DNA of 64,000 nucleotides from assembly GCA_008704415.1 (NCBI GenBank), contig VXIS01000222.1, positions 17,667-81,666 on the forward strand, in the 5' to 3' direction. A program made the position numbers and the translations under genes. Under the pieces are notes generated by a model. That model ran no database searches. It had not been told where the DNA came from and saw nothing but the letters and a program-made list of their open reading frames with translations. The stretch is from Sphaerosporella brunnea (taxonomy: Eukaryota > Ascomycota > Pezizomycetes > Pezizales > Pyronemataceae). Below, one piece after another: positions 1 to 64,000 of the stretch (the first letter of the stretch is position 1; the number at the start of each line of letters is the position of its first letter).

Positions 1-705
1 TTACATCACGGCCAGCGTCATTTTTTGTCATCCTCGGCGGTATCCGCAGACATGCGCAGTGCGCGTAGCACATCGTTACGGATTAAAAAATAAATTAAAG
101 CAAAATCCGTAAACAGCGGGTAGAAAAATCGGTAAAGAAATCCCTCACCGACAGATAGAAAATCCTGAGACCCACTGGGTGTCACTCGTTTCCGTTGGTC
201 ACGTATTTTGTCATCCTAATGCTTTTTAAACCCGTATTTGACGGATTTCAATCCGTCAACTACGGGTCTTTTGTATGCTAGGGCCACCCGCCGTCTCTAG
301 GGCGTTTTGTTTTGGTTTTGTTTTCGACTCATGTCCGAGAGCGCCGGTGGGGGACTCCAGGTAGAGATCGGTCCCCCAGGTCTCAACCTACGTGGCAGTC
401 CTTCATCGGAAACGGCTTGCCCAGTCGGTTTGTCTTCGTCTGTTTTGTTTCGTCTGTTGCTCAATTTGTTCTCACGTAGAATCCAAGGGTCGTGGATTGG
501 TTTTGTACCAGAAGGGCTACGGACGGGTGGGCTTCGGGTGATCGAGACTGCCCGCTACTCTCGCTAGGTTGTCCACGAGTTGGCTAATGATAGCTCGATT
601 GTGTTTGGCATGTGTTTTGTAGGAGTTGGCGTTTTCGACGTTTATTTATTAGGTCGTCGTTATTTAGTCACAGGTCACGGTGACCGGGAGTTGCCCGATA
701 TGGTA
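1..705. other. no recognisable gene
   Basis: The short open frames here have no recognisable motif and unlike composition. A T/G-rich stretch lies near 300-320. I see no repeat ends or known domain. Confidence 0.4.
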
Positions 706-1392
706 TAGTGTTGCCCACGAGTCCCGGACTCCACACCATGGACTCGGGGTTTTGGAGTTTTTGATGGACTTGGGACGTGCGAGTTTCACGGGTTAGACTC
801 GGGTTAAAGCTCGAGTGCACGTTATTGTATTCGAGTTCATGCAAATTACAGTTAAAACCCAAAACAACGAAACCCTACTCCCAACATCCAGAGAGACCGT
901 GACCAGGCCCAGCGCATGGTTCAATCTTCCACGCTGCTCAATGCCATATCGCCCGACCCACCCAGTGCGTCGCCGAGCGCATCGCCGAGGGCATCGCCCT
1001 GGCGTCACCCGTGGCGCGAGCGTGCGTGACCTCTCCACACTCTGCACTATCCGCAATCCATTTTTTATTGTCCGACGATCCCCAGTCATGCAAACACATG
1101 ATGTACCGCACGCCCAGTGCCGCAGCACTAGATCTCGAGTGTTTTGTCACCGCGGCAGCGCTGTCACAGACTCACAGCCTGAGCTTTTGAGAGGTTTATA
1201 CATCAGCAAGGTTTGAGTAACTTTGAACCTGAAATTACTATCCATAACTCGGGCCCGGCTCGAATCACGGAGAGTTTGGGAGACTCGAATACGCCCGTAA
1301 CTCGCAACGACTATAAGGTTTAAACTTGTCCGGACGAGACCGGGCACAAGTCCGGCTCGACTCCGCGCCGAACAGACTCGTGGGCAACACTA
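706..1392. mobile_element. non-autonomous hAT element (MITE), 687 bp
   Basis: The ends are an inverted repeat, TAGTGTTGCCCACGAGTC at 706 and its complement ending at 1392. The element is flanked by a perfect 8-bp direct repeat ATATGGTA (698-705 and 1393-1400). An 8-bp duplication and a TAGTGTTGCCC terminus are typical of hAT transposons. No transposase is encoded, so it would need an enzyme in trans. Short open frames inside it are not genes. Confidence 0.85.
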
Positions 1393-1770
1393 ATATGGTA
1401 GCTTAAACGTTTTGCGTCGTAATAGCAGGCAAAATCGAAAACAACCACACGATAACTCGCGCAAATTCACAATTGATCCTCCGCAATTCCAGTCACCACA
1501 CGCACACCTCGCAGGCCCTCATCACGAATCTCCTGAAAATGTTTCTCAACCTCCACATTGCCTTTTGTTTCCAAGGCGCCCAACCCCCGTGCACCTATCA
1601 CAGCCGCCTAACCGCACGAATCCCATGGCTGTGGCGGACCAGCCGCTGCCATTAATGTGCAGCTGCAGAGAAGAACCAACTTAGCAATATACCCTAATGA
1701 AGGACTAGCCGATATAGCCGAAGACTTACAAGCCGCCTCAAGCAGACCCCACTTTTTGAAAAGCGCTTTA
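1393..1770. other. presumed 3' flank of the kinase/microexon gene
   Basis: This stretch lies directly downstream (minus strand) of the inferred stop codon at 1771-1773. I recognise no coding region. It would hold the 3' UTR and poly(A) site if the gene model is right. A GTAAGT-like motif near 1728 is probably chance, because no in-frame exon fits. Confidence 0.35.
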
Positions 1771-4700
1771 TCAGTTTCGTCGTTCAAGCGCACTAGGTTT
1801 CATCTCAAGCCTCAGTTTACATCCAGTAAGCTGCAACGTGTGGGACCGCTGTGGTAGCAACTCACACTCTTCAGAAGAAGCAATCATGCCCCTGTTAGCA
1901 TCCACCTTCGCGGCCCCAGAGCGGTCAAGTTGGAACTTGCCGGCGCATAGACTACTCCAGCCAACTGTAGTTAGTAATCCGCACGTGCACAAGTTAGGTA
2001 ACTGTTAAACAGTGGGTAGCCTCACAATCTATGAGACAATTCATGAGGTCTATGTCAGCAATCCATTCACAACGAACCAAGAATGAATTCAAAACCCACT
2101 CCAGCCGATTTTTTCCCTCGCGCTCGAATCTAACCATCGACTCTGGTTAGATTTTTCATGGTACCGGCTTCTTCTGCATTAAAACTCACTGACTACGTTA
2201 AGCACTCGGGTGTTAGCGTTCTATCCTTTTGTTTCTGTGTTGGAGACGGGGGGCGGGCTTACTTCCTATGTTGCGAATGAGTAACATGGCTACAGTCAAT
2301 GACCCATCAATACATGATGGATGGAAACTGACTCCCTGCAGGCACAAGCGATGAGGACCGAGTTAGTGATCAAAAAAAAACCCGTATGCTACACGAGACC
2401 GGAAACCAACAAGCTGTTGAGTGTTACAAGTCAGCAAATCATCATCTCGCTTCAAGTAGGAACTACATTGGAGCATACTAGCTGTCATAAAAAGACATCG
2501 AATCCACACGTTAGCGCTTCGCAACTCCACAGAACCGGCCCGAAAGGGACCCACGTGCTGTCAAATCACAGTTAGCAACCAAAGGCAAAGGGCTGTCCGG
2601 GAACATACGTGCTGTTAAATGAGATCATCGAGCTCCCATTAGATGACGATCATCACTGCGAAATTCTAAAACGGCACTCACTCGCTATAAAATTCAGCCA
2701 TCTACAAACACTTTCAGGCAGTCAACAATCAACCTACCAGCTGTCCGATCGAGAAATCGCGCAGGAGTTAGCCAGCCGCTCCACCCGCCCGCCGCTCGGT
2801 CAACAGAAACTCACGGGCTGTCGCATCAGAGCCATCGTGCCCATGTCAGCCATCTCACCTCACCTCACCGCACCTTGTGGGACGGTCGAGAAGAAACTCA
2901 CGTGCTGTCGCATCCAGCCATCGGGTTCGCGTCAGTCGTCCGCCATTTCTGTGTAGGAACGGTCGAGAAGAAACTCACAGGCTGTCACATCCAGCCATCG
3001 GGCTCGTGTCAGTCATCCGCCGCCGCAGGGTAGGAACGGTCGAGAAGAAACTCACTAGCTGTCACATCCAGCCATCGGGCTCGTGTCAGTCGTCCGCCAC
3101 GGCAGTGTAGGAACGGTCGAGAAGAAACTCACTAGCTGTCACATCCAGCCATTGGGCTCGTGTCAGTCATCCGCCATCTCAGTGTAGGAACGGTCGAGAA
3201 GAAACTCACTCGCTGTCACATCCAGCCATCGGGCTCGTGTCAGTCGTCCGCCGCCTGAGTGTAGGAACGGTCGAGAAGAAACTCACATGCTGTCACATCC
3301 AGCCATCGGGCTCGTGTCAGTCATCCGCCGCCGCAGTGTAGGAACGGTCGAGAAGAAACTCACTAGCTGTCACATCCAGCCATCGGGCTCGTGTCAGTCG
3401 TCCGCCACGGCAGTGTAGGAACGGTCGAGAAGAAACTCACTCGCTGTCACATCCAGCCATCGGGCTCGTGTCAGTCATCCGCCGCCGCAGTGTAGGAACG
3501 GTCGAGAAGAAACTCACTAGCTGTCACATCCAGCCATCGGGCTCGTGTCAGTCGTCCGCCACGGCAGTGTAGGAACGGTCGAGAAGAAACTCACTAGCTG
3601 TCACATCCAGCCATCGGGCTCGTGTCAGTCATCCGCCATCTCAGTGTAGGAACGGTCGAGAAGAAACTCACTCGCTGTCACATCCAGCCATCGGGCTCGT
3701 GTCAGTCGTCCGCCGCCTGAGTGTAGGAACGGTCGAGAAGAAACTCACATGCTGTCACATCCAGCCATCGGGCTCGTGTCAGTCATCCGCCGCCGCAGAG
3801 TAGGAACGGTCGAGAAGAAACTCACCCGCTGTCACATCCAGCCATCGGGCTCGTGTCAGTCATCCGCCATCTCAGTGTAGGAACGGTCGAGAAGAAACTC
3901 ACAAGCTGCCACATCCAGCCATCGGGTTCGTGTCAGTCATCCGCCGCCGCAGTGTAGGAACGGTCGAGAAGAAACTCACCGGCTGTCCCATCCAGCCATC
4001 GGGCTCGTGTCAGTCGTCCGCCAACCCAGTGTTGAAACGCTCGAGAGTGTAGTAGGAACGGTCGAGAAGAAACTCACTCGCTATCAGATTAAGCCATAGG
4101 GCCCTGTTTAGCCATTTTCCTTATAATAGTCAAGAAGAAACTTACTTGCCGGAGTGCTGACTAGGAGCCATCGGATTCAGGTTAGCCAGCAGCCCAGCGC
4201 AGAAACGGTCGCAAGGAAACTCACATGCTATAGGATGGAATGATTCCGCCAGCGTTAGTTATTGTCCACAATCCCTGTGCACGAACAGTGCTGGATTCTA
4301 AGGACCTCACCGCCTCTCAATCATACTTAGAGTGAGCAGCGACGTGAAATTTTAGCTGATGACCTCTGCGGTTCCTAGCACGGCGACCACCGGGGAATAA
4401 ACGTACTGCTTTTTGCTATTGTCACCCGAGTTTCCCGTTATGGGTCTGTTCTTCCAGTTTTGGCATAGGCATGGAAAAGCTTACAAGCTGTCAAACGTTA
4501 GCGTTTCTCCAGCCCGGCGGAACGGAAATGCAATGGAACTCACCGACTGTGATGCAATGTTGGTCAACGAAGCTGAAGCGGACAACAAATCGCCGAATAG
4601 GAAAGTGTGAAACTCACCGGCTACCAGATTCCCAGGCGCAGGTTAGCAATCTCTTTTTTCACACGTAATAGAGCGGCAGACACTCACTCCCTAACAGCCG

Positions 4701-7700
4701 ATGTTCCCAGGTCTATTTCAGTGATCGATACAACACAGCACTGACCAACAGAAACTCACTCACTTTGATCTATCGTCAGCGACCTGTTTGTCTAAAGGTA
4801 CGTACCGAACACAGGAAAGTATACATGCTGATCGAGCCATCATGAAATTAACTTGGGTTAGTGATCCACAATTTGCAGGTAACGTGGCGTTAATTAGGGT
4901 ATCATGCGGTGCAGGGAGTAACTCACGGGCTATAAAAGCATTGAGACAAGTATGTCAGCCCTTAAGCCCAAAAGCACCCCGAGAATGGCGCAGGCACTTA
5001 CACACTGTCACATCCAATTATTAGTATCGATCAAAAGTTGCAATCCATTCTCATTGCAAGGTGCAAGGTGATACTCACCGGCTAATAGATTCAGCCATAA
5101 AACTTGTGTCAGCTCATGTTGATTTCTGTTTTGTTTTTCTTTTCTCAGGGTTTGAAGGTCTAATGAGAGAAACCTACTCACTGTATGATCATAACGGGAT
5201 ACAGGTCAGCAAGCATGCACAAAGAATTCCAGAAAAACTTACGGGCTAACAGTCAAATGCGTGACGTCGCCGTTAGTAATGATCAGCGCTTCGAGTGAGA
5301 ATCAGCTCACTCACTAAGATATCCAAGAGTCAGGGATCCATTCCACAAGGTCAGACGGCGAAGCAGAAACTTACTTGCTGTTGGGTACCAGTCCAAAAAT
5401 TTGGCCTGGGTTAGTGAAAAAAAACTTCCCACGGGGCGAAACGGTCAGGAAGCGCACCAGCTACCAGACCACTGGTTAGCAAGGGATCCGAAACCGAACG
5501 TCTCCTGATGGATATCCTTACGCGCTATTGGATGAAAACATTCGGTGCTGGTTAGCGAACCGTCCTCGCCATAGGGCTGGTAATGGGCAAACTCACAAGC
5601 TATCAAATCGAGGTATCAGGATTTGGTTAGCAATGACTCTTGACGGAGAAAGTTCGCTCCTAGAGAGGCGTACCCGCTGCATTATCCAGGGAAAGATGCA
5701 CAGTCAGCTATTCAACCCAACCATGTAGGCAGGCATGACGTCCGGAGAGCCTCACCAACTGTTTATGGCGCAGCCATCGGTCCCAGTTTAGCCATAGCCA
5801 TCCAGTAACTCAATGCAAGACCAGGAACGGTGCACAAAAAACTCACAGACTGCGAACCATTAGTCACCCACCAGGGCCACCTCAGTATATACAAGAAGGG
5901 TAGGGAAAAAACTCACAAGCTGCCACATCCAGCCATCGGGCTCGTGTCAGTCATCCGCCATCTCAGTGTAGGAACGGTCGAGAAGAAACTCACTAGCTGT
6001 CACATCCAGCCATCGGGCTCGTGTCAGTCGTCTGCCATCTCAGTGTAGGAACGGTCGAGAAGAAACTCACTCGCTGTCACATCCAGCCATCGGGCTCGTG
6101 TCAGTCGTCTGCCATCTCAGTGTAGGAACGGTCGAGAAGAAACTCACCGGCTGTCACATCCAGCCATCGGGCTCGTGTCAGTCATCCGCCGCCGCAGTGT
6201 AGGAACGGTCGAGAAGAAACTCACCGGCTGTCCCATCCAGCCATCGGGCTCGTGTCAGTCGTCTGCCATCTCAGTGTAGGAACGGTCGAGAAGAAACTCA
6301 CATGCTGTCACTGTAACGCGGCTCTGTCTACCAGAGAGGCGTGGAATTGAACCCGTGACTTTGGGAAAATGACTTGCAAAATCCTAAACAATAGAATTTT
6401 AAGGGCTATTCTGTCGGGTGGACACTAATGGTTCTTGTTGCTGAAGATAAAGGGGTTCTCTCGGCGGAAGCAATCCTACTTATAGTAGAACGCCGCTCCA
6501 GAGACTACCGTCTCCCTGAGTAATACTCAGCCTTTACTCCTTGCTGGCTTTCCGACAGTCTCTACGACTGCGGGCGTCAGGCGCGCACAGAGATCGCCCC
6601 ACCTTCCTATGACTCACTCTTTGATTCCAAATCATGAGTCATAGACATGGGTCGCACCCGGATACCCCGCTCCGTAAGCGTTGTATTCTCGTGTTGCAGG
6701 AAGATGCTCAGCCCTATTGGCTCCATCTCCCGATCTTCTGCGTCGCATGCCCTACGCAACAACCACACTTACTATGGAGGTTCTAGGCCGAGTGATTCTT
6801 CCCTTTTTCGGCTCTACGCCTTCCGGTTGATCACTCCTGACCCCTCCGATCGTCAGGCTAGTTCCTGGAACAGGCAGGTCAACGAAGATATCTCGGAAGA
6901 GCTCTAACAATAGCCTATACTATTGTTATCTCCGAACCGGATGCTCCTCCCAGGTAGCGTCCCACCTGAGGCACCCGATCTCCGAGTTCTTCCATAGCGT
7001 CACTCAAGCTAGCTACTATGATCCGGAGCCACCCGGCTATCACGTGCCCTCGAGGCGATCACTATGCAGACTCTATTCTATTCCCCTAGCTGACTACTTA
7101 GAGCACATGTCACGTGACCATACCCGTGACATTACTCCCCTCCTAACTAATCTCGTCTCGAGATACTAACTTTCAATTTTCAAGTGTAAGGAATCTAACC
7201 AAGGAAATCCTTCATTTTATTCTACTATCCCTCACCTGTCGGGAATATCTCTCATGGAACTCCTTGAGCATACGGCTGACAGTTTCGTCGCCTTCTAAGT
7301 GCTCCCATGGTTCCCACGTGGCTTCCTCTGGAGGATAGCCTTTCCAGAACACCAAGTACTCGACCCTCTTCTTCTGCCGGTTGAGCCTGCTTTTGGCGAT
7401 CTTGTCGACCACCCAGTATTTCTCTCCATCTATCTCTTCGGGAGGAGGTAGACTTTGGTGTCTTCCAGGAAGCTTTGACTCCCTGTATGGCTCCACCAAG
7501 GACACATGATAGACTGGATGCATCTCCATAGCTGGAGGCAACCGGACCTTCACCGCTCGTTTCCCTATCAACTTTATGATTGGGAACGGCCCGATCTTCT
7601 TGTGATCAAGCTTCTTTGAGGGCCTCTTTGTCCGTATGTTGCGAGCGTCTATCATCACCTTATCTCCCACTTTGAACGAAGGCTGGCTTTGCGCTTTCGC

Positions 7701-10700
7701 GTCGTGCCACTTTGCCATCCGTGTCTGTGCTTGATAGATGTTTTCTTTCAGGAACTCCAAGATTCCCTTCCAGCGTGTGAGCAACAGCTCACTTGCTGGG
7801 TTGGACCATTCCTGCCCTTCGGCTGGCTTGATCCACTGTGTTTCTGGCTGGAACATATAGTTCGCCTGAAACGGAGACATCTTGGTAGTCTCGGAGACTG
7901 CCGTATTATAGGCAAATTCTGCCATCGGCAACAGGTCTACCCAGTCGTCCTGTTGGAAGGAACAGTAGTGTCTGACGTACTGTTCCAACACGGAGTTGAT
8001 TCGCTCAGTCTGTCCATCGGTCTGTGGATGGAAAGCTGTGGACATAGACAACTTGACGTCCAAATGTTCCATCAACTCCTTCCAGAAGTGCGACGTGAAC
8101 TTCGCATCTCTATCAGACACGATCTCTGAGGGTAGGCCATGGAGCCTCCAAATCTCCTTTGCGAAGAGTTTTGCTAACTCTTGTACTGGGGTCTCTTCAT
8201 TCGTCTTCAATGGAATGAAGTGCGCCATCTTGGTGAGACGGTCTACTATTACCCACACCTGGGTGTAGCCGTCAGACTCTGGCAATGCCACTATAAAGTC
8301 CATCGAGATAGACTTCCATGGACGGTACGGAATCTCTAAGGGCTGCAACAGCCCATACTTCTTATGCCTGCTGGTTTTATCTCTCTGACAAGTATCGCAG
8401 CTTCTGACATAGTCTCGTACGTCCTCGTCCATCTTAGACCAGAAGAAGTTCTGCTTCATTCTTTCTGCGGTCTTGAACTGTCCAAAGTGGCCTGCTGCCT
8501 TTGAGTCGTGATTCTCTTGCAAGATCCGTAGCTTGAGCTGTGGGTCATTAGGGATTACCCATCTATTCTCGTAGAACAGAAGTCCCTCTTTAACCTCAAA
8601 CTCCTCTGCTACATTTGGATCCTGCCTCTCTACTGCTTCTCTTGTCTTCACCCAATCTTGGTCTGCGGCTGCTGCTCTACGCAACGCCTCCAAGAAGGGC
8701 TCTGGCAACTGGACCTCTCTGGATCCAGCAAGCTTGGCAGAGCTCATTACGAGTTGTCCAGGCTTGAAGAAGCTCATCTCGGGAGCTTTACTCCCCTCCT
8801 CTGGGGCGTAGTCCCAACGCCTCGATAACACATCAGCCTTCGTGTTCTTATCTCCAGGCCGATATATCACCTTGAAGTTAAACTCTGCTAGGTGTTCTGC
8901 CCAACGGGCTTGACGTCTTGTCAACACCTTTGTCGACGCAAAGTACTCCAAGTTCTTGTGATCCGTATACACCGTGATTTCGCCAGCCACTGATTTCAAC
9001 ATATGTTCCCATTCTTGAAATGCTACCACAATGGCTAACATTTCCTTGTCATGAATGTCATAGTTGATCTCGGCCGGCTTGAACTTTCGCGAGTGAAAGG
9101 CTACTGGGTGTAATCGGACATCATCCTGTATCTGGGAGAGGATAGCGGCAAGCGCAAAGTCGCTAGCATCCGTCTCCACAATTGTCTGTCTTTCAGGATG
9201 AAAGTGGACTAGGATAGGAGCCTCAATGAATTTTCTCTTGAGCTCCTCAAACGCCTGCTGACACTTGGAGGACCACTCGAAGGCTACACCCTTCTTGGTC
9301 AACTCCGTCAGCGGCGCAACTATCTTGGAGAATCCACTAATGAATCTCCTGTAGAAGTTCGCGAATCCTATAAAGGCTTGCACGTCCTTCACCTTCTGAG
9401 GTGCCACCCACTCTTGGATGGTCTTAACCTTACTTGGGGACATTGAAATCCCCTCTGAGGATATCTGGTATCCTAGGTATTCTACTTCCGAGACGTGGAA
9501 ACAACTCTTCTTTATTGAAGCACACAACCTTGTCTGCTTCAACTTCTCTAGAACTTTCTTCACAAGCTCTATATGTCTCTCTTCTGTCTCGGAGTAGATG
9601 AGTATGTCATCGATATAGACGACTACTCCTTCATCTAACAGTTCTCGAAGAACTGTGTTGATCATAGCCTGAAAGGTAGCGGGCGCATTGCACAGACCAA
9701 ACGGCATGACCAGGTACTCAAACAGCCCATAATCGCGTCCTAAACGCTGTCTTCCACTCGTCTCCCTCCGCGATTCGAATGAGATTGTACCCATTCTTTA
9801 GGTCCAGCTTAGTGAATATCTTAGCCTTTCCCAATCGCTCACGAAGTTCTGACATTAGTGGCAGCGGGGTGCGGTCCTTGACTGTCACCTTGTTTAACCC
9901 TCGATAGTCGACGCACAAGCGAAGACTTCCATCAGGCTTAGGGACGAAGATGATAGGGGCCGCAGCTGCTGACTTGGACTGTCGGATCTTGCCTGAGGCA
10001 AGCTCCTTGCGGAGGTATTCTCTTAACACCTCCAACTCTTTTTCTGACAGAGGGTATATGGGCCCATAGGGCGGTACTGCCCCTTCTATCAGTCTAATCT
10101 CATGGTCGTATGAGGTGTGGTCAGGAAGACGATTGATTTCTTCTTCACTGAACACTGAAGCCCATTCGCGGTACTGCTCTGGCAGTCTCTCCGCGATGTC
10201 ACCTCCTTCCTCATCGTGCCAATCTATACTATTCACAACCCAAGGCTTGCCCTCTTGAAGTAACTTGACAAAGTTCTTCACAGCTTGCCTTACTGACACT
10301 GGGAGGCAATGCTGACGGCAGTACTCACTGCGCCACTGCATCGTCCCGGTCTGCCAGTCTATGTCCGGGTTGTGCTGTTCTAACCAGGAGATGGGTATAT
10401 AGCCCGAGACCTCTGTCTCCAGCTGACCTATCTCCCAAGTCATTTCTTCTTGGTGCTCCCCAATCCTCATACATAAGAGGTTGGTATAGCGGGCACCAGT
10501 CTCTGCTAATGGGGTCCCATCTGCCCCGGTCACTTGGATGGGAGTGTCTCTTTTTATCCATGGCAACTTATGCTCGAACACAAAGTCTTTATTCAAGATA
10601 GGCCCAGAACACCCTGAGTCAATCAAGAACCTTCCTTTGCAACTACGAGACTTGCCATACTCAGTGGTCCACCAAATGTCTGCCACCAGGAACATTCTCT

Positions 10701-13700
10701 TCCCGTGTCTTGGAGGATCCACTCTAGGCTTCTTAGGCATTTGCCTTTCTGCCACTACCGTTTTTCTCTTAAGGGGGTTCATGGTTCAGTACGTCTTAGG
10801 CCTTTCGACACCTAAGCAAGCGCAACGTCTTGCTGAACTACGTCTCTGTGGGATACTGGTCTGTCTTTTTACCTGTATGCACTCTGCTGACTCTTATATG
10901 CCAGCATATTTCGGGTACTAAACCCATCCTCAGAGAGCCTTTTTCCTTAAGAACGACTATTTAATTTCAACTATGAAATTCCTAACTACAAAGCCCAGAT
11001 ATCCAGATCTGAGTCTTCTCCTTCGGGGATCTCCAGGATCCTACCCGACGCAGCTGTAGGGGCCTGAGGCTGCGTGCTAGCAACCTTAGCCTTCTTCTCA
11101 GACTTCTCGTCTGAGTCCTCAGCCTTTCTCTTCTTTGAGCTAGCCACCTTCTGGGTGACTGGCTCCTTAGTGAAGCATTCGAACCAGGAGTGATTCTTCT
11201 TGCCACACTTCAAGCAGAGCTTTTCCTTAGCCCGCTGGTCAAGGACATCCTTACTGATGCCCTTAAGTTCGACGGTCTTATCCTTCCAGGCGCCGTCTTT
11301 CTTTGGCTTGTCCTTGCTGGACGAAGCCTTGTCTGTGGGTTTGGAAGCCGGGTTGGGCTTTGAACCCTGTCCCTTCTCCTTCCCGTTGCTCTTGCCACCT
11401 TGACTGGTGGACTTCTTGTGGTGCCGTTCCCAATCTTCCAGGACATGGCCCATGTCTCGCAACATGGCCATCTGGGCACTCACATCGTTGGGCTTAGGCT
11501 GAACCTTCGCCCAATCCTTGGACAGTTCTTCGGACAGCCCCTCCTTGAGCTTATCCTTGACCATGTCCCCTACGTAACCAGTGATCCACATCAATCTGGT
11601 TACCTCATCCAGGAAGGCATCAATGCCGGCTGTCTGCCGCAACTTCTGCCATTCCTGTACTGCCTTGTCACGATTGACACGGCCGCCGAACGAGGCCCTA
11701 AGGCTAGCCTCAAATCTCTCCCAGGTGGCGAAGCTGGGGTCATTGATCCAGAATCCTCTGACACGGATCGACTCCTTTCGATCTATGTTGATTTTGTAGG
11801 TGGCGAACCAGTCGTACGCCGCCTCTTCCATCAACTAATCCTGCCAAGAGGATCTTGGTGAGGTCGTCTGGGTAAGACCTCGGGTTGAGCCTGAAGTATG
11901 AGTCCAGGCTCGATAGGAACCGGTTAAGGTCTCGTTCCTTGCCCTTGAAGGGCTTTGGTTCGGGCACCTTAATCGACCTTGGCTGTTGCTCAGCCTCTAT
12001 GTGGGGCCTTGGATTGGCCCCAAGCTCCTTGATGATTTGGCGACGGTGCCACTTCTTCCAGCGTACTGGGCTGTCGCTGGAGATCTGGTTCGGGGTCGGA
12101 ATCGTCGTCATCATCGTCATCGGAATCTCCTGGTGGAGGTGGTCCTCCACTGATTCCTCCTCTTCTACCTCCAGAGCCACCAGCGCCTCCTGCACCAGCC
12201 GGCTCTGGACTCTCAATCCTCCTAACGGGGCTTTCCATACCCCTCGACTGACTATCTCCTCCTTCCACCTCTCCTGATATTCCCAATCCTTGTGTTCCAC
12301 CTGGCCGGACAGCAGCTCCTCTCATCATGTACTTGTCGAGGAGTCGGGGGTGCTGAGGGTATTGGCGTCTGGTGGATTACCGGTCGCTTGCTTCGCTTAG
12401 CAACTCCCTTTTTCGCTTTCGGCTTTGTAAGCCAATCGGGGTCCGTCAGCGGAGTTGTCCGCGATGGAACCTTTGCGGACAATCCTGAGGGGTACGTGCG
12501 AGGCTTGCGACGATTGCGGTGGGATGGGGGGAACGGAGGCAGGCTTCTCGGTACTTCGGCCTGCGTCCAGTGACTCTTGGCCGCTTCTTCCTCTAAGGAG
12601 ACCGCTGAGGTCCCAGAGGGCTGACTGGGGTTGGCTCCCAGTCCATCTGATCATCCTGCAAGGTCGTCCTTGCTCAGCTAGACCGACTGAGCTCTTGGTA
12701 CATGAGCTGGACATGTTGCTGCATCTCAGCAATTGCCATCTCATGAAGCCTACGAGTAGCCTCATTGCTGCTCGACTATCCGTGCGAGCACAGTGTATGC
12801 TCCACGGACCTGATCCTTGACTAACTCAAAGACCAACTCCTGGAATCTGCTGAAACAGCTGATCCATATTTGCCGCGGAGTCGATAGACTCCGGGACATC
12901 TTTTGCCTGCAACCCCTAAGATGAGGGAAGCGACTTCTCGAGGGTTTCTAACTATGAGGCGACGATTGTCGGCCTCGGGATACTGCTGGGGGTTCCACTC
13001 GAGGAGCGGAACCTGGGGGGTCGGCTCGATGGTGATAGATGCCATTATTGAGGATGCCAGGCGACAGGAATTCTTAAAATTCTGATGTAACGCGGCTCTG
13101 TCTACCAGAGAGGCGTGGAATTGAACCCGTGACTTTGGGAAACTGACTTGCAAAATCCTAAACAATAGAATTTTAAGGGCTATTCTGTCGGGTGGACACT
13201 AATGGTTCTTGTTGCTGAAGATAAAGGGGTTCTCTCGGCGGAAGCAATCCTACTTATAGTAGGAACGCCGCTCCAGAGACTACCGTCTCCCTGAGTAATA
13301 CTCAGCCTTCACTCCTTGCTGGCTTTCCGACAGTCTCTACGACTGTGGGCGTCAAGGCGCGCACAGAGATCGCCCCACCTTCCTATGACTCACTCTTTGA
13401 TTTCAAATCATGAGTCATAGATATGGGTCGCACCCGGAATACCCCACTTCTACCAGGGTCGTATTCTCGTGTCGCAGGTAGATGCTCAGCCCCATTGGCT
13501 CCATCTCCCGATCTTCTGCGTCGCATGCCTTACGCGACAACCATACTTACTATGGAGGTTCTAGGCCGAGTGATTCTTCCCTTTTTCGGCTCAACGCCTT
13601 CCGGTTGATCACTCCTGACCCCTCCGATCGTCATGCTAGTTCCCGGAACAGGTAGGTCAACGAAGATATCTCGGAAGAGCTCTAACAATAGCCTATACTA

Positions 13701-16263
13701 TTGTCATCTCCGAATCGGGTTCTCTTCTCAGATAGCGTCCTATCTGAGGCACCCGATCTCCGAGTTCTTCCACAGCGTCACTCAAGCTAGCTACTATGAT
13801 CCGGAGCCACCCGGCTATCACGTGCTCTTGAAGCGATCACTATGCAGACTCTATTCTATTCCCCTAGCTGACTACTTAGAGCACATGTCACGTGACCATA
13901 CCCGTGACAGTCACATCCAGCCATCGGGCTCGTGTCAGTCGTCCGCCACGGCAGTGTAGGAACGGTCGAGAAGAAACTCACTAGCTGTCACATCCAGCCA
14001 TCGGGCTCGTGTCAGTCGTCTGCCATCTCAGTGTAGGAACGGTCGAGAAGAAACTCACTCGCTGTCACATCCAGCCATCGGGCTCGTGTCAGTCATCCGC
14101 CGCCGCAGTGTAGGAACGGTCGAGAAGAAACTCACCGGCTGTCACATCCAGCCATCGGGCTCGTGTCAGTCATCCGCCGCCGCAGTGTAGGAACGGTCGA
14201 GAAGAAACTCACCGGCTGTCCCATCCAGCCATCAGGCTCGTGTCAGTCGTCTACCATCTCAGTGTAGGAACGGTCGAGAAGAAACTCACATGCTGTCACA
14301 TCCAGCCATCGGGCTCGTGTCAGTCGTCCGCCACGGCAGTGTAGGAACGGTCGAGAAGAAACTCACAAGCTGCCACATCCAGCCATCGGGTTCGTGTCAG
14401 TCATCCGCCGCCGCAGTGTAGGAACGGTCGAGAAGAAACTCACTCGCTGTCACATCCAGCCATCGGGCTCGTGTCAGTCGTCCGCCACGGCAGTGTAGGA
14501 ACGGTCGAGAAGAAACTCACAAGCTGCCACATCCAGCCATCGGGTTCGTGTCAGTCATCCGCCGCCGCAGTGTAGGAACGGTCGAGAAGAAACTCACATG
14601 CTGTCACATCCAGCCATCGGGCTCGTGTCAGTCGTCCGCCACGGCAGTGTAGGAACGGTCGAGAAGAAACTCACTAGCTGTCACATCCAGCCATCGGGCT
14701 CGTGTCAGTCGTCTGCCATCTCAGTGTAGGAACGGTCGAGAAGAAACTCACAGGCTGTCACATCCAGCCATCGGGCTCGTGTCAGTCGTCCGCCACGGCA
14801 GTGTAGGAACGGTCGAGAAGAAACTCACCGGCTGTCACATCCAGCCCGATGATGGGGTTAGGTTAGCGACAGTCATGAACGCGTTTTAAGTCAGAGCGAA
14901 GTAGAAACCCACAAACTATAGGTTAAGTCCTCACACCCATGTAAGCAAAGGCCGACTCGAACCACCTTCACTGCGGTCAAATTTTCGGAAAACATACAGC
15001 CTATGTAAGATCCCTCAAATTAAACAAAATGTTCCATGAGCGCCAAGGTAGCTTTCGTGACTCACAATTTGGGATATCGATTGGCTGGTTTGATACTGGA
15101 TTTGACCTGGAAAACTGTCAGCGCCGGCGATTGGGCCACTTGAACTGTTGGGCTTTGTTGCAAAAGCGTCGTGGAGGCCATCTGTGCAGTGATGTCGTGG
15201 TCGGTGCTGGTAGGACCGGTTCCAGAGCATTGTGGGTTTGTCAACCAGTCCCTAAAGTGTTGTGCCAAACGTTCCGTGACCTGAAATCCGGTAGGCTCAG
15301 AGGCGATCCAGTCATTTTCCAAAGCCTGTTGGGCTTTCCCACGTTTAGTTGCATCCGGCTGTATAAGGCTTTCGATGAAGGCAATTCCAGGATTACTGAG
15401 ACCCTGGGAGAGAAGTAGCTCGGGCTTAGGATAGCCGTGGTTTTGGTAGGCGTACCCGATCACCTGCAGCTGGTTCTCGAATGGTACACTTCCAGTAACC
15501 ATTCTATACAGGATGCATCCTAGCGCCCAAAGATCGACAGCATTCGTATAGCCCGTCGGCTCACCGAACATAGCTTCTGGAGCCATGTAATGAGGGGTAC
15601 CGGTTTGCGTTTTGGCAATCGTACTCTTATCGCTGGAAAGACGTTTCGATATTCCGAAGTCACCGATTTTGATGTGAAGTTGGGGTGGATTGTCGAGCAG
15701 GATGGGAAATATATTCTAGGTTGAGGATCATGGATCAGCTATGTCTGCGTGCTAGGAAATCGAGAGTCCAAAGACTAACCGCTGGCTTCAGGTCACGATG
15801 GAGGATATCGTGTCCATGCATGAACGTCAACCCCTTCAACAACTGCCTGGCAACCAGTTTTGTATCCCCTTCACTCCATTTGACCTTGATGTGATTTTCC
15901 AAGTCCCCGAACTCCATATACTCCATGGCAATATAGAGGTATGAATCCTGATCATCTTCATACCATCCGAGAAACTGCACAAACAACTCATGCTAGATGT
16001 CATGCTTTAGCGATGAACCTCCTTTCGGCATTTCAGTCTACTACCTTTAGCACGTTTGTGAAAATGGCTATTTCGGTTTGAAAGCGCTGGCGACGGAAGT
16101 TCGGATCGTGTTTTAAGATCCTTTTGACGGCACACAGTTCGGGTCTGAGCATGCCGGGACGTCGGGCTTTTCCGGAGAATACGACAGCGAAACCGCCGCG
16201 TCCAATCTCCTTTTCCAATTCGGGCTTGTAGCGTAGCTTGTTGGTATGGTAGCTGTCGTCCAT
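1771..16263 (-). CDS. Ser/Thr protein kinase with a hypervariable C-terminal tail encoded by about 74 microexons (77 exons in total)
   Basis: Exons 1-3 (16045-16263, 15780-15992, 15066-15715) encode a complete kinase domain. Exon 3 then splices at GTGAGT (15065) into an array of tiny exons. Inferred low coordinates of the upstream block: 14998, 14913, 14829, 14752, 14675, 14598, 14521, 14444, 14367, 14290, 14213, 14136, 14059, 13982. The gypsy intron follows. Downstream: 6302, 6225, 6148, 6071, 5994, 5917, 5847, 5756, 5674, 5597, 5522, 5458, 5375, 5311, 5243, 5178, 5079, 5002, 4927, 4825, 4760, 4688, 4618, 4544, 4485, 4407 (9 nt), 4311 (15), 4225, 4146 (15), 4078, 3980, 3903, 3826, 3749, 3672, 3595, 3518, 3441, 3364, 3287, 3210, 3133, 3056, 2979, 2902, 2815, 2738, 2682, 2609, 2555, 2479, 2411, 2333, 2263, 2190, 2100 (30), 2026, 1956 (9), 1866, 1771 (22 nt with TGA). 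All others are 3 nt. Coding length is 219+213+650+304 = 1386 nt, or 461 aa, with no internal stop. Every array intron starts GT and ends AG, with a CTRAC-like branch site in most. The last few exons (donors GTCAGT, GTAGTC) are least certain. The tail's function is unknown; recognition or regulation is inference. Confidence 0.8.
2870..4077 (-). repeat. homogenised 77-bp repeat block 2 (about 15 units)
   Basis: Near-identical tandem units occur at exactly 77-bp spacing, for example exons at 2979, 3056, 3133, 3210, 3287 and so on to 3826. Units differ at the exon dinucleotide and in a small intronic cluster just upstream of the branch site (variants CACGGCAGT, GCCGCAGT, ATCTCAGT, GCCTGAGT on the plus strand). 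An extra 18-bp insertion lies near 4025-4055. The similarity implies recent amplification or gene conversion. Confidence 0.9.
5890..6311 (-). repeat. homogenised 77-bp repeat block 1, 3' part
   Basis: Five to six 77-bp units carry exons at 5917, 5994, 6071, 6148, 6225 and 6302. The block continues on the other side of the gypsy insertion (from 13910). The last bases GTCAC (6307-6311) are one copy of the target-site duplication. Confidence 0.9.
6312..7131 (-). repeat. 3' LTR of the gypsy element
   Basis: 820 bp, left copy in plus coordinates. Its outer end abuts the duplication GTCAC. It is the partner of 13086-13909 and differs by scattered substitutions, mostly transitions, and a few 1-bp indels. 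Confidence 0.95.
7135..7144 (-). promoter_or_regulatory. polypurine tract
   Basis: The minus strand reads AGGAGGGGAG just before the 3' LTR start (7131), the expected plus-strand primer position. Confidence 0.7.
7212..10782 (-). pseudogene. pol: gypsy pol polyprotein, broken by one frameshift
   Basis: Part one (10782-9718, 354 aa) carries the aspartic protease (LIDSGCSG) and the start of reverse transcriptase (FVPKPDGSLRLCVDYRGLN). Part two (from about 9794 to 7212) continues reverse transcriptase with the YIDDILIYS active site. It then has RNase H (ETDASDFALAA, TDHKNLEYF) and integrase (HHCC zinc region ending CDTCQRDK, then DFIVALP, SDRDAKF and HPQTDGQTERINS with the DDE triad). It ends in a chromodomain (EYLVFWKGYPPEEATWEPWE). 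The two parts are in different frames. A single extra base near 9734 turns TRYGLFEY into TRLWAV-stop. It could be a real mutation or an assembly error in a T run. The chromodomain places it in the chromovirus branch. Confidence 0.93.
10986..13045 (-). pseudogene. gag: gypsy gag, broken in several frames
   Basis: The likely start is the ATG at 13045 (MASITIEPTPQVPLLEW). The frame is interrupted near 12915 and 12830 and again between 12400 and 11800. The C-terminal part (11834-10986) is open, with a charged Lys-rich linker and one CCHC zinc knuckle (CLKCGKKNHSWFEC) that binds genomic RNA. An Asp-rich, Gly-rich stretch lies near 12100-12200. Pol starts about 200 bp downstream of the gag stop. 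Confidence 0.85.
13073..13083 (-). promoter_or_regulatory. putative self-priming primer-binding site
   Basis: Two bases inside the 5' LTR edge, the minus strand reads AGAATTTTAAG. This is the exact complement of CTTAAAATTCT in the same LTR (13167-13177). I see no tRNA-like TGG start. The 11-nt match, 92 nt from LTR edge to the far end of its partner, resembles the Tf1/sushi self-priming design, where the mRNA 5' end primes minus-strand DNA. Confidence 0.65.
13086..13909 (-). repeat. 5' LTR of the gypsy element
   Basis: 824 bp, TG..CA ends. It contains CTTAAAATTCT (minus strand, 13177 to 13167), the 11-nt partner of the sequence just outside the LTR. A 5-bp-stem hairpin CTCTG/CAGAG lies at 13096-13110, near the LTR/primer junction. 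Confidence 0.95.
13910..14860 (-). repeat. homogenised 77-bp repeat block 1, 5' part
   Basis: Twelve 77-bp units carry exons at 13982 to 14829. The block begins with the second GTCAC copy (13910-13914). Towards the kinase exons the array degenerates into single-copy introns with exons at 14913 (donor GTGGGT) and 14998 (donor GTATGT). Confidence 0.9.
15066..16263 (-). CDS. kinase-domain part (exons 1-3) of the microexon gene
   Basis: About 360 residues form a full CAMK/Chk-like Ser/Thr kinase domain. The glycine loop GRGGFAVV is at residues 21-28 and the ATP-anchoring lysine is in CAVKR (K47). The catalytic HRDLKP is at 138-143, DFG at 163-165 and the APE motif (PHYMAPE) ends at 191. The C-lobe contains DLWALGCILYRMVTG. 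Introns are 15993-16044 (GTAG..CTAG, 52 nt, phase 0) and 15716-15779 (GTTAGT..CTAG, 64 nt, phase 0). The ATG at 16263 precedes MDDSYH and is the best start; the upstream open frame is repetitive DNA. The frame seems to end KL-stop at 15062, but that TGA is part of the GTGAGT donor of the first array intron. All catalytic residues are present, so the kinase is probably active. Confidence 0.85.
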
Positions 16264-16334
16264 GTTCGTGAAGGGTTTCGCTCGATGGTCAACTTGAACT
16301 CGGTGGCGTGAGGATTCGTCGCAGGCGGTTTCGG

Positions 16335-16455
16335 GGTGGTCAAATGGCCGGCGGGTGGAACAACTGTGGGGAACTGACGAGACGACAAAATGCCTCCGGT
16401 GGGGTGGAACAACTGTGGGGAACTGACGAGACGACAAAGTGCCTCCGGTGGGGTG
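16335..16455. repeat. tandem duplication, about 48-bp unit
   Basis: The motif GGTGGAACAACTGTGGGGAA followed by CTGACGAGACGACAAA occurs twice in tandem, with a third partial start. It lies just upstream of the kinase ATG and may be part of its 5' leader. Confidence 0.7.
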
Positions 16456-16465
16456 GGGCCTACTA

Positions 16466-16720
16466 CTCGTCGGATTTTTAAGTATCCGGACACCCTGTCC
16501 GACTACCCCAACTATGCAACGAAAACTCGATTTCTTCACTCTCTTTTACCCAAAAAATCTGTTCTTGAGCTCAGATTTAGGCCTCGAGCCCCCTCGAGCC
16601 TTTGGGGACAAAGAAGTGGAGATTTTTCCATTTTCCTTATGATAGTATCCTCGGTGGAACTTTTTGGTGGGGCGCGCGTGGGTTAGGGTTTCCGTCCCGG
16701 ATACTTAAAAATTCGGCGAG
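16466..16720. mobile_element. TA-flanked MITE, 255 bp
   Basis: The terminal inverted repeats are CTCGTCGGATTTTTAAGTAT at the left and the complement ending GGCGAG at the right. TA flanks both sides (16464-16465, 16721-16722). TA duplication suggests Tc1/mariner mobilisation. It lies about 200 bp upstream of the kinase start. Confidence 0.75.
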
Positions 16721-16785
16721 TAGAAAAAGACCTCAGGGCGGGGTTATGAAAGATCGGCAGTCTTCGCTGATCGGAGTCAAGTATA

Positions 16786-17106
16786 CTCGACGGATTCAAA
16801 AGTATCTGGACACCTAAAAATCCCTGTCCTAAGCCGGGTAACCTAACCCGCACCCAGCGCTTAGACGAGCTCCCCACCGAGCTCCCAGAGCTCCCCGCAC
16901 GCACCTAGAAATAATTTTCCTGTAATTTCACACTCTACTCTTACGCTTTTTAGTTTTTTTTTGAGCGTATGCTTGTCTTTTTTGGGCCATAATTGAGCAA
17001 GATATGATTTTTTTCGTGATGTTGAGTCTTCACCAGCGGGAAATCGCTGGGATGCCCGGCATGGGACAGGGATTTGAGGTGTCCAGATACTTTAGAATCC
17101 GTCGAG
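16786..17106. mobile_element. TA-flanked MITE, 321 bp, same family as 16466-16720
   Basis: The inverted repeat of about 45 bp begins CTCGACGGATTCAAAAGTAT, with its complement ending CCGTCGAG. TA occurs at 16784-16785 and 17107-17108. The ends match the neighbouring 255-bp element, but the interiors differ. Confidence 0.78.
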
Positions 17107-20100
17107 TAGGTCCAATGGCATTGGTGGCATCGGTGGCCTCGGTGGCTGGGCCATGCGTGACCAATAGCTGCGCTCGTTTCTGCAATGCACCCCTCAGTTA
17201 TGTGCTTTTTTTGAGGGTGCTTGTCGTAATTATAATCCCGACTGCTCACAGCCAACCAAAAATGACCCGCTGCTCAAGACTGTACTAGTACATGTGTTCC
17301 ACAAGCCATAGCTAGATTAATTAAGTAACGATATGTACATGTAGGTAGTTACCGTGCTAACAAGTCCTGGCGGCCTGCGGCCGTGATATGATGCCATGTA
17401 TGCATCTACTCCGCTCTCGGATCTAACCCAGGGTACCATAGTACCATAACGCCGGTTCTGCGCTTCACCATACTTAGCTATGTCTCACGTCCGAGAACTA
17501 CACCGGCGGTCCATATCATTCATCCAAGTTTTGTGGGCCTCGAGGGTTTCCGCTCTCCCCGGGTAGTCTCCCTGCTGGTTTTGGCCCTGGTGGTCTCAGC
17601 ACCGGCGGTATCGTCTCTGTGGTCTGGCCCCGCAGGCCCCGATCATCTCGGACCCGGCGACCGCCTCCCCAACACACACCCACCGTAGAGTACTCTACAC
17701 GTCATGGGATCAGGCGAATTCAAGTTTTCTTTTTTCTTTTCAGCTTGCACCGCCGGCGCTTCAGCTCTCCTTGGTCCGGTGAAGAATTTGAGACTGACTC
17801 GGTGCGTACGAGTTGCGGCAAGGCCCCCACCAATTTGACCTCACCCAGTGAGAGCCCGCAACTCAAACCCCCGCAACACCATGACCACAACCGCTGGTTA
17901 CCAAATCACTGCTAACCAAGCGTAAAAGCAGCCTGTACTGTCACGAAGTCGAAGTCCCCCGACTACGTATCAGGTCGTTTCGGTATCACCCACAGAATCC
18001 CACACCCACACCGACCCCACATTTAATTAGCGTCTCATATCTGCGGTAAACGACAGGCAATACATATCGCAAAAGAAAACTCCCTGAAAAAGAAATACCC
18101 CTTGACAAGGCAGGCCAAGAACCTCAAAAAAAAGGCCTAGCGCAACATCAAGTGCGCATGCTGCATTTTCTCGAGAACAAGGTAGTGGTGGCAAAGTCAC
18201 TTGGCTACTGGGCTTAGCCGCTTTGGCGCAGTGACTTTGCCGCGCGCTTGCTGCGGTACCTGACAAATTTAGGGCGCTTGGCAGTGTCGACCTGTGGGCG
18301 TTCCTTCAATAGGGAGGTTTCGCTCTTATTTTTTTTTTCTCAAATATCTCGTGCGCCTGTGCAGAATGCGGGTACTGCATGCAGATATCTGGGATATGGT
18401 TGGGGACTCCTAGTCACTGTGTAATTTGTGACATTCATTCTGGTTACTAAGCGCATGGACACGTGACAAAAACTGCTCCTGGTGACGCTCCTAAGCGCTC
18501 AATAGCCTCCAAAACACGCCAAAATCGCAACTCTACAGGTCAAAAAAAAGCGGTAATTCCAGTGCTGGCTCTTGATGCACTAAATAGATGCTAATATTAC
18601 GCGTATGTATTGAGCGGTACTGGTGTGCAGCTAAGTATTACGCACGAAAACACTGCGAATATTCACTGGAAGGTTGAGAGCTATTCTTCCTGCTGCTTTG
18701 GACTCGGTAACAACAGCCTCCATCAACCGCTATTACAACCACTGTGCACGGGTGATGGAGGCTTATAGTGAAGGACTAGGCTATGGTACAAAGGAGTTCA
18801 CACAGCGGGTGTATAAGGGGCACCGTCAAGTTGTAGATAAGTCAAAATGGTAAATGGTAGATAGCTTGAGAGGGGGCGAGCGGGCGGGCGGGTTAGGTCA
18901 TGGACGGTCACTCGGATTTCCCGATCGGGTAAATTTATACCCAAACAGGTATGGTTGTACTACCTGTTTCGCTGCCATGCTCAGGGGTCTCCTATACTAA
19001 ATGCTTCCACCAACCCGCGAATTTTTCACCTCCCACCACCCTTTTTTTTTTTTTCTTTCAATCAGATCCTTCTAGAGCAGCATATCTATCGCCCTATTAA
19101 ACGCTTTTAATTTTATGTGTTGTTGTGATTTAATATATTCGCGTGCAAAAGGTGGCTTTTGGCACTCCGTTTTAAGGTGTCCCCAACCATATAGAAAAGA
19201 GGTTTTGCTGTTCCTTTGCGCATCCGCCTCCGACAATCTGTGTATTTATTCACTAGACCTTTGTGGGCGTTGCGTATTCCAGCAACCAATCAACAGCATC
19301 AGGTTGCATTGTTGGATGCAGATTGATATCTAGCGCTTGGTATAAAAATTGACCGACAGCGCGTCTGCACAGATATGTGCATATGCGTGACTTTTATATG
19401 CGAAAATGGCGATATCGGACGCAGCGAAACCTCCCTAATGTTGGCCTTGCGAAAAGAGACATGTTTACTGGGAGCTTCTCCAGCATCTTGAGATTCATTC
19501 TGTAACCTTTCCAAAAGCATTTTCTGTCAATTTGCTGAACGATCTGCAATCTGGCCGACACCACCTTGGAAGGGCCCCCCTTTGGTATAGTACATATATC
19601 GCCATGCAATTGCAGTAACATTGACTGACCCTCGTCTAAGATCCCCGCCGTGGCATTTGTACTACTTTATTTTTAAATCCGGCAGCTCCAAACGGGTCGC
19701 CGCCACGATAGGCATCCACAATCCTATCAACTCTCCGAACGAATTTCCTCGGTGATGACGCCCAGTCCTAATGAGAATACCCTGCTGCCCGCTGTTTCCT
19801 CGATTTTAAACCCCCACTCTTCCTATTTTCCATGATGGCAGTTTTGCCCATCTTCACGTTTGCGCTGCGTTATGGCCGTCGGGGACTCGGGTTACACCAA
19901 ACTAGCGAAGGTACACGTTGAAAGTGCAGTGCACCCATACAAGTTTGGACACCAACCAACCAGGCTCAAAACACTTGCTGCAACGCATTCGCATGTCCAG
20001 CAACTGGGTCCATTAGTCGTTGTCCACGTCGTCACTAGCTGCAAAGTATGTGTCGCCCAATTGGACACTCAGCCGCACGCACCCAAACATCTGAGAACAT

Positions 20101-20197
20101 GCCTGGAGCCTCCATAATTCTTTTTCTGACCGCGCGGACGGACACTGTCTCTCTCCCTTCTCTTGGAGTGCCTGCGCCTTCACCAAAATCAGCAACT
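17107..20197. other. about 3.1 kb without a recognised gene
   Basis: No open frame has a recognisable motif. A perfect 12-bp inverted repeat GGCAAAGTCACT / AGTGACTTTGCC lies at 18190-18201 and 18230-18241. Homopolymer runs occur near 16955, 18330 and 19045. The last few hundred bases should hold the promoter and leader of the HeLo gene. Confidence 0.4.
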
Positions 20198-21896
20198 ATG
20201 GAGCCCGTTTCCTTTGCGTTTGGTACAATTGGGGTTGCTGACGTCTGCCTCACGTATGTGTCGCCGAAGGCTTGAACTGCTCGTGTAAAGTGTTAACCGC
20301 AAGGCAGTTACGGCCGAGAGCTCGTCGCTAAGTACCAGATCTACAAAGAGGCGGACACTGCGATCGGGGAGGCGATTCTCCGTGCCCAGCATCATTGGAC
20401 CATGCTCGAAATGGAGCTGAAGATCCTGCGCAACCTGTCGCACGTTCTGGAAGAGAGCCACCAGCTTCACCTCGCGACGTTGTTTCAAACGCTCCAAGTC
20501 AAGCTCCAGAAAGCGCTCGTGACGATCGACAGCGTTATCGGTGCAAAAGAGGAGGACCCAAAGAGGGTCTCGTTCAGATCGCTGCTGAGGAAAAGGGGCG
20601 ATGTCAAGGCGATGCGGCTTGCGACGGGGGTTAAGAAGTCCCTCGATGCAATGCTTCTCGAGTTGGCCGAGTGGCATCGCATGCTCGACCCGTCGTGGTT
20701 TCTCCTTGCGCTCGTCCAGAACCCGGCGGTCGACAGCGAATTGACGGATCAGATTGCCAGCACGAACAAATCGGTATCGACGCTGAAATCCCTCCGGAGC
20801 GCCATCAACCGGAGCGCTCAACCTGGTGCAAAAAAAACCTCGATGTTTATCCCGGAGGCCAGTGTGCTGGAAAGAAAGCCAATCCTGTACTTTTCCGGAG
20901 AAACAGGACGGGAATACCGAACCGGAAAGACCGTTCTGGTGGACAACGTCATCCCCCATCCCGCAGCGCACGTGAAGGTACTGGATAAGAATGTCCGAGA
21001 CCTTGCCCGCATCCTCTCCGTGGTGGAGCCCTTGAAATTTGGCATCCTTGCATGCACTGGGGCTATCCGGGTCCGCGATTCGGCCCGGAATATTCTGCGG
21101 TTCCAACTCGTCTTCCGGGTTCCAGACAACTTCCATACCCCTCGAAGCCTTCGCGAACTCTTGGTCACCGGAGTTTCGGCGCCGCTCGAGGAGCGTTTCC
21201 GGCTCGCCGCGCAGCTGGCCCGATCAGTGCTGTTCATCCACACAGCCGATTTCGTTCACAAGAATGTTCGCCCAGAAACGATAATCGTCCTCAAGAACGA
21301 TAGCTCGGTCATCGGGATGCCGTTTCTGATGGGGTTTGAGAACTTCCGACCGGTGGAAGGAAATACATTCCTTGCCGGCGATTCGGAGTGGCAGAAAGAT
21401 CTATACCGGCACCCGGCCCGACAGGGGACATGTCTAACCGAATCGTACAACATGCAGCACGACATCTACAGCCTCGGGGTGTGCCTCCTGGAGCTCGGAT
21501 TATGGGAGTCGTTTGTCCTTCCTAACTCGATAACAGCAGGACGCTTTGACCCGGCTCCAAATCTCAACATTTCTAAACACCTCAGGCTCGGAAGACCGTG
21601 GGATAAAGCGAACAAAATCAAGGAGGAACTCGTCTATATGGCAAGAACACGGCTCCCAAGCAAGATGGGCTCAAGGTACACACAGATCGTGCTCATGTGT
21701 TTGGGTTGTCTGGACGCTGGGGACAACGGTTTTGGACATGAAAGCGAGTTCTTGGACAACGATGGAATCTTGGTGGGGGTGCGGTACATAGAGAAAGTAA
21801 GTGATTATGTAGCTCCTATTACTGTGGCAGTTCGACGACTGATACTAACTATGCGATATCCAGATCCTTGAGAAGGTGGATGAAATTGTGGTGTGA
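20198..21896 (+). CDS. HeLo-domain pseudokinase (fungal MLKL-like architecture), 525 aa
   Basis: Exon 1 (20198-20253) encodes MEPVSFAFGTIGVADVCL. Intron 1 is 20254-20307 (GTATGT..GCAG, 54 nt). Exon 2 (20308-21796) resumes at YGRELVAKYQIYKEADTAIG. Intron 2 is 21797-21863 (GTAAGT, perfect TACTAAC branch, CAG). Exon 3 (21864-21896) ends ILEKVDEIVV. The N-terminal helical region resembles the HeLo family, the membrane-active domain of HET-S and, by homology, MLKL. The C-terminal half is kinase-like but the catalytic motifs are degenerate. HRD is replaced in FVHKNVRPETI and DFG in MGFENFRP, while DIYSLGVCLLELGLWE is kept. It is therefore a pseudokinase, probably acting in incompatibility-type cell death signalling (inference from family). 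An open frame on the other strand (21136-20189) is a shadow. Confidence 0.85.
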
Positions 21897-22239
21897 AAGC
21901 GGAGCCATGGTCATGGTGTGATGGTTGTTCGTATGTATAGGTACTTGTTATTTAAGGGGGGGGGTGTTGTGGCAGATAGGTGATTAGTTGTTAGGTACCA
22001 TATCCTTTATCCAAAACTCCGAACCAAAAAAAACCTAGCCAATGAATCCCCGCGCCTTCTACAGCGCTTGGTATAATACATAGCAAACCGAAAACCCGAA
22101 CCATGCCAAAATGCCGATCCCGAAGCGTATGCATCCCATACTCCCACCACCCACCCCCAATCCCCCGCCCCCATTTCGATTGCAGTTGTGGTAGATATCG
22201 CGCGATTAGTGTCGCTGTGGAAGCGCGTTCAAGTTCCCC
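21897..22239. other. 3' flank of the HeLo gene
   Basis: There is a G-run near 21955 and A/C-rich low-complexity DNA. I see no gene. Confidence 0.4.
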
Positions 22240-22535
22240 GTCACCGCGACACGTCTCTACTCACGCGGCCGGAATCATTGCACATCACGTGCCCGCAGGG
22301 TTAGGGTTATATTTCTACCCGCAAGCACCCCGCTCGATACCCCCCATTATCTCAACAACGGCGCGACCGATTTGATTCAAATTGATGTAGTAGGATACGC
22401 GAAAATAAGCCCTCCAAAAATCAGCCGTTGTGGCCTGGCTCCGCCGCAACCCCACACACGTGAAAAATATAACCCCAACCCTGTGCGGCACGTGATGTTC
22501 AATGATTGCGGCCGCGTGAGTAAGCGACACGCACA
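22240..22535. repeat. fold-back repeat, about 70-bp imperfect arms
   Basis: CTCACGCGGCCGGAATCATT with the following CACGTG and GGGTTAGGGTTATATTT at 22250-22320 recurs in inverted orientation at 22460-22535. It is MITE-like, but I could not find a clear target duplication. Confidence 0.55.
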
Positions 22536-22599
22536 CCATCCGACAGGACCAAAGAAAAAGTAAACCACGCTTTGAACGATAAGTTATAATAACCTTCAC

Positions 22600-24115
22600 T
22601 CTGCAGACTGGATTATGGCCGTGCATAGTTGACAACCTGTCCAGTGGTCAGGAACCGTTAGTTTTGAGAAAAATAGGCCCTTAGAGCGCACGCAGACATC
22701 CAGAACAGCCAATACACTTTCTCCGCACACCCGCTGCTGCAGAGATGCTCGACTGTGTGCATATATGCTCTCTTTCAAGCGATGGTTGCTCAGGGCCAGC
22801 GGTTGTCTGATACCGTTGAAATTCCAGAGAAAAATCCATCTCTGGAGGGCCCGGGGACCTTTAGAACAGCCAATACACGTCGTCAACATCCCGCCTGCTG
22901 CAGGGAGGTTTGGTTTCATGCATATAAGCTGTATCAGCAGTGGTTTTTGACCGGGGCGCGTGATTGTTTGATACCGTTGAAAATTTGAGAATAATTGACC
23001 TCCGCAGCGCCCGGGGACCCCTAGAACCCCCCAAAACAAGTCGTCCAGACACGGCCTGCTGCAGGGACGTTCTTCTACAGTCACCTAAGCTCTGTTTAAA
23101 CCGACGATTGCTCAGGGACAGCGGTTGTGCCCTGTCGTTGTGAGTAGCGGACGCCTTTTGGTAATCACTGAGTATGGCTCGATCTTGATAGGACAATGTC
23201 CCACCAAGATTAGTAAGTATCGTCTGTCTACTACCTGCTGTAGGGAGGCTCAACAGCATGCATATAAGCTGTGTTTAAAGCGACGATTGCTCACGGCCAG
23301 CGGTTGTTCCCAATCGTGGAGATTTTGAGAAAAATCAGCCTCCTGGAACCCCGGGGCCGCCAGAACAGCCAATAAACACCGTCGGCCCGCTGCCTGTTAC
23401 AGGGAGGCCCTACTGTAGGTATATAAGCTCTGTTTGAACGGACGCTTGCTTAGGTCCAGTGGTTGTTGCCTGTCGCTGAGATTAGCGGACGCATTTTGGG
23501 AAGCACTCATTATCACTCGATCTTGGTAGGACAATGTCCCACCAAGATCAGTAAGCGTCGTCTGCCCACCACCCGCTGCAGAGACGCTCGGCAGTGCTCA
23601 TAGAAGCTCTCTGGGGAGCCGCTGTCTCCTGGGACCAGCGTGTATTCCGTAGGGTTGAAATTTGCGAAGGCGTTTTCATGCTCACTGATTATCACTCGAT
23701 CTTGGTAGGACAATGTCCCACCAAGATTAGTAAGCGTCGTCTGCCCACCACCCGCTGCAGAGACGCTCGGCAGTGCTCATAGAAGCTCTCTGGGGAGCCG
23801 CTGTCTCCTGGGACCAGCGTGTATTCCGTAGGGTTGAAATTTGCGAAGGCGTTTTCATGCTCACTGATTATCACTCGATCTTGGTAGGACAATGTCCCAC
23901 CAAGATTAGTAAGCGTCGTCTGCCCACCACCCGCTGCAGAGACGCTCGGCAGTGCTCATAGAAGCTCTCTGGGGAGCCGCTGTCTCCTGGGACCAGCGTG
24001 TATTCCGTAGGGTTGAAATTTGCGAAGGCGTTTTCATGCTCACTGATTATCACTCGATCTTGCTAGCACAATGTCCCACCAAGATTAGTCAGAGGCGTCT
24101 TCCCACTGCCCCGTG
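22600..24115. repeat. satellite-like tandem repeat, about 175-179-bp unit
   Basis: Three successive units at 23513-24050 are spaced exactly 179 bp and nearly identical. More diverged units extend left to about 22600 and right to about 24115. Each recent unit holds a 29-bp near-perfect palindrome, ATCTTGGTAGGACA, one base, then TGTCCCACCAAGAT. The unit is nucleosome-sized. Short open frames that repeat with the unit are not genes. Inverted copies lie at 29640-30010. Confidence 0.85.
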
Positions 24116-24466
24116 CAGTGACGCTCGACCGTGCTCATAGAAGTTCTCAGGGCAGCTGCCTTTGCACAGGGCCGCACGGCCGGTACGTTCAAGTCTCGGG
24201 TGCCCGGGACCTGAAACTCAGTCTCGGGCGAGTACTCAGGCCTACAGCACACCTGAGTGGGGGCCCGGGCGGGGAGGGGAAGGCCGATGGAGCGGGGGCA
24301 ATGGAGCGGCCATTGGAGCGGTGATCCATGCGGTGTTCAATTTGAATGCCCTCGGCTGGCCATTGGCTAATTAAGAATGTTCATAGTGCTGTCTCCCAGT
24401 CCTTTGCACCGGTTGATGGGCCGCCGGCGATCGGTAACGTATCGGAGCTAGAAGTTGAACACGTAC

Positions 24467-24519
24467 AAACTCTTAAATACCGCGCAGTGGCGAAGTGACT
24501 GCGCGGTATTTAAGAGTTT
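24467..24519. repeat. perfect 22-bp palindrome with 9-bp loop
   Basis: AAACTCTTAAATACCGCGCA plus GT (24467-24488) is exactly complementary to 24498-24519, with GGCGAAGTG between. The repeat would form a strong hairpin or cruciform. There is no gene next to it. Confidence 0.85.
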
Positions 24520-26674
24520 ATACGGTAGGTAGTTAGAAAATCGGCAAGCACGCCATGACGATGCTACTAACTCGCATGAAATTAAGAAACGATCTGGCGC
24601 GCACTTAATACATACAGCCTATAGTGCATCACACTCCGAACGCCAAAACAGCGGCCTTCAAATAAAGCGAGTGATAAACTATGACGCATCTACGCTCACT
24701 TTCCTCTTCCCCGCGCTCTGCCTGGACGAGCTCCGCCCCGCCCCCGACAGGAATCTTTAACCTCCCTCTTTTAGGCTCCCATGCGCTATCTGAGTTTTGA
24801 TGTTCATATTCCATTGAAGTGCGCATAACTCAGCGGCTACCCCCAGTTTGTCGTTGCGCCACTCAGAGTGTGATAGGCGGCGATCTTGAGCTCTTTCTAC
24901 GGGGTCTAGTTTTGAAAAAACCTAGAGTACTGGTGTTTTAGAAGGGAAGAAGCAACAATTAACAATGAAATTACGGTCACAGAGCTTACGAAAGGGCACT
25001 ATTTTACAGCTGTAACCTTGAACTGAACGCATCGCTGGATGGCTGCAGACTGCGTGTTCAACTACTACGTCGTGTTCAACTTCCAGGTCCGATACGTCAG
25101 AGACCGGGGACTGGGGTTTGGCGAGTTGTGGTCGCAAAGGTGGACTGGAGTTGCCACGGGTGACTTGGACACCGGATGGTAGAGAAAAAAATTGCATGCG
25201 CAGAGCGCACGCCATCATAGCTCATCACTCCCGAGTTGGGACTACCCGTGCACACTCACCCAATCAGATTCGTCCCGGATAACGTGTTTTCTTGGGTTGA
25301 TGAAGCCATGAGAGTGCTCACGATATACTGAAATAAAAGGCTACATAAACTTTGCGGTGGGTGACGTGTAGTAGTGTGTGGCGACGGCGATTGTGGCAGG
25401 CGGATGCCCGGAGCGAGTGATAGATAATCATGCTTTAGATGCTTTACCGGCAGGTAAGCACCAGCAGCACCAGCAGCGCGAGCGAAGCGATCCACGAGAT
25501 CCTATCTATACCTACGAGTAAACCCCGTGATGGTAACCATCACGTTGTAAAATCATTAGTCCCGGCCACACAAATCTCCATAATTATTCCTTGCCAATAG
25601 CTCCCCTTCCGGACTTACAGCTCTCCACTCGAGGCGTGGGTTGCGCGACCCTATACACAGCTTATCACTCGGCTCTGGTATCCCTGCTTCCGACCGCCAA
25701 CAGTGCTCCCTCTACGGCTCCGCTCCGGAATGATAGAGCTGGGCAGTCGCTCCCCAGTATCGTCGCTAAAGCTCCTCCACGGCTCCGCTCCACAATGCGC
25801 GCACGCATCACAGCTAATCACTCGGCACATTTGGTGTTTCCGTGCTTCGCCACATGCTTAGCCACCAGGCGCCACCGTGTTTGCGGCTCACACTGCTCAA
25901 TATATCTATACCTATAAAGAGCAGGTGGCGTTTTACGGTGGCTGAACCCTATGTTTCCGAACGTTGGATTGTGGAGAGCTGTGGAAGAGCGACTGCCCAG
26001 CTCTACTACTCTTTTAGAACGGAGCCGTGTAGGAGCTTTAGCGGCGATACTGCGGAGCCACTGCACATGTACCGGGCACGGCCGTGACTGGCGGAAGGAC
26101 CAGGTACGAGGACCGAGTGAGAATTGGTGAATCGCATAGCCAGAACCTCCATAATGGCCCGTGGCCGCTCCCGGGCCATGCGGTAACAGGCGGGGTCGCG
26201 GGAGAACTCGCAATAATCAGGATAGGCAGCCGGGAGACATCTCGTACGGGCTGAAGACTGGGAAGGACCGGACGAAGTCAAGCAAAACCAACGTTGCACG
26301 CCGAAACAGGAGCACGAGGATTGCGGTAGGGACAAAGAGAATCTCGGGGGGAAGGCGATGCCGTGCAATCAAAAATTATCAGAAACTGTCAAGAAATGGC
26401 AGAGTTATGGCCCACACAAGGTATACCGTGCTGTGAATGCGCAATGCGCAGGGACGCGGATTGTGGGATAACCGAAACTGAATCTCGGCGAGGGAACAAA
26501 ATGATGATGCTTCGTGCGCAAAGATATCGTGCTAAGCCTTCGTATCCATATTTGTGGCACAGGAAGCCTGAGTGAGCCCATACTTGGCTCAATGCGAACA
26601 ATCTCCAGAAGAGCAAAATAGCGCCCTCCACTTCCTTTACTCTAAAAGAATAAACACCTATCGTACCCTCAATC
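24520..26674. other. about 2.1 kb without a recognised gene; contains an inverted repeat
   Basis: A segment at about 25741-25793 (CAGTCGCTCCCCAGTATCGT, then CTCCTCCACGGCTCCG) recurs inverted at about 26011-26072. This gives a fold-back of about 330 bp. No open frame has a recognisable domain. Confidence 0.45.
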
Positions 26675-27147
26675 TCATCTTAAAGAGACAACGCTGTTCC
26701 GGAGCCCAACAGCGTACCTACAAGGCAGCCAAACGACATTGAACTCATGCGCAGGAGATTTTTGCTCAAGATCAGGGTTTTCGATCATGGCCTTATATTT
26801 GCTCCAGTTCCCAGTGAAATAGACCATAAACCTGATTGCGTATTTCGCATGGTAAGCGGCGTGGTATACTTGACGCCCGCTCCCTCGATGGGCGTCCCAT
26901 TGGCACTGGTCACCCTTACCGGTTCTGGCCGTCTGACCCACAGCAGCTTATGCTGAAACATGAACTCCAAGTTCATGATAGCCCTGGTGCAGCCGGAATC
27001 CACGAGAAAGTTCCCTTCACACTGGCGGTTCTTATCGTACTCGTTCACCCAGTGTAGGATTGCTCTGATAAACAGGTGCTTTCCGTTTTGGGTAGCATGG
27101 TTAGTTCCAGCACGTTCGAAGCCTTTTGATACGTCGATCGAGCACAA
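26675..27147 (-). pseudogene. gypsy protease remnant
   Basis: The minus-strand frame (27147-26785) has FLVDSGCTRAIMN and FMFQHKLLWVRR. It aligns by eye with FLIDSGCSGPILN and FVFEHKLPWIKR of the element at 6312-13909. It continues in another frame to 26675. This is an aspartic protease piece of a related chromovirus. No LTRs are seen. Confidence 0.75.
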
Positions 27148-27273
27148 CGTCTCGCCGAAATACGATACTTATGGTTATGGCTTATGGGCGGATTTACGGA
27201 TCTGGGTTTTATATGCGTGTTGTGTCATGACACATAGGCGCCTGCGCGTTTCGGGGAATCACCCCTCCTCAGT

Positions 27274-27738
27274 GTGCATTTGCAGAGTGACGAGCGCGGC
27301 GCGCACCTCCCTCAAGAGGTTGCCTTACTCGGAAGGACTTGGGAATCAATAGGTTTTGGTAAACGCAGTAAATTGACTTTTGGACAGCCTCAGCCCGGAC
27401 CAAACAGTAACCCAACCAAAAAACCCCAAAGATCCAACTCAACGTCACCAGGCCTTTACCACGGTGGTACAAACTTCACAAGATCCTTCATCAACGACCC
27501 GTCCCTGATCGGTGAATTGCTACAGACCGCAACCCCGAACAAGCAACTTCTTCTTCTCGATAAAATTCGCGACTGTCCACAAGATTTGAGCCTTCTTGTG
27601 ATGCGTGTTGGAACGCATCATCGCGACGTTATCTTCGATTTGCTGCGTGACTTCGAAGACACAATCCGCGAAGATGACGTTACGCCGCCAAGGCACCAGT
27701 GCAGTACTATAGAGAGCACGTTCAAAATCGTGGGGTGA
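27274..27738 (+). CDS. hypothetical ORF, 154 aa
   Basis: The frame has plausible protein composition in its second half (LIGELLQTATPNKQLLLLDK, DVIFDLLRDFEDTIREDD). I do not recognise a family. It lies between two gypsy remnants and may be a TE fragment or a gene relic. Confidence 0.25.
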   Translation: MHLQSDERGAHLPQEVALLGRTWESIGFGKRSKLTFGQPQPGPNSNPTKKPQRSNSTSPGLYHGGTNFTRSFINDPSLIGELLQTATPNKQLLLLDKIRDCPQDLSLLVMRVGTHHRDVIFDLLRDFEDTIREDDVTPPRHQCSTIESTFKIVG

Positions 27739-28909
27739 ACATGATTTTATTTCCTGCAGAAGCTCACTGCGGTGTGTTCGCCCGTCCCCCCGCTTCCTCA
27801 CCATTCCGCAAAATCCCAACGATACGCATTAACCGCTGTCCCTAACCAAACAGCGCTGCGCAGTGCCCACAGAGCGTCTAGGCAGACGAACCTGCCGTCG
27901 AACCTGCCGCTGAACCTGCTGCCGAACTCGAACGCCTCTTCGCCGACGCGTACGAAGCCGACCCGTTCCCTGTCAACGTGCTTCGCATGCTACGCTCCCG
28001 GCCATGAGCCGTTACGCCTGCATGTGATGCAGCAGCATCACGATTCTCCCTAGGGTACAAGATTTTGGTGTGGTGTGGTTTAAAGGGCACCACAAAAGCG
28101 TATTACGTAGTTTAAATGTCACACCGCGGTGTCAAAGTCGTGCCATTTAAACTACAAAACCTCTTATCGTCGTGGCATAGAGAAAGTGTCGTGCCAAATA
28201 CACCACCCGGGGTGTCAAAAAAAAAAGCCACGATGAAAGGAAGGGTCACGACCAAGTCGTGCCAAAAACACCACACAGTTCGTGCTTGCAACGCCACGAT
28301 AAACGGCACACCGAATCAAGTGAAGCAGACACATCAAGAACGAATTCGCCACGACAAACGACACCACATTTGGAGGAAAGCTAAGCCCATTTGAGGGGAC
28401 GGGAGGTTCCGCGGTTGTCCCATCTTTAAATTTCCGGCCTTCCGCTTCTCCACCCTTTCTTTTCCTCAACCTTCAACACCAATCATTCTTCAACACCAAT
28501 CATCCTTCATCAGCCATCACTCTGCTTGTTTCGTGCTCCACGGGTGAGTTTCCACGCGCAGCAGAACAGTCAATTCCGCTGACATCGTGCTGCTTCTAGA
28601 GCTCGCTGGAGTTAACAGGCAGCGGAACACAGCTGATCCCGCTACCCCATTCCCGCTGCTGCCCCCGTCAGTTTCCACTCATGCTTTTGCTGAACTTAGC
28701 TAACTTTTCCCAGACCCAGGACTTCTACCAACGGAACAAAGCTTCCCGGATTGTCTCCTTACAAGGAACTCCGGCTATGTTGTAGAACGTGGTGGTATTT
28801 GTGGTGGTTTATGATGGTGACGTTTGGTGCACGGACTGTGGTGGGAGTCGTTGTGTCAAATGTAGTGGGGCTTGTCTTTATCCTGTAGATCGTCTATATT
28901 GAACAATTA

Positions 28910-28985
28910 ACCGGCTTTTATCGTGGCTTTTATCGTGGCTTTTATCGTGGCATCAATCGTGACTATCATCGTGGCGTTTATCGTG
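28910..28985. repeat. short tandem repeat (about 14-16 bp) TTTATCGTGGC
   Basis: TTTATCGTGGC-type units repeat about five times inside the inverted-repeat element, just before the 22-bp array. Confidence 0.7.
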
Positions 28986-29205
28986 GCATTTTTGCACGAA
29001 CTCGTAGTGTAAAGGCCACGAACTCGTAGTTTAAAGGCCACGAACTCGTGGTTTAAAAGACACGAATTTGTAGTTTGAAAGACACAAACGGCGTAGTATG
29101 AAATACACGAACTTGTGGTTTGAAAGACACAAACGGCGTAGTATGAAAGACACGAACTTGTAGTTTGAAAGACACGAATTTGCAGTATAAAGGACACGAA
29201 TACTG
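28986..29205. repeat. about 22-bp tandem array (CACGAACTCGTAGTTTAAAG)
   Basis: About ten imperfect units of CACGAACTYGTAGTTTRAAGG occur. They are probably subterminal transposase-binding repeats of the enclosing element. Confidence 0.75.
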
Positions 29206-29639
29206 TGGTGACGCGCCATATAATGCTTTGGTGGGTGGGTGTCACTATAGGCGGCACCACAGATGGCACCATATACGTCCTGCCGTTTACACTACAAATT
29301 ATTGAACCCTAGGGTTCTCCTGTTGCCGGTCACCCAGGACGATCGAAAACGCTAGGGTTACTGCATCGTCAGTACTACTGGAAGAGGATGCGTCAGGACG
29401 TCGAGCGATACGTACGGAACTGCCACACCTGCCAGCGATCTAGGACCAGCCGGCACGCGCGTTCGGAACCCTCCGCCCTCTGCCTATCCCGGACCAGCCG
29501 TGCCGCCGTTACCGCTCAGGGAGCCGTTTTTTCTCAAATTCTCAACAATAAGTACTGGCCCTAGACAAAAGCGGCTGCCCAGAGTCCTTCTATGACTACG
29601 GTGCAGCGTCCATGCAGCAGGCGGTGGGCAGACGATGCC

Positions 29640-30010
29640 GACTAATCTTGGTGGGACATTGTAAGATCGAGTGACAGGCGGTGATCACCAAAATGCTGTC
29701 GCAAATTTCAACCCTATGGAATACCCGCTCGCCCTAGGCAGAAGCGGCTGCTTAGAAAGCTTCCATGATTAGAGTCGAGCGTCCATGCAGCAGGCGGTGG
29801 GCAGACGAAGCTTGCTAATCTTGGTAGGACATTCTCCTACCAAGATCGAGTGATAGGCAGTGATTATCAAACTGCCGGCGGAAATTTCAACCCTACGGAA
29901 TACCCGCTAGCCCTAGGCACAGGCGGTACAGACGAAACTCCCTGCAGCGGGCAGGGTCTGGACTGCGTGTTTTGGGGGTTCTGGAGGTCCTGAAATTCCG
30001 GAGGTCAATT
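29640..30010. repeat. inverted copies of the about 179-bp satellite
   Basis: ATCTTGGTAGGACATTCTCC followed by TACCAAGATCGAGTGATAGG and AAATTTCAACCCTACGGAAT matches the complement of the 22600-24115 satellite. At least two diverged units are present. Confidence 0.8.
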
Positions 30011-30629
30011 TGGGAAGGCAGCGTGCCTACCATTCTGACGTCTGCACTCTGCCCGCGCTGCTCTCATAATGGGAGGCGGCTCCAACTCAGTAGTTCATAG
30101 AGTGCTAGAGAATGATGATGCTACACAATAGCAAACTCTGCTGTCGAGTTAGGCTTGGGGTGGGGTGTTACACACCACCACCACTCTGGCGTGCACTCCG
30201 CAGCGGCTACACCTTCGGTAGTTCAGAGAATGCTCGAGATCAGCCTTGGTAGGCCTAAGGAAAAGTTTGACCCAGGGCCCTAATAAGGGCGCTGGGCGCC
30301 ATGCTTGGGGTGAAACTGATGCATCTTGATGAACGACTGATCAGGGCTCTGGCCCACCTCGAACATCTGGTGATTACCAAGCTGACACGGGTAGAAACTG
30401 ATTGAGGGCACTCCAGAGGTCAATTTTTTTTTTGAAACTATAGCAAAATGACTGCTTTTGGTGAGCGCTGCCCATTATATTAGTAACTGACTGTTTGACC
30501 AGGAAACTGCCCGGTCGAAGTAGCTCTCCACATCACCTCGCATTTGCCACCGCGAGCGGCATACAATCTGGCACGAACGTGACGTTCTTTCCATGCACTT
30601 CAATGGAAACGTCTCCGCGATGTACCAGG
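30011..30629. other. no recognised gene
   Basis: Mixed low-complexity DNA and a T-run near 30425. No supported feature was seen. Confidence 0.35.
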
Positions 30630-30639
30630 CACCACCGAT

Positions 30640-30928
30640 GTTGCCCGAATACTTGACGAAAACGATGTCACAAAGATGAAGCGGTGCCTCCAGGACAGCA
30701 ACATCGATGTGGACATGTGCATCCCACACTCAAGGATGGTTGGTACCACTGCTATTTTGTGCTTGGCAGCTGGAGCAACCCGATATGGTCGAACTGCTGC
30801 TCGATTACGGCGCTTCCGTATCTAGGTTCCTGATGTGCGACCAAATGGGGAGGGCACTAGGTCGACGTCAGGAGGAACGCATGGAGAGATGCATTCAGCA
30901 GCTGATGGAGAGGGGGTGGAGACCGTGA
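30640..30928 (+). pseudogene. ankyrin-repeat protein remnant
   Basis: Frame 1 reads DVARILDENDVTKMKRCLQD, then NIDVDMC. After a frame change near 30740 the other frame reads LLFCAWQLEQPDMVELLLDY, then GASV, a typical ankyrin repeat. It ends at a stop at 30928 after MERCIQQLMERGWRP. A frameshift or an unrecognised intron breaks it. Confidence 0.55.
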
Positions 30929-31102
30929 GGGAGTCGGACAGGTTTCAATGGTTCGAACAGGAACCTACTGGGATTGAGCTGAACTGGTTTCGCCGGGATG
31001 TCCCCAGCAGAATTGATGCCTACATCGATAGGTCAGGGCCCATCATCATAGTGTTACGATTTTCTGTAGAGGTACTACTGGAAGGTCATTCCTTTGGTAA
31101 AC

Positions 31103-31975
31103 TCAATAGAAAACGTCTTGATTTCTCCTGATTACCAATCGGGCAACTCGATCATCCAGGTTCATGGCCACGCGCACGCCCTCGTCCTTATCTGACCTCC
31201 CTAACCCATACCGCCACCTCGAAGAATGCGCATTAGCCCTGACCCCACTACCTCCAGGTCTAGTTGTCTTCCTCATGCCACCTATCCGCGGTGTACTTGA
31301 CGCATGGCCTGCATCTGGAGAGTGGTAGTGTGTTACAAACGTTAGTCTCCCAGGCATGATGGGTCGGTGCTGGGCAGTAATGGCGGGTGGGCTAGGCGAG
31401 GGGGGTCCGGGAAGGCGGGGAGGGCGAGGGAAGGGGGGGAGCCGTCCTTGGGGGGGGGCAGTGGTCGGGGTGGGGGGGTGGTCAGAACCTCGGAGGTGGT
31501 CTGGTTGTGTGGGAGCGGGGTGGAAGCATTTCGCTTCTCCCGCTGTGGACTGGGCATTGGGCAACTGCTCATGCTGACGTAATGGCGGGGGAGAACTGTG
31601 ATTCCGATGGTGGTTGATCCAGATACCAGATATACCGACCCTGCCGGACGAAAGAGAGACGGGTCCATACGAGAACCCAAAAGAATCCTGTGGCCCTCCT
31701 GGGCCCCGCGGTCCGATTTCCCTGAGAGGGACCCTTTCCATATCTGCCCACAATTCCCGTGACGAAAGTAGGGTCATGGATCTCTGAGGCGAGCGCCGTA
31801 GGATGGCCTTGAAGGGTCCGGGGTCTCGCGTTTGCCTCATTGCAAAGTTTATGTGCCCCATACGCCCTAGGAAACAAGCCGGGGCCTGTTCACAAATCAT
31901 GTTCACTTGAGGCGAGCACAGACTGACTCTTGGTCCGGTCGTCCGGCGGCGAACGATGCTTGATACGACGTCCAC
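31103..31975 (-). CDS. Pro-rich hypothetical ORF, 290 aa (doubtful)
   Basis: This is a long open frame with a proline-rich centre over a G-rich plus-strand tract (31370-31500). The ends (ELWADMERVPLREIGPRGPG, NLDDRVARLVIRRNQDVFY) look somewhat protein-like, but no family is recognised. Low complexity could keep the frame open by chance. Confidence 0.25.
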   Translation of the reverse strand: MDVVSSIVRRRTTGPRVSLCSPQVNMICEQAPACFLGRMGHINFAMRQTRDPGPFKAILRRSPQRSMTLLSSRELWADMERVPLREIGPRGPGGPQDSFGFSYGPVSLSSGRVGISGIWINHHRNHSSPPPLRQHEQLPNAQSTAGEAKCFHPAPTQPDHLRGSDHPPTPTTAPPQGRLPPFPRPPRLPGPPSPSPPAITAQHRPIMPGRLTFVTHYHSPDAGHASSTPRIGGMRKTTRPGGSGVRANAHSSRWRYGLGRSDKDEGVRVAMNLDDRVARLVIRRNQDVFY

Positions 31976-33665
31976 ATCTACGCCATAGGCTCCGTTGCTC
32001 CTGCCTTAAGCTCGGCTTCACCTGTGGCATAACCCGATCAGCTGTTGGTTCTACCAAACGCCACAACGGAATAAACCTCCTTGCATCGACCAACCAGACC
32101 CTGCCTCAGCTGAGGGCTCCTCGCCGCGAATAAGCACAAACCCGGCGGCGAACGCACAAGCACTGGTGAACCATGGGCCCCAAAAGTCACGTTCTTCCCT
32201 CGCAGCGGCCATAATTCGGACTGTGGAATAAGTGTACCTATGCTCCAGCTAGAGAATCAAACGGACAGCATAGCCAGTCCTTGGCGCATGTGAGAGTACT
32301 TGCCTGCAAGCCACAGAAAAGTATGCATGCATGAAATCGAGAACTTCTGGCTGAATCGCTTAATACCCTGAGCAGTTTGTCCCCTCCGCAAAAATGCAAA
32401 GAAAACAAAAACGACCGGACCAAAGGGGTGGTCGCCCTCGATGGTGTTGTTGGTGAAAGGGCAAGTGGCTTGCCTCCGAAGGACCGTGGACCTGCTTCTC
32501 CACACGGGTACTCGCCGCGAATGCGATCTTACTCTTGGTATCGCGCCCACAGCTTGGCAGGGTCTACATTCACTACGCCTATCGTTGCGCGCCCCTTCGC
32601 ACATATCGGGCCAAAACAAACCAGTCCCGAAATGACCAATACAAATATGACCGATCAATGCCGAACCCAATGTCAGGGCTGGGCTGACAGGTTCAAGTAG
32701 TAGTGTATCTCTGAATCGAAATTATATCTCCGACCTGCATAGTTGTTGTCTGTAGATTTCGATACACCGCAGTGGCCTGGCCCACTACACCACACCATTG
32801 ATGAACGGCCCTGATTGATGAATTGGGCACGAGTAGTCATGTGCTTTCATGCCCTTGAGCCTCACTCAGAAATTCGACGCGACTTCCACCGCAAACGAAA
32901 TCTGCACGCGCTACTGCCCAATGAGTGAGATTTAGAAAGTAGGAGTTTGCCCCAATGGCGTGCAGCTACCCTCATCGGTTGCTGTGCAGGCTCGTGAGAA
33001 GGTCAAAAACGTGAAAACGATTATTGGGCTGTCTGAGAAATTTAGAATCAATACAGCGCAATCACGTACAGCTACTGCAGGGTCGGAAGTTAGTACTGTG
33101 TTCATCATGTTTTTGGAACATGTTGACCCACTGGACCTTATTTGGCGGAGATTGGGAGGACCGCAGACGAAAAATGCTGATGGTGTAGGAGCGGCGTTTC
33201 ATAAATCTGGAAACATCTCTTTAAGCATTGCCGGCGGTGAAAGGACCAGTAAGCCATTTTGTGGCGGGATATTCGCAAGACTATAGACGGGAACCGGACG
33301 GCGCGGAACACCTCTACGGCGCGGTTTTTTGTGGACCAGCCAGGCACGGCGGCTATCGCTGTTGATTCCTTTCAATATAAGTCTTACTCCAGTCGACTAA
33401 ATGGAGGTCGGGGGAATTGGACCCTTTTTTGTGAAATGCCAGTGAATGTGTGACTTTGCATGCCGATTGCTCACTTGAGTGAAAAACAGCGGTCTCTTCC
33501 GTTCTAAAACCGGCTGATTTTTTTTATCAATCAGTGCTATAGCGTTTCTCGGTTTGGATGGAGTGGAGACATGTGGGAGGACACAGATGCCGAAAATCGA
33601 GTTTCTGGAAACCCCGAGTGAGTTTCTATGAACACGTACGTCAAATTCCCTGCGTGAGATTGTGA
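31976..33665. other. about 1.7 kb without a recognised gene
   Basis: An open frame at 32960-33286 (+, 108 aa) has no recognisable domain. Nothing else is supported. Confidence 0.35.
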
Positions 33666-33766
33666 TTGATTGACTGGCGCACTATCCTCCCCATGACTGT
33701 GTCTCCCATATCTCCATCAATTCATATCCATACTGACAAAAATGACGGCCATGATTGTTACCTCAC

Positions 33767-33905
33767 GCCCCTTGCGTTGGCTGATTTCCTTGAGCTCTTC
33801 TCAATACCCGCTATGTCCACTGAACCGGAGCGCGTGTTCAGCGGCGCAAAAATCACCATCTTCGATCGCGGTTGTCAGTTGAGCGATGCAGCAGTTAACG
33901 CTTAA
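33767..33905 (+). pseudogene. hAT transposase C-terminal (dimerisation) fragment
   Basis: LADFLELFSIPAMSTEPERV and FSGAKITIFDRGCQLSD match the hAT dimerisation signature (IPA.S.E.ERVFSGAK.T...R). Only this tail remains, in the frame 33666-33905. Confidence 0.8.
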
Positions 33906-34900
33906 ACAAGAAAAGCTCCTTCCACCCTGCACGTATGGTGCCACACAATGGGAGAGAGAACATGAGAAGCAGAATGGTTGATTGTCTATGAGAGCTCCGC
34001 CGGGAGCTCGTAGTTAGGTATGCGCGAACCCTGACAAACCCTAGACCCTATGGCCCGTGCGACGTGGTTGCCGCTCCCATAGCGCAACAGCCCACAACAT
34101 TTAAATACCAGCACGATGAACCCTCTGTGGTGAATGTCGAAGATCTTCTTTTGGATGCTGTCAATGGTTCAACGAGGGTTTTGAGACACGAGGTCCTCAC
34201 AGAAGCTGTGGCTGCTATGACGCTCCGCCAACCTGGTTCCCAGCACCGCAAAGTAGAACGGGTTTCGAAGCCGATTGAGGAGCAGCCCTCGGGAAAACGT
34301 ATGTATCGTGGCGCTCTCCTCTCCAGTTCCCGCTGCGTTTCCATCTCTTCTGCGTGTTGTTCTGGGCAAGACCGCTGGCAACAGTGAGGAGGGATTCGAC
34401 AGAGACGACCGGAAGTCCATGAACGAAATGGCAGCTGTTCCGTCTGAAATAGTCCTCGAAAATCTGAGATGTAATTAGCGAACAACCCCAAGCCACGCAT
34501 GCAAAAGGAGCACCGGCTCCCAAGCAGCCGGATGAACGGAAATACAGGAATACTTACGCGTAGTATCCCCTTGTGCATAGCGCTTGGCGCCCTGGCCACT
34601 GCGGGCCCCGGAGTCCGTTAAACTGAGCTTGGGAACTTGGGATGACATTTGATGGTGCCCTTATCCAGGGACCTCACAACGCAACCACGACCATCAGTGT
34701 TCAAAGCGGCTCGCTTGGGGGGCTCTTATGTACATTCTGCAAATACGGTTTTCGCTGCAAATTGATCGTGGTGTGTGTTCAACATTAAAACGTAATTTCT
34801 CCGAAATTTTACGACTTGGAAAAAAGCTGTTCGCTGCGTTTTTCGCGATCTTCTTGCGTCTCCGTCGTGGGTTTAGATTGAGTCGGATGGAGTCTTGAAT
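33906..34900. other. about 1 kb without a supported gene
   Basis: A plus-strand frame at 34064-34387 (DEPSVVNVEDLLLDAVNGST) looks weakly protein-like, but no family is recognised. The overlapping minus-strand frame (34599-34048) is probably a shadow. Confidence 0.3.
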
Positions 34901-35434
34901 TTAGTTTGAATGATAGGGGGCCTTGGCCGTCCAATACTGTACTGCTACGCACGAGGGGATAATCTCGAGCATTACGGTCAGACATCCCACGTGTCCGTGC
35001 GAGAACGAGATGAGGAAATTTCGAAACTCATCGTCGAGCTCCGGAAGATGGGGATTTGATCTCTCTGCCCAGGGATTAACGTCCCGAGCATCGCCAAAGC
35101 TGAGCAACAAACCTAGCTCGGAGCCCATTCCTAACCCCCGAGGGTCTAGGCTAACTGCTTGATTGTTTCCGAAGCTGAGCGGGGTCTGCCAGCTGTCGCT
35201 GTTGTCCTTACTGGTTGAGTTCGGTCTCGCAGAACCGAACGAGCAGAACATGGGGATGTATGGCCCCGAGAACCGGTTAACAGACTTGAAAAACTCTCTC
35301 CAGAGCATGTCATCACAATATGGGTTATGTGTCTTGTCGAAGAATAGTACAATCTTCGATTGTCCACCCAGGAGTTCCGGAAAGGTGCAACCAGCAGCTC
35401 TTTCAGGTATTTCTCTGTGTTTTCGTATGTACAT
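34901..35434 (-). pseudogene. Crinkler-type P-loop NTPase fragment
   Basis: The order of motifs matches the C-terminal half of the NTPase region found in fungal and oomycete Crinkler-like proteins. These are a Walker B-like VLFFDKTHNPYCDD (usually DEAQ), a strand with MFCSFGSARP, TPLSFGNNQAVSLDP, LGLLLSFGDARDV and then ELDDEFRNFLISFSHGHVG. The ATP-binding P-loop half is not visible upstream in this frame, so the copy is truncated or has an unrecognised intron. In other systems such proteins act as nuclear effectors; here that is inference. Confidence 0.6.
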
Positions 35435-35700
35435 ACTTGTCCGTGATCGTTTCTCTGGTCCAGCTCTGAATCACGAAGACCTATCCAAAATGAGCGATGC
35501 TGAAATCCCGGAGCCCGAAATTGGCCACTTCACTCCAGAACATTATTTCCAAGCAAGTTCCTTAAGGCCTGCAGTTCCACTGCGCCAAGTGTGCACTGCA
35601 CGATTACAGGATGCATCGCATCGGAGTCTACTGTAAAGAAGTCCTCCAACATGTTTGAAATGTCCCGATCGGCACACAACTGCATTACTACACCTTTCTT

Positions 35701-37099
35701 TCACCCTGCCTCTTCCGTCTCGGCCGCCGGCCTGGGTGGGAAATCTGAATCCATATCGATCACCCGAAACTCTTCGAGCAGCGGACACCCGCTTAGCACC
35801 CCCTTCAGTAACTGCATATCAATCCTGGCACACCTCTCCTGCCGTTCCCCAACCAGCACGACCGAGAAGGGCAACCAACAGGTTTTCAGTGCTCGCCACC
35901 TGCGCCAGCACTCCGCGACCGTGGCTAGCGAAAACCGCTGTCTCCCCGTATGATCAAAAGTAAAAAGGGCGGAGACTTCGGACACACTCTCTGGCGATAG
36001 GAGGGCCAGTACGCTGTCCGTGAGATATGGTAAGCGCAGGGTCTGTAGCTTTCGGTTTTCGCGGATGATCGAAGCGAGGAAATCGTCCGGAAAAATGGGG
36101 CCATGGTAATTGTGCCGCATTTCTAGTGGCAAACCTGTGCTTGGAGGACCAATTGCCAGTGTTTTCAGATCGCGGAATTCCGGAGCGCTGTCTGTGGTCG
36201 ACGGTGTGGTCAAAATGAGTGGCTCTACCAAATGCAGACTTGTTAGTGCGCGAAGAGAAAATATTGCTGCCACCATGTCAGTCGAGAGCGAAGGCATGAG
36301 GAGCACGAGCGAAGTGAGTGTTCTAGATAACGCCATATGTGAAACTAAGTCGGCTGGGGCGGCTGGAAAGAAGCTCAAGTGCGTGAGATAAGACAGTGAG
36401 CTACTGAGAGAGGAGAGACTGAAGCGGTGCCCACTGCCGATATAGTGAAATGGGATGAGTTGACGGTCTGCGGGGCGGATATATTCTGACTTTGTGGCGA
36501 CGGAGAGGTCTCGCAGGTTCGCTGGAGAAAAATGGGGAGATGGAGTAGCGCTCGAGAGGAGATTGAACCTAGCGTGATAGTTATTAACATGCCGAGTGAG
36601 AAGGTGTGCAATGCGCATCTACCGTCCAACCCAGCCGAAACGCGCACACCCAAGGGTAATTTTGCCAAAGCGGGTGATCCAAGCCAGTGGCAGGGCAATC
36701 CACTATTATTCAAAACCACACGCCGAACCTGTCCGACGTGAGGTAAAACAGACTGCAAGAAGCCCGACCCGTGATTCCCCAGAACGATCAACCGGCGGAT
36801 GCGTTGCAAATCATTACGACTGACATTCTTCTGAGAAATTGTTGGCCTAAGGTAACTTCGTGGAAGAGAAACTCTCGGGCTAAGTGAAAGGCAGCTCTGC
36901 TATTCAACCGCATCGCTGACTGCTGATAACCTGTTCGGCGAGATGGATGAGCTAACAACCGACTGGCTAGAACCTCCGGTTGAAGAAATGATGGACGTCG
37001 CAGGCGATCCGTCTCACTCACGGCCACACTTTGTTGCCCGTCTTGATCCACCCGTGGTTCTCCCCCTGCAAGATCTACTGAAGCTTCATCCCAGTTCAT
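35701..37099 (-). CDS. F-box / leucine-rich repeat-like protein, probably with one frame break
   Basis: From the ATG at 37099 (MNWDEAS) the frame passes an F-box-like region (FLQPEVLASRLLAHPSRR, SAMRLN, FHLAREFLFHEVTL). Near 36820 it changes frame to NVSRNDLQRIRRLIVLGNHG, by frameshift or a missed intron. An intron 36522-36622 (GTAGAT..TTTTTCTCCAG, 101 nt) then joins VRVSAGLD to ANLRDLSVATKS in frame. The C-terminal part has Leu-rich repeats (LTSLVLLMPSL, ALTSLHLVEPLIL, NRKLQTLRLPYLTDS) and ends PRPAAETEEAG. F-box proteins recruit substrates to SCF ubiquitin ligases. Confidence 0.5.
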
Positions 37100-37199
37100 T
37101 GGCCTCCGGCGTTGGCACTCTGGAAAGCATCCTTTTCCCCAATCTCTCACAGAGCAGCACCGCCTATCGACGAGTATACGTACCGTCAAGTGCCCCCTC

Positions 37200-39775
37200 A
37201 GCCGAGGAAGAGGAGTCGGTTCATCGTTACGAGCTACACTGACATCTCAAACCAGTGTATGCACATAGGGTCGATGGGTTTCCCTTGTTCGCATAAAGTT
37301 TGCTGCCGGTGGGGCCGTTGTTTACCACAAACGATTGGACGTTGAAAGCAACCGGCGGATCCGATGGTTGGAGTGTCCAGTCCAATTGATCTATCCGACC
37401 CGGAACCCTGTGAATACAATTACTTAGAAGCAGCAAAAAGTATCCCGGGGGGAGGTTCGTGGGGATTGTACTGTCTGTTTCTTTTAGTTTTTAAGACTGG
37501 TTAGTGGGCTCTTTATTCGACTTGAGGGAGACAAAAGGCTGGGGTTTGAGTTTTCCTTTCTCATCGTTCTGAGGTGTAGAGAAAGAATTCTACCATTGTA
37601 CTTTGGGAGCATTGATCAGGATTTGAAATCGTATTCAACGGCCCCTCCCACGCAGAGTTCTCTTTGGGTAAAACCCGATCGACATGTGAGCGACGCCGTA
37701 TATTTCCCCGTTTTAGTGTGTCACTAAGCGGCCGGTTGATCCGCACACCGGCTCAGACAGTCGTTTATATATATATATTTTTTTTACGTTTCCAGACACG
37801 GCCGCGCCAAACGGTTCAAACCACCACGCAATCATTACCACCGTAAAAAACTAGGGCAAAGCACGCTACTGTTTGTTTTTGTCTGCACAGGGCGGAGTGC
37901 AGAACGGCGTTTTTCTTTCTTTTCTCTTTTCTTTTTTTTAAAACTAAGAGAAGCACCGAAGCATGGTGCTGCCTGCTGTGTTGGATATTTTGATTCGATC
38001 AAAAAGCGGAGTTCCAGTTACTGTTCTGGGAACCCCGTACCGGTTTATAAATCCGGTTAAACGACCTTTTAGCAACTCGTATATCTAGGTCAAAAACGCC
38101 CTATGTTATCCATGCCGCAGATCAAACTGGCACAAATGGAAGGAGAACAGACCCAAACAACCGAGGGTCGGCGGGCTGCTGGTGATTCCGATAGGCATAC
38201 AAGTCTTCTGGAGTCCGGCCGGTCAACCCACACCTGCTGATCGGCGGGCGGGGGTTGGGCCCGCCTACAGGACCGGTGGGGAACCGCGGGAAACCACTCC
38301 GACGGAGAGCACAAAACTAGACCAAACCCCGCAGTGTTGATAGTGGTGCATACGCCTACACCCCGTGAAAAGTGGCTGGTGTGGTTGAAAGTGTTGGTTT
38401 GTGACGAACCCTGCCGGGTCGTCACCTCCTCCCGGACAGCGCGTCTCCATAGAGGTCGATAGAACCTCATGGATCGCTTCTCTCGCTGCTGGTGCTAGGA
38501 TCGATGCTTGCCGGCCGGTATGCATCACGATCAGTCCCTTGCCTAGTGAAATCATACTGCGCCGACCAATATTATTATCTTTACATTCGATGTTGAAAAC
38601 AAAAGCGGTTTCGCGTGCGGGGCGTCATGGGATGTCATGCGAGGCGTTGGGAAGACCACGATGAAGGGAGTATTCTGGGGAAGAATTGAAGGACCACAAA
38701 TTGCAAGGCTTTGGAAAAACAATATCAGAGCACAGCACCCATGATGATCCTAAATCCGTGGACTTGATTTGCCTTCCAAATGTTGCCCCACGGCGAGGGG
38801 GATGTCGTTCAGGTGGACCGCGGAGACGCGGGACATCCGGTGAGCGACCATGTGCCGCCCCACGCGCCACGCCGCAGCATCGCTCTCTCCTGTTACATGT
38901 AGCCTATCCTTTCTGCTTCCATCCTCTCCGGCGAAACCTGACCGTGCTTGAGGCTTAATCTTTCATCTTTTGGTTTGCGGGCAGCTCAATAGTTTTGTGC
39001 GGAAGGGAGTATCTAGAATGCTCACTCTCTGGGTCGTTGAAGTGATGGCTCGGATTGGCGGCTGCCATGGTGGGACACTGATAACCAGTAGACGGCGAGG
39101 ATACAAGGACCCGAAACTCGGCTGGGCTGTTGCGGACGTCCTCCACTCGGCGAAGGCAGGTATGAGAGGCGGTTATATCCGGTCAACACAAGTCATCAGT
39201 GACTACTCCCGGTAATTCGACACCTCTAGAGTAGGCGGCACGGAAGCGCTGAAAGTTGTACAACACGGTCTCAATTCTTTCTCAGCTGGGAAATTCCCCC
39301 CCTTAGACAACTCGAAACATTCTTCGCAGTCGGTTCGCTCAATCCCAAACCACCCTCCCATTACTTCCGGTTCGTCCTGTCCGCCCAAATCTGTTGCCAT
39401 CAGCTACTGCCCTCCCACATCCGCCTATCCCCAAGACCCTCTTCCAATCCACTCAGAGTACTCACTAAAGCACCAGCCAACCCGCCCGTAAAGCATCCCG
39501 CGAAAAGGAGAGCGCCGGCCCAAAGCATGCCGGGGTCCGACGACTTGGCGCGGCGCTCTGGATCCAGGATCATTTGGCCGTGCCGGCGGAATTGTTGGTA
39601 AGAACCGATTAGTGGTTGACGACGGAGGAGAAGACGAGGTTCATTGTGGCTGTTTCTGTGCAGAGAGGGGCGCGGGAGAAGGGACGGGGGTTCTATGAGA
39701 TGGTGGAGTAGGGTTGGGGATATGTGATGTCACCGAGGGGTGTGTCGTGGCTGTCGTTCATACCCAGGTGCCGTC
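37200..39775. other. about 2.6 kb without a recognised gene
   Basis: An AT microsatellite lies near 37767-37780 and T-rich runs near 37780 and 37925. Open frames at 38090-38555 have no recognisable domain. Nothing is supported. Confidence 0.35.
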
Positions 39776-40252
39776 TCAACGTTTAGGGTACCTCGGAATA
39801 AAACGGATGGCCTGGGAATCTATTCGTGAGGTGCCAATTGGCTGAAGCCCTCGATACCTCGTGGGGATCCGGAAGCGGAATCCATCACCAAAGGTACGCC
39901 AGTAACCCTCAACCAAGCTGTCTGGTGCAAAGGGCAAAACACGACTGCCGATGGAAAACCGAGTATACCGACCCGGCTCTGGTGCGAACAAACCAAAGGG
40001 AACTTCCAGCACTTGGCCGATACAAGACATCGAAGTGTTGGTGTTGGTGGAGCTTGCCAGGAGGCGCAGCTTTCTCCGGTGGAGGATTTGGGCGAAGTTC
40101 GGGTCGATTCGCGGCTTTGCCTTCAGCGGTATGGTTAGGACCGTTTGGCCTTTCGGCTTTCCCACTGCCGTTCGGCTTTTGGTGTTTTGTTCGCCACCTG
40201 CCGGAGTGCCGAATGATGAATCTATGAGGGTAATTGTTTTATCGTGCGCCAC
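39776..40252 (-). CDS. hypothetical protein, 158 aa
   Basis: The composition looks like a real protein (AKPRIDPNFAQILHRRKLRL, SLVEGYWRTFGDGFRFRI) from ATG to stop. No family is recognised. It could be one exon of a longer gene. Confidence 0.35.
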   Translation of the reverse strand: MAHDKTITLIDSSFGTPAGGEQNTKSRTAVGKPKGQTVLTIPLKAKPRIDPNFAQILHRRKLRLLASSTNTNTSMSCIGQVLEVPFGLFAPEPGRYTRFSIGSRVLPFAPDSLVEGYWRTFGDGFRFRIPTRYRGLQPIGTSRIDSQAIRFIPRYPKR

Positions 40253-40964
40253 TGTGGCTTTGGCACTAGTTAACTACGCGCGCGCGCGACAACTTCGGCT
40301 CCGCCGCAAGATATGTACCCGCCACAACTCGCGACTTTATGTATTGGTGGAGACACCTCTCGCTATGTAGCTGGCGTCCGCAAAACCACGCAACGGCATT
40401 GAAAACGGCGATTCCCCACCAGAGGACTCTGAGCCAACCGGGCGCCCGCCAGGCGCAAGACTTTTAGCAGAAGGGCTGCAAAGCTATTTCAACTGCTGCC
40501 TTGCAGATGCAACTTGCTCCTTCATGGCCGAAACTGCGACGCGAAACCACCGTTCATTCGCAGCAATCAGGTAACTACGCGATACCGCTTCGCCGATCTC
40601 GCCGCGCGCCTATCCCAACAACTACCATTCAGCTATGCCGAATATCAGACGATAGAGCATGGATCATTGGACACAAGGTAAAGACACAAGGCAACATTAA
40701 TGTTTTAGAAGAGAACAACACTCGAAGAGATGTATATTCAACTCAAGGCGCCGAGCGCTTCGTCGCACCTAGTCCCTCACACCCAGCCCCACCGTGCCGC
40801 CCACACCCCCGCCCATTCTGTCCTCAGCCTATCCCTCCCCATCTCGGTCCAGTTCCCTCTGTCTGGTCACCTCTCGGCCCTCCTCGTCACGCAGCTCGGT
40901 CGCCTCGGCCTCGAATCATCCGCAATATAGACAACGGAAAAAGGTGGCGTCCTTGGGTGCGCTT
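40253..40964. other. intergenic; downstream flank of the 40965-42569 gene
   Basis: A plus-strand frame (40501-41178) overlaps the antisense of a well-supported last exon and is rejected as a gene. A short CG-alternating run lies near 40275. Confidence 0.4.
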
Positions 40965-42569
40965 CTACGGAGTGTCGGCTGAGAAAGGTAGCTGCGACCC
41001 GTCGCGGTCGGGTACCTCGCCGACATTCAGTAGGGCATCCAGTAGCGCTTCTTCGTTTCCGGTGAAACGTGTCTGGAAAGCCGCGACAGAGCGAGTCAGA
41101 GCCGCCTACAATTCACATTGGTTAGCCTATATAGATTCATGCCTATTCGCACTGGCCAAGGAGATACCTTTGATTTGAGGACCAAACCAAGAACCAACAA
41201 AAGCTCCGAGAACTGGGTGATCTCTTGCGGGACGGTGACGGGCTGGTCCTCGGTCACGACTAACACGTATCCTGTGGGACGAACCATGCGTAAAACCTGC
41301 ATCTTCATACCAGCCGTGGTATAGGCGACAACCTCGAGATCTTTGACAACTCGGGGATCGTGCTTCGCCTCGATAGCTAGCTGGACGAAGATGTCTCGCA
41401 TGATCTTCCGCATCTTTGTCTTGTCACCGAGCCACTTCGATGAGGTTTCCCCGCCGCTCAACCGCGGCGCGCTCTCGATGATGCCAAATTCGATCCCGCG
41501 GTTATTGACAGCGTGGAAAAGACCGTCAACCTTGGGGCCGGTCTGCAGGCGCCCAGACTGGTCTGTGCGGTTGCGATTCTTCCGCAGCACATAGGCCTGG
41601 GAAACAAGTTCGGACCTATAAGAGACAAATGAGTAAGAAAAACTGGGACAGTTGAAGCTGTGGTTACTTACCGATTGAGATGAACACCCGGCAACGATAT
41701 CATGCAACCATCGATTATGGGGCCCCAAATGTTGACGTCGAACCAACGTTCCTTAACATCCGTAATGTTGGAAAATTTTTGTTGCAGGTGGAGTTCGAGA
41801 CTACTTCATTTAGCATAACCAAGGTGGGTGACGAGAGGGCAATGTAACCTACAAATGATGCAGCACACGTCTCACCCAGCGGCGATCGGAAGCATTAGGG
41901 GCCTGCATATCGATGGGAGGGCAGTTTTGGAGAACCTGGACCAACTGCGCGGTCGACGTCACCTGGTGATGGCTTCAATCAGCATTGCGTAACTAAAGCT
42001 TCATAAATCAACAGAACTATCCGTACCGAACCAAACCGTTGCACTAATTCCTCAGCAATCTCCAGATCGAGGGAGGGGAGTGGCTTCACTCGAGCCAAAA
42101 TCGCCGGCCAGTCATCAGGATGAAATAGGTCTTGCATGTCCGAGTCGCCAACAAGCAAAGTCCAATTGCCGATGGCATTGCGAACTTGCGGTGGAGTTGA
42201 TTTTGCGAAGTACGCCTTGAAAAAGGTATCCTCGACCGTATCTCCCGATGGAAGTACCCATTTACAGTCGTCCAAAAATGAGTAGTAGGCCTGTCGGAAT
42301 TCTGCATCTCGTTGGGATTTCGATTTGGATCTCGAGGTTGCAACATCGAACATCGGCGGAATCGTCGCCCGAAGATGGTTCGTTGGGGGATTGATCTGCG
42401 ACACCGTTCCCAAAAGATTGAGAGTTGACGTTGCCATTGCCGTTGTTGACAATACTGTTGACAATCGTCGGTCCGAAGGTGACATAGACGGGAGGGTGTT
42501 TATCGATGAGCTCTTGCAGAATGCTCTTCGCACTCGATCGATCCGAGAGCCTCTACGAGTACGATCCAT
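40965..42569 (-). CDS. uncharacterised five-exon protein, 456 aa
   Basis: Exons are 42027-42569, 41853-41962, 41672-41800, 41168-41615 and 40965-41105. Introns are 64, 52, 56 and 62 nt with GTACGG, GTAGGT, GTAAGT, GTATCT donors and CAG/TAG acceptors. The coding length is 1371 nt. The start MDRTRRGSRIDRV is chosen at 42569. Exon junctions restore smooth reading, for example LNR|SELVSQAYVLRK and LVLKSK|AALTRSVAAFQ. The middle region GPKVDGLFHAVNNRGIEFGI then IESAP vaguely resembles the spacing of PD-(D/E)XK nuclease cores, but a catalytic Lys is not clear. It has no signal peptide or membrane segment. The splice sites look intact, so the gene is probably functional. Confidence 0.7.
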
Positions 42570-42639
42570 TAGCGGCGAAATCAAGTATCAAGAGGACGTG
42601 GCAATATCTGGACCCAAGTTGCCGGGCGTGCGATAGGCT

Positions 42640-42950
42640 GGACGATTAACGAGGGACTACGAGAATCAGGTCGTTGGTGCCCATTAAATGCCATATCGAC
42701 ACGCCAAGCCCAAAGCGAGGCCGCACAAGGTCAGAAAGTGGCATTGAGGAGGGGAATCGCATGTCCTTGCTACACCTGGCTTGAAAGTTAGCGTAGAGGA
42801 GGGGAATCGCATGTCCTCGCCACACCAAAGTAGCATTGAGGAGTGGATTCGCAAGTCCTCGCCACATCAAGTCAGGAAGTAGCGTAGGAATGGATTCGCA
42901 GGTCCGCGCCACACCAGGGCAGAAAGTCGCTTAGAGGAGAGCATCCGCAA
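42640..42950 (-). repeat. about 50-bp tandem repeat, five decaying units
   Basis: The minus strand repeats GTGTGGCGAGGACATGCGAT then TCCCCTCCTCAATGCTACTT. Translated, the units give VWRGLANPLLNATL-like repeats that continue the 3' end of the neighbouring gene, so this may be a decayed coding repeat. Confidence 0.7.
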
Positions 42951-43436
42951 GTCCTCGAGGTCCAGATACTTAAACCGGGTGGGGCGTGTCGTGTCGGTTG
43001 GCGGTCTCGGATACCATAATGCCAGATGAAGACGCCCAGCACAAAGCGAACATAAAGGCCGCTTTGTGCAGGATGATACTCCCCGGAGTTTGCCACGCCC
43101 AAGAAAAAAGACAGAGATAAAGAAGATATTCAAACGTACCGAGTTTTGCTTGTTGAAGTCGCTTAGAAGCACATCGGCACGCTTCTGTCGAGGATGGTGG
43201 CAATGCTGACATGAGGAGATATTCCCCAGATTATTCGCCCAGGACCTGAAGATCGTGCGCTGTAACCGTTGCATCCAGTCCGGGCAGGCCGAAGGCTCGG
43301 GGGGCGGGCGCTGTCCTCCGATGATCGCGGGATATATGGCTTTGATGAAAGTTTCGATATTCCAGGCGTCTGGTTGACGATCGAAGGATGAATGGTGTTT
43401 GTGGCGGCTGGTGGTGTTCTTCGAGCTGGTTTTCAT
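42867..43436 (-). CDS. small Cys-rich hypothetical protein, two exons, 163 aa
   Basis: Exon 1 (43140-43436) starts MKTSSKNTTSRHKHH and contains CPDWMQRL and CQHCHHPRQKRADVLL. The intron 43062-43139 (GTACGT, long pyrimidine tract, AAAG) is 78 nt. Exon 2 (42867-43061) has CSLCAGRLHLALWY and ends in the first unit of the VWRG repeats. Paired CxxC motifs suggest zinc binding. The acceptor choice is uncertain because the intron length leaves the frame open. Confidence 0.4.
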   Translation of the reverse strand: MKTSSKNTTSRHKHHSSFDRQPDAWNIETFIKAIYPAIIGGQRPPPEPSACPDWMQRLQRTIFRSWANNLGNISSCQHCHHPRQKRADVLLSDFNKQNSVRLNIFFISVFFLGRGKLRGVSSCTKRPLCSLCAGRLHLALWYPRPPTDTTRPTRFKYLDLEDLRMLSSKRLSALVWRGPANPFLRYFLT

Positions 43437-43442
43437 GGTGGG

Positions 43443-43518
43443 TCTAGAGCGATAGGATATAGAGTGATGGGATCTAGAGCGATAGGATATAGAGTGATGG
43501 GATCTGGAGCGATAGGTG
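43443..43518. repeat. 30-bp tandem repeat, 2.5 units
   Basis: Units of GATAGGATATAGAGTGATGG followed by GATCTAGAGC lie in the upstream region of the 42867-43436 gene. Confidence 0.8.
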
Positions 43519-44335
43519 TGTTCTTCGAGGCGCGACTCATTGCGGGCGAGGGATCTGGATATATGTGTGGGAGCGATGGAAGGAGGGAGGAGAGTGGATG
43601 GATGGAGGGAGGAGAGCGGGAGAGAGCGGAGAGCGGAGAGCGGTGAGAGCGGAGGCTGGGCTTTGGGGGAGGTGTGGGGGAATAAAAGGAGGAGGCAGGG
43701 ATTCGTGGCCAGTTTGGGCGCTGCCACCTAGTCCGGGTAGCCTCAACACAACCCCCCAACGCCGACCGCTACTCCTCCACAAAAAACAAAAAAGAATTTA
43801 TTCGATGAACATAGCTTTAAAGAGGAGCATGTGTAGAGTAATTCTACGCGGAGCGTTTGTGATTTGAGGGCGTGGTGGTGGAGCAGTAGCGGATAGAAAA
43901 AAAAGTAAATTTTATATGGGCGGTACCAATTTTTGGACCACCTCAGAGCCGCACAGAGCCTCAAAAATTACCGAAAACAGCAATTCGAGTGACGGTGTGT
44001 GATGCAAAATCACCCGAAATACCCCTTGGTGGATCTGAATGAGCAAAAAAGGAGGAGTCTGGTAAAATAGAAATCATAGCATTCAGTCAATACCTTGCCG
44101 AGTTATGGGCCGTGATCGCGGACGGACGCTCTTTGTTGAGGGGTAACATGGCAAGGGTGACTCGACTATTACTAAGCGGAAATATTCTTTTGGACGTTGC
44201 CAAGAGATGCCAAGACGCTACCCTGACAAGATGGCGGCCACTCGATCTGATGAACCGACACGGAAGCACAGAAAATGACTCGGACGAATGAAGTGGCTGG
44301 TGCTTTTGGCACCAGCCCTACAACACGCACCCCTA

Positions 44336-44906
44336 GAGTGCCGGACACTTAAACGAGGTGGCGTCTTGGTATTTCTTGGCATTGTTCAAAATTGTCCCGC
44401 CGGAAATCTTACCGGATTTGGAAGTATCGAGTGAGATTCTGCTGGTGCATTAACCAAAAACGGAAATTTCGAGTGACAGGATATGTACAGCCCCCGGCTT
44501 TCTGTTCAATGCTGGTCGGCACAAATCCGCAGCGATGCGAAAGAATTTGGTTGGTTGGACATCCCTAGCCCTGGCGCGGTGCACAGTATCTCACTCATAT
44601 TGCCATATTGGGTTAAGTGTTTCATCGGGTATCACTCGCATTGCCTTATTAGGTTGCAAGCGCCATGTTCAAAACTGGGGCCCGCTCATACTAAAATTGT
44701 ATTTTTCAACCCCTTATAACTCCACAACCACAACCCCAAATCAAAATCGGAAAGCGTAGGATTGTTCTCCGCCTCTTTCTCTTTATTTCTACGGTTATCA
44801 AATAAATTCTCTCTTTTGTTGTGTTGTGGAGTAATGGTTGGAAGAGGGGGGTCGTTTTCAGCGCGACCTTCCCTGCCGCGCTACCTCGTCTAAGTGTCCG
44901 GCACTC
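44336..44906. mobile_element. Fot1/pogo-like MITE, 571 bp
   Basis: The inverted ends are GAGTGCCGGACACTTAAACG and the complement of the same with few changes. TA flanks both sides (44334-44335 and 44907-44908). Such ends and the TA target are typical of fungal Tc1/mariner (Fot1) elements. No transposase is encoded. Confidence 0.85.
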
Positions 44907-44939
44907 TAGACATCGAATTTCCGCAATAACTGATAGGTA

Positions 44940-45867
44940 CCGAATCCACTCGACAATAAGGCGGAATTTTTATGAGTCGAAAAATAAACTTCCGCCGAAC
45001 CTAAAGGTTTTGTTGACGTCGGGGCGAATGACGTCGCCACGATGAGGGCGGTTTTCATCATTTTCTTGACGGTGATGTGTGAGTGCGCCACGGCCCGTTC
45101 GCCGCCGTGCCAATGTGCTGCGTTTCCGCCATTTCCTGTCTCATATTGACGATTTCCGGCCCGATTGTGTCCCTCTAGTTCAAGTCCGTACATCGAGACG
45201 TCGAAAGAGACACGAATTCCTGCTCATGAGGGACGACTAAAGACGTCAGATTCTCTGCCCTTAGCTACCGGTTTCGAGTGCAGCGGCCCCATCCCCCCAG
45301 GCCAGCAGCAACACAGGGTCCAAATGCGTGTCCTTTGAGTCGGATTCTCTGTCCGCATACGCCCTGGTCGAGATCTTGCCCGCCGTCACCGAGACCATGC
45401 GCAACTCCCGCGCCGCCCGCACTGAGATCCCACACAACCTCCACCGCCCCTTCGCCGAGAGCTCACCCGCTGTCGCTGAGACCTCTTGCAACATCCGTAC
45501 CTCCGTCTCTGGTAGCAGAGCGCCACAGAACTCCGCCATCCCAGCGCCCTCCCGCCCTCCCAATGCCTTCTCTGCCTTTTAGCCCTCCCAAAATTTCGTG
45601 GTCACTGGTGTTCTAGTACCCCGTCTTCCTTCTATCGCCCCCGTTTGTACCGCCAGTGCGTACGGCACTCGTTCCGACTCCGTTTCACCGCTCCGAACCT
45701 CTTTTGACCCTTTCACCACGGTTTTTCGCCCCGCCGGACGTTGATCGAACCGCTTCGCGAAAAAATAAACTTTTTGATATTCGCTTAATCGGTTCGGCCA
45801 GCGATCCGGCGCAGGAAGTTTATTTTCAACTCATAAAAATTCCCGCCTTATTGTCGAGTAGATTCGG
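44940..45867. mobile_element. TA-flanked inverted-repeat element, 928 bp
   Basis: The terminal repeat CCGAATCCACTCGACAATAA then GGCGG and ATTTTTATGAG has an inverted counterpart ending at 45867. TA occurs at 44938-44939 and 45868-45869. It lies 33 bp from the Fot1-like MITE. It holds low-complexity open frames but no transposase motif. Confidence 0.75.
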
Positions 45868-45869
45868 TA

Positions 45870-47732
45870 GGTACATTTTTTTTTCTCGGGGTCACTCCCA
45901 AGTACCTATGGTGGTAGTGCTGACCTTTTTTTTACACGGCCGGTTTCCCCGCCTCATGGCCATAGCCAGCTGATGAGCACTCTATCAAGCTTTGGCAATG
46001 TTGATCGGAGCCTACAAGCGCGACTGCTTCACCACCCATCACCCGTCGAAAGCCAGGGTTATTTCACCGGGCTCTGGCCAGAACCAACGTTGACGCCCCG
46101 CCCCCAGAGAGCTGGGCCTGAAAGCTAGCGACCCCTGCCAGCCCTAGAACCTAAGCTCCCAACGTACGTCACGGAACGTGCGGACGCTGCCAGCGAACCG
46201 GCATCTCACGTTTTTATCCTTCTTTTTTTCTGGCTTTCCTTCTTTCTACCTTTTTTTTAACGCTCTTCTATCTCGCCAGGAGGAGGTTTCAATGTCTTCG
46301 GGGGCGGACCCGGGCGGTTGGACATGCTTGGTGTGCCTCAGGGTGGGTGTAGTGGTGTTGAGTATCAAGAGAATAGAGGGCGCTGATGAGAGAGATCGAG
46401 AAAGAGGAGACGGTAGAAGAGAAAGAAGAAAGAAGCACTGTAGTACGTATACGTGTTTTCGGTGTAGGTTTTCGGTGGTAGGTTTTCGGTGGTAGGTGGT
46501 AGGTCGAGGGTAGGATGCCTCGTTCAGAGAACACCCCTCTTCGGAGCTCGCTCAACCCACCATCACCATCCACGTGATCTCTACAAATACTATGTACAAA
46601 TTTTCTATGTAACAGTAGATGTGTCCCGCATTTCTTTCGTCGGTTGGTGCGGCGATTGTGAACCCGTTCGCATCCGCGCATATAGATGGTGTCCACGGGG
46701 GGACACATTGGTGTTGCCTGCGTTCCCGGCGAGTGAGGCTGGGAAGGCGGTGCGGTGCGGTCGCGGCACTGGTGAGCTCTCTCCGCTACTCATGCGCCGT
46801 CTGTAGTTCCTTGGGCAACCTTGCAATCTGCAGCATGGAACTCTTTATCGAGTCTCCCATCTCCATAACTGTGGGCGGCTAACGTCGCCACCTCGGTTTT
46901 GCTCTCCTCCACTGACTTCAGGATTGTGCGGGCCGTAGTTATGGGGAGAATTTCGTTGAAAGCCGGCATCGAAATGATGTCTAAGCTCATGTACGTGTTC
47001 CTTTGGCGCTAAGCTGGTTGAAAGCTGGATAGGCAAGAGCCCCAGTGGCGAGGTCGGGGGTTTCCGCCCTTTTGAACGCAAGGTCATAGGTATCGGCTTC
47101 ATAAAACCTTCTACGCTTTTCCCGGACTTCTGCTTGAAAAGGGGTTTGCCTGATAGCGCGTTGCGGTGTCGACGCCCAATTCTCAACCGCTAGGGTTTTT
47201 CTGGTGGTTTAAAGGGGGGCCGCCACAGAGGACATTTCGGTGGAAAGAAGTGTGACCACATTAGTACTAGACCAAATGGAAAAATGGTAAATTCAGCAGT
47301 AGGGTTCTTCGGGGGGCGGTGAAGTGAAAGTGATCATGTACCTATTTCGAAACCCATGACCACGGGGTCGGCGTACAGATTAATCTTATGCCCCCCCCCC
47401 TTTAAATCGCCGACGATTCGCCGTTTCATCTTGATCGGATGTGGGATCACGTCTCTCCACACAGTGCTATAACTTTGGTTCGACAGTTCGGGCTTTCCGT
47501 TGTTGTAGAAGTGTCCACCGTGAGTGAGCAGACGAACTGCCAAACCCTGATGTCTAATAGCTATGTACCTATGTATGTATAAGTACAGAGAGAAGCAACC
47601 CCAATGGCGAAAAAGCGAGCAAATACAGCCATCCACCCATTTTGATTTCCAACATCGATCCAGGATGACACCGGTAGCCGCTTGTCATGGAACAACCTCC
47701 TCCAAAGCCAATATCTGAACGCGCACAATATT
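45870..47732. other. about 1.9 kb without a recognised gene
   Basis: A C-run of about 10 lies near 47391 and T-rich tracts at 46195-46260. The duplicated 13-bp string GGTAGGTTTTCGG occurs near 46470-46490. Nothing is supported. Confidence 0.35.
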
Positions 47733-48540
47733 TCAGAGCTCCGTCACATCACCAGACTCAATATTATCGCTCTCCGCATCACTATCCCATTCCAAAACTT
47801 CCGAATCATCATTATCGCTGATGCCGCCCCCCAACTCCCGCGGCGGCCAGTTCTCGACGGTGATGCCATTTTGGCGACAAGGCTTGCAGTAGTAATTTAT
47901 CGCCAGCCTATCAACCAACAATTCCTCATCCAGCTCCCGTTGGGTGTCGATATTTGCGAAGTCTCCAAGCTCATACATCTTACACAATATCGCCCACCTC
48001 TCAAAGGCGGCAAGGTCATCGAGATCCTGCCGTCTGTGATATTCATCCCATTCTAGAACCTTGTTCCACAACGCCTTTGGGTCATGAAGGTCGTCAGGAT
48101 GCTCTTCTGCTATCTCGCGCATGGCGCAAGAAAAACATGTAGCATTCCAACAGTTGTTGCAGTGAAGCGGAGGACAGCGCTCACATGTCTCACAGAACCA
48201 GCGGCTGCAACGAGTGCATGGCGGGTCGGGTGTAAGTTTTGCCCTGAGATCACCGGAATCTTTGGGCGAGTCCGAATCCAATCGGGAAAACAGGTGAGTT
48301 TTATTGCAGGCGTGGCAGCGGAGCAAATCATCGACGATGGTGCATCTTAAATCGTTAGGAACTTATGCCTTTAAAGGAGAAAAGGGGCGAAGGAAAGTAG
48401 AGGTAGTGGCAATACGGTCGTGGTATAGGATATGGGTGGTCGCTGTGGGAGACCTGGGTGGAGCGGGAGGGTGGAGGCGGTGGTGCTTACTTCGGACACA
48501 TTTGGAAGGCGCTCAGGCCGAGAGCAGAGGGGAGCTTCAT
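47733..48540 (-). CDS. Cys-rich zinc-binding protein, hypothetical
   Basis: The exon with MKLPSALGLSAFQMCPK ends at 48491 (donor GTAAGC). The 145-nt intron 48346-48490 ends CCTAAC..TTTAAG. The next exon, from 48345, continues CTIVDDLLRCHACNK, CTRCSRWFCETCERCPPLHC and CNNCWNATCFSCAMREI. It ends in an acidic tail at 47733. The join creates the pair CPKC/CHAC, supporting the intron. At least three CxxC pairs suggest two or more zinc sites of RING or treble-clef type. The frame is open upstream of the ATG (FYCYNCIRDGCSR), so a further 5' exon is likely and the true start may lie beyond 48600. Confidence 0.6.
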
Positions 48541-49115
48541 CCTGGAGCAGCCATCGCGTATGCAGTTGTAACAGTAAAAGCTACAGAGAGTATTGCTTCA
48601 CCGTGGGTCTTCAATGGGGATTCCAAAAGTATTGGGACGTGCGCCCCCATCAAAAACAGAGCACCGCAAAACACCATCTTGTCGCAACAAAACATTGAGG
48701 GCCTGTCTGGATTCGCGGTATTTAGGTGAAAATAGTCTTTTGGCCCAAGTATATTTTCGCTAAAGTCGGTGTGTTTGGATTCGGCCGCACAAGGTCAGTG
48801 ATGGGGTGGTGACGACGTGGTGAAGGGTGTTTTACCTGATTATGCATAAGGGAGCATATCTAGGTATATGGTTTTTGTTTTGTTTTAATCATGATGTATT
48901 CGGCCGCTTGCGGCCATGACATACAGGAAGAAGAAGGAAAGACTGTGCTACCACCCGGACACAAAGGTCCCGCTCCCGGGCCTGCGGCCCTAGGTATGGT
49001 GCGAGCGGCCTCAAACCGACCCGGCACTGAGAGTTTCGCTGAGAGTTTCCGTGACTTTAATAGCGTGCGGAGGGCGCAGAAAGTGGTCGAAGCGGGCGAA
49101 GCCTGAGAGTCAATT
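48541..49115. other. possible upstream exon region of the Cys-rich gene, otherwise no gene
   Basis: The minus-strand frame 48725-48615 (ALNVLLRQDGVLRCSVFDGG) looks coding-like and may be a further exon, but I could not find a good junction. Confidence 0.3.
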
Positions 49116-50587
49116 TTATTTCAACCCCGCTGCCGTCGTCGCCGCCACCCCCACAGAGTCTGCCCCCGCCTCTGGCTCTCGCTGTGAAACGCGCCAGTGA
49201 CTCTTGTACACCCGTTCCTTATACTGCTTGTCGCCAAACACAGCTCCTTCCCTGTAAACCTGGTTGATGCGCTGGGTGCATCTCCAATACTTGACGGATT
49301 CCAGCGCTTTTGGAACAACCTGGCGTAGCACTGTGTCTGCAAGGGCCGATTTGAGAAGCTCAACTCTCTTCGGTCTTGACACCCGAGGCCATGTTTGCTG
49401 TCCAGTTTGTGGAGGTCGTTCTAGCAAAGCTTCCAACTCAGGGTCGGAGTCTGCTCCATTGATGTAGGTCTCTAGGGATTTATGTATGGCCTCCTGGTCA
49501 CCGTCGTCCTCTTCTGCCTCGTCATCCTTTTCTGCCTCGTTGTCTTCTGCCTCGTCGTCCTCTCCTTTGTTCTTCACCTCACCCAGCAATACAGTCTCAG
49601 CTTCAGCCTCAGCCATTTTGTTTTGTTTTTATCATATTGCATTTGGCCGCTGGCGGCCATAGCATGTAAATACAGATTCATCGCCACCCCTAGGCACTAA
49701 AAGCCTACTGTGGGGCACGCTCCTCCAAAGGAAAAGGAAGCAAGAAAAGCGCGGCCGATAGAAACACACAAAGGAAATTCGTGATGTAACAACAGATAGA
49801 AAAGAGAGCACACCGTGCAAACTCAGTTGGCCGCCTTTGGCCATAGTCCTACATGCGTGCTGTTCAGGAAGTCCATCACTGCTCCTGTACAGCGGCCATC
49901 CGCCAGCAAATCTTTCACTGACGTGTTCGTTTTCCTCCTCTTTTTCCCTTTCTCCCGCGTGGCCTCTGCCACCGCCTTCCATAGCGTCCGATGCTCTACA
50001 CGCCATTTGTGGCAGATCTTGAAGAGGTGGTCACGCGTCTGCGTGGGCCTCTTAGGACAGTACCAGCACTTATCGTCCAGACACCGTCCCGTCCTATGGA
50101 GGTACGGTGCTGTGGGCGCCTTCTGCAACCTCAACTGGAAGAAGTGTGCTGCTAGCGACTTTCTAGTCCGAAAGGCGGCCTTGTTGGTACCGTTCGGGCG
50201 CCTGTAGTAGCTCTTCGGAACGCAGTGTTCAGCAAGCCAGGCTTCACGGTCTTGGTGCTTGGCCCGGGTAACCTCTCGGGCGATGTGAGTGAGCGAGGTG
50301 GTGTCGAGGACGTTGTCAGGTGCGGCTGGAGATCTGCTTTCCGCGGCTGCTTTTGCGCACTTATCTGCAGCCTCGTTTCCGTATACCCCTTCATGCCCGG
50401 GAACCCAGTGGTACGTGGTGGACCAGCCGATCTTGAGCAGCTGGCGTTCTGCCTGGGCAATGTTCCACTGGCCAGGACCCGGTGCAGCGCTTCGTAGACG
50501 TTTCTCAGCCTCAGCCAGACGCCTGCGCTTGGCACCAATAGCTCTAGCTTCTCGTGATCGGATGAGTCTTTTACTCGGTCTCCCCAT
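49116..50587 (-). pseudogene. repeat-family ORF (189 aa before interruption), split by a LINE insertion
   Basis: The start MGRPSKRLIRSREARAIGAK leads into KRRRLAEAE. After removal of the insert 49616-50504 and one target copy the frame continues AETVLLGEVKNKG, an acidic stretch, VVPKALESVKYW, AVFGDKQYKERVYKSHWRV, to the stop at 49116. The basic N-terminus and acidic centre recur in copies at 51260-54050 and 61203-62310. The function is unknown; it is probably a TE-borne protein. As it stands, the 5' part runs into LINE sequence and forms a chimeric frame. Confidence 0.75.
49616..50504 (-). mobile_element. 5'-truncated LINE insertion, 889 bp
   Basis: A perfect 13-bp target duplication TCAGCCTCAGCCA flanks it (49603-49615 and 50505-50517). 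The 3' end carries an A-rich tail (minus strand ATAAAAACAAAACAAAA). It encodes the end of LINE ORF2: RNase H (WVPGHEGVYGNEAADKCAKA) followed by a CX2C-type tail (CLDDKCWYCPKRPTQTRDHL, then FKICH). It is truncated at the RNase H domain, as usual for target-primed reverse transcription. Confidence 0.9.
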
Positions 50588-51259
50588 TGCTGTTGATGGT
50601 CGCGGCTGTATGTATCTGCAAGAGTTTGGGGCCAGGGACCGGAAGTTGCAAGAGTCGGGGACAGCGAACAGTGTCATGACGAAAGCGCCCCAATGCTGCA
50701 GTCTGTGCTCACTGTTCAAAGGCATAGCGGATGGCACCTGGCCATAGCACCTGGCCATAGCACCTGGCCATAGCACAGTCGTAATCCTTCTGGGTGGTCC
50801 AAGCTTTTCAAGTCCATCGCCTCACTATTTAAATGGGCTCGCGAGATTGCGCAACCGGTGGAAGCTCGCATCTTATCTTTATAGAGCGCACTTTGTTTAG
50901 TGGACCCAAGACCGGCTTCCTCAGAGTTCTCACTCACATACCACTCCATATATAATCGTCAACATCTCCACCAAGCGGAGCCTGCCGACGGGTCGGCTTG
51001 AGGCCGCTTGCACCATATATGGTGCAACGCCTTATAAACATGTACCTTCGTTAAGTGTGAAGTTACCCGGAGTTTAGTGGCGAGTGACACGTTATGCTGC
51101 GGTGGCGCGGTCTCTCTCAACGTTTATTTGATAATAACGTTTATTTTTTATTTTGTCAACAAGTACATACCCGCCGGTGGCTTTTATACATGCGTTCCTT
51201 AAACGCCTCGGTTCCATAATGTTCTCCGAGTGTGTAAGCCTACTTATAGCGCAGGCAGC
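50588..51259. other. flank between repeat-family copies
   Basis: A triplicated 13-bp CACCTGGCCATAG motif lies near 50738-50777. A short palindrome ACCATATATGGT at about 51012 starts a stretch also found at 61203 (GGTGCAACGCC). Confidence 0.5.
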
Positions 51260-51996
51260 TATATACAAACCTCGGCGTCGCACATCGGTTGGTGGAGATG
51301 GACGACCACAACAAAAGCCGCCGTCCCGGCGTCCGAACTCAGAGCAAAACACGCATTAACCACCTAAAGCAGATGCGCTCTACAATCCAATGTGCTCCAC
51401 TCTCACTGTTCCCGCACTTGCGTGCTGCCTTTCAAAAATCGCCACTATGCATTGTGAAGAGTTTGGACCAACGAAAACAAGCATGGCCCCGCTATAGCCA
51501 CTGCCAATACCTTGAAGGTTATAATGTCGGCACAGAGAGCTCAAACCCGAGTCCTCTTTCGTCATGACAGCACCAAATCCACAATGTCTGAGCCAGCTGC
51601 ACTCGTATCCCACACCACAGCAGGAGGAACCAACAGCAATGGGCAGAGCAAAAAAAACGAACGCTACATCTACGACGAGCTGGCGCCATCAGCGCGGCTC
51701 GGAAGCGCAGGCGTCTCAACGATGATAATTCTCTCGGCGGCAGCGGTTCTCTCGGCGATGCCGAGCCTGAACCATACCAAATTCCGGGAGCTGAAGGAAA
51801 GTTTTGGAGGAAGATCAGAAAGAAGAAGACGAGGAGGAGGAGGAGGAGGAGGGGGAGGAGGAGGAGGAGAACGGTAATGCAACAATAGCTAATAGCCATC
51901 CAGTCTTAAGGAAGCGGTCCCAAAAGCTCTGGAATCTGTGAAGCCACCGCTTATTTTCAAGTACTGGCGACGCACTCAGCGTATTATCCAGGAATA

Positions 51997-52362
51997 CCGT
52001 ATTATCCCGGTAATAAGGCAATTTCGCCGGCGCCGAAGTATACTGACACGGACCGTTCAGTGGACAGTGAAGCTGGATGGGAAGTGTTTTGAAGCGAGCT
52101 GGAGTGCAAAAGAAGCGACGTGAAAAGTCAATGCGACGAAGACTCTGGAGACAAGGTGGAGAAGGGGAAGAGCGAGCGCTCACGCTGTCGCCGCGGTCTC
52201 CATATCCCCGCTGTGTTTAAGGTTTTACTGACCACCACTGGTCGAGCACTGTCCAAGCACTTGGCTTCCGACTGCCTCTCACACAGCTTCACTGTTCACT
52301 GAACGGTCCGTGTCAGTATACTTCGGCGCCGGCGAAATCGCCTTATTACCGGGATAATACGG
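51997..52362. mobile_element. fold-back MITE, 366 bp, TA-flanked
   Basis: The long inverted ends (about 75 bp) start CCGTATTATCCCGGTAATAA. TA occurs on both sides. A second copy lies at 53610-53980 in opposite orientation. The pre-insertion TATA site survives in the copy at 61203-62310. Confidence 0.88.
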
Positions 52363-52366
52363 TATA

Positions 52367-53561
52367 CCCCATGTACTCGACTATAGCACATAGCGCTATC
52401 TCTGAAAATATAGACTGCGAAAACTTAAACATATAAATTCGCCACAGCGGTTGCGCACAGTGAGGATGCGCGAGTAGCAGGGAGCTCAATGAGTGCGAGA
52501 GTTCAGTGAGCGCGAGGGTTCAGAGCACCGCGTTTAAAATATGTGTAGGGTGGGCAGGGCAGCGGCGATGGCGTGACCTGCGTGGGCACCCGTTGCCCCG
52601 CCTCGCATCCAATAATCCCAAAGAACTAATAAGGAAAATACAACGGGCGAGGTCTCTACATACAACCCTAATGAGTGGCGTCCTTGCATGCACGGTTAGG
52701 CTGCCTGCGAGACCCAGCCAGATCTTCTTGCGAACCCTGAGATGGCCCCCCTGCCTGCGAATCCGAGGCTCCCCTCGTACAGGCTTTTCTTCTGTGGTGG
52801 GGTTTCCAGTGAGGAGGTCGAACTGGGCTCCAGAGAAGAAAGACCACTGGTCTCATCTTGAGCCGGCATAGGAGCCTTTCCCTTTCCTTTATATGTGTCC
52901 CCGCCCCGTTCCTTACCGCCGCTACCCCGCTCCGTACTGCCACCCCGTTCCTTACCACCACCACCACCACCCCTTCCTACAGGTCTACCGCCTCTGCCTG
53001 TAGTTTGACCCCGTTGACACTGGGAACCCTGCGCTGTACCGCATCTTTGATTAGGGCCGCTGGTACGACTGCTTGCGCTCTCAGACTCCAAGTCATCGGC
53101 ATCCGACTCCTCAAAGTGAAGGCCCTTGTAGGTTTGTGCTTTCTGGCGAAGATGGTTCCGTGTTCGGGTGGCGGTCGCAACATAGTCCCATCCCTCAACC
53201 TGTGCAGTAAACTGGTGGTCATCATTACCACTGGCGGAAACCTCTGAATCGTCGGAGGCAATTGTGTGGAACGGGATTTCTCGTGGTACGACATTCGGAG
53301 GGCACGGCCATATCCACGCGACACTTTACGTCGCGTTCAGCGGTCGGATGTTTGAAGCCCAAGGTGATGTGATGCTGTGGAGGATTGCACGCCGCCGCAC
53401 GGCATTTGAAGGTGAGCTCATAGCCGGCACCGCGCGTCTCACATGCCAGCGATTTATTCTGTGCACCCGACGTCTGAATTCACCTTCTCGGTTACAAGCG
53501 AGATCTCGGGAAGTCTATATTTTCAGAGATAGCGCTATGTGTTATAGTTGAGTACATGGGG
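52367..53561. mobile_element. TIR element, 1195 bp, TA-flanked
   Basis: The inverted ends of about 48 bp start CCCCATGTACTCGACTATAG. TA occurs at 52365-52366 and 53562-53563. The insertion site is empty in the related copy near 61475. The interior has no transposase signature; a poly-Pro/His coding-like stretch at 52900-53000 is low complexity. Confidence 0.85.
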
Positions 53562-53609
53562 TAGGAAAGGCGCCACCTTTGGAGACGAAGAGTACAGAGC
53601 GCGGGTCTA

Positions 53610-53980
53610 CCGTATTATCCCGGTAATAACGAAATTTCACAGACCCCGAAGTATACTGACACGTACCGTTCAGCGGGCAGTGAAGCTGTGTGAGGGGCGG
53701 TCGGAAACGACGTGCCTGGACATTGCTCGACCAGTGGTGGTCAGTAACACCTTAAACAGAGCGGGGAGATGGAGACCGCGGCGACAAGTCTGAATGCTCG
53801 CTCTTGCCCGTCTTGTCTGCAGCGTCTTCGTCGCATTGATGTCTTTTTGGCTTTTCACGTCGCGTCTTCGCACTCCAGCTCGCCTCGAAACACTTTCCAT
53901 CCAGCTTCACTGTCCGCTGAACGGTACGTGTCAGTATACTTCGGGGTCTGTGAAATTTCGTTATTACCGGGATATTACGG
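53610..53980. mobile_element. fold-back MITE, 371 bp, TA-flanked
   Basis: Same family as 51997-52362, inverted. The empty site GGGTCTATACCAGTC is present in the related copy near 61435, giving a TA duplication. Confidence 0.9.
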
Positions 53981-54050
53981 TATACCAGTCACCGGCGGGT
54001 TTCACAGCGAGAGCCCGGCGCAGACGGGCAATAAAATAAATTAACTATTG

Positions 54051-54287
54051 GGTTCACGGTCCACCTGGCCTTAGAGTTCGCTCTGAAGTTTGTTCCCCAC
54101 CACCTCGTACCCTTTGACCACGATCTGCACCATACTATTATCTGGTGGTTTACAGCACCAACGCTCATATTCATCGAGAGGTTTTTTATCCTGGCCTAGG
54201 CAAGTGTGATTTGCTCTGCTTGAGACTTGGATTTACGTGCTGCAGGACGTTCACACTCCACCTTGCCACTAGCTCTCGCATTTTCAG
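54051..54287. other. end of repeat-family copy 2 and junction
   Basis: Similarity with the 61310-61390 region continues to about 54110, then is lost. No gene was seen. Confidence 0.4.
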
Positions 54288-57200
54288 GTGACCCAGCATT
54301 GCAAGTCAACGGGGCGCCCTGGTGGGAGTGAAACATCGACGCATAATGATAGTCATTGTTGGAGGGTGCCGTTCCTGAAGCGGAAACAAGGCCTCACCGG
54401 AGCGTACTGCAAGTTCGTCCCTAAGTTTGCTATTAAAGCTCTGCCCTTATTCGAGGTTGTCAACATGAGTAAGCACGAGTTTGAGCGGCATGTGCGGGAC
54501 CCGAGCAATTTGGCTCGGATGCAAAAGGCGATGGCCGAGGTGAAGGAAATTCTTACATTCTTACATCAGAACACTGCCCTCGCCCTTCCTGAGGCTGGGA
54601 ACTGTGAGTTCCTCGTCCACATAGTGGTGTCAGTTTTTGGGATTGGTGCCACATTGAGGCAGGTTCAGCGGGCAGGAGATGATGACCAACCAAGCTTCGA
54701 GGAGAAGGTTCTTGCTTAATTTTCACGCAAACTTCACGAGAGAAACCGTTCTCCACACACGACAAGGAACTCCTAGCCATCCGCGACGCTCTAAATGTAA
54801 CCTTTTCGTGAGATTATAAGATCCGCTATTTCACAGATGCAAATAAACTCAGAACCGTTTGTGTATCTGACTTGATAAATACCAAGAGACACTCGAAATC
54901 AGGTCACTGATCAACTCAGTATTTATTGATGATAGTCGATACAATCTGGGCTGCTCGAAAGGCCGTATCGAAACCAGAGAAAAGAATGAATGTAGGAAAA
55001 GCTCGCAGCTCTTATAGCCAACGATGCTGAGTACATCATGTGATAACAATCTGGTGGCAAATTCGAAACAAAGGAAAGAATGGTCTAGAAGACCTACAAG
55101 TCTGCCTTGTGGAAACTAGAAGATTCCAAAGTGACGTAGCATCGAAGGGGCTAGAAAGTGCTAGAAGCATGGTGACAAAACATCGTAAAGAAAGTAATGG
55201 AAACTCGTAGAATGCTGACATCATACCATCGTTACTGCCATATAGTTTTATATCTTAGTAAGGAAATACGTAAGAAAGCATCATACTAAGTGTAATAATC
55301 TTACACTAAAGCACTGGAGATGTTACCTCCTTGGCCGACACACCACTATTTTTACCGACCATGCCAGCCTGCGACACATGCTCAAACAACCCAAGCTCAG
55401 CCAACGCCCGAGGCGAGCCCTCGAGGAAATGCTTGAATATGACTTTGATGTAGAATACTTACCCGGAGCGAAAACTACATCCAAGGTGCACTGAGCCTTC
55501 GCCCAGATTACCGAGAGCCACCAGTACCAAAGATCAAGGTGCCAGCTATACGAGAAAGCTACGGTCCAAGAAATAAAGCGGAATGTGCACAAGCTGACAC
55601 CCCAAGTACTGGCACGACGATGGAGCTCTTCCAGCTGATGCTCGATGACGGAGAGGAGTGGATCAACACACTTTGTGAAGGCCACAGGACAGACCCTCAC
55701 TGTCAGGATATTATAGCTTATTTACAACCCGCTGGCAGTCCGGTCCCTGTTAGGCAGCTCTCCTCCGCTGAAGCACAGCAATACAAGGCGGACTGTCGAT
55801 GGCAACAGGCCCGGGGTCGACATTCTGAGCTCAGCAGCAACGGTCTCCTCACACATCGCGAATCCGAAACGCTGATCATTCCCAATGTCTGGAGCATTAA
55901 CGAGCGAACTCTACGGGAAGCGCACGTTTCCGCGGCTGGTGGGCACTTTGGGACAATTTGTGCTTTGTACCCATGCGGCGGTTGCAAGACGCTTCTTCTG
56001 ACCTGGTCAGTTTCAGCAGAACAAGCGGTATGTCAGAGGATGCGGAATTTGTGCACGTACGAAGCCATCAAACGAGAAGCCTTTCGGCCTTTTTGCAGCC
56101 GCTCGACATTCTCGAGGAGCGCTGACGTCGCACCAATATTGAGTTCATCACCAAGCTACCTGCCACGGCGCAAGGGAACGATACAATTATCACCATCATC
56201 GATGCTTTGACCAAGCGCGCGCACTGGATTCCAACCAAGGAAGCTGAACTAACTGCGAGCAAGTTCGCAGAGATATTCCGTGATGAATATGTTCGATTGC
56301 ACGGGTTTCCAGACGTCATTGTGAGCAATCGCGATGTCCGCTTTACCTCGGAATTCTGGCGGACGCTCATGGCGGAATGCGACACTAAGCCGTCAATGGC
56401 TTTTCACCCGCAGACCGATGGGCAGGCAGACAAAGATCAACTCAGTTGTTGAACGCTATTTCCGAGCCTATGCGGTGTCCAAGGACTGGGATGACCTCGC
56501 GCTCGCTGAATTTGCATACAACGCAAGCCGCCGCCAGGGCCTAGTTTGAGGCGGACTTGGGCTATATCCCTCGGATGCCACTGGATGCGGTGGCGGCTGT
56601 GGGCCTTCGACGCTCGCCTTGCGTTCACCGGCATTCCCCGCCAGATGGTCGCTTGTTCGCTATGCAGATGGCTGATGTCCCATCACAGCTAAAGCGGTCA
56701 CTTCAACATGCTCAGGAGCAACAAGATTGCGGAAGGGAATAAACACCGGCAACCACACACCTTCCAACAAGGCGATAAAGTTCTGCTCTCGACCAAGAAC
56801 CTGCCCATTACATACGCCACAGCCAGAGACTACCACCGCAAGACGCTGCACCACAAGTACATAGGAGAGTTTGAACTCGGCAAACAACGTGGAGAGAATG
56901 CGTTCCCAGTCCTTTTACCCTCCCATTGGTGCCTGGCGCACACATTCAATGTTGACCGGCTCAAACACTCGAAAATCGTCCATTCTCGCCCCAAGCACCG
57001 GCACCAGAGCTTAGAGCAGAGGGTGGCGGTCGCGTGGCTGGGTATGGGGTGGGGGGGATTCGGTCTTGGAGGTGTAACCCGGAGCTTGGAGTATGAGGTG
57101 AAATGGGAGGACAATGAGGAGCTTTCGTGGAAGCCGGATGAGTCGTTTGGGAAAGGCGGGAAGGATATTTTGGAGGAGTTTAAGAAGCGTGATGTGCAGC

Positions 57201-57313
57201 CACAGAAGATAATGCATGTACTTCAGGACGGCGGAACTCAGTGCATCTTGGATACCGATACCCGGTGGGGCAAATTCATAGAGAATATCTGCATAGACTG
57301 TAAGCAGCTTTAA
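54288..57313 (+). pseudogene. degenerate Ty3/gypsy pol
   Basis: Pieces appear in pol order on the plus strand. RT end: LTGAYCKFVPKFAIKALPLF and FLVHIVVSVFGIGATLRQV. RNase H: DALK|HWRCYLLGRHTTIFTDHA after removing a solo LTR, then ALEEMLEYDFDVEYLPGAKT. Integrase: HVSAAGGHFGT, ITIIDALTKRAHWIPTKEAE, SNRDVRFTSEFWRTLM, FHPQTDGQADK. The 3' part has KVLLSTKNLPI and ends in a chromodomain-like EYEVKWEDNEELSWKPDESF. Several frameshifts and stops make it non-functional. No LTR pair was identified. Confidence 0.85.
54796..55305. mobile_element. solo LTR, 510 bp
   Basis: It begins TGTAACC and ends CTTACA. A 5-bp duplication CTAAA flanks it (54791-54795, 55306-55310). Removing it restores RNase H reading DALKHWRCYLLG in frame. 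It is a different family from the 820-bp LTRs at 6312 and 13086. It was formed by LTR-LTR recombination. Confidence 0.88.
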
Positions 57314-57925
57314 CAATTGGATGATACCTTGGTACTCTTCAATGTCAACATTGCGCGACGTTGTTGGTATCTGAAAAGACCCACGGGTTATATTCTCCAG
57401 TCGAAGGTCTGGTGTGAAAACATAGGATGCGTTGAGTTTTACCAGGTTCTCAACCTTGAACCGGTGCTCAAGAATTTCTTCTAAGTGGACAGGGTCTACC
57501 GCAGGCCAGCAGTTGCGGATTGACTGAACCTGTGGGTTCTCAAGAGGAGGAGGAGGGGGTGGGGTTGTACCTAGTGCAGGCTGCGCTTGAGTGCTGAGAG
57601 CCGGAAGCCTCTGGAGAGTACTGAGGTGGGCGGTGAGGGCACTCATGATGTCGGTCATTTTTTTGAAGAAAGCCATCGGCACACTGCATTGTCACCAGCA
57701 GGGACCCTGGGGGCTGGCTCGGGAGTGGCAGGCACCTGGGTGCTTATCCCAGTCAGCTACCCCGAGGTTGGTTCACAAGCGGTGTCGGCCTGTTGGCGCT
57801 CAAGCTCAAAGACGTCCGTGAGGTCGGCTTCATCGCCGTAATCTACCTCGTTTTCGTCCTGAGCGGTGGTGGTGGTGGTGGTCTAAGCGGCCAGGGGAGC
57901 TGAGATTGCGCGGGTGCGAACCATG
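57313..57925 (-). pseudogene. gag-like remnant, opposite orientation
   Basis: From the ATG at about 57924 (MVRTRAISAPLAA) the frame has TAG stops, then shifts to MTDIMSALTAHLSTLQ. It continues IRNCWPAVDPVHLEEILEHR, ENLVKLNASYVFTPDLR and EEYQGIIQLLKLLTVYADIL. The LVKLNASY-type motif is common in fungal gypsy gag proteins. It abuts the pol remnant tail-to-tail, so two elements are juxtaposed. Confidence 0.6.
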
Positions 57926-58883
57926 TTTTAGATATTGAAAGAAAAGTGAAGTGAAGTCAAGGTGTTGGAGGTCCCTTTATAGGGAGCCGGCTAAAAGGAA
58001 CTCTACGCGCTCCACCTTCGGCCCCTCGGGTACTATAGCTGAATCCTCGCCCCTGGCTTTCCGTCCAGTCACTTGGCGCTGCTTTGACCCACTAGCTCGC
58101 AGTCATAAGCACCGTGCCATAACGTATATATTTGTGGAGCCACGACACTCTCACACACTGACTGCCTATCATATTCGCTGATACCTGGAAGTCATTCGGC
58201 CTTGTATGGCTATCTGAATCGTCGACAGATGGATCTGCATGCGCAGCCGAAGGACAATGCTGATGCAGAAGTGGAGACAGAGGATGATGGATGGTTTGGA
58301 GCTTTCGTTCAGCTGCTCGATTTTCTTCGCCGGTTTCTGCGCTGGCGGATACTTGTACGTACGAGGACAAAAGACGTGGGACACTTGCGTTGCAACGACC
58401 AAAACACCAAAAGTAGCCACTTTTCAACGCTCGGAAAATACTGTTGCTACTCAACTGCCTACTCTTTGATTATTTACCTGCGGTACAACTTGTTGGAAAG
58501 CGGGCTTTCTAGGTATGACGGGACGAGTGAGATAGAGTGACTAGGGCTGAGGTGGCACCGAGTGACACCTGGTGAAGCTGTGGAATAGCATGTAGATAAG
58601 CAATACAATCATCGCTTACCCACCATTCATCCATTCTGACTAAGCTTCATTCCTCTACACGTCCATATTTCAACATGACTTTCTCTTTCTTTTTTGTCGC
58701 TCGACAACTGTATATACATAGGTTCTTTTGGACGATTAAAGGTATCAGGCTCTATCACAGCTGGATAGGGGAAGCGGTTGCTACCTTAGGACTGAATTGG
58801 TGGAATGGTCTTGGAAGGCCAACAGCGGCCTTGAAACAATCTGGGAGGGAGCGTATTTGCATGCGGAGCCGACCAATTAATTT

Positions 58884-58931
<48 letters not shown>

Positions 58932-59046
58932 CTCGAGGCGAAAAAGATTATTTAAAAAATCAATAAGCAAATGAAACATCTTCACCGGTTTCCAGACAGA
59001 CATTCAGCGTTTGCGCACTTGTCATGAATGTCCTCTAGTATGGCCT
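57926..59046. other. no supported gene; poly(T)/poly(A) tract
   Basis: Overlapping frames at 58202-58540 have no clear family; one contains a hydrophobic segment (LELSFSCSIFFAGFC). A run of 10 T (58881-58890) followed directly by 39 A (58891-58929) may mark a retrotransposed 3' end or an unstable microsatellite. Confidence 0.4.
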
Positions 59047-60681
59047 TTATATGACAGAGGAACTCCCGAGGTCGGTGATGGTGCAAATGTTACTCATGAG
59101 CCTCCCCTCCCGTTCAGGCTTAATTATTCCTGAGACACTGCCTTCCCAAGCACTGTGGTGAACCTCCTCCGGCTCCGCGTTATCGTTCAATCCCGTATCC
59201 TCCTGTTCTCTCGCTTCTGGCAACAGGGTCTTCGTCAGGAAGTTGGAAGTTTCATAATGGTCATCTGCACAACCACATTGATGGATGTTCCATGCCGCCG
59301 ACATGATCGCCACAGCCGTCGATGCCGCAGCCCTGTTGCGAGGATCAAAGACCAGCATTTTGCGAAGCGTTGTGAGCATCACCTCTCCGTCCACCGCGTC
59401 CAGCGGACATATTTCATCGTACTCCTCGTCCTCTTCGTCCTCCGTATCCTGATCGTCCTCATCGTCCTCCTCCTCGTCCTCCTCGCCGTCGTCGGGTTCG
59501 CCCCGCATACTCTTTATCCTACGATCCAGGTCGGACCGCAGAGTGGCCTTGCCTAGATACTCGAGTGCCCCCGAATTACGAACAGCATCCCGGAACCTCT
59601 CTGGTATTGCCTTCTCTCCGCCCAGCACCGCCACGATGTCGGCTAAGAAAAACGGAAGCGAGCCGAATAAATCGCCGACAAACAAGTCACTGTAGCCCAA
59701 AAACTGGAAGATGCAGCATCCTAGGGCCCAAAGGTCGATGCTCTGAGAGACCTCTCCCGGGAGTTTGAGTAGCAGTTCTGGGGCGGCAAACGGCATCGGA
59801 GTTCCTGGTAGGACCTGGCCAGACGATGGAAGCTCGAAGGATTCGCTAAAGTCGATTATGCGGATGCTTGGGGTCGAGGTGTTGCAGAGCGCGAATAGGC
59901 GGGCAACCGCAGGTGGATTGACAAGGTGCTTGGGGTGGTGCGACGATCCACCGGGGTGGGCAGAGGCATCACCGAGAGCGTCGGAAAACGGTATCGTATA
60001 GGGCTCATTGCCCAGCGCGGCATATACCTCTTCGACAGTCCACGAATTCACATCGACAGACAGAGAGAATGCCACGTTTGCCAAGTGCAGATCTATGCCA
60101 AGAGTCAACAACTCCCGTCAGGAGACATAGGCTGGGTAAAACCTACCAGCATGCACAATGCCTTGGGAATGAAGGAACGCCACAGCATTCGCGGCCTGCA
60201 CGGCAAATCGTCGACCGACGAGAACAGGTAGCGCAGCCCAACCGGGGAGATCAACGCAGTTCTTCACGTCCCGAACGGTGGGGCCGAGTAGCTCGGTGAC
60301 GATGCAGCAGTGCGACCCATTCGGCCCTGTGATCTGGAACTCATCCAACAGCGCAATGATGAACTGACTGCCAGGGTGCTTCCGATCGGCGTCGTCGTGG
60401 AATCTGTGACCAGCCTGGAGTCGACGCAGGATAGCCGCTTCGCAGTTGTTGCTGCTGGCGGTAGCAATCTTGACCGCGACATAGCGCCACCGCGGGGCGT
60501 CCGGATGAGCGGCATTGTCATAATGTTGATTTAGAGCCAGCCAGACCGTAGCGTATCCACCGTGCCCGAGGCGATGGATGATGCGGTAGCGACCGTGATG
60601 CAGTTGGTCGCCGATATCGATGGGGTGGTAGCCGCCAGCGGTGTACTTGCGCGGATCTTCGACATAGTACAGGCTGGCCAT
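59047..60681 (-). CDS. SRPK-like protein kinase, 526 aa
   Basis: Exon 1 (60147-60681) encodes MASLYYVEDPRKYTAGGYHP, the Gly loop LGHGGYATVW and VAVKIA. The intron 60093-60146 (GTAGGT..CATAG, 54 nt, phase 1) joins GIVHA to DLHLANVAF. This gives a catalytic-loop variant HADLHLANV instead of HRDLKPEN. Exon 2 (59047-60092) has DFSESF (DFG variant, Asp kept), FAAPELLLKLP and SIDLWALGCCIFQFLG. An acidic insert follows (59405-59505, Asp/Glu run), then the C-lobe MLVFDPRNRAAAS. The architecture fits the expanded fungal SR-protein-kinase-like family. Key Asp residues are present, so activity is likely. It is a single gene with no operon-like context. Confidence 0.88.
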
Positions 60682-61202
60682 GATAGAGGAGCAGGACGCG
60701 GCTTATTTCGTCGACGGATGCCGTGCGAGAAAGGTGCCGACGGTATGAGCGGGGTGGTCGTGCGGGAGAACTCCGAGAGGAAACGGGGACAGGATAGAAG
60801 AGAAGCGCGGAGGCAGGTGAGAGGTGTGGGGATGCATGACTCAGCAGCATGAGCCATATGCGGATTAGGGCTGGCAGGTGACTATGCGTAGATAAACAGC
60901 ATTAGATAGCGTGGGAGCTTCTCTCCCCATTAATATTGTTATTGTTATGTCTCTTTACCTTTCACAGGTCACCTCCCTCGGACCGAGCTAGACCCCGGGC
61001 TGAAAACAAAGATGATTTTGAAGCAAGGAAAAAAAAAAAAACTTCGGTGCCGAGAAAAGGGCAACCTTCAGAAGTTAGGCAGCGAGCGTCTCATCCATCT
61101 CACGATTCAGCTCCAGCATATAAGCTCCTGCTCAGCGCATGTGAATGTTGACATAATCGCGTCGGCCACTTTAGCTAACTTGCGCTATCTATATCCATAA
61201 GC
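60682..61202. other. promoter side of the SRPK-like gene
   Basis: An A-run of about 12 lies near 61029. No gene was recognised. Confidence 0.4.
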
Positions 61203-62310
61203 TATGGTGCAACGCCTGATAAACCTGTACCTTGGTTAAGTGTGAAGCTACCCTGAATTCAGGAGTGAGTGACAACCTGTGAGGCAAAAGGTTAGATGGT
61301 GGTCAAAGGGTACGAAGTGGTGGGGACCAAAGTTGAGGGCGAACTCTAAGGCCAGGTGGACCGTGAACCCAATAGTCAATGTATTTATTGCCCATCTGCG
61401 CCTGGCTCTCACTGTGAAACCCGCCGTTGACTGGTATAGACCCGTGCTCTGTACTCTTCGTCTCCAAAGGTGGCGCCTTCCCTATATGCCTGGATAATGC
61501 GCTGAGCGCGTCGCTAGTACTTGAAAATAAGCGGTGGCTTCACAGATTCCAGAGCTTCTGGGACCGCTTCCTTAAGACCGGATGGCTATTAGCTATTGTT
61601 GCATTACCGTTCTCCTCCTCCTCCTCCTCCTCCTCTTCCTCTTTCTGATCTTCCTCCAAAACCTCCCGTCTAGCTCCCGGAATTTGGTATGGTTCAGGCT
61701 CGGCATCGCCGAGAGAACCGCCGCCGCCGAGAGAATTATCATCGTTGAGACGCCTGCGCTTCCGAGCCGCGCTGATGGCGCCAGCTCGTCGTAGATGTAG
61801 CGTTCTTTTGTTTGCTCTGCCCATTGCTGTTGGTTCCTCCTGCTGTGGTGTGGGATACGAGTGCAGCTGGCTCAGACATTGTGGATTTGGTGCTGTCATG
61901 ACGAAAGAGGACTCGGGCTTGAGCTCTCTGTGCTGACATTATAACCTTCAAGGTATTAGCAGTGGCTATAGCGGGGCCATACTTGTTTTTGTTGGTCCAA
62001 ACTCTTGACAATGCATAGTGGCGATTTTTGAAAGGCAGCACGCAAGTGCGGGAACAGTGAGAGTGGAGCACATTGGATTGTAGAGCGCATCTGCTTCAGG
62101 TGGTTAATGTGTGTTTTGCTCTGAGTTCGGACGCCGGGACGACGGCTTTCGTTGTGGCTTTCGTTGTGGTCGTCCATCTCCACCAACCGGGAATGTGCGA
62201 CGCCGAGGTAGGTAGCCGCCTGCACTATATTTTTTCGATCTCTTATCCTACCGGAAGGCGAAGAAATACAGATATCCTCAGCTAGCAACAATGGCTCTGG
62301 AGATTCTCTC
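61203..62310 (-). mobile_element. repeat-family copy 3 (no nested insertions)
   Basis: The minus-strand ORF starts MGRANKRTLHLRRAGAISAA near 61825 and runs through RKRRRLNDDN and a poly-Glu tract at 61613-61640. It goes out of frame at 61560 before KYWRRAQRIIQAYREGATFG. It is the intact-layout relative of copies at 49116-50587 and 51260-54050 and shows the empty sites of the nested elements. GGTGCAACGCCTGATAAACC at 61206 resembles 51017 in the same direction, so it may be a terminal repeat. Confidence 0.7.
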
Positions 62311-62398
62311 AGTGCCTGCAACGTCAGCTGAGGTAGAACATATATTTATCAGCGCGAAGCCCACTCTCGCTGAGCGTAGGGCGCGGCTTGATTGTTAG
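62291..62398 (+). pseudogene. hAT transposase dimerisation-domain fragment
   Basis: MALEILSVPATSAEVEHIFI then SAKPTLAERRARLD matches the hAT C-terminal signature. A TAG at 62396 interrupts before IVGALKCLRPW. Confidence 0.8.
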
Positions 62399-62674
62399 AT
62401 TGTTGGGGCGCTGAAGTGCTTGCGCCCCTGGGATGCAGCGGGGGGTCCTGGGACGTATGATGTTTTTGTTGTCTTTTTAAAGCGCTGATTCAATTCACTT
62501 GACTTGTTTTCTTGAGCGTTTGCTGCCGCTGGAGTTGGCAGCCAGCCCAAACAGCCAGCCGGGCTTGTTCAGCCCGACGGAGCCCGACGGCCGTGCTGCC
62601 TGGCTGCTGACAACGCTGTCCAGCCCGACACCTCACTGTCCATCCCGCCTCCTTCACGCCACAGCACTGCGAAA

Positions 62675-63325
62675 ATGCCGCGCTCACGCAGGCACCGAAA
62701 CCGAGACCGCCGTCAGGGGCCCTATCCGGGTGCCGCTCATGCGCAAAATACGCCCGCTGCAAACGCTGCGCCTGCCGAAGCCCCCGGGATGTCTGCCGGT
62801 GCTGCGACGGACATCTGCTGTCCGCTCTGTGCGAGTAATCACGAGATCGAAGCCTGCAATGTGCCGGTCCGTTGGAACCGATTGGATCGCCGCAAGACCG
62901 ATGTTGTCTTTCAGGGCCGCAAGCAGCGATCCGGGTTGCACAAATCGATTCGGAGCACCACGGCTCGCTGTCTCCAGCAGCCCGCCAAAACCCTGGAAAT
63001 GATGTGTGTAGCGAGAAGTCCAGGGCACGTGGATGCTGCTGACGGATGCTATTTCTCAGACACACGCTGCACAGCACGACCGGCGGCGGTGATCAAAAGC
63101 AACATGATTTTCCGCACCTGGGAATGTCGGTCCAGTACAAGGACACCAACGCCCCCGTTCGAAACGCTCCATGTGTACTTGGTGGGCGACGACAGCGACA
63201 CGCTCCCCAAGAAGGTTGTGTTGGTGACTCGAGGAACGCGGACAGACAACCTGCTAGAGGTCAGGCAGGCTTATTTCAAGATGGGATGGGTCCGTAAGGA
63301 GGGTATTCTAAAAAAAAAGGAGTAA
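62675..63325 (+). CDS. hypothetical protein, 216 aa, with Cys motif
   Basis: The Arg-rich, Ala/Pro-rich N-terminus is followed by DICCPLCASNHEIEAC, a possible zinc knuckle. It ends in a regular-looking segment (VVLVTRGTRTDNLLEVRQAY). The family is not recognised. It may be a gag-like or host gene. Confidence 0.35.
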   Translation: MPRSRRHRNRDRRQGPYPGAAHAQNTPAANAAPAEAPGMSAGAATDICCPLCASNHEIEACNVPVRWNRLDRRKTDVVFQGRKQRSGLHKSIRSTTARCLQQPAKTLEMMCVARSPGHVDAADGCYFSDTRCTARPAAVIKSNMIFRTWECRSSTRTPTPPFETLHVYLVGDDSDTLPKKVVLVTRGTRTDNLLEVRQAYFKMGWVRKEGILKKKE

Positions 63326-63346
63326 CGGGCACACAGATGAAGAGTT

Positions 63347-63402
63347 TTTCTCTTTTTTCTCTTTTTTCTCTTTTTTCTCTTTTTTTTATTTTTTTATTTT
63401 TT
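63347..63402. repeat. CTCTTTTTT microsatellite
   Basis: Units of TCTCTTTTTTC repeat about four times and pass into a T-rich run. Confidence 0.8.
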
Positions 63403-63617
63403 CGCTTTCTGGTAATATCCCAGAAAGGCGGGCAGGGCAGCACGCAAAGTTGTTGATAGTGTTTTTTTTTTAGCAGGTTTTTTTTTTCCGAGGAAGGCCG
63501 GAGGGTGTTGAAGACAGGAGCAAAGCGAGCTCCAAAAAGTGTAGCTGAAATTTGTTTTTTTTTTTCGTTTTTCACAATGAGAGCCCGTGCACGGTATCCG
63601 CAAAATCGAACGGTTAA

Positions 63618-63944
63618 CGGAGGGATTTTGCGACTCAAAAAATGGGTTGTTAGAGAAAGTTCCACTTCCCTGTCCCCAAGGGCTGGTGACTTTGGGATTT
63701 TGCAAGCTTGAACTGTTTGGCGAGCGGGAAGATATGTGCATCATCCTTCTTTTGGAGATCTCTTGAAAATATCTGCACCGTGCTTTACATTCTTTGGGCA
63801 TCGCGCGAGCTCCCGGGGACACCAAAAGTCCAGGCTATCGCCCTGATTTGAACCCTGTCGCGTTTTGCGGGAAGATGCACTAGATCTTAGGACTCTTAGC
63901 TCCTTGAAAAAAAACGTGTTTTTTTGGGTTGCAAAATCCCTCTG
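63618..63944. mobile_element. TTAA-flanked MITE, 327 bp (piggyBac-type target)
   Basis: The inverted ends are CGGAGGGATTTTGCGACTCA and, at the right, the complement of CAGAGGGATTTTGCAACCCA. TTAA occurs on both sides (63614-63617 and 63945-63948). It has no ORF. Confidence 0.65.
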
Positions 63945-64000
63945 TTAACAGAACAAGAAAAATCCTGAGATGGAAACATATGAATAATAACTATTTGTCA

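Follow-up and report, generated by a model that had tools for sequence, protein, structure and literature searches.

Putative single-codon exons in tandem array behind a protein kinase gene of the cup fungus Sphaerosporella brunnea

Serial arrays of minute exons have been described for the NACHT-ankyrin (nank) gene family of the truffle Tuber melanosporum, in which dozens of 3-bp mini-exons and alternative splicing were reported (Iotti et al. 2012, Fungal Biol 116:261, as cited in PMC9815663, PMC4986451, PMC3689799, and PMC10197012). As these citing papers present it, the truffle report refutes a statement in the preliminary description of the present locus, according to which no gene with dozens of consecutive 3-nt exons had been described. 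A second point of comparison is provided by the HNWD fungal NLRs of Podospora, whose tandem repeats closely resemble one another except at a few hypervariable positions and are reshuffled through unequal crossing-over (PMC9815663). Within open-licence PMC text, no report was found of single-codon exon arrays in kinases or outside Tuber.

The stretch of DNA analyzed here, referred to as the window, comprises positions 17667–81666 (64,000 nucleotides) of contig VXIS01000222.1 (C138) from Sphaerosporella brunnea, an ectomycorrhizal cup fungus of the Pezizales. Its minus strand contains a Ser/Thr kinase gene that starts at 16263 and runs straight into an array of tiny exons. Spliced translation placed kinase exon 1 at 16045–16263 (ATG at 16263), exon 2 at 15780–15974 (HRDLKPA at its 3′ end), and exon 3 at 15066–15715, whose final bases AAA TT adjoin the chain's first donor in phase 2. 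The junction of exons 2 and 3 (DLKPA-N) is also found in the cDNA-like relatives P0002, P0006, and P0007. P0001, the NCBI model of this kinase, displays a full Pkinase domain (PF00069; Pfam 5.2e-56, profile 3–263 of 263), with a first intron boundary six residues off from that of the present exon model; HRDLKP, DFG, and APE, which we take to be the kinase motifs, are visible in the sequence. Pkinase and PK_Tyr_Ser-Thr were the only domains identified by a Pfam search of P0001, which found no NACHT domain and no ankyrin repeats; since these are absent, the gene is not a nank-type member by domain content. Comparison with solved structures highlighted ordinary kinases only in the best 60 of 337 rows.

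Exon chains were traced by dynamic programming with exon length free between 1 and 60 nt, and with GT and AG obligatory. The free search picked 3 nt for 62 of the 72 exons of the window array (14/14 before a retrotransposon that interrupts the array, 48/58 after it). During curation, six free-search exons were manually swapped for six of 3 nt and one of 15 nt, a 3-nt exon adjoining the retrotransposon was added, and the last acceptor was hand-chosen. One AAG acceptor, one GAG acceptor, and one GTTTAT donor are weak spots, all at hand-chosen places. From the kinase donor at 15065, the curated chain leads to a terminal exon by way of 72 introns; of the 71 internal exons in between, 69 measure 3 nt, and the other two are 15 and 30 nt long.

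All parts of the array lie on the minus strand. Part A (15065–13982) comprises 14 introns, with the same number of 3-nt exons, and part B (6304–2026) contains 3-nt exons together with the 15- and 30-nt exons; both are present in the free and curated chains. Part B opens directly after the retrotransposon with a homogeneous 77-bp block (6304–5917), delimited by Tandem Repeats Finder and the curated chain. This is followed by diverged, older units (5916–4078), placed by the curated chain, alignment, and shuffles, and encoding the stretch that aligns best with relative P0006 (see below). A further homogeneous 77-bp block with near-identical introns and hypervariable exons (3979–2902; 4046–2882 in Tandem Repeats Finder) emerges from the curated chain and the variation counts, and a second diverged stretch (2901–2026) from the curated chain and shuffles. 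The acceptor of the 15-nt exon (4160–4146) was hand-chosen for frame, the free search having taken 11 nt here, while the 30-nt exon (2129–2100) is common to the free and curated chains. The last 3-nt exon is 2028–2026, and the coding part of the terminal exon spans 1964–1952, its hand-chosen acceptor being the same as that of the free search. In kinase phase, the curated chain predicts a tail of 88 residues ending at an in-frame TAG (1954–1952). The array would encode the predicted C-terminal end of the protein, with a stop in the terminal exon directly after the chain.

Elsewhere in the window, 20402–21868 (plus strand) and 59050–60681 (minus strand) may represent two further kinase-like genes, with matches below the curated cut-off to DUF7580 and Pkinase in one and to Pkinase in the other; the chain search found no 3-nt exons at either kinase-like part. 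An RNase H match slightly under the curated cut-off at 49826–50776 (minus strand) is perhaps a retroelement piece, and 3.6 tandem copies of a 179-bp unit, with 96% matches, occupy 23504–24156. Scans of the window with Rfam (gathering thresholds) and ARAGORN yielded no matches.

In control stretches, the chain search selected 3 nt for 0 of 119 exons (window other strand and other parts, 0/54, 0/11, 0/30, and 0/20; opposite strand of the array at C35, described below, 0/4). Chain search will string exons in any long sequence, and the other non-array sequence gave 5/169 exons of 3 nt, namely 4/150 in the insert and flanks outside the two array parts of C64 and 1/19 in C68, a pattern match that was discarded as an array on this count. 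On the plus strand of the window array, 19 of 54 exons were of 13 nt, a repeat artefact.

In the two diverged stretches, 3 nt was chosen for 17/22 (5916–4081) and 10/11 (2901–2029) exons; 300 Markov shuffles per stretch gave at most one exon of 3 nt each. The interiors of 40 diverged introns have a mean identity of 0.528, against 0.513 for shuffled sequence. Their splice signals are retained: G occupies position +5 in 38/40, 38/40 end in CAG or TAG, and CTRAC lies near the acceptor in 27/40, compared with a mean of 2.7 and a highest value of 9 in 500 shuffles. Apart from splice signals and 3-nt spacing, then, little has been conserved in the old units. These observations bear out two proposals of the preliminary description, that a minus-strand array of introns with 3-nt exons is real and that its pattern persists in diverged units. 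The chain of about 74 introns ending at 1771 proposed there also stands as a chain, but its extent was slightly too long (72 introns, last 3-nt exon as given above), and the proposed span 1771–15065 also includes the 7.6-kb LTR retrotransposon.

Pattern searches and sequence inspection identified at least six arrays in the S. brunnea genome that are built like that of the window, from different units. Besides the window, these are located at C35, C64, C65, C105, C177, and C419; the C419 array is almost a copy of that at C105. Exons of 3 nt were chosen in 37/43 cases for C35, 56/61 for C65, 24/34 for C105, 16/19 for C419, 16/21 for C177, and 10/12 for the first part of C64. Genome-wide pattern matches numbered 151, against 66 for the reversed-pattern control (the places being among the matches listed), 56 against 34, and 45 against 60 for three patterns; from the last, only the C177 cluster led anywhere, and the array count is a minimum. 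A DNA search of the 50.6-Mb genome with the 77-bp unit placed 9 of 12 matches in C138 (75–100%) and 3 of 12, weak, in C65 (72–89%), also a lower bound given that the search skips very common words.

At C35 and at C105, the array is preceded by an open frame of the same orientation carrying both NACHT-type and ankyrin domains, and the C65 array follows neighboring frames with NACHT-type domains in one and ankyrin in the other; Pfam detects NACHT and ankyrin upstream of all three, and ankyrin also in a kinase-ankyrin relative, P0018. Each of the four arrays with a located upstream gene (C138, C65, C35, and C105) lies behind a same-orientation coding exon. The search for an upstream gene came to nothing at C64, where it met an insert and the contig end, and at C177, where it met the contig end. 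Other sequence also interrupts the arrays at C64 (approximately 18 kb, C64:1911–20006) and C105 (approximately 0.5 kb, C105:64095–64570), and mobile elements may therefore often land in such arrays. Downstream of the C105 chain, a long AGG/GAG-rich run (62000–62650, minus strand) would, according to the frame in which it is read, encode a low-complexity end of either basic or acidic character. C419:1–1316 starts inside the near copy of the C105 array, with homogeneous units differing in number and order, and is possibly a second allele or duplicate showing length variation.

Read in kinase phase, the window tail contains no stops; there are three when the exons are taken as codons and none in the third phase. 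For the C35 array, the frame set by its NACHT-ankyrin gene is free of stops, and the other two frames contain two and three. All three frames of the C65 array are stop-free, which makes its frame uninformative. The terminal exons of the C138, C65, and C35 chains contain in-frame stops. P0001 ends at the exon 3 boundary with TTG TGA, read from the unspliced first donor; gene callers would stop at this boundary anyway, as GTGAG read through gives TGA. The NCBI model at C35, P0121, by eye splices into the array and reads through an intron, and so is without the tail. Gene annotation has missed the array in both cases, the public model stopping at the boundary in C138, and skipping into the array and misreading it in C35.

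Predicted proteins of seven relatives of the kinase end at the same boundary, with PKPKL (P0008, P0010, P0015, P0017, and P0022), PKSKL (P0013), or PKPEL (P0019). The intron after DLKPA is retained in all five of these that cover the site (P0008, P0010, P0013, P0015, and P0017), and such sequences are taken as genomic read-throughs that halt at an array boundary. Relative P0006, unlike the genomic paralogs, lacks this intron and for that reason is read as cDNA-like; it is our reading, from the missing intron and short contigs, that P0002, P0006, and P0007 are transcript-derived. P0006 runs 62 residues past LPKPKL. This tail contains two residues of the KQEMW class, compared with 51/262 in the body (Fisher 5.5e-4), and aligns to the predicted S. 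brunnea tail with a score of 59 (shuffles: mean 29.1, sd 5.4, 1/5000 as high). The best-aligned part (CGF...DP..R..I.D.RF.RI) is that coded by the diverged units.

Other relatives were less informative. P0007, likewise without the DLKPA intron, ends ...TTVLL and has no such tail. The kinase-ankyrin protein P0018 has a 44-residue KQEMW-free run, for which the Fisher value of 8e-4 is biased, the run having been chosen after viewing, and KQEMW-free runs of up to 54 residues also occur in other kinases of the relatives list. Neither the P0018 tail nor the P0002 tail aligned significantly with the predicted one (475/5000 and 3964/5000 shuffles as high, respectively), and the composition of the short P0002 tail was likewise not significant (Fisher 0.22). 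A protein search with the P0006 tail matched P0006 alone among 30 candidates. A search with the joined predicted C-termini of C65 and C35 gave 49 matches, among which 23 were inspected and a microexon-type tail was recognized in none; several of the 23 terminate at the exon boundary or run on through the first intron. Ankyrin proteins P0135, P0141, P0145, and P0149, all from relatives, end in KL, the start point of the C65 chain, and P0141 and P0149 belong to Trichophaea hybrida. Such KL endings are hints that arrays may be present in those genomes too.

Variation among near-identical units was compared by column after retaining units at ≥80% of the consensus, which reduced C138 from 33 to 30 (74-nt introns only), C65 from 51 to 43, C64 from 33 to 28, C35 from 36 to 22, C105 from 21 to 12, and C177 from 16 to 13. 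Diversity at codon positions 1, 2, and 3 is 0.74, 0.66, and 0.00 in C138 (intron mean 0.062, max 0.51); 0.69, 0.71, and 0.33 in C65 (intron mean 0.090, max 0.55); and 0.77, 0.69, and 0.45 in C35 (intron mean 0.082, max 0.57). Codon positions 1 and 2 exceed every intron column in these three arrays, and position 3 is less variable. C105 (n = 12) has no codon-3 contrast (0.55, 0.59, and 0.59), so that the pattern is present in three of the four arrays of known frame. Given that C138 and C65 are in phase 2 but C35 in phase 0, the variable places track the codon, not the exon or splice site. For C64 and C177, to which no codon frame was assigned, exon diversities are 0.00, 0.75, and 0.74, and 0.46, 0.60, and 0.68. 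Three-column intron windows as variable as the exon, or more so, number 1/72 in C138, 2/72 in C64, and 4/78 in C177, with none in C65, C35, or C105.

Seven C138 units that share one identical 74-nt intron carry four different exons. Unit pairs with identical introns differ in their exon in 29/42 cases in C138, 2/8 in C65, 1/1 in C64, and 3/5 in C35 (35/56 in total); C105 and C177 have no such pairs. A string of five exons occurs twice in C138, on either side of the retrotransposon, a length reached in 1/1000 shuffles and as would be expected from block duplication. Some of the variation can be put down to recombination between exon and intron, which could mimic part of a diversifying signal. 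Diversifying selection is nonetheless judged the likelier main cause, because the wobble base is constant in C138. Taken together, chain statistics, reading frame, the cDNA-like relative, and codon-position variation give good support to the earlier suggestion that each unit is one intron plus one codon-sized exon.

It is probable, in our judgment, that the array is spliced and translated into a diversifying recognition tail of the kinase, perhaps truncated in this strain. Approximately 72 short introns would be removed, and some 69 single-codon exons joined with the 15- and 30-nt exons to give the 88-residue C-terminal tail in phase 2. Splicing of the window array in S. brunnea is inferred from these sequence features and in all likelihood occurs. 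As each tandem unit consists of an intron and exactly one codon, unequal crossing-over would be frame-safe, and could add, delete, and reshuffle residues one by one with the frame intact. Selection would preserve the splice signals and 3-nt spacing, and favor change of the encoded residue. The gene class and the variation suggest, by analogy with the truffle NACHT-ankyrin codon-microexon tails, that the tail most probably forms a diversifying recognition surface on an immune-type kinase.

Alternatively, the kinase mRNA could end at the TGA overlapping the first donor (a KL stop), or the whole array be removed as one big intron, leaving the array untranslated. P0001 and the seven genomic relatives all end exactly where such a stop would place them, and the cDNA-like P0007 ends near the boundary without a tail; the gene-caller stop at this boundary is, however, inevitable, and the kept 3-nt spacing, the restriction of stops to unused frames, the codon-position variation, and the P0006 tail would all be unexpected. 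This alternative is considered unlikely. Less probable still is a regulatory splicing device, acting through retention, decay, or timing, for which the encoded residues would be irrelevant. While such a device would account for splice signals kept in introns otherwise hardly more alike than shuffled sequence, it does not predict codon positions 1 and 2 as the most variable and 3 as less so in three of four known-frame arrays and in both phases, nor a resemblance between the old part of the tail and the protein of a relative. The homogeneous 77-bp tandem units might also suggest a spread satellite or introner family with splice-like motifs by descent only. We give this very little credence: the unit matched only C138 and, weakly, C65 genome-wide (as a lower bound), diverged units retain signals and spacing and little else, and all four arrays with a located upstream gene follow a coding exon in the same orientation. 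On the grounds given for these alternatives, a plain minisatellite, introner spread, and a single large intron were rejected.

A further alternative, compatible with the translated tail, concerns the state of the allele in the sequenced strain, Sb_GMNB300. The interrupting element is a 7.6-kb Ty3-type LTR retrotransposon on the minus strand (6312–13909), recognized by LTRs, target duplication, and domain matches. Its LTRs (13086–13909 and 6312–7131) are 95% identical over 825 positions, the target duplication is GTGAC (13910–13914 and 6307–6311), and one frame has reverse transcriptase, RNase H, integrase, and chromodomain matches. In one array intron (13981–6305), now 7,677 nt in length, the insertion has parted the AG from its branch site. 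It may block splicing of this intron in the sequenced strain, and if the intron were retained, the tail would be expected to stop after 14 residues. That the allele is now dead or truncated is a serious possibility, if somewhat short of an even chance. The position of the insertion between branch site and acceptor, with its target duplication, and the growth of the intron, whose own branch site now lies far upstream of the acceptor, speak for it. However, the target duplication has re-created the acceptor, and the downstream units keep their signals. The LTRs are already 5% apart as well, perhaps partly through RIP-like C to T change, so any age estimate is loose.

It is interesting to consider the translated-tail reading more widely. 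One-codon-per-intron arrays could be a general device of the Pezizales for hypervariable tails on at least two immune-type gene classes (NACHT-ankyrin and kinase), a proposal we hold to be evenly balanced. The intron would serve as a recombining, homogenized scaffold and the codon as the diversified residue; through unequal crossing-over, tails would be altered residue by residue, and splicing choice would perhaps add variants. If confirmed, this would constitute a system for diversifying receptors, with a minisatellite altering the protein in single-residue steps. With acceptor and donor 3 nt apart, dozens of times in series, it would also be a demanding case for splicing.

The window array shares with the truffle nank genes, as these are described in the citing papers, dozens of serial 3-bp exons (69 curated, 62 free) at a predicted C-terminal end in a Pezizales fungus, and three S. 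brunnea arrays (C65, C35, and C105) likewise follow NACHT-ankyrin genes. Unlike nank, the window gene encodes a kinase and lacks both NACHT and ankyrin. By this analogy, the window array probably works like the truffle system, and an odd truffle observation is extended to a further fungus within the Pezizales and to a gene for a kinase. As in HNWD, again as described in the citing paper, near-identical tandem units have few hypervariable positions; in contrast to the HNWD protein repeats, the unit here would code one residue and the rest is intron. The HNWD repeat is of WD type and tens of residues long. Aphid bicycle genes and schistosome micro-exon genes resemble the window array in having many tiny in-frame exons in fast-evolving genes; their micro-exons, unlike those of the array, are mostly longer than 3 nt and not tandem minisatellite units. 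Introner elements, near-identical introns dispersed in large numbers over many genes, share with the array the many near-identical introns but not the dispersal, the unit search having matched only two places, as a lower bound. New relative to these systems are the array on a kinase gene, as predicted here, and a cDNA-like relative whose tail aligns with the predicted one. Also new, with the truffle system compared through the descriptions in citing papers, is an exon whose codon positions 1 and 2 are hypervariable, whichever the frame, in three of four known-frame arrays. Such variation supplies a sequence test for translated, diversified single-codon exons.
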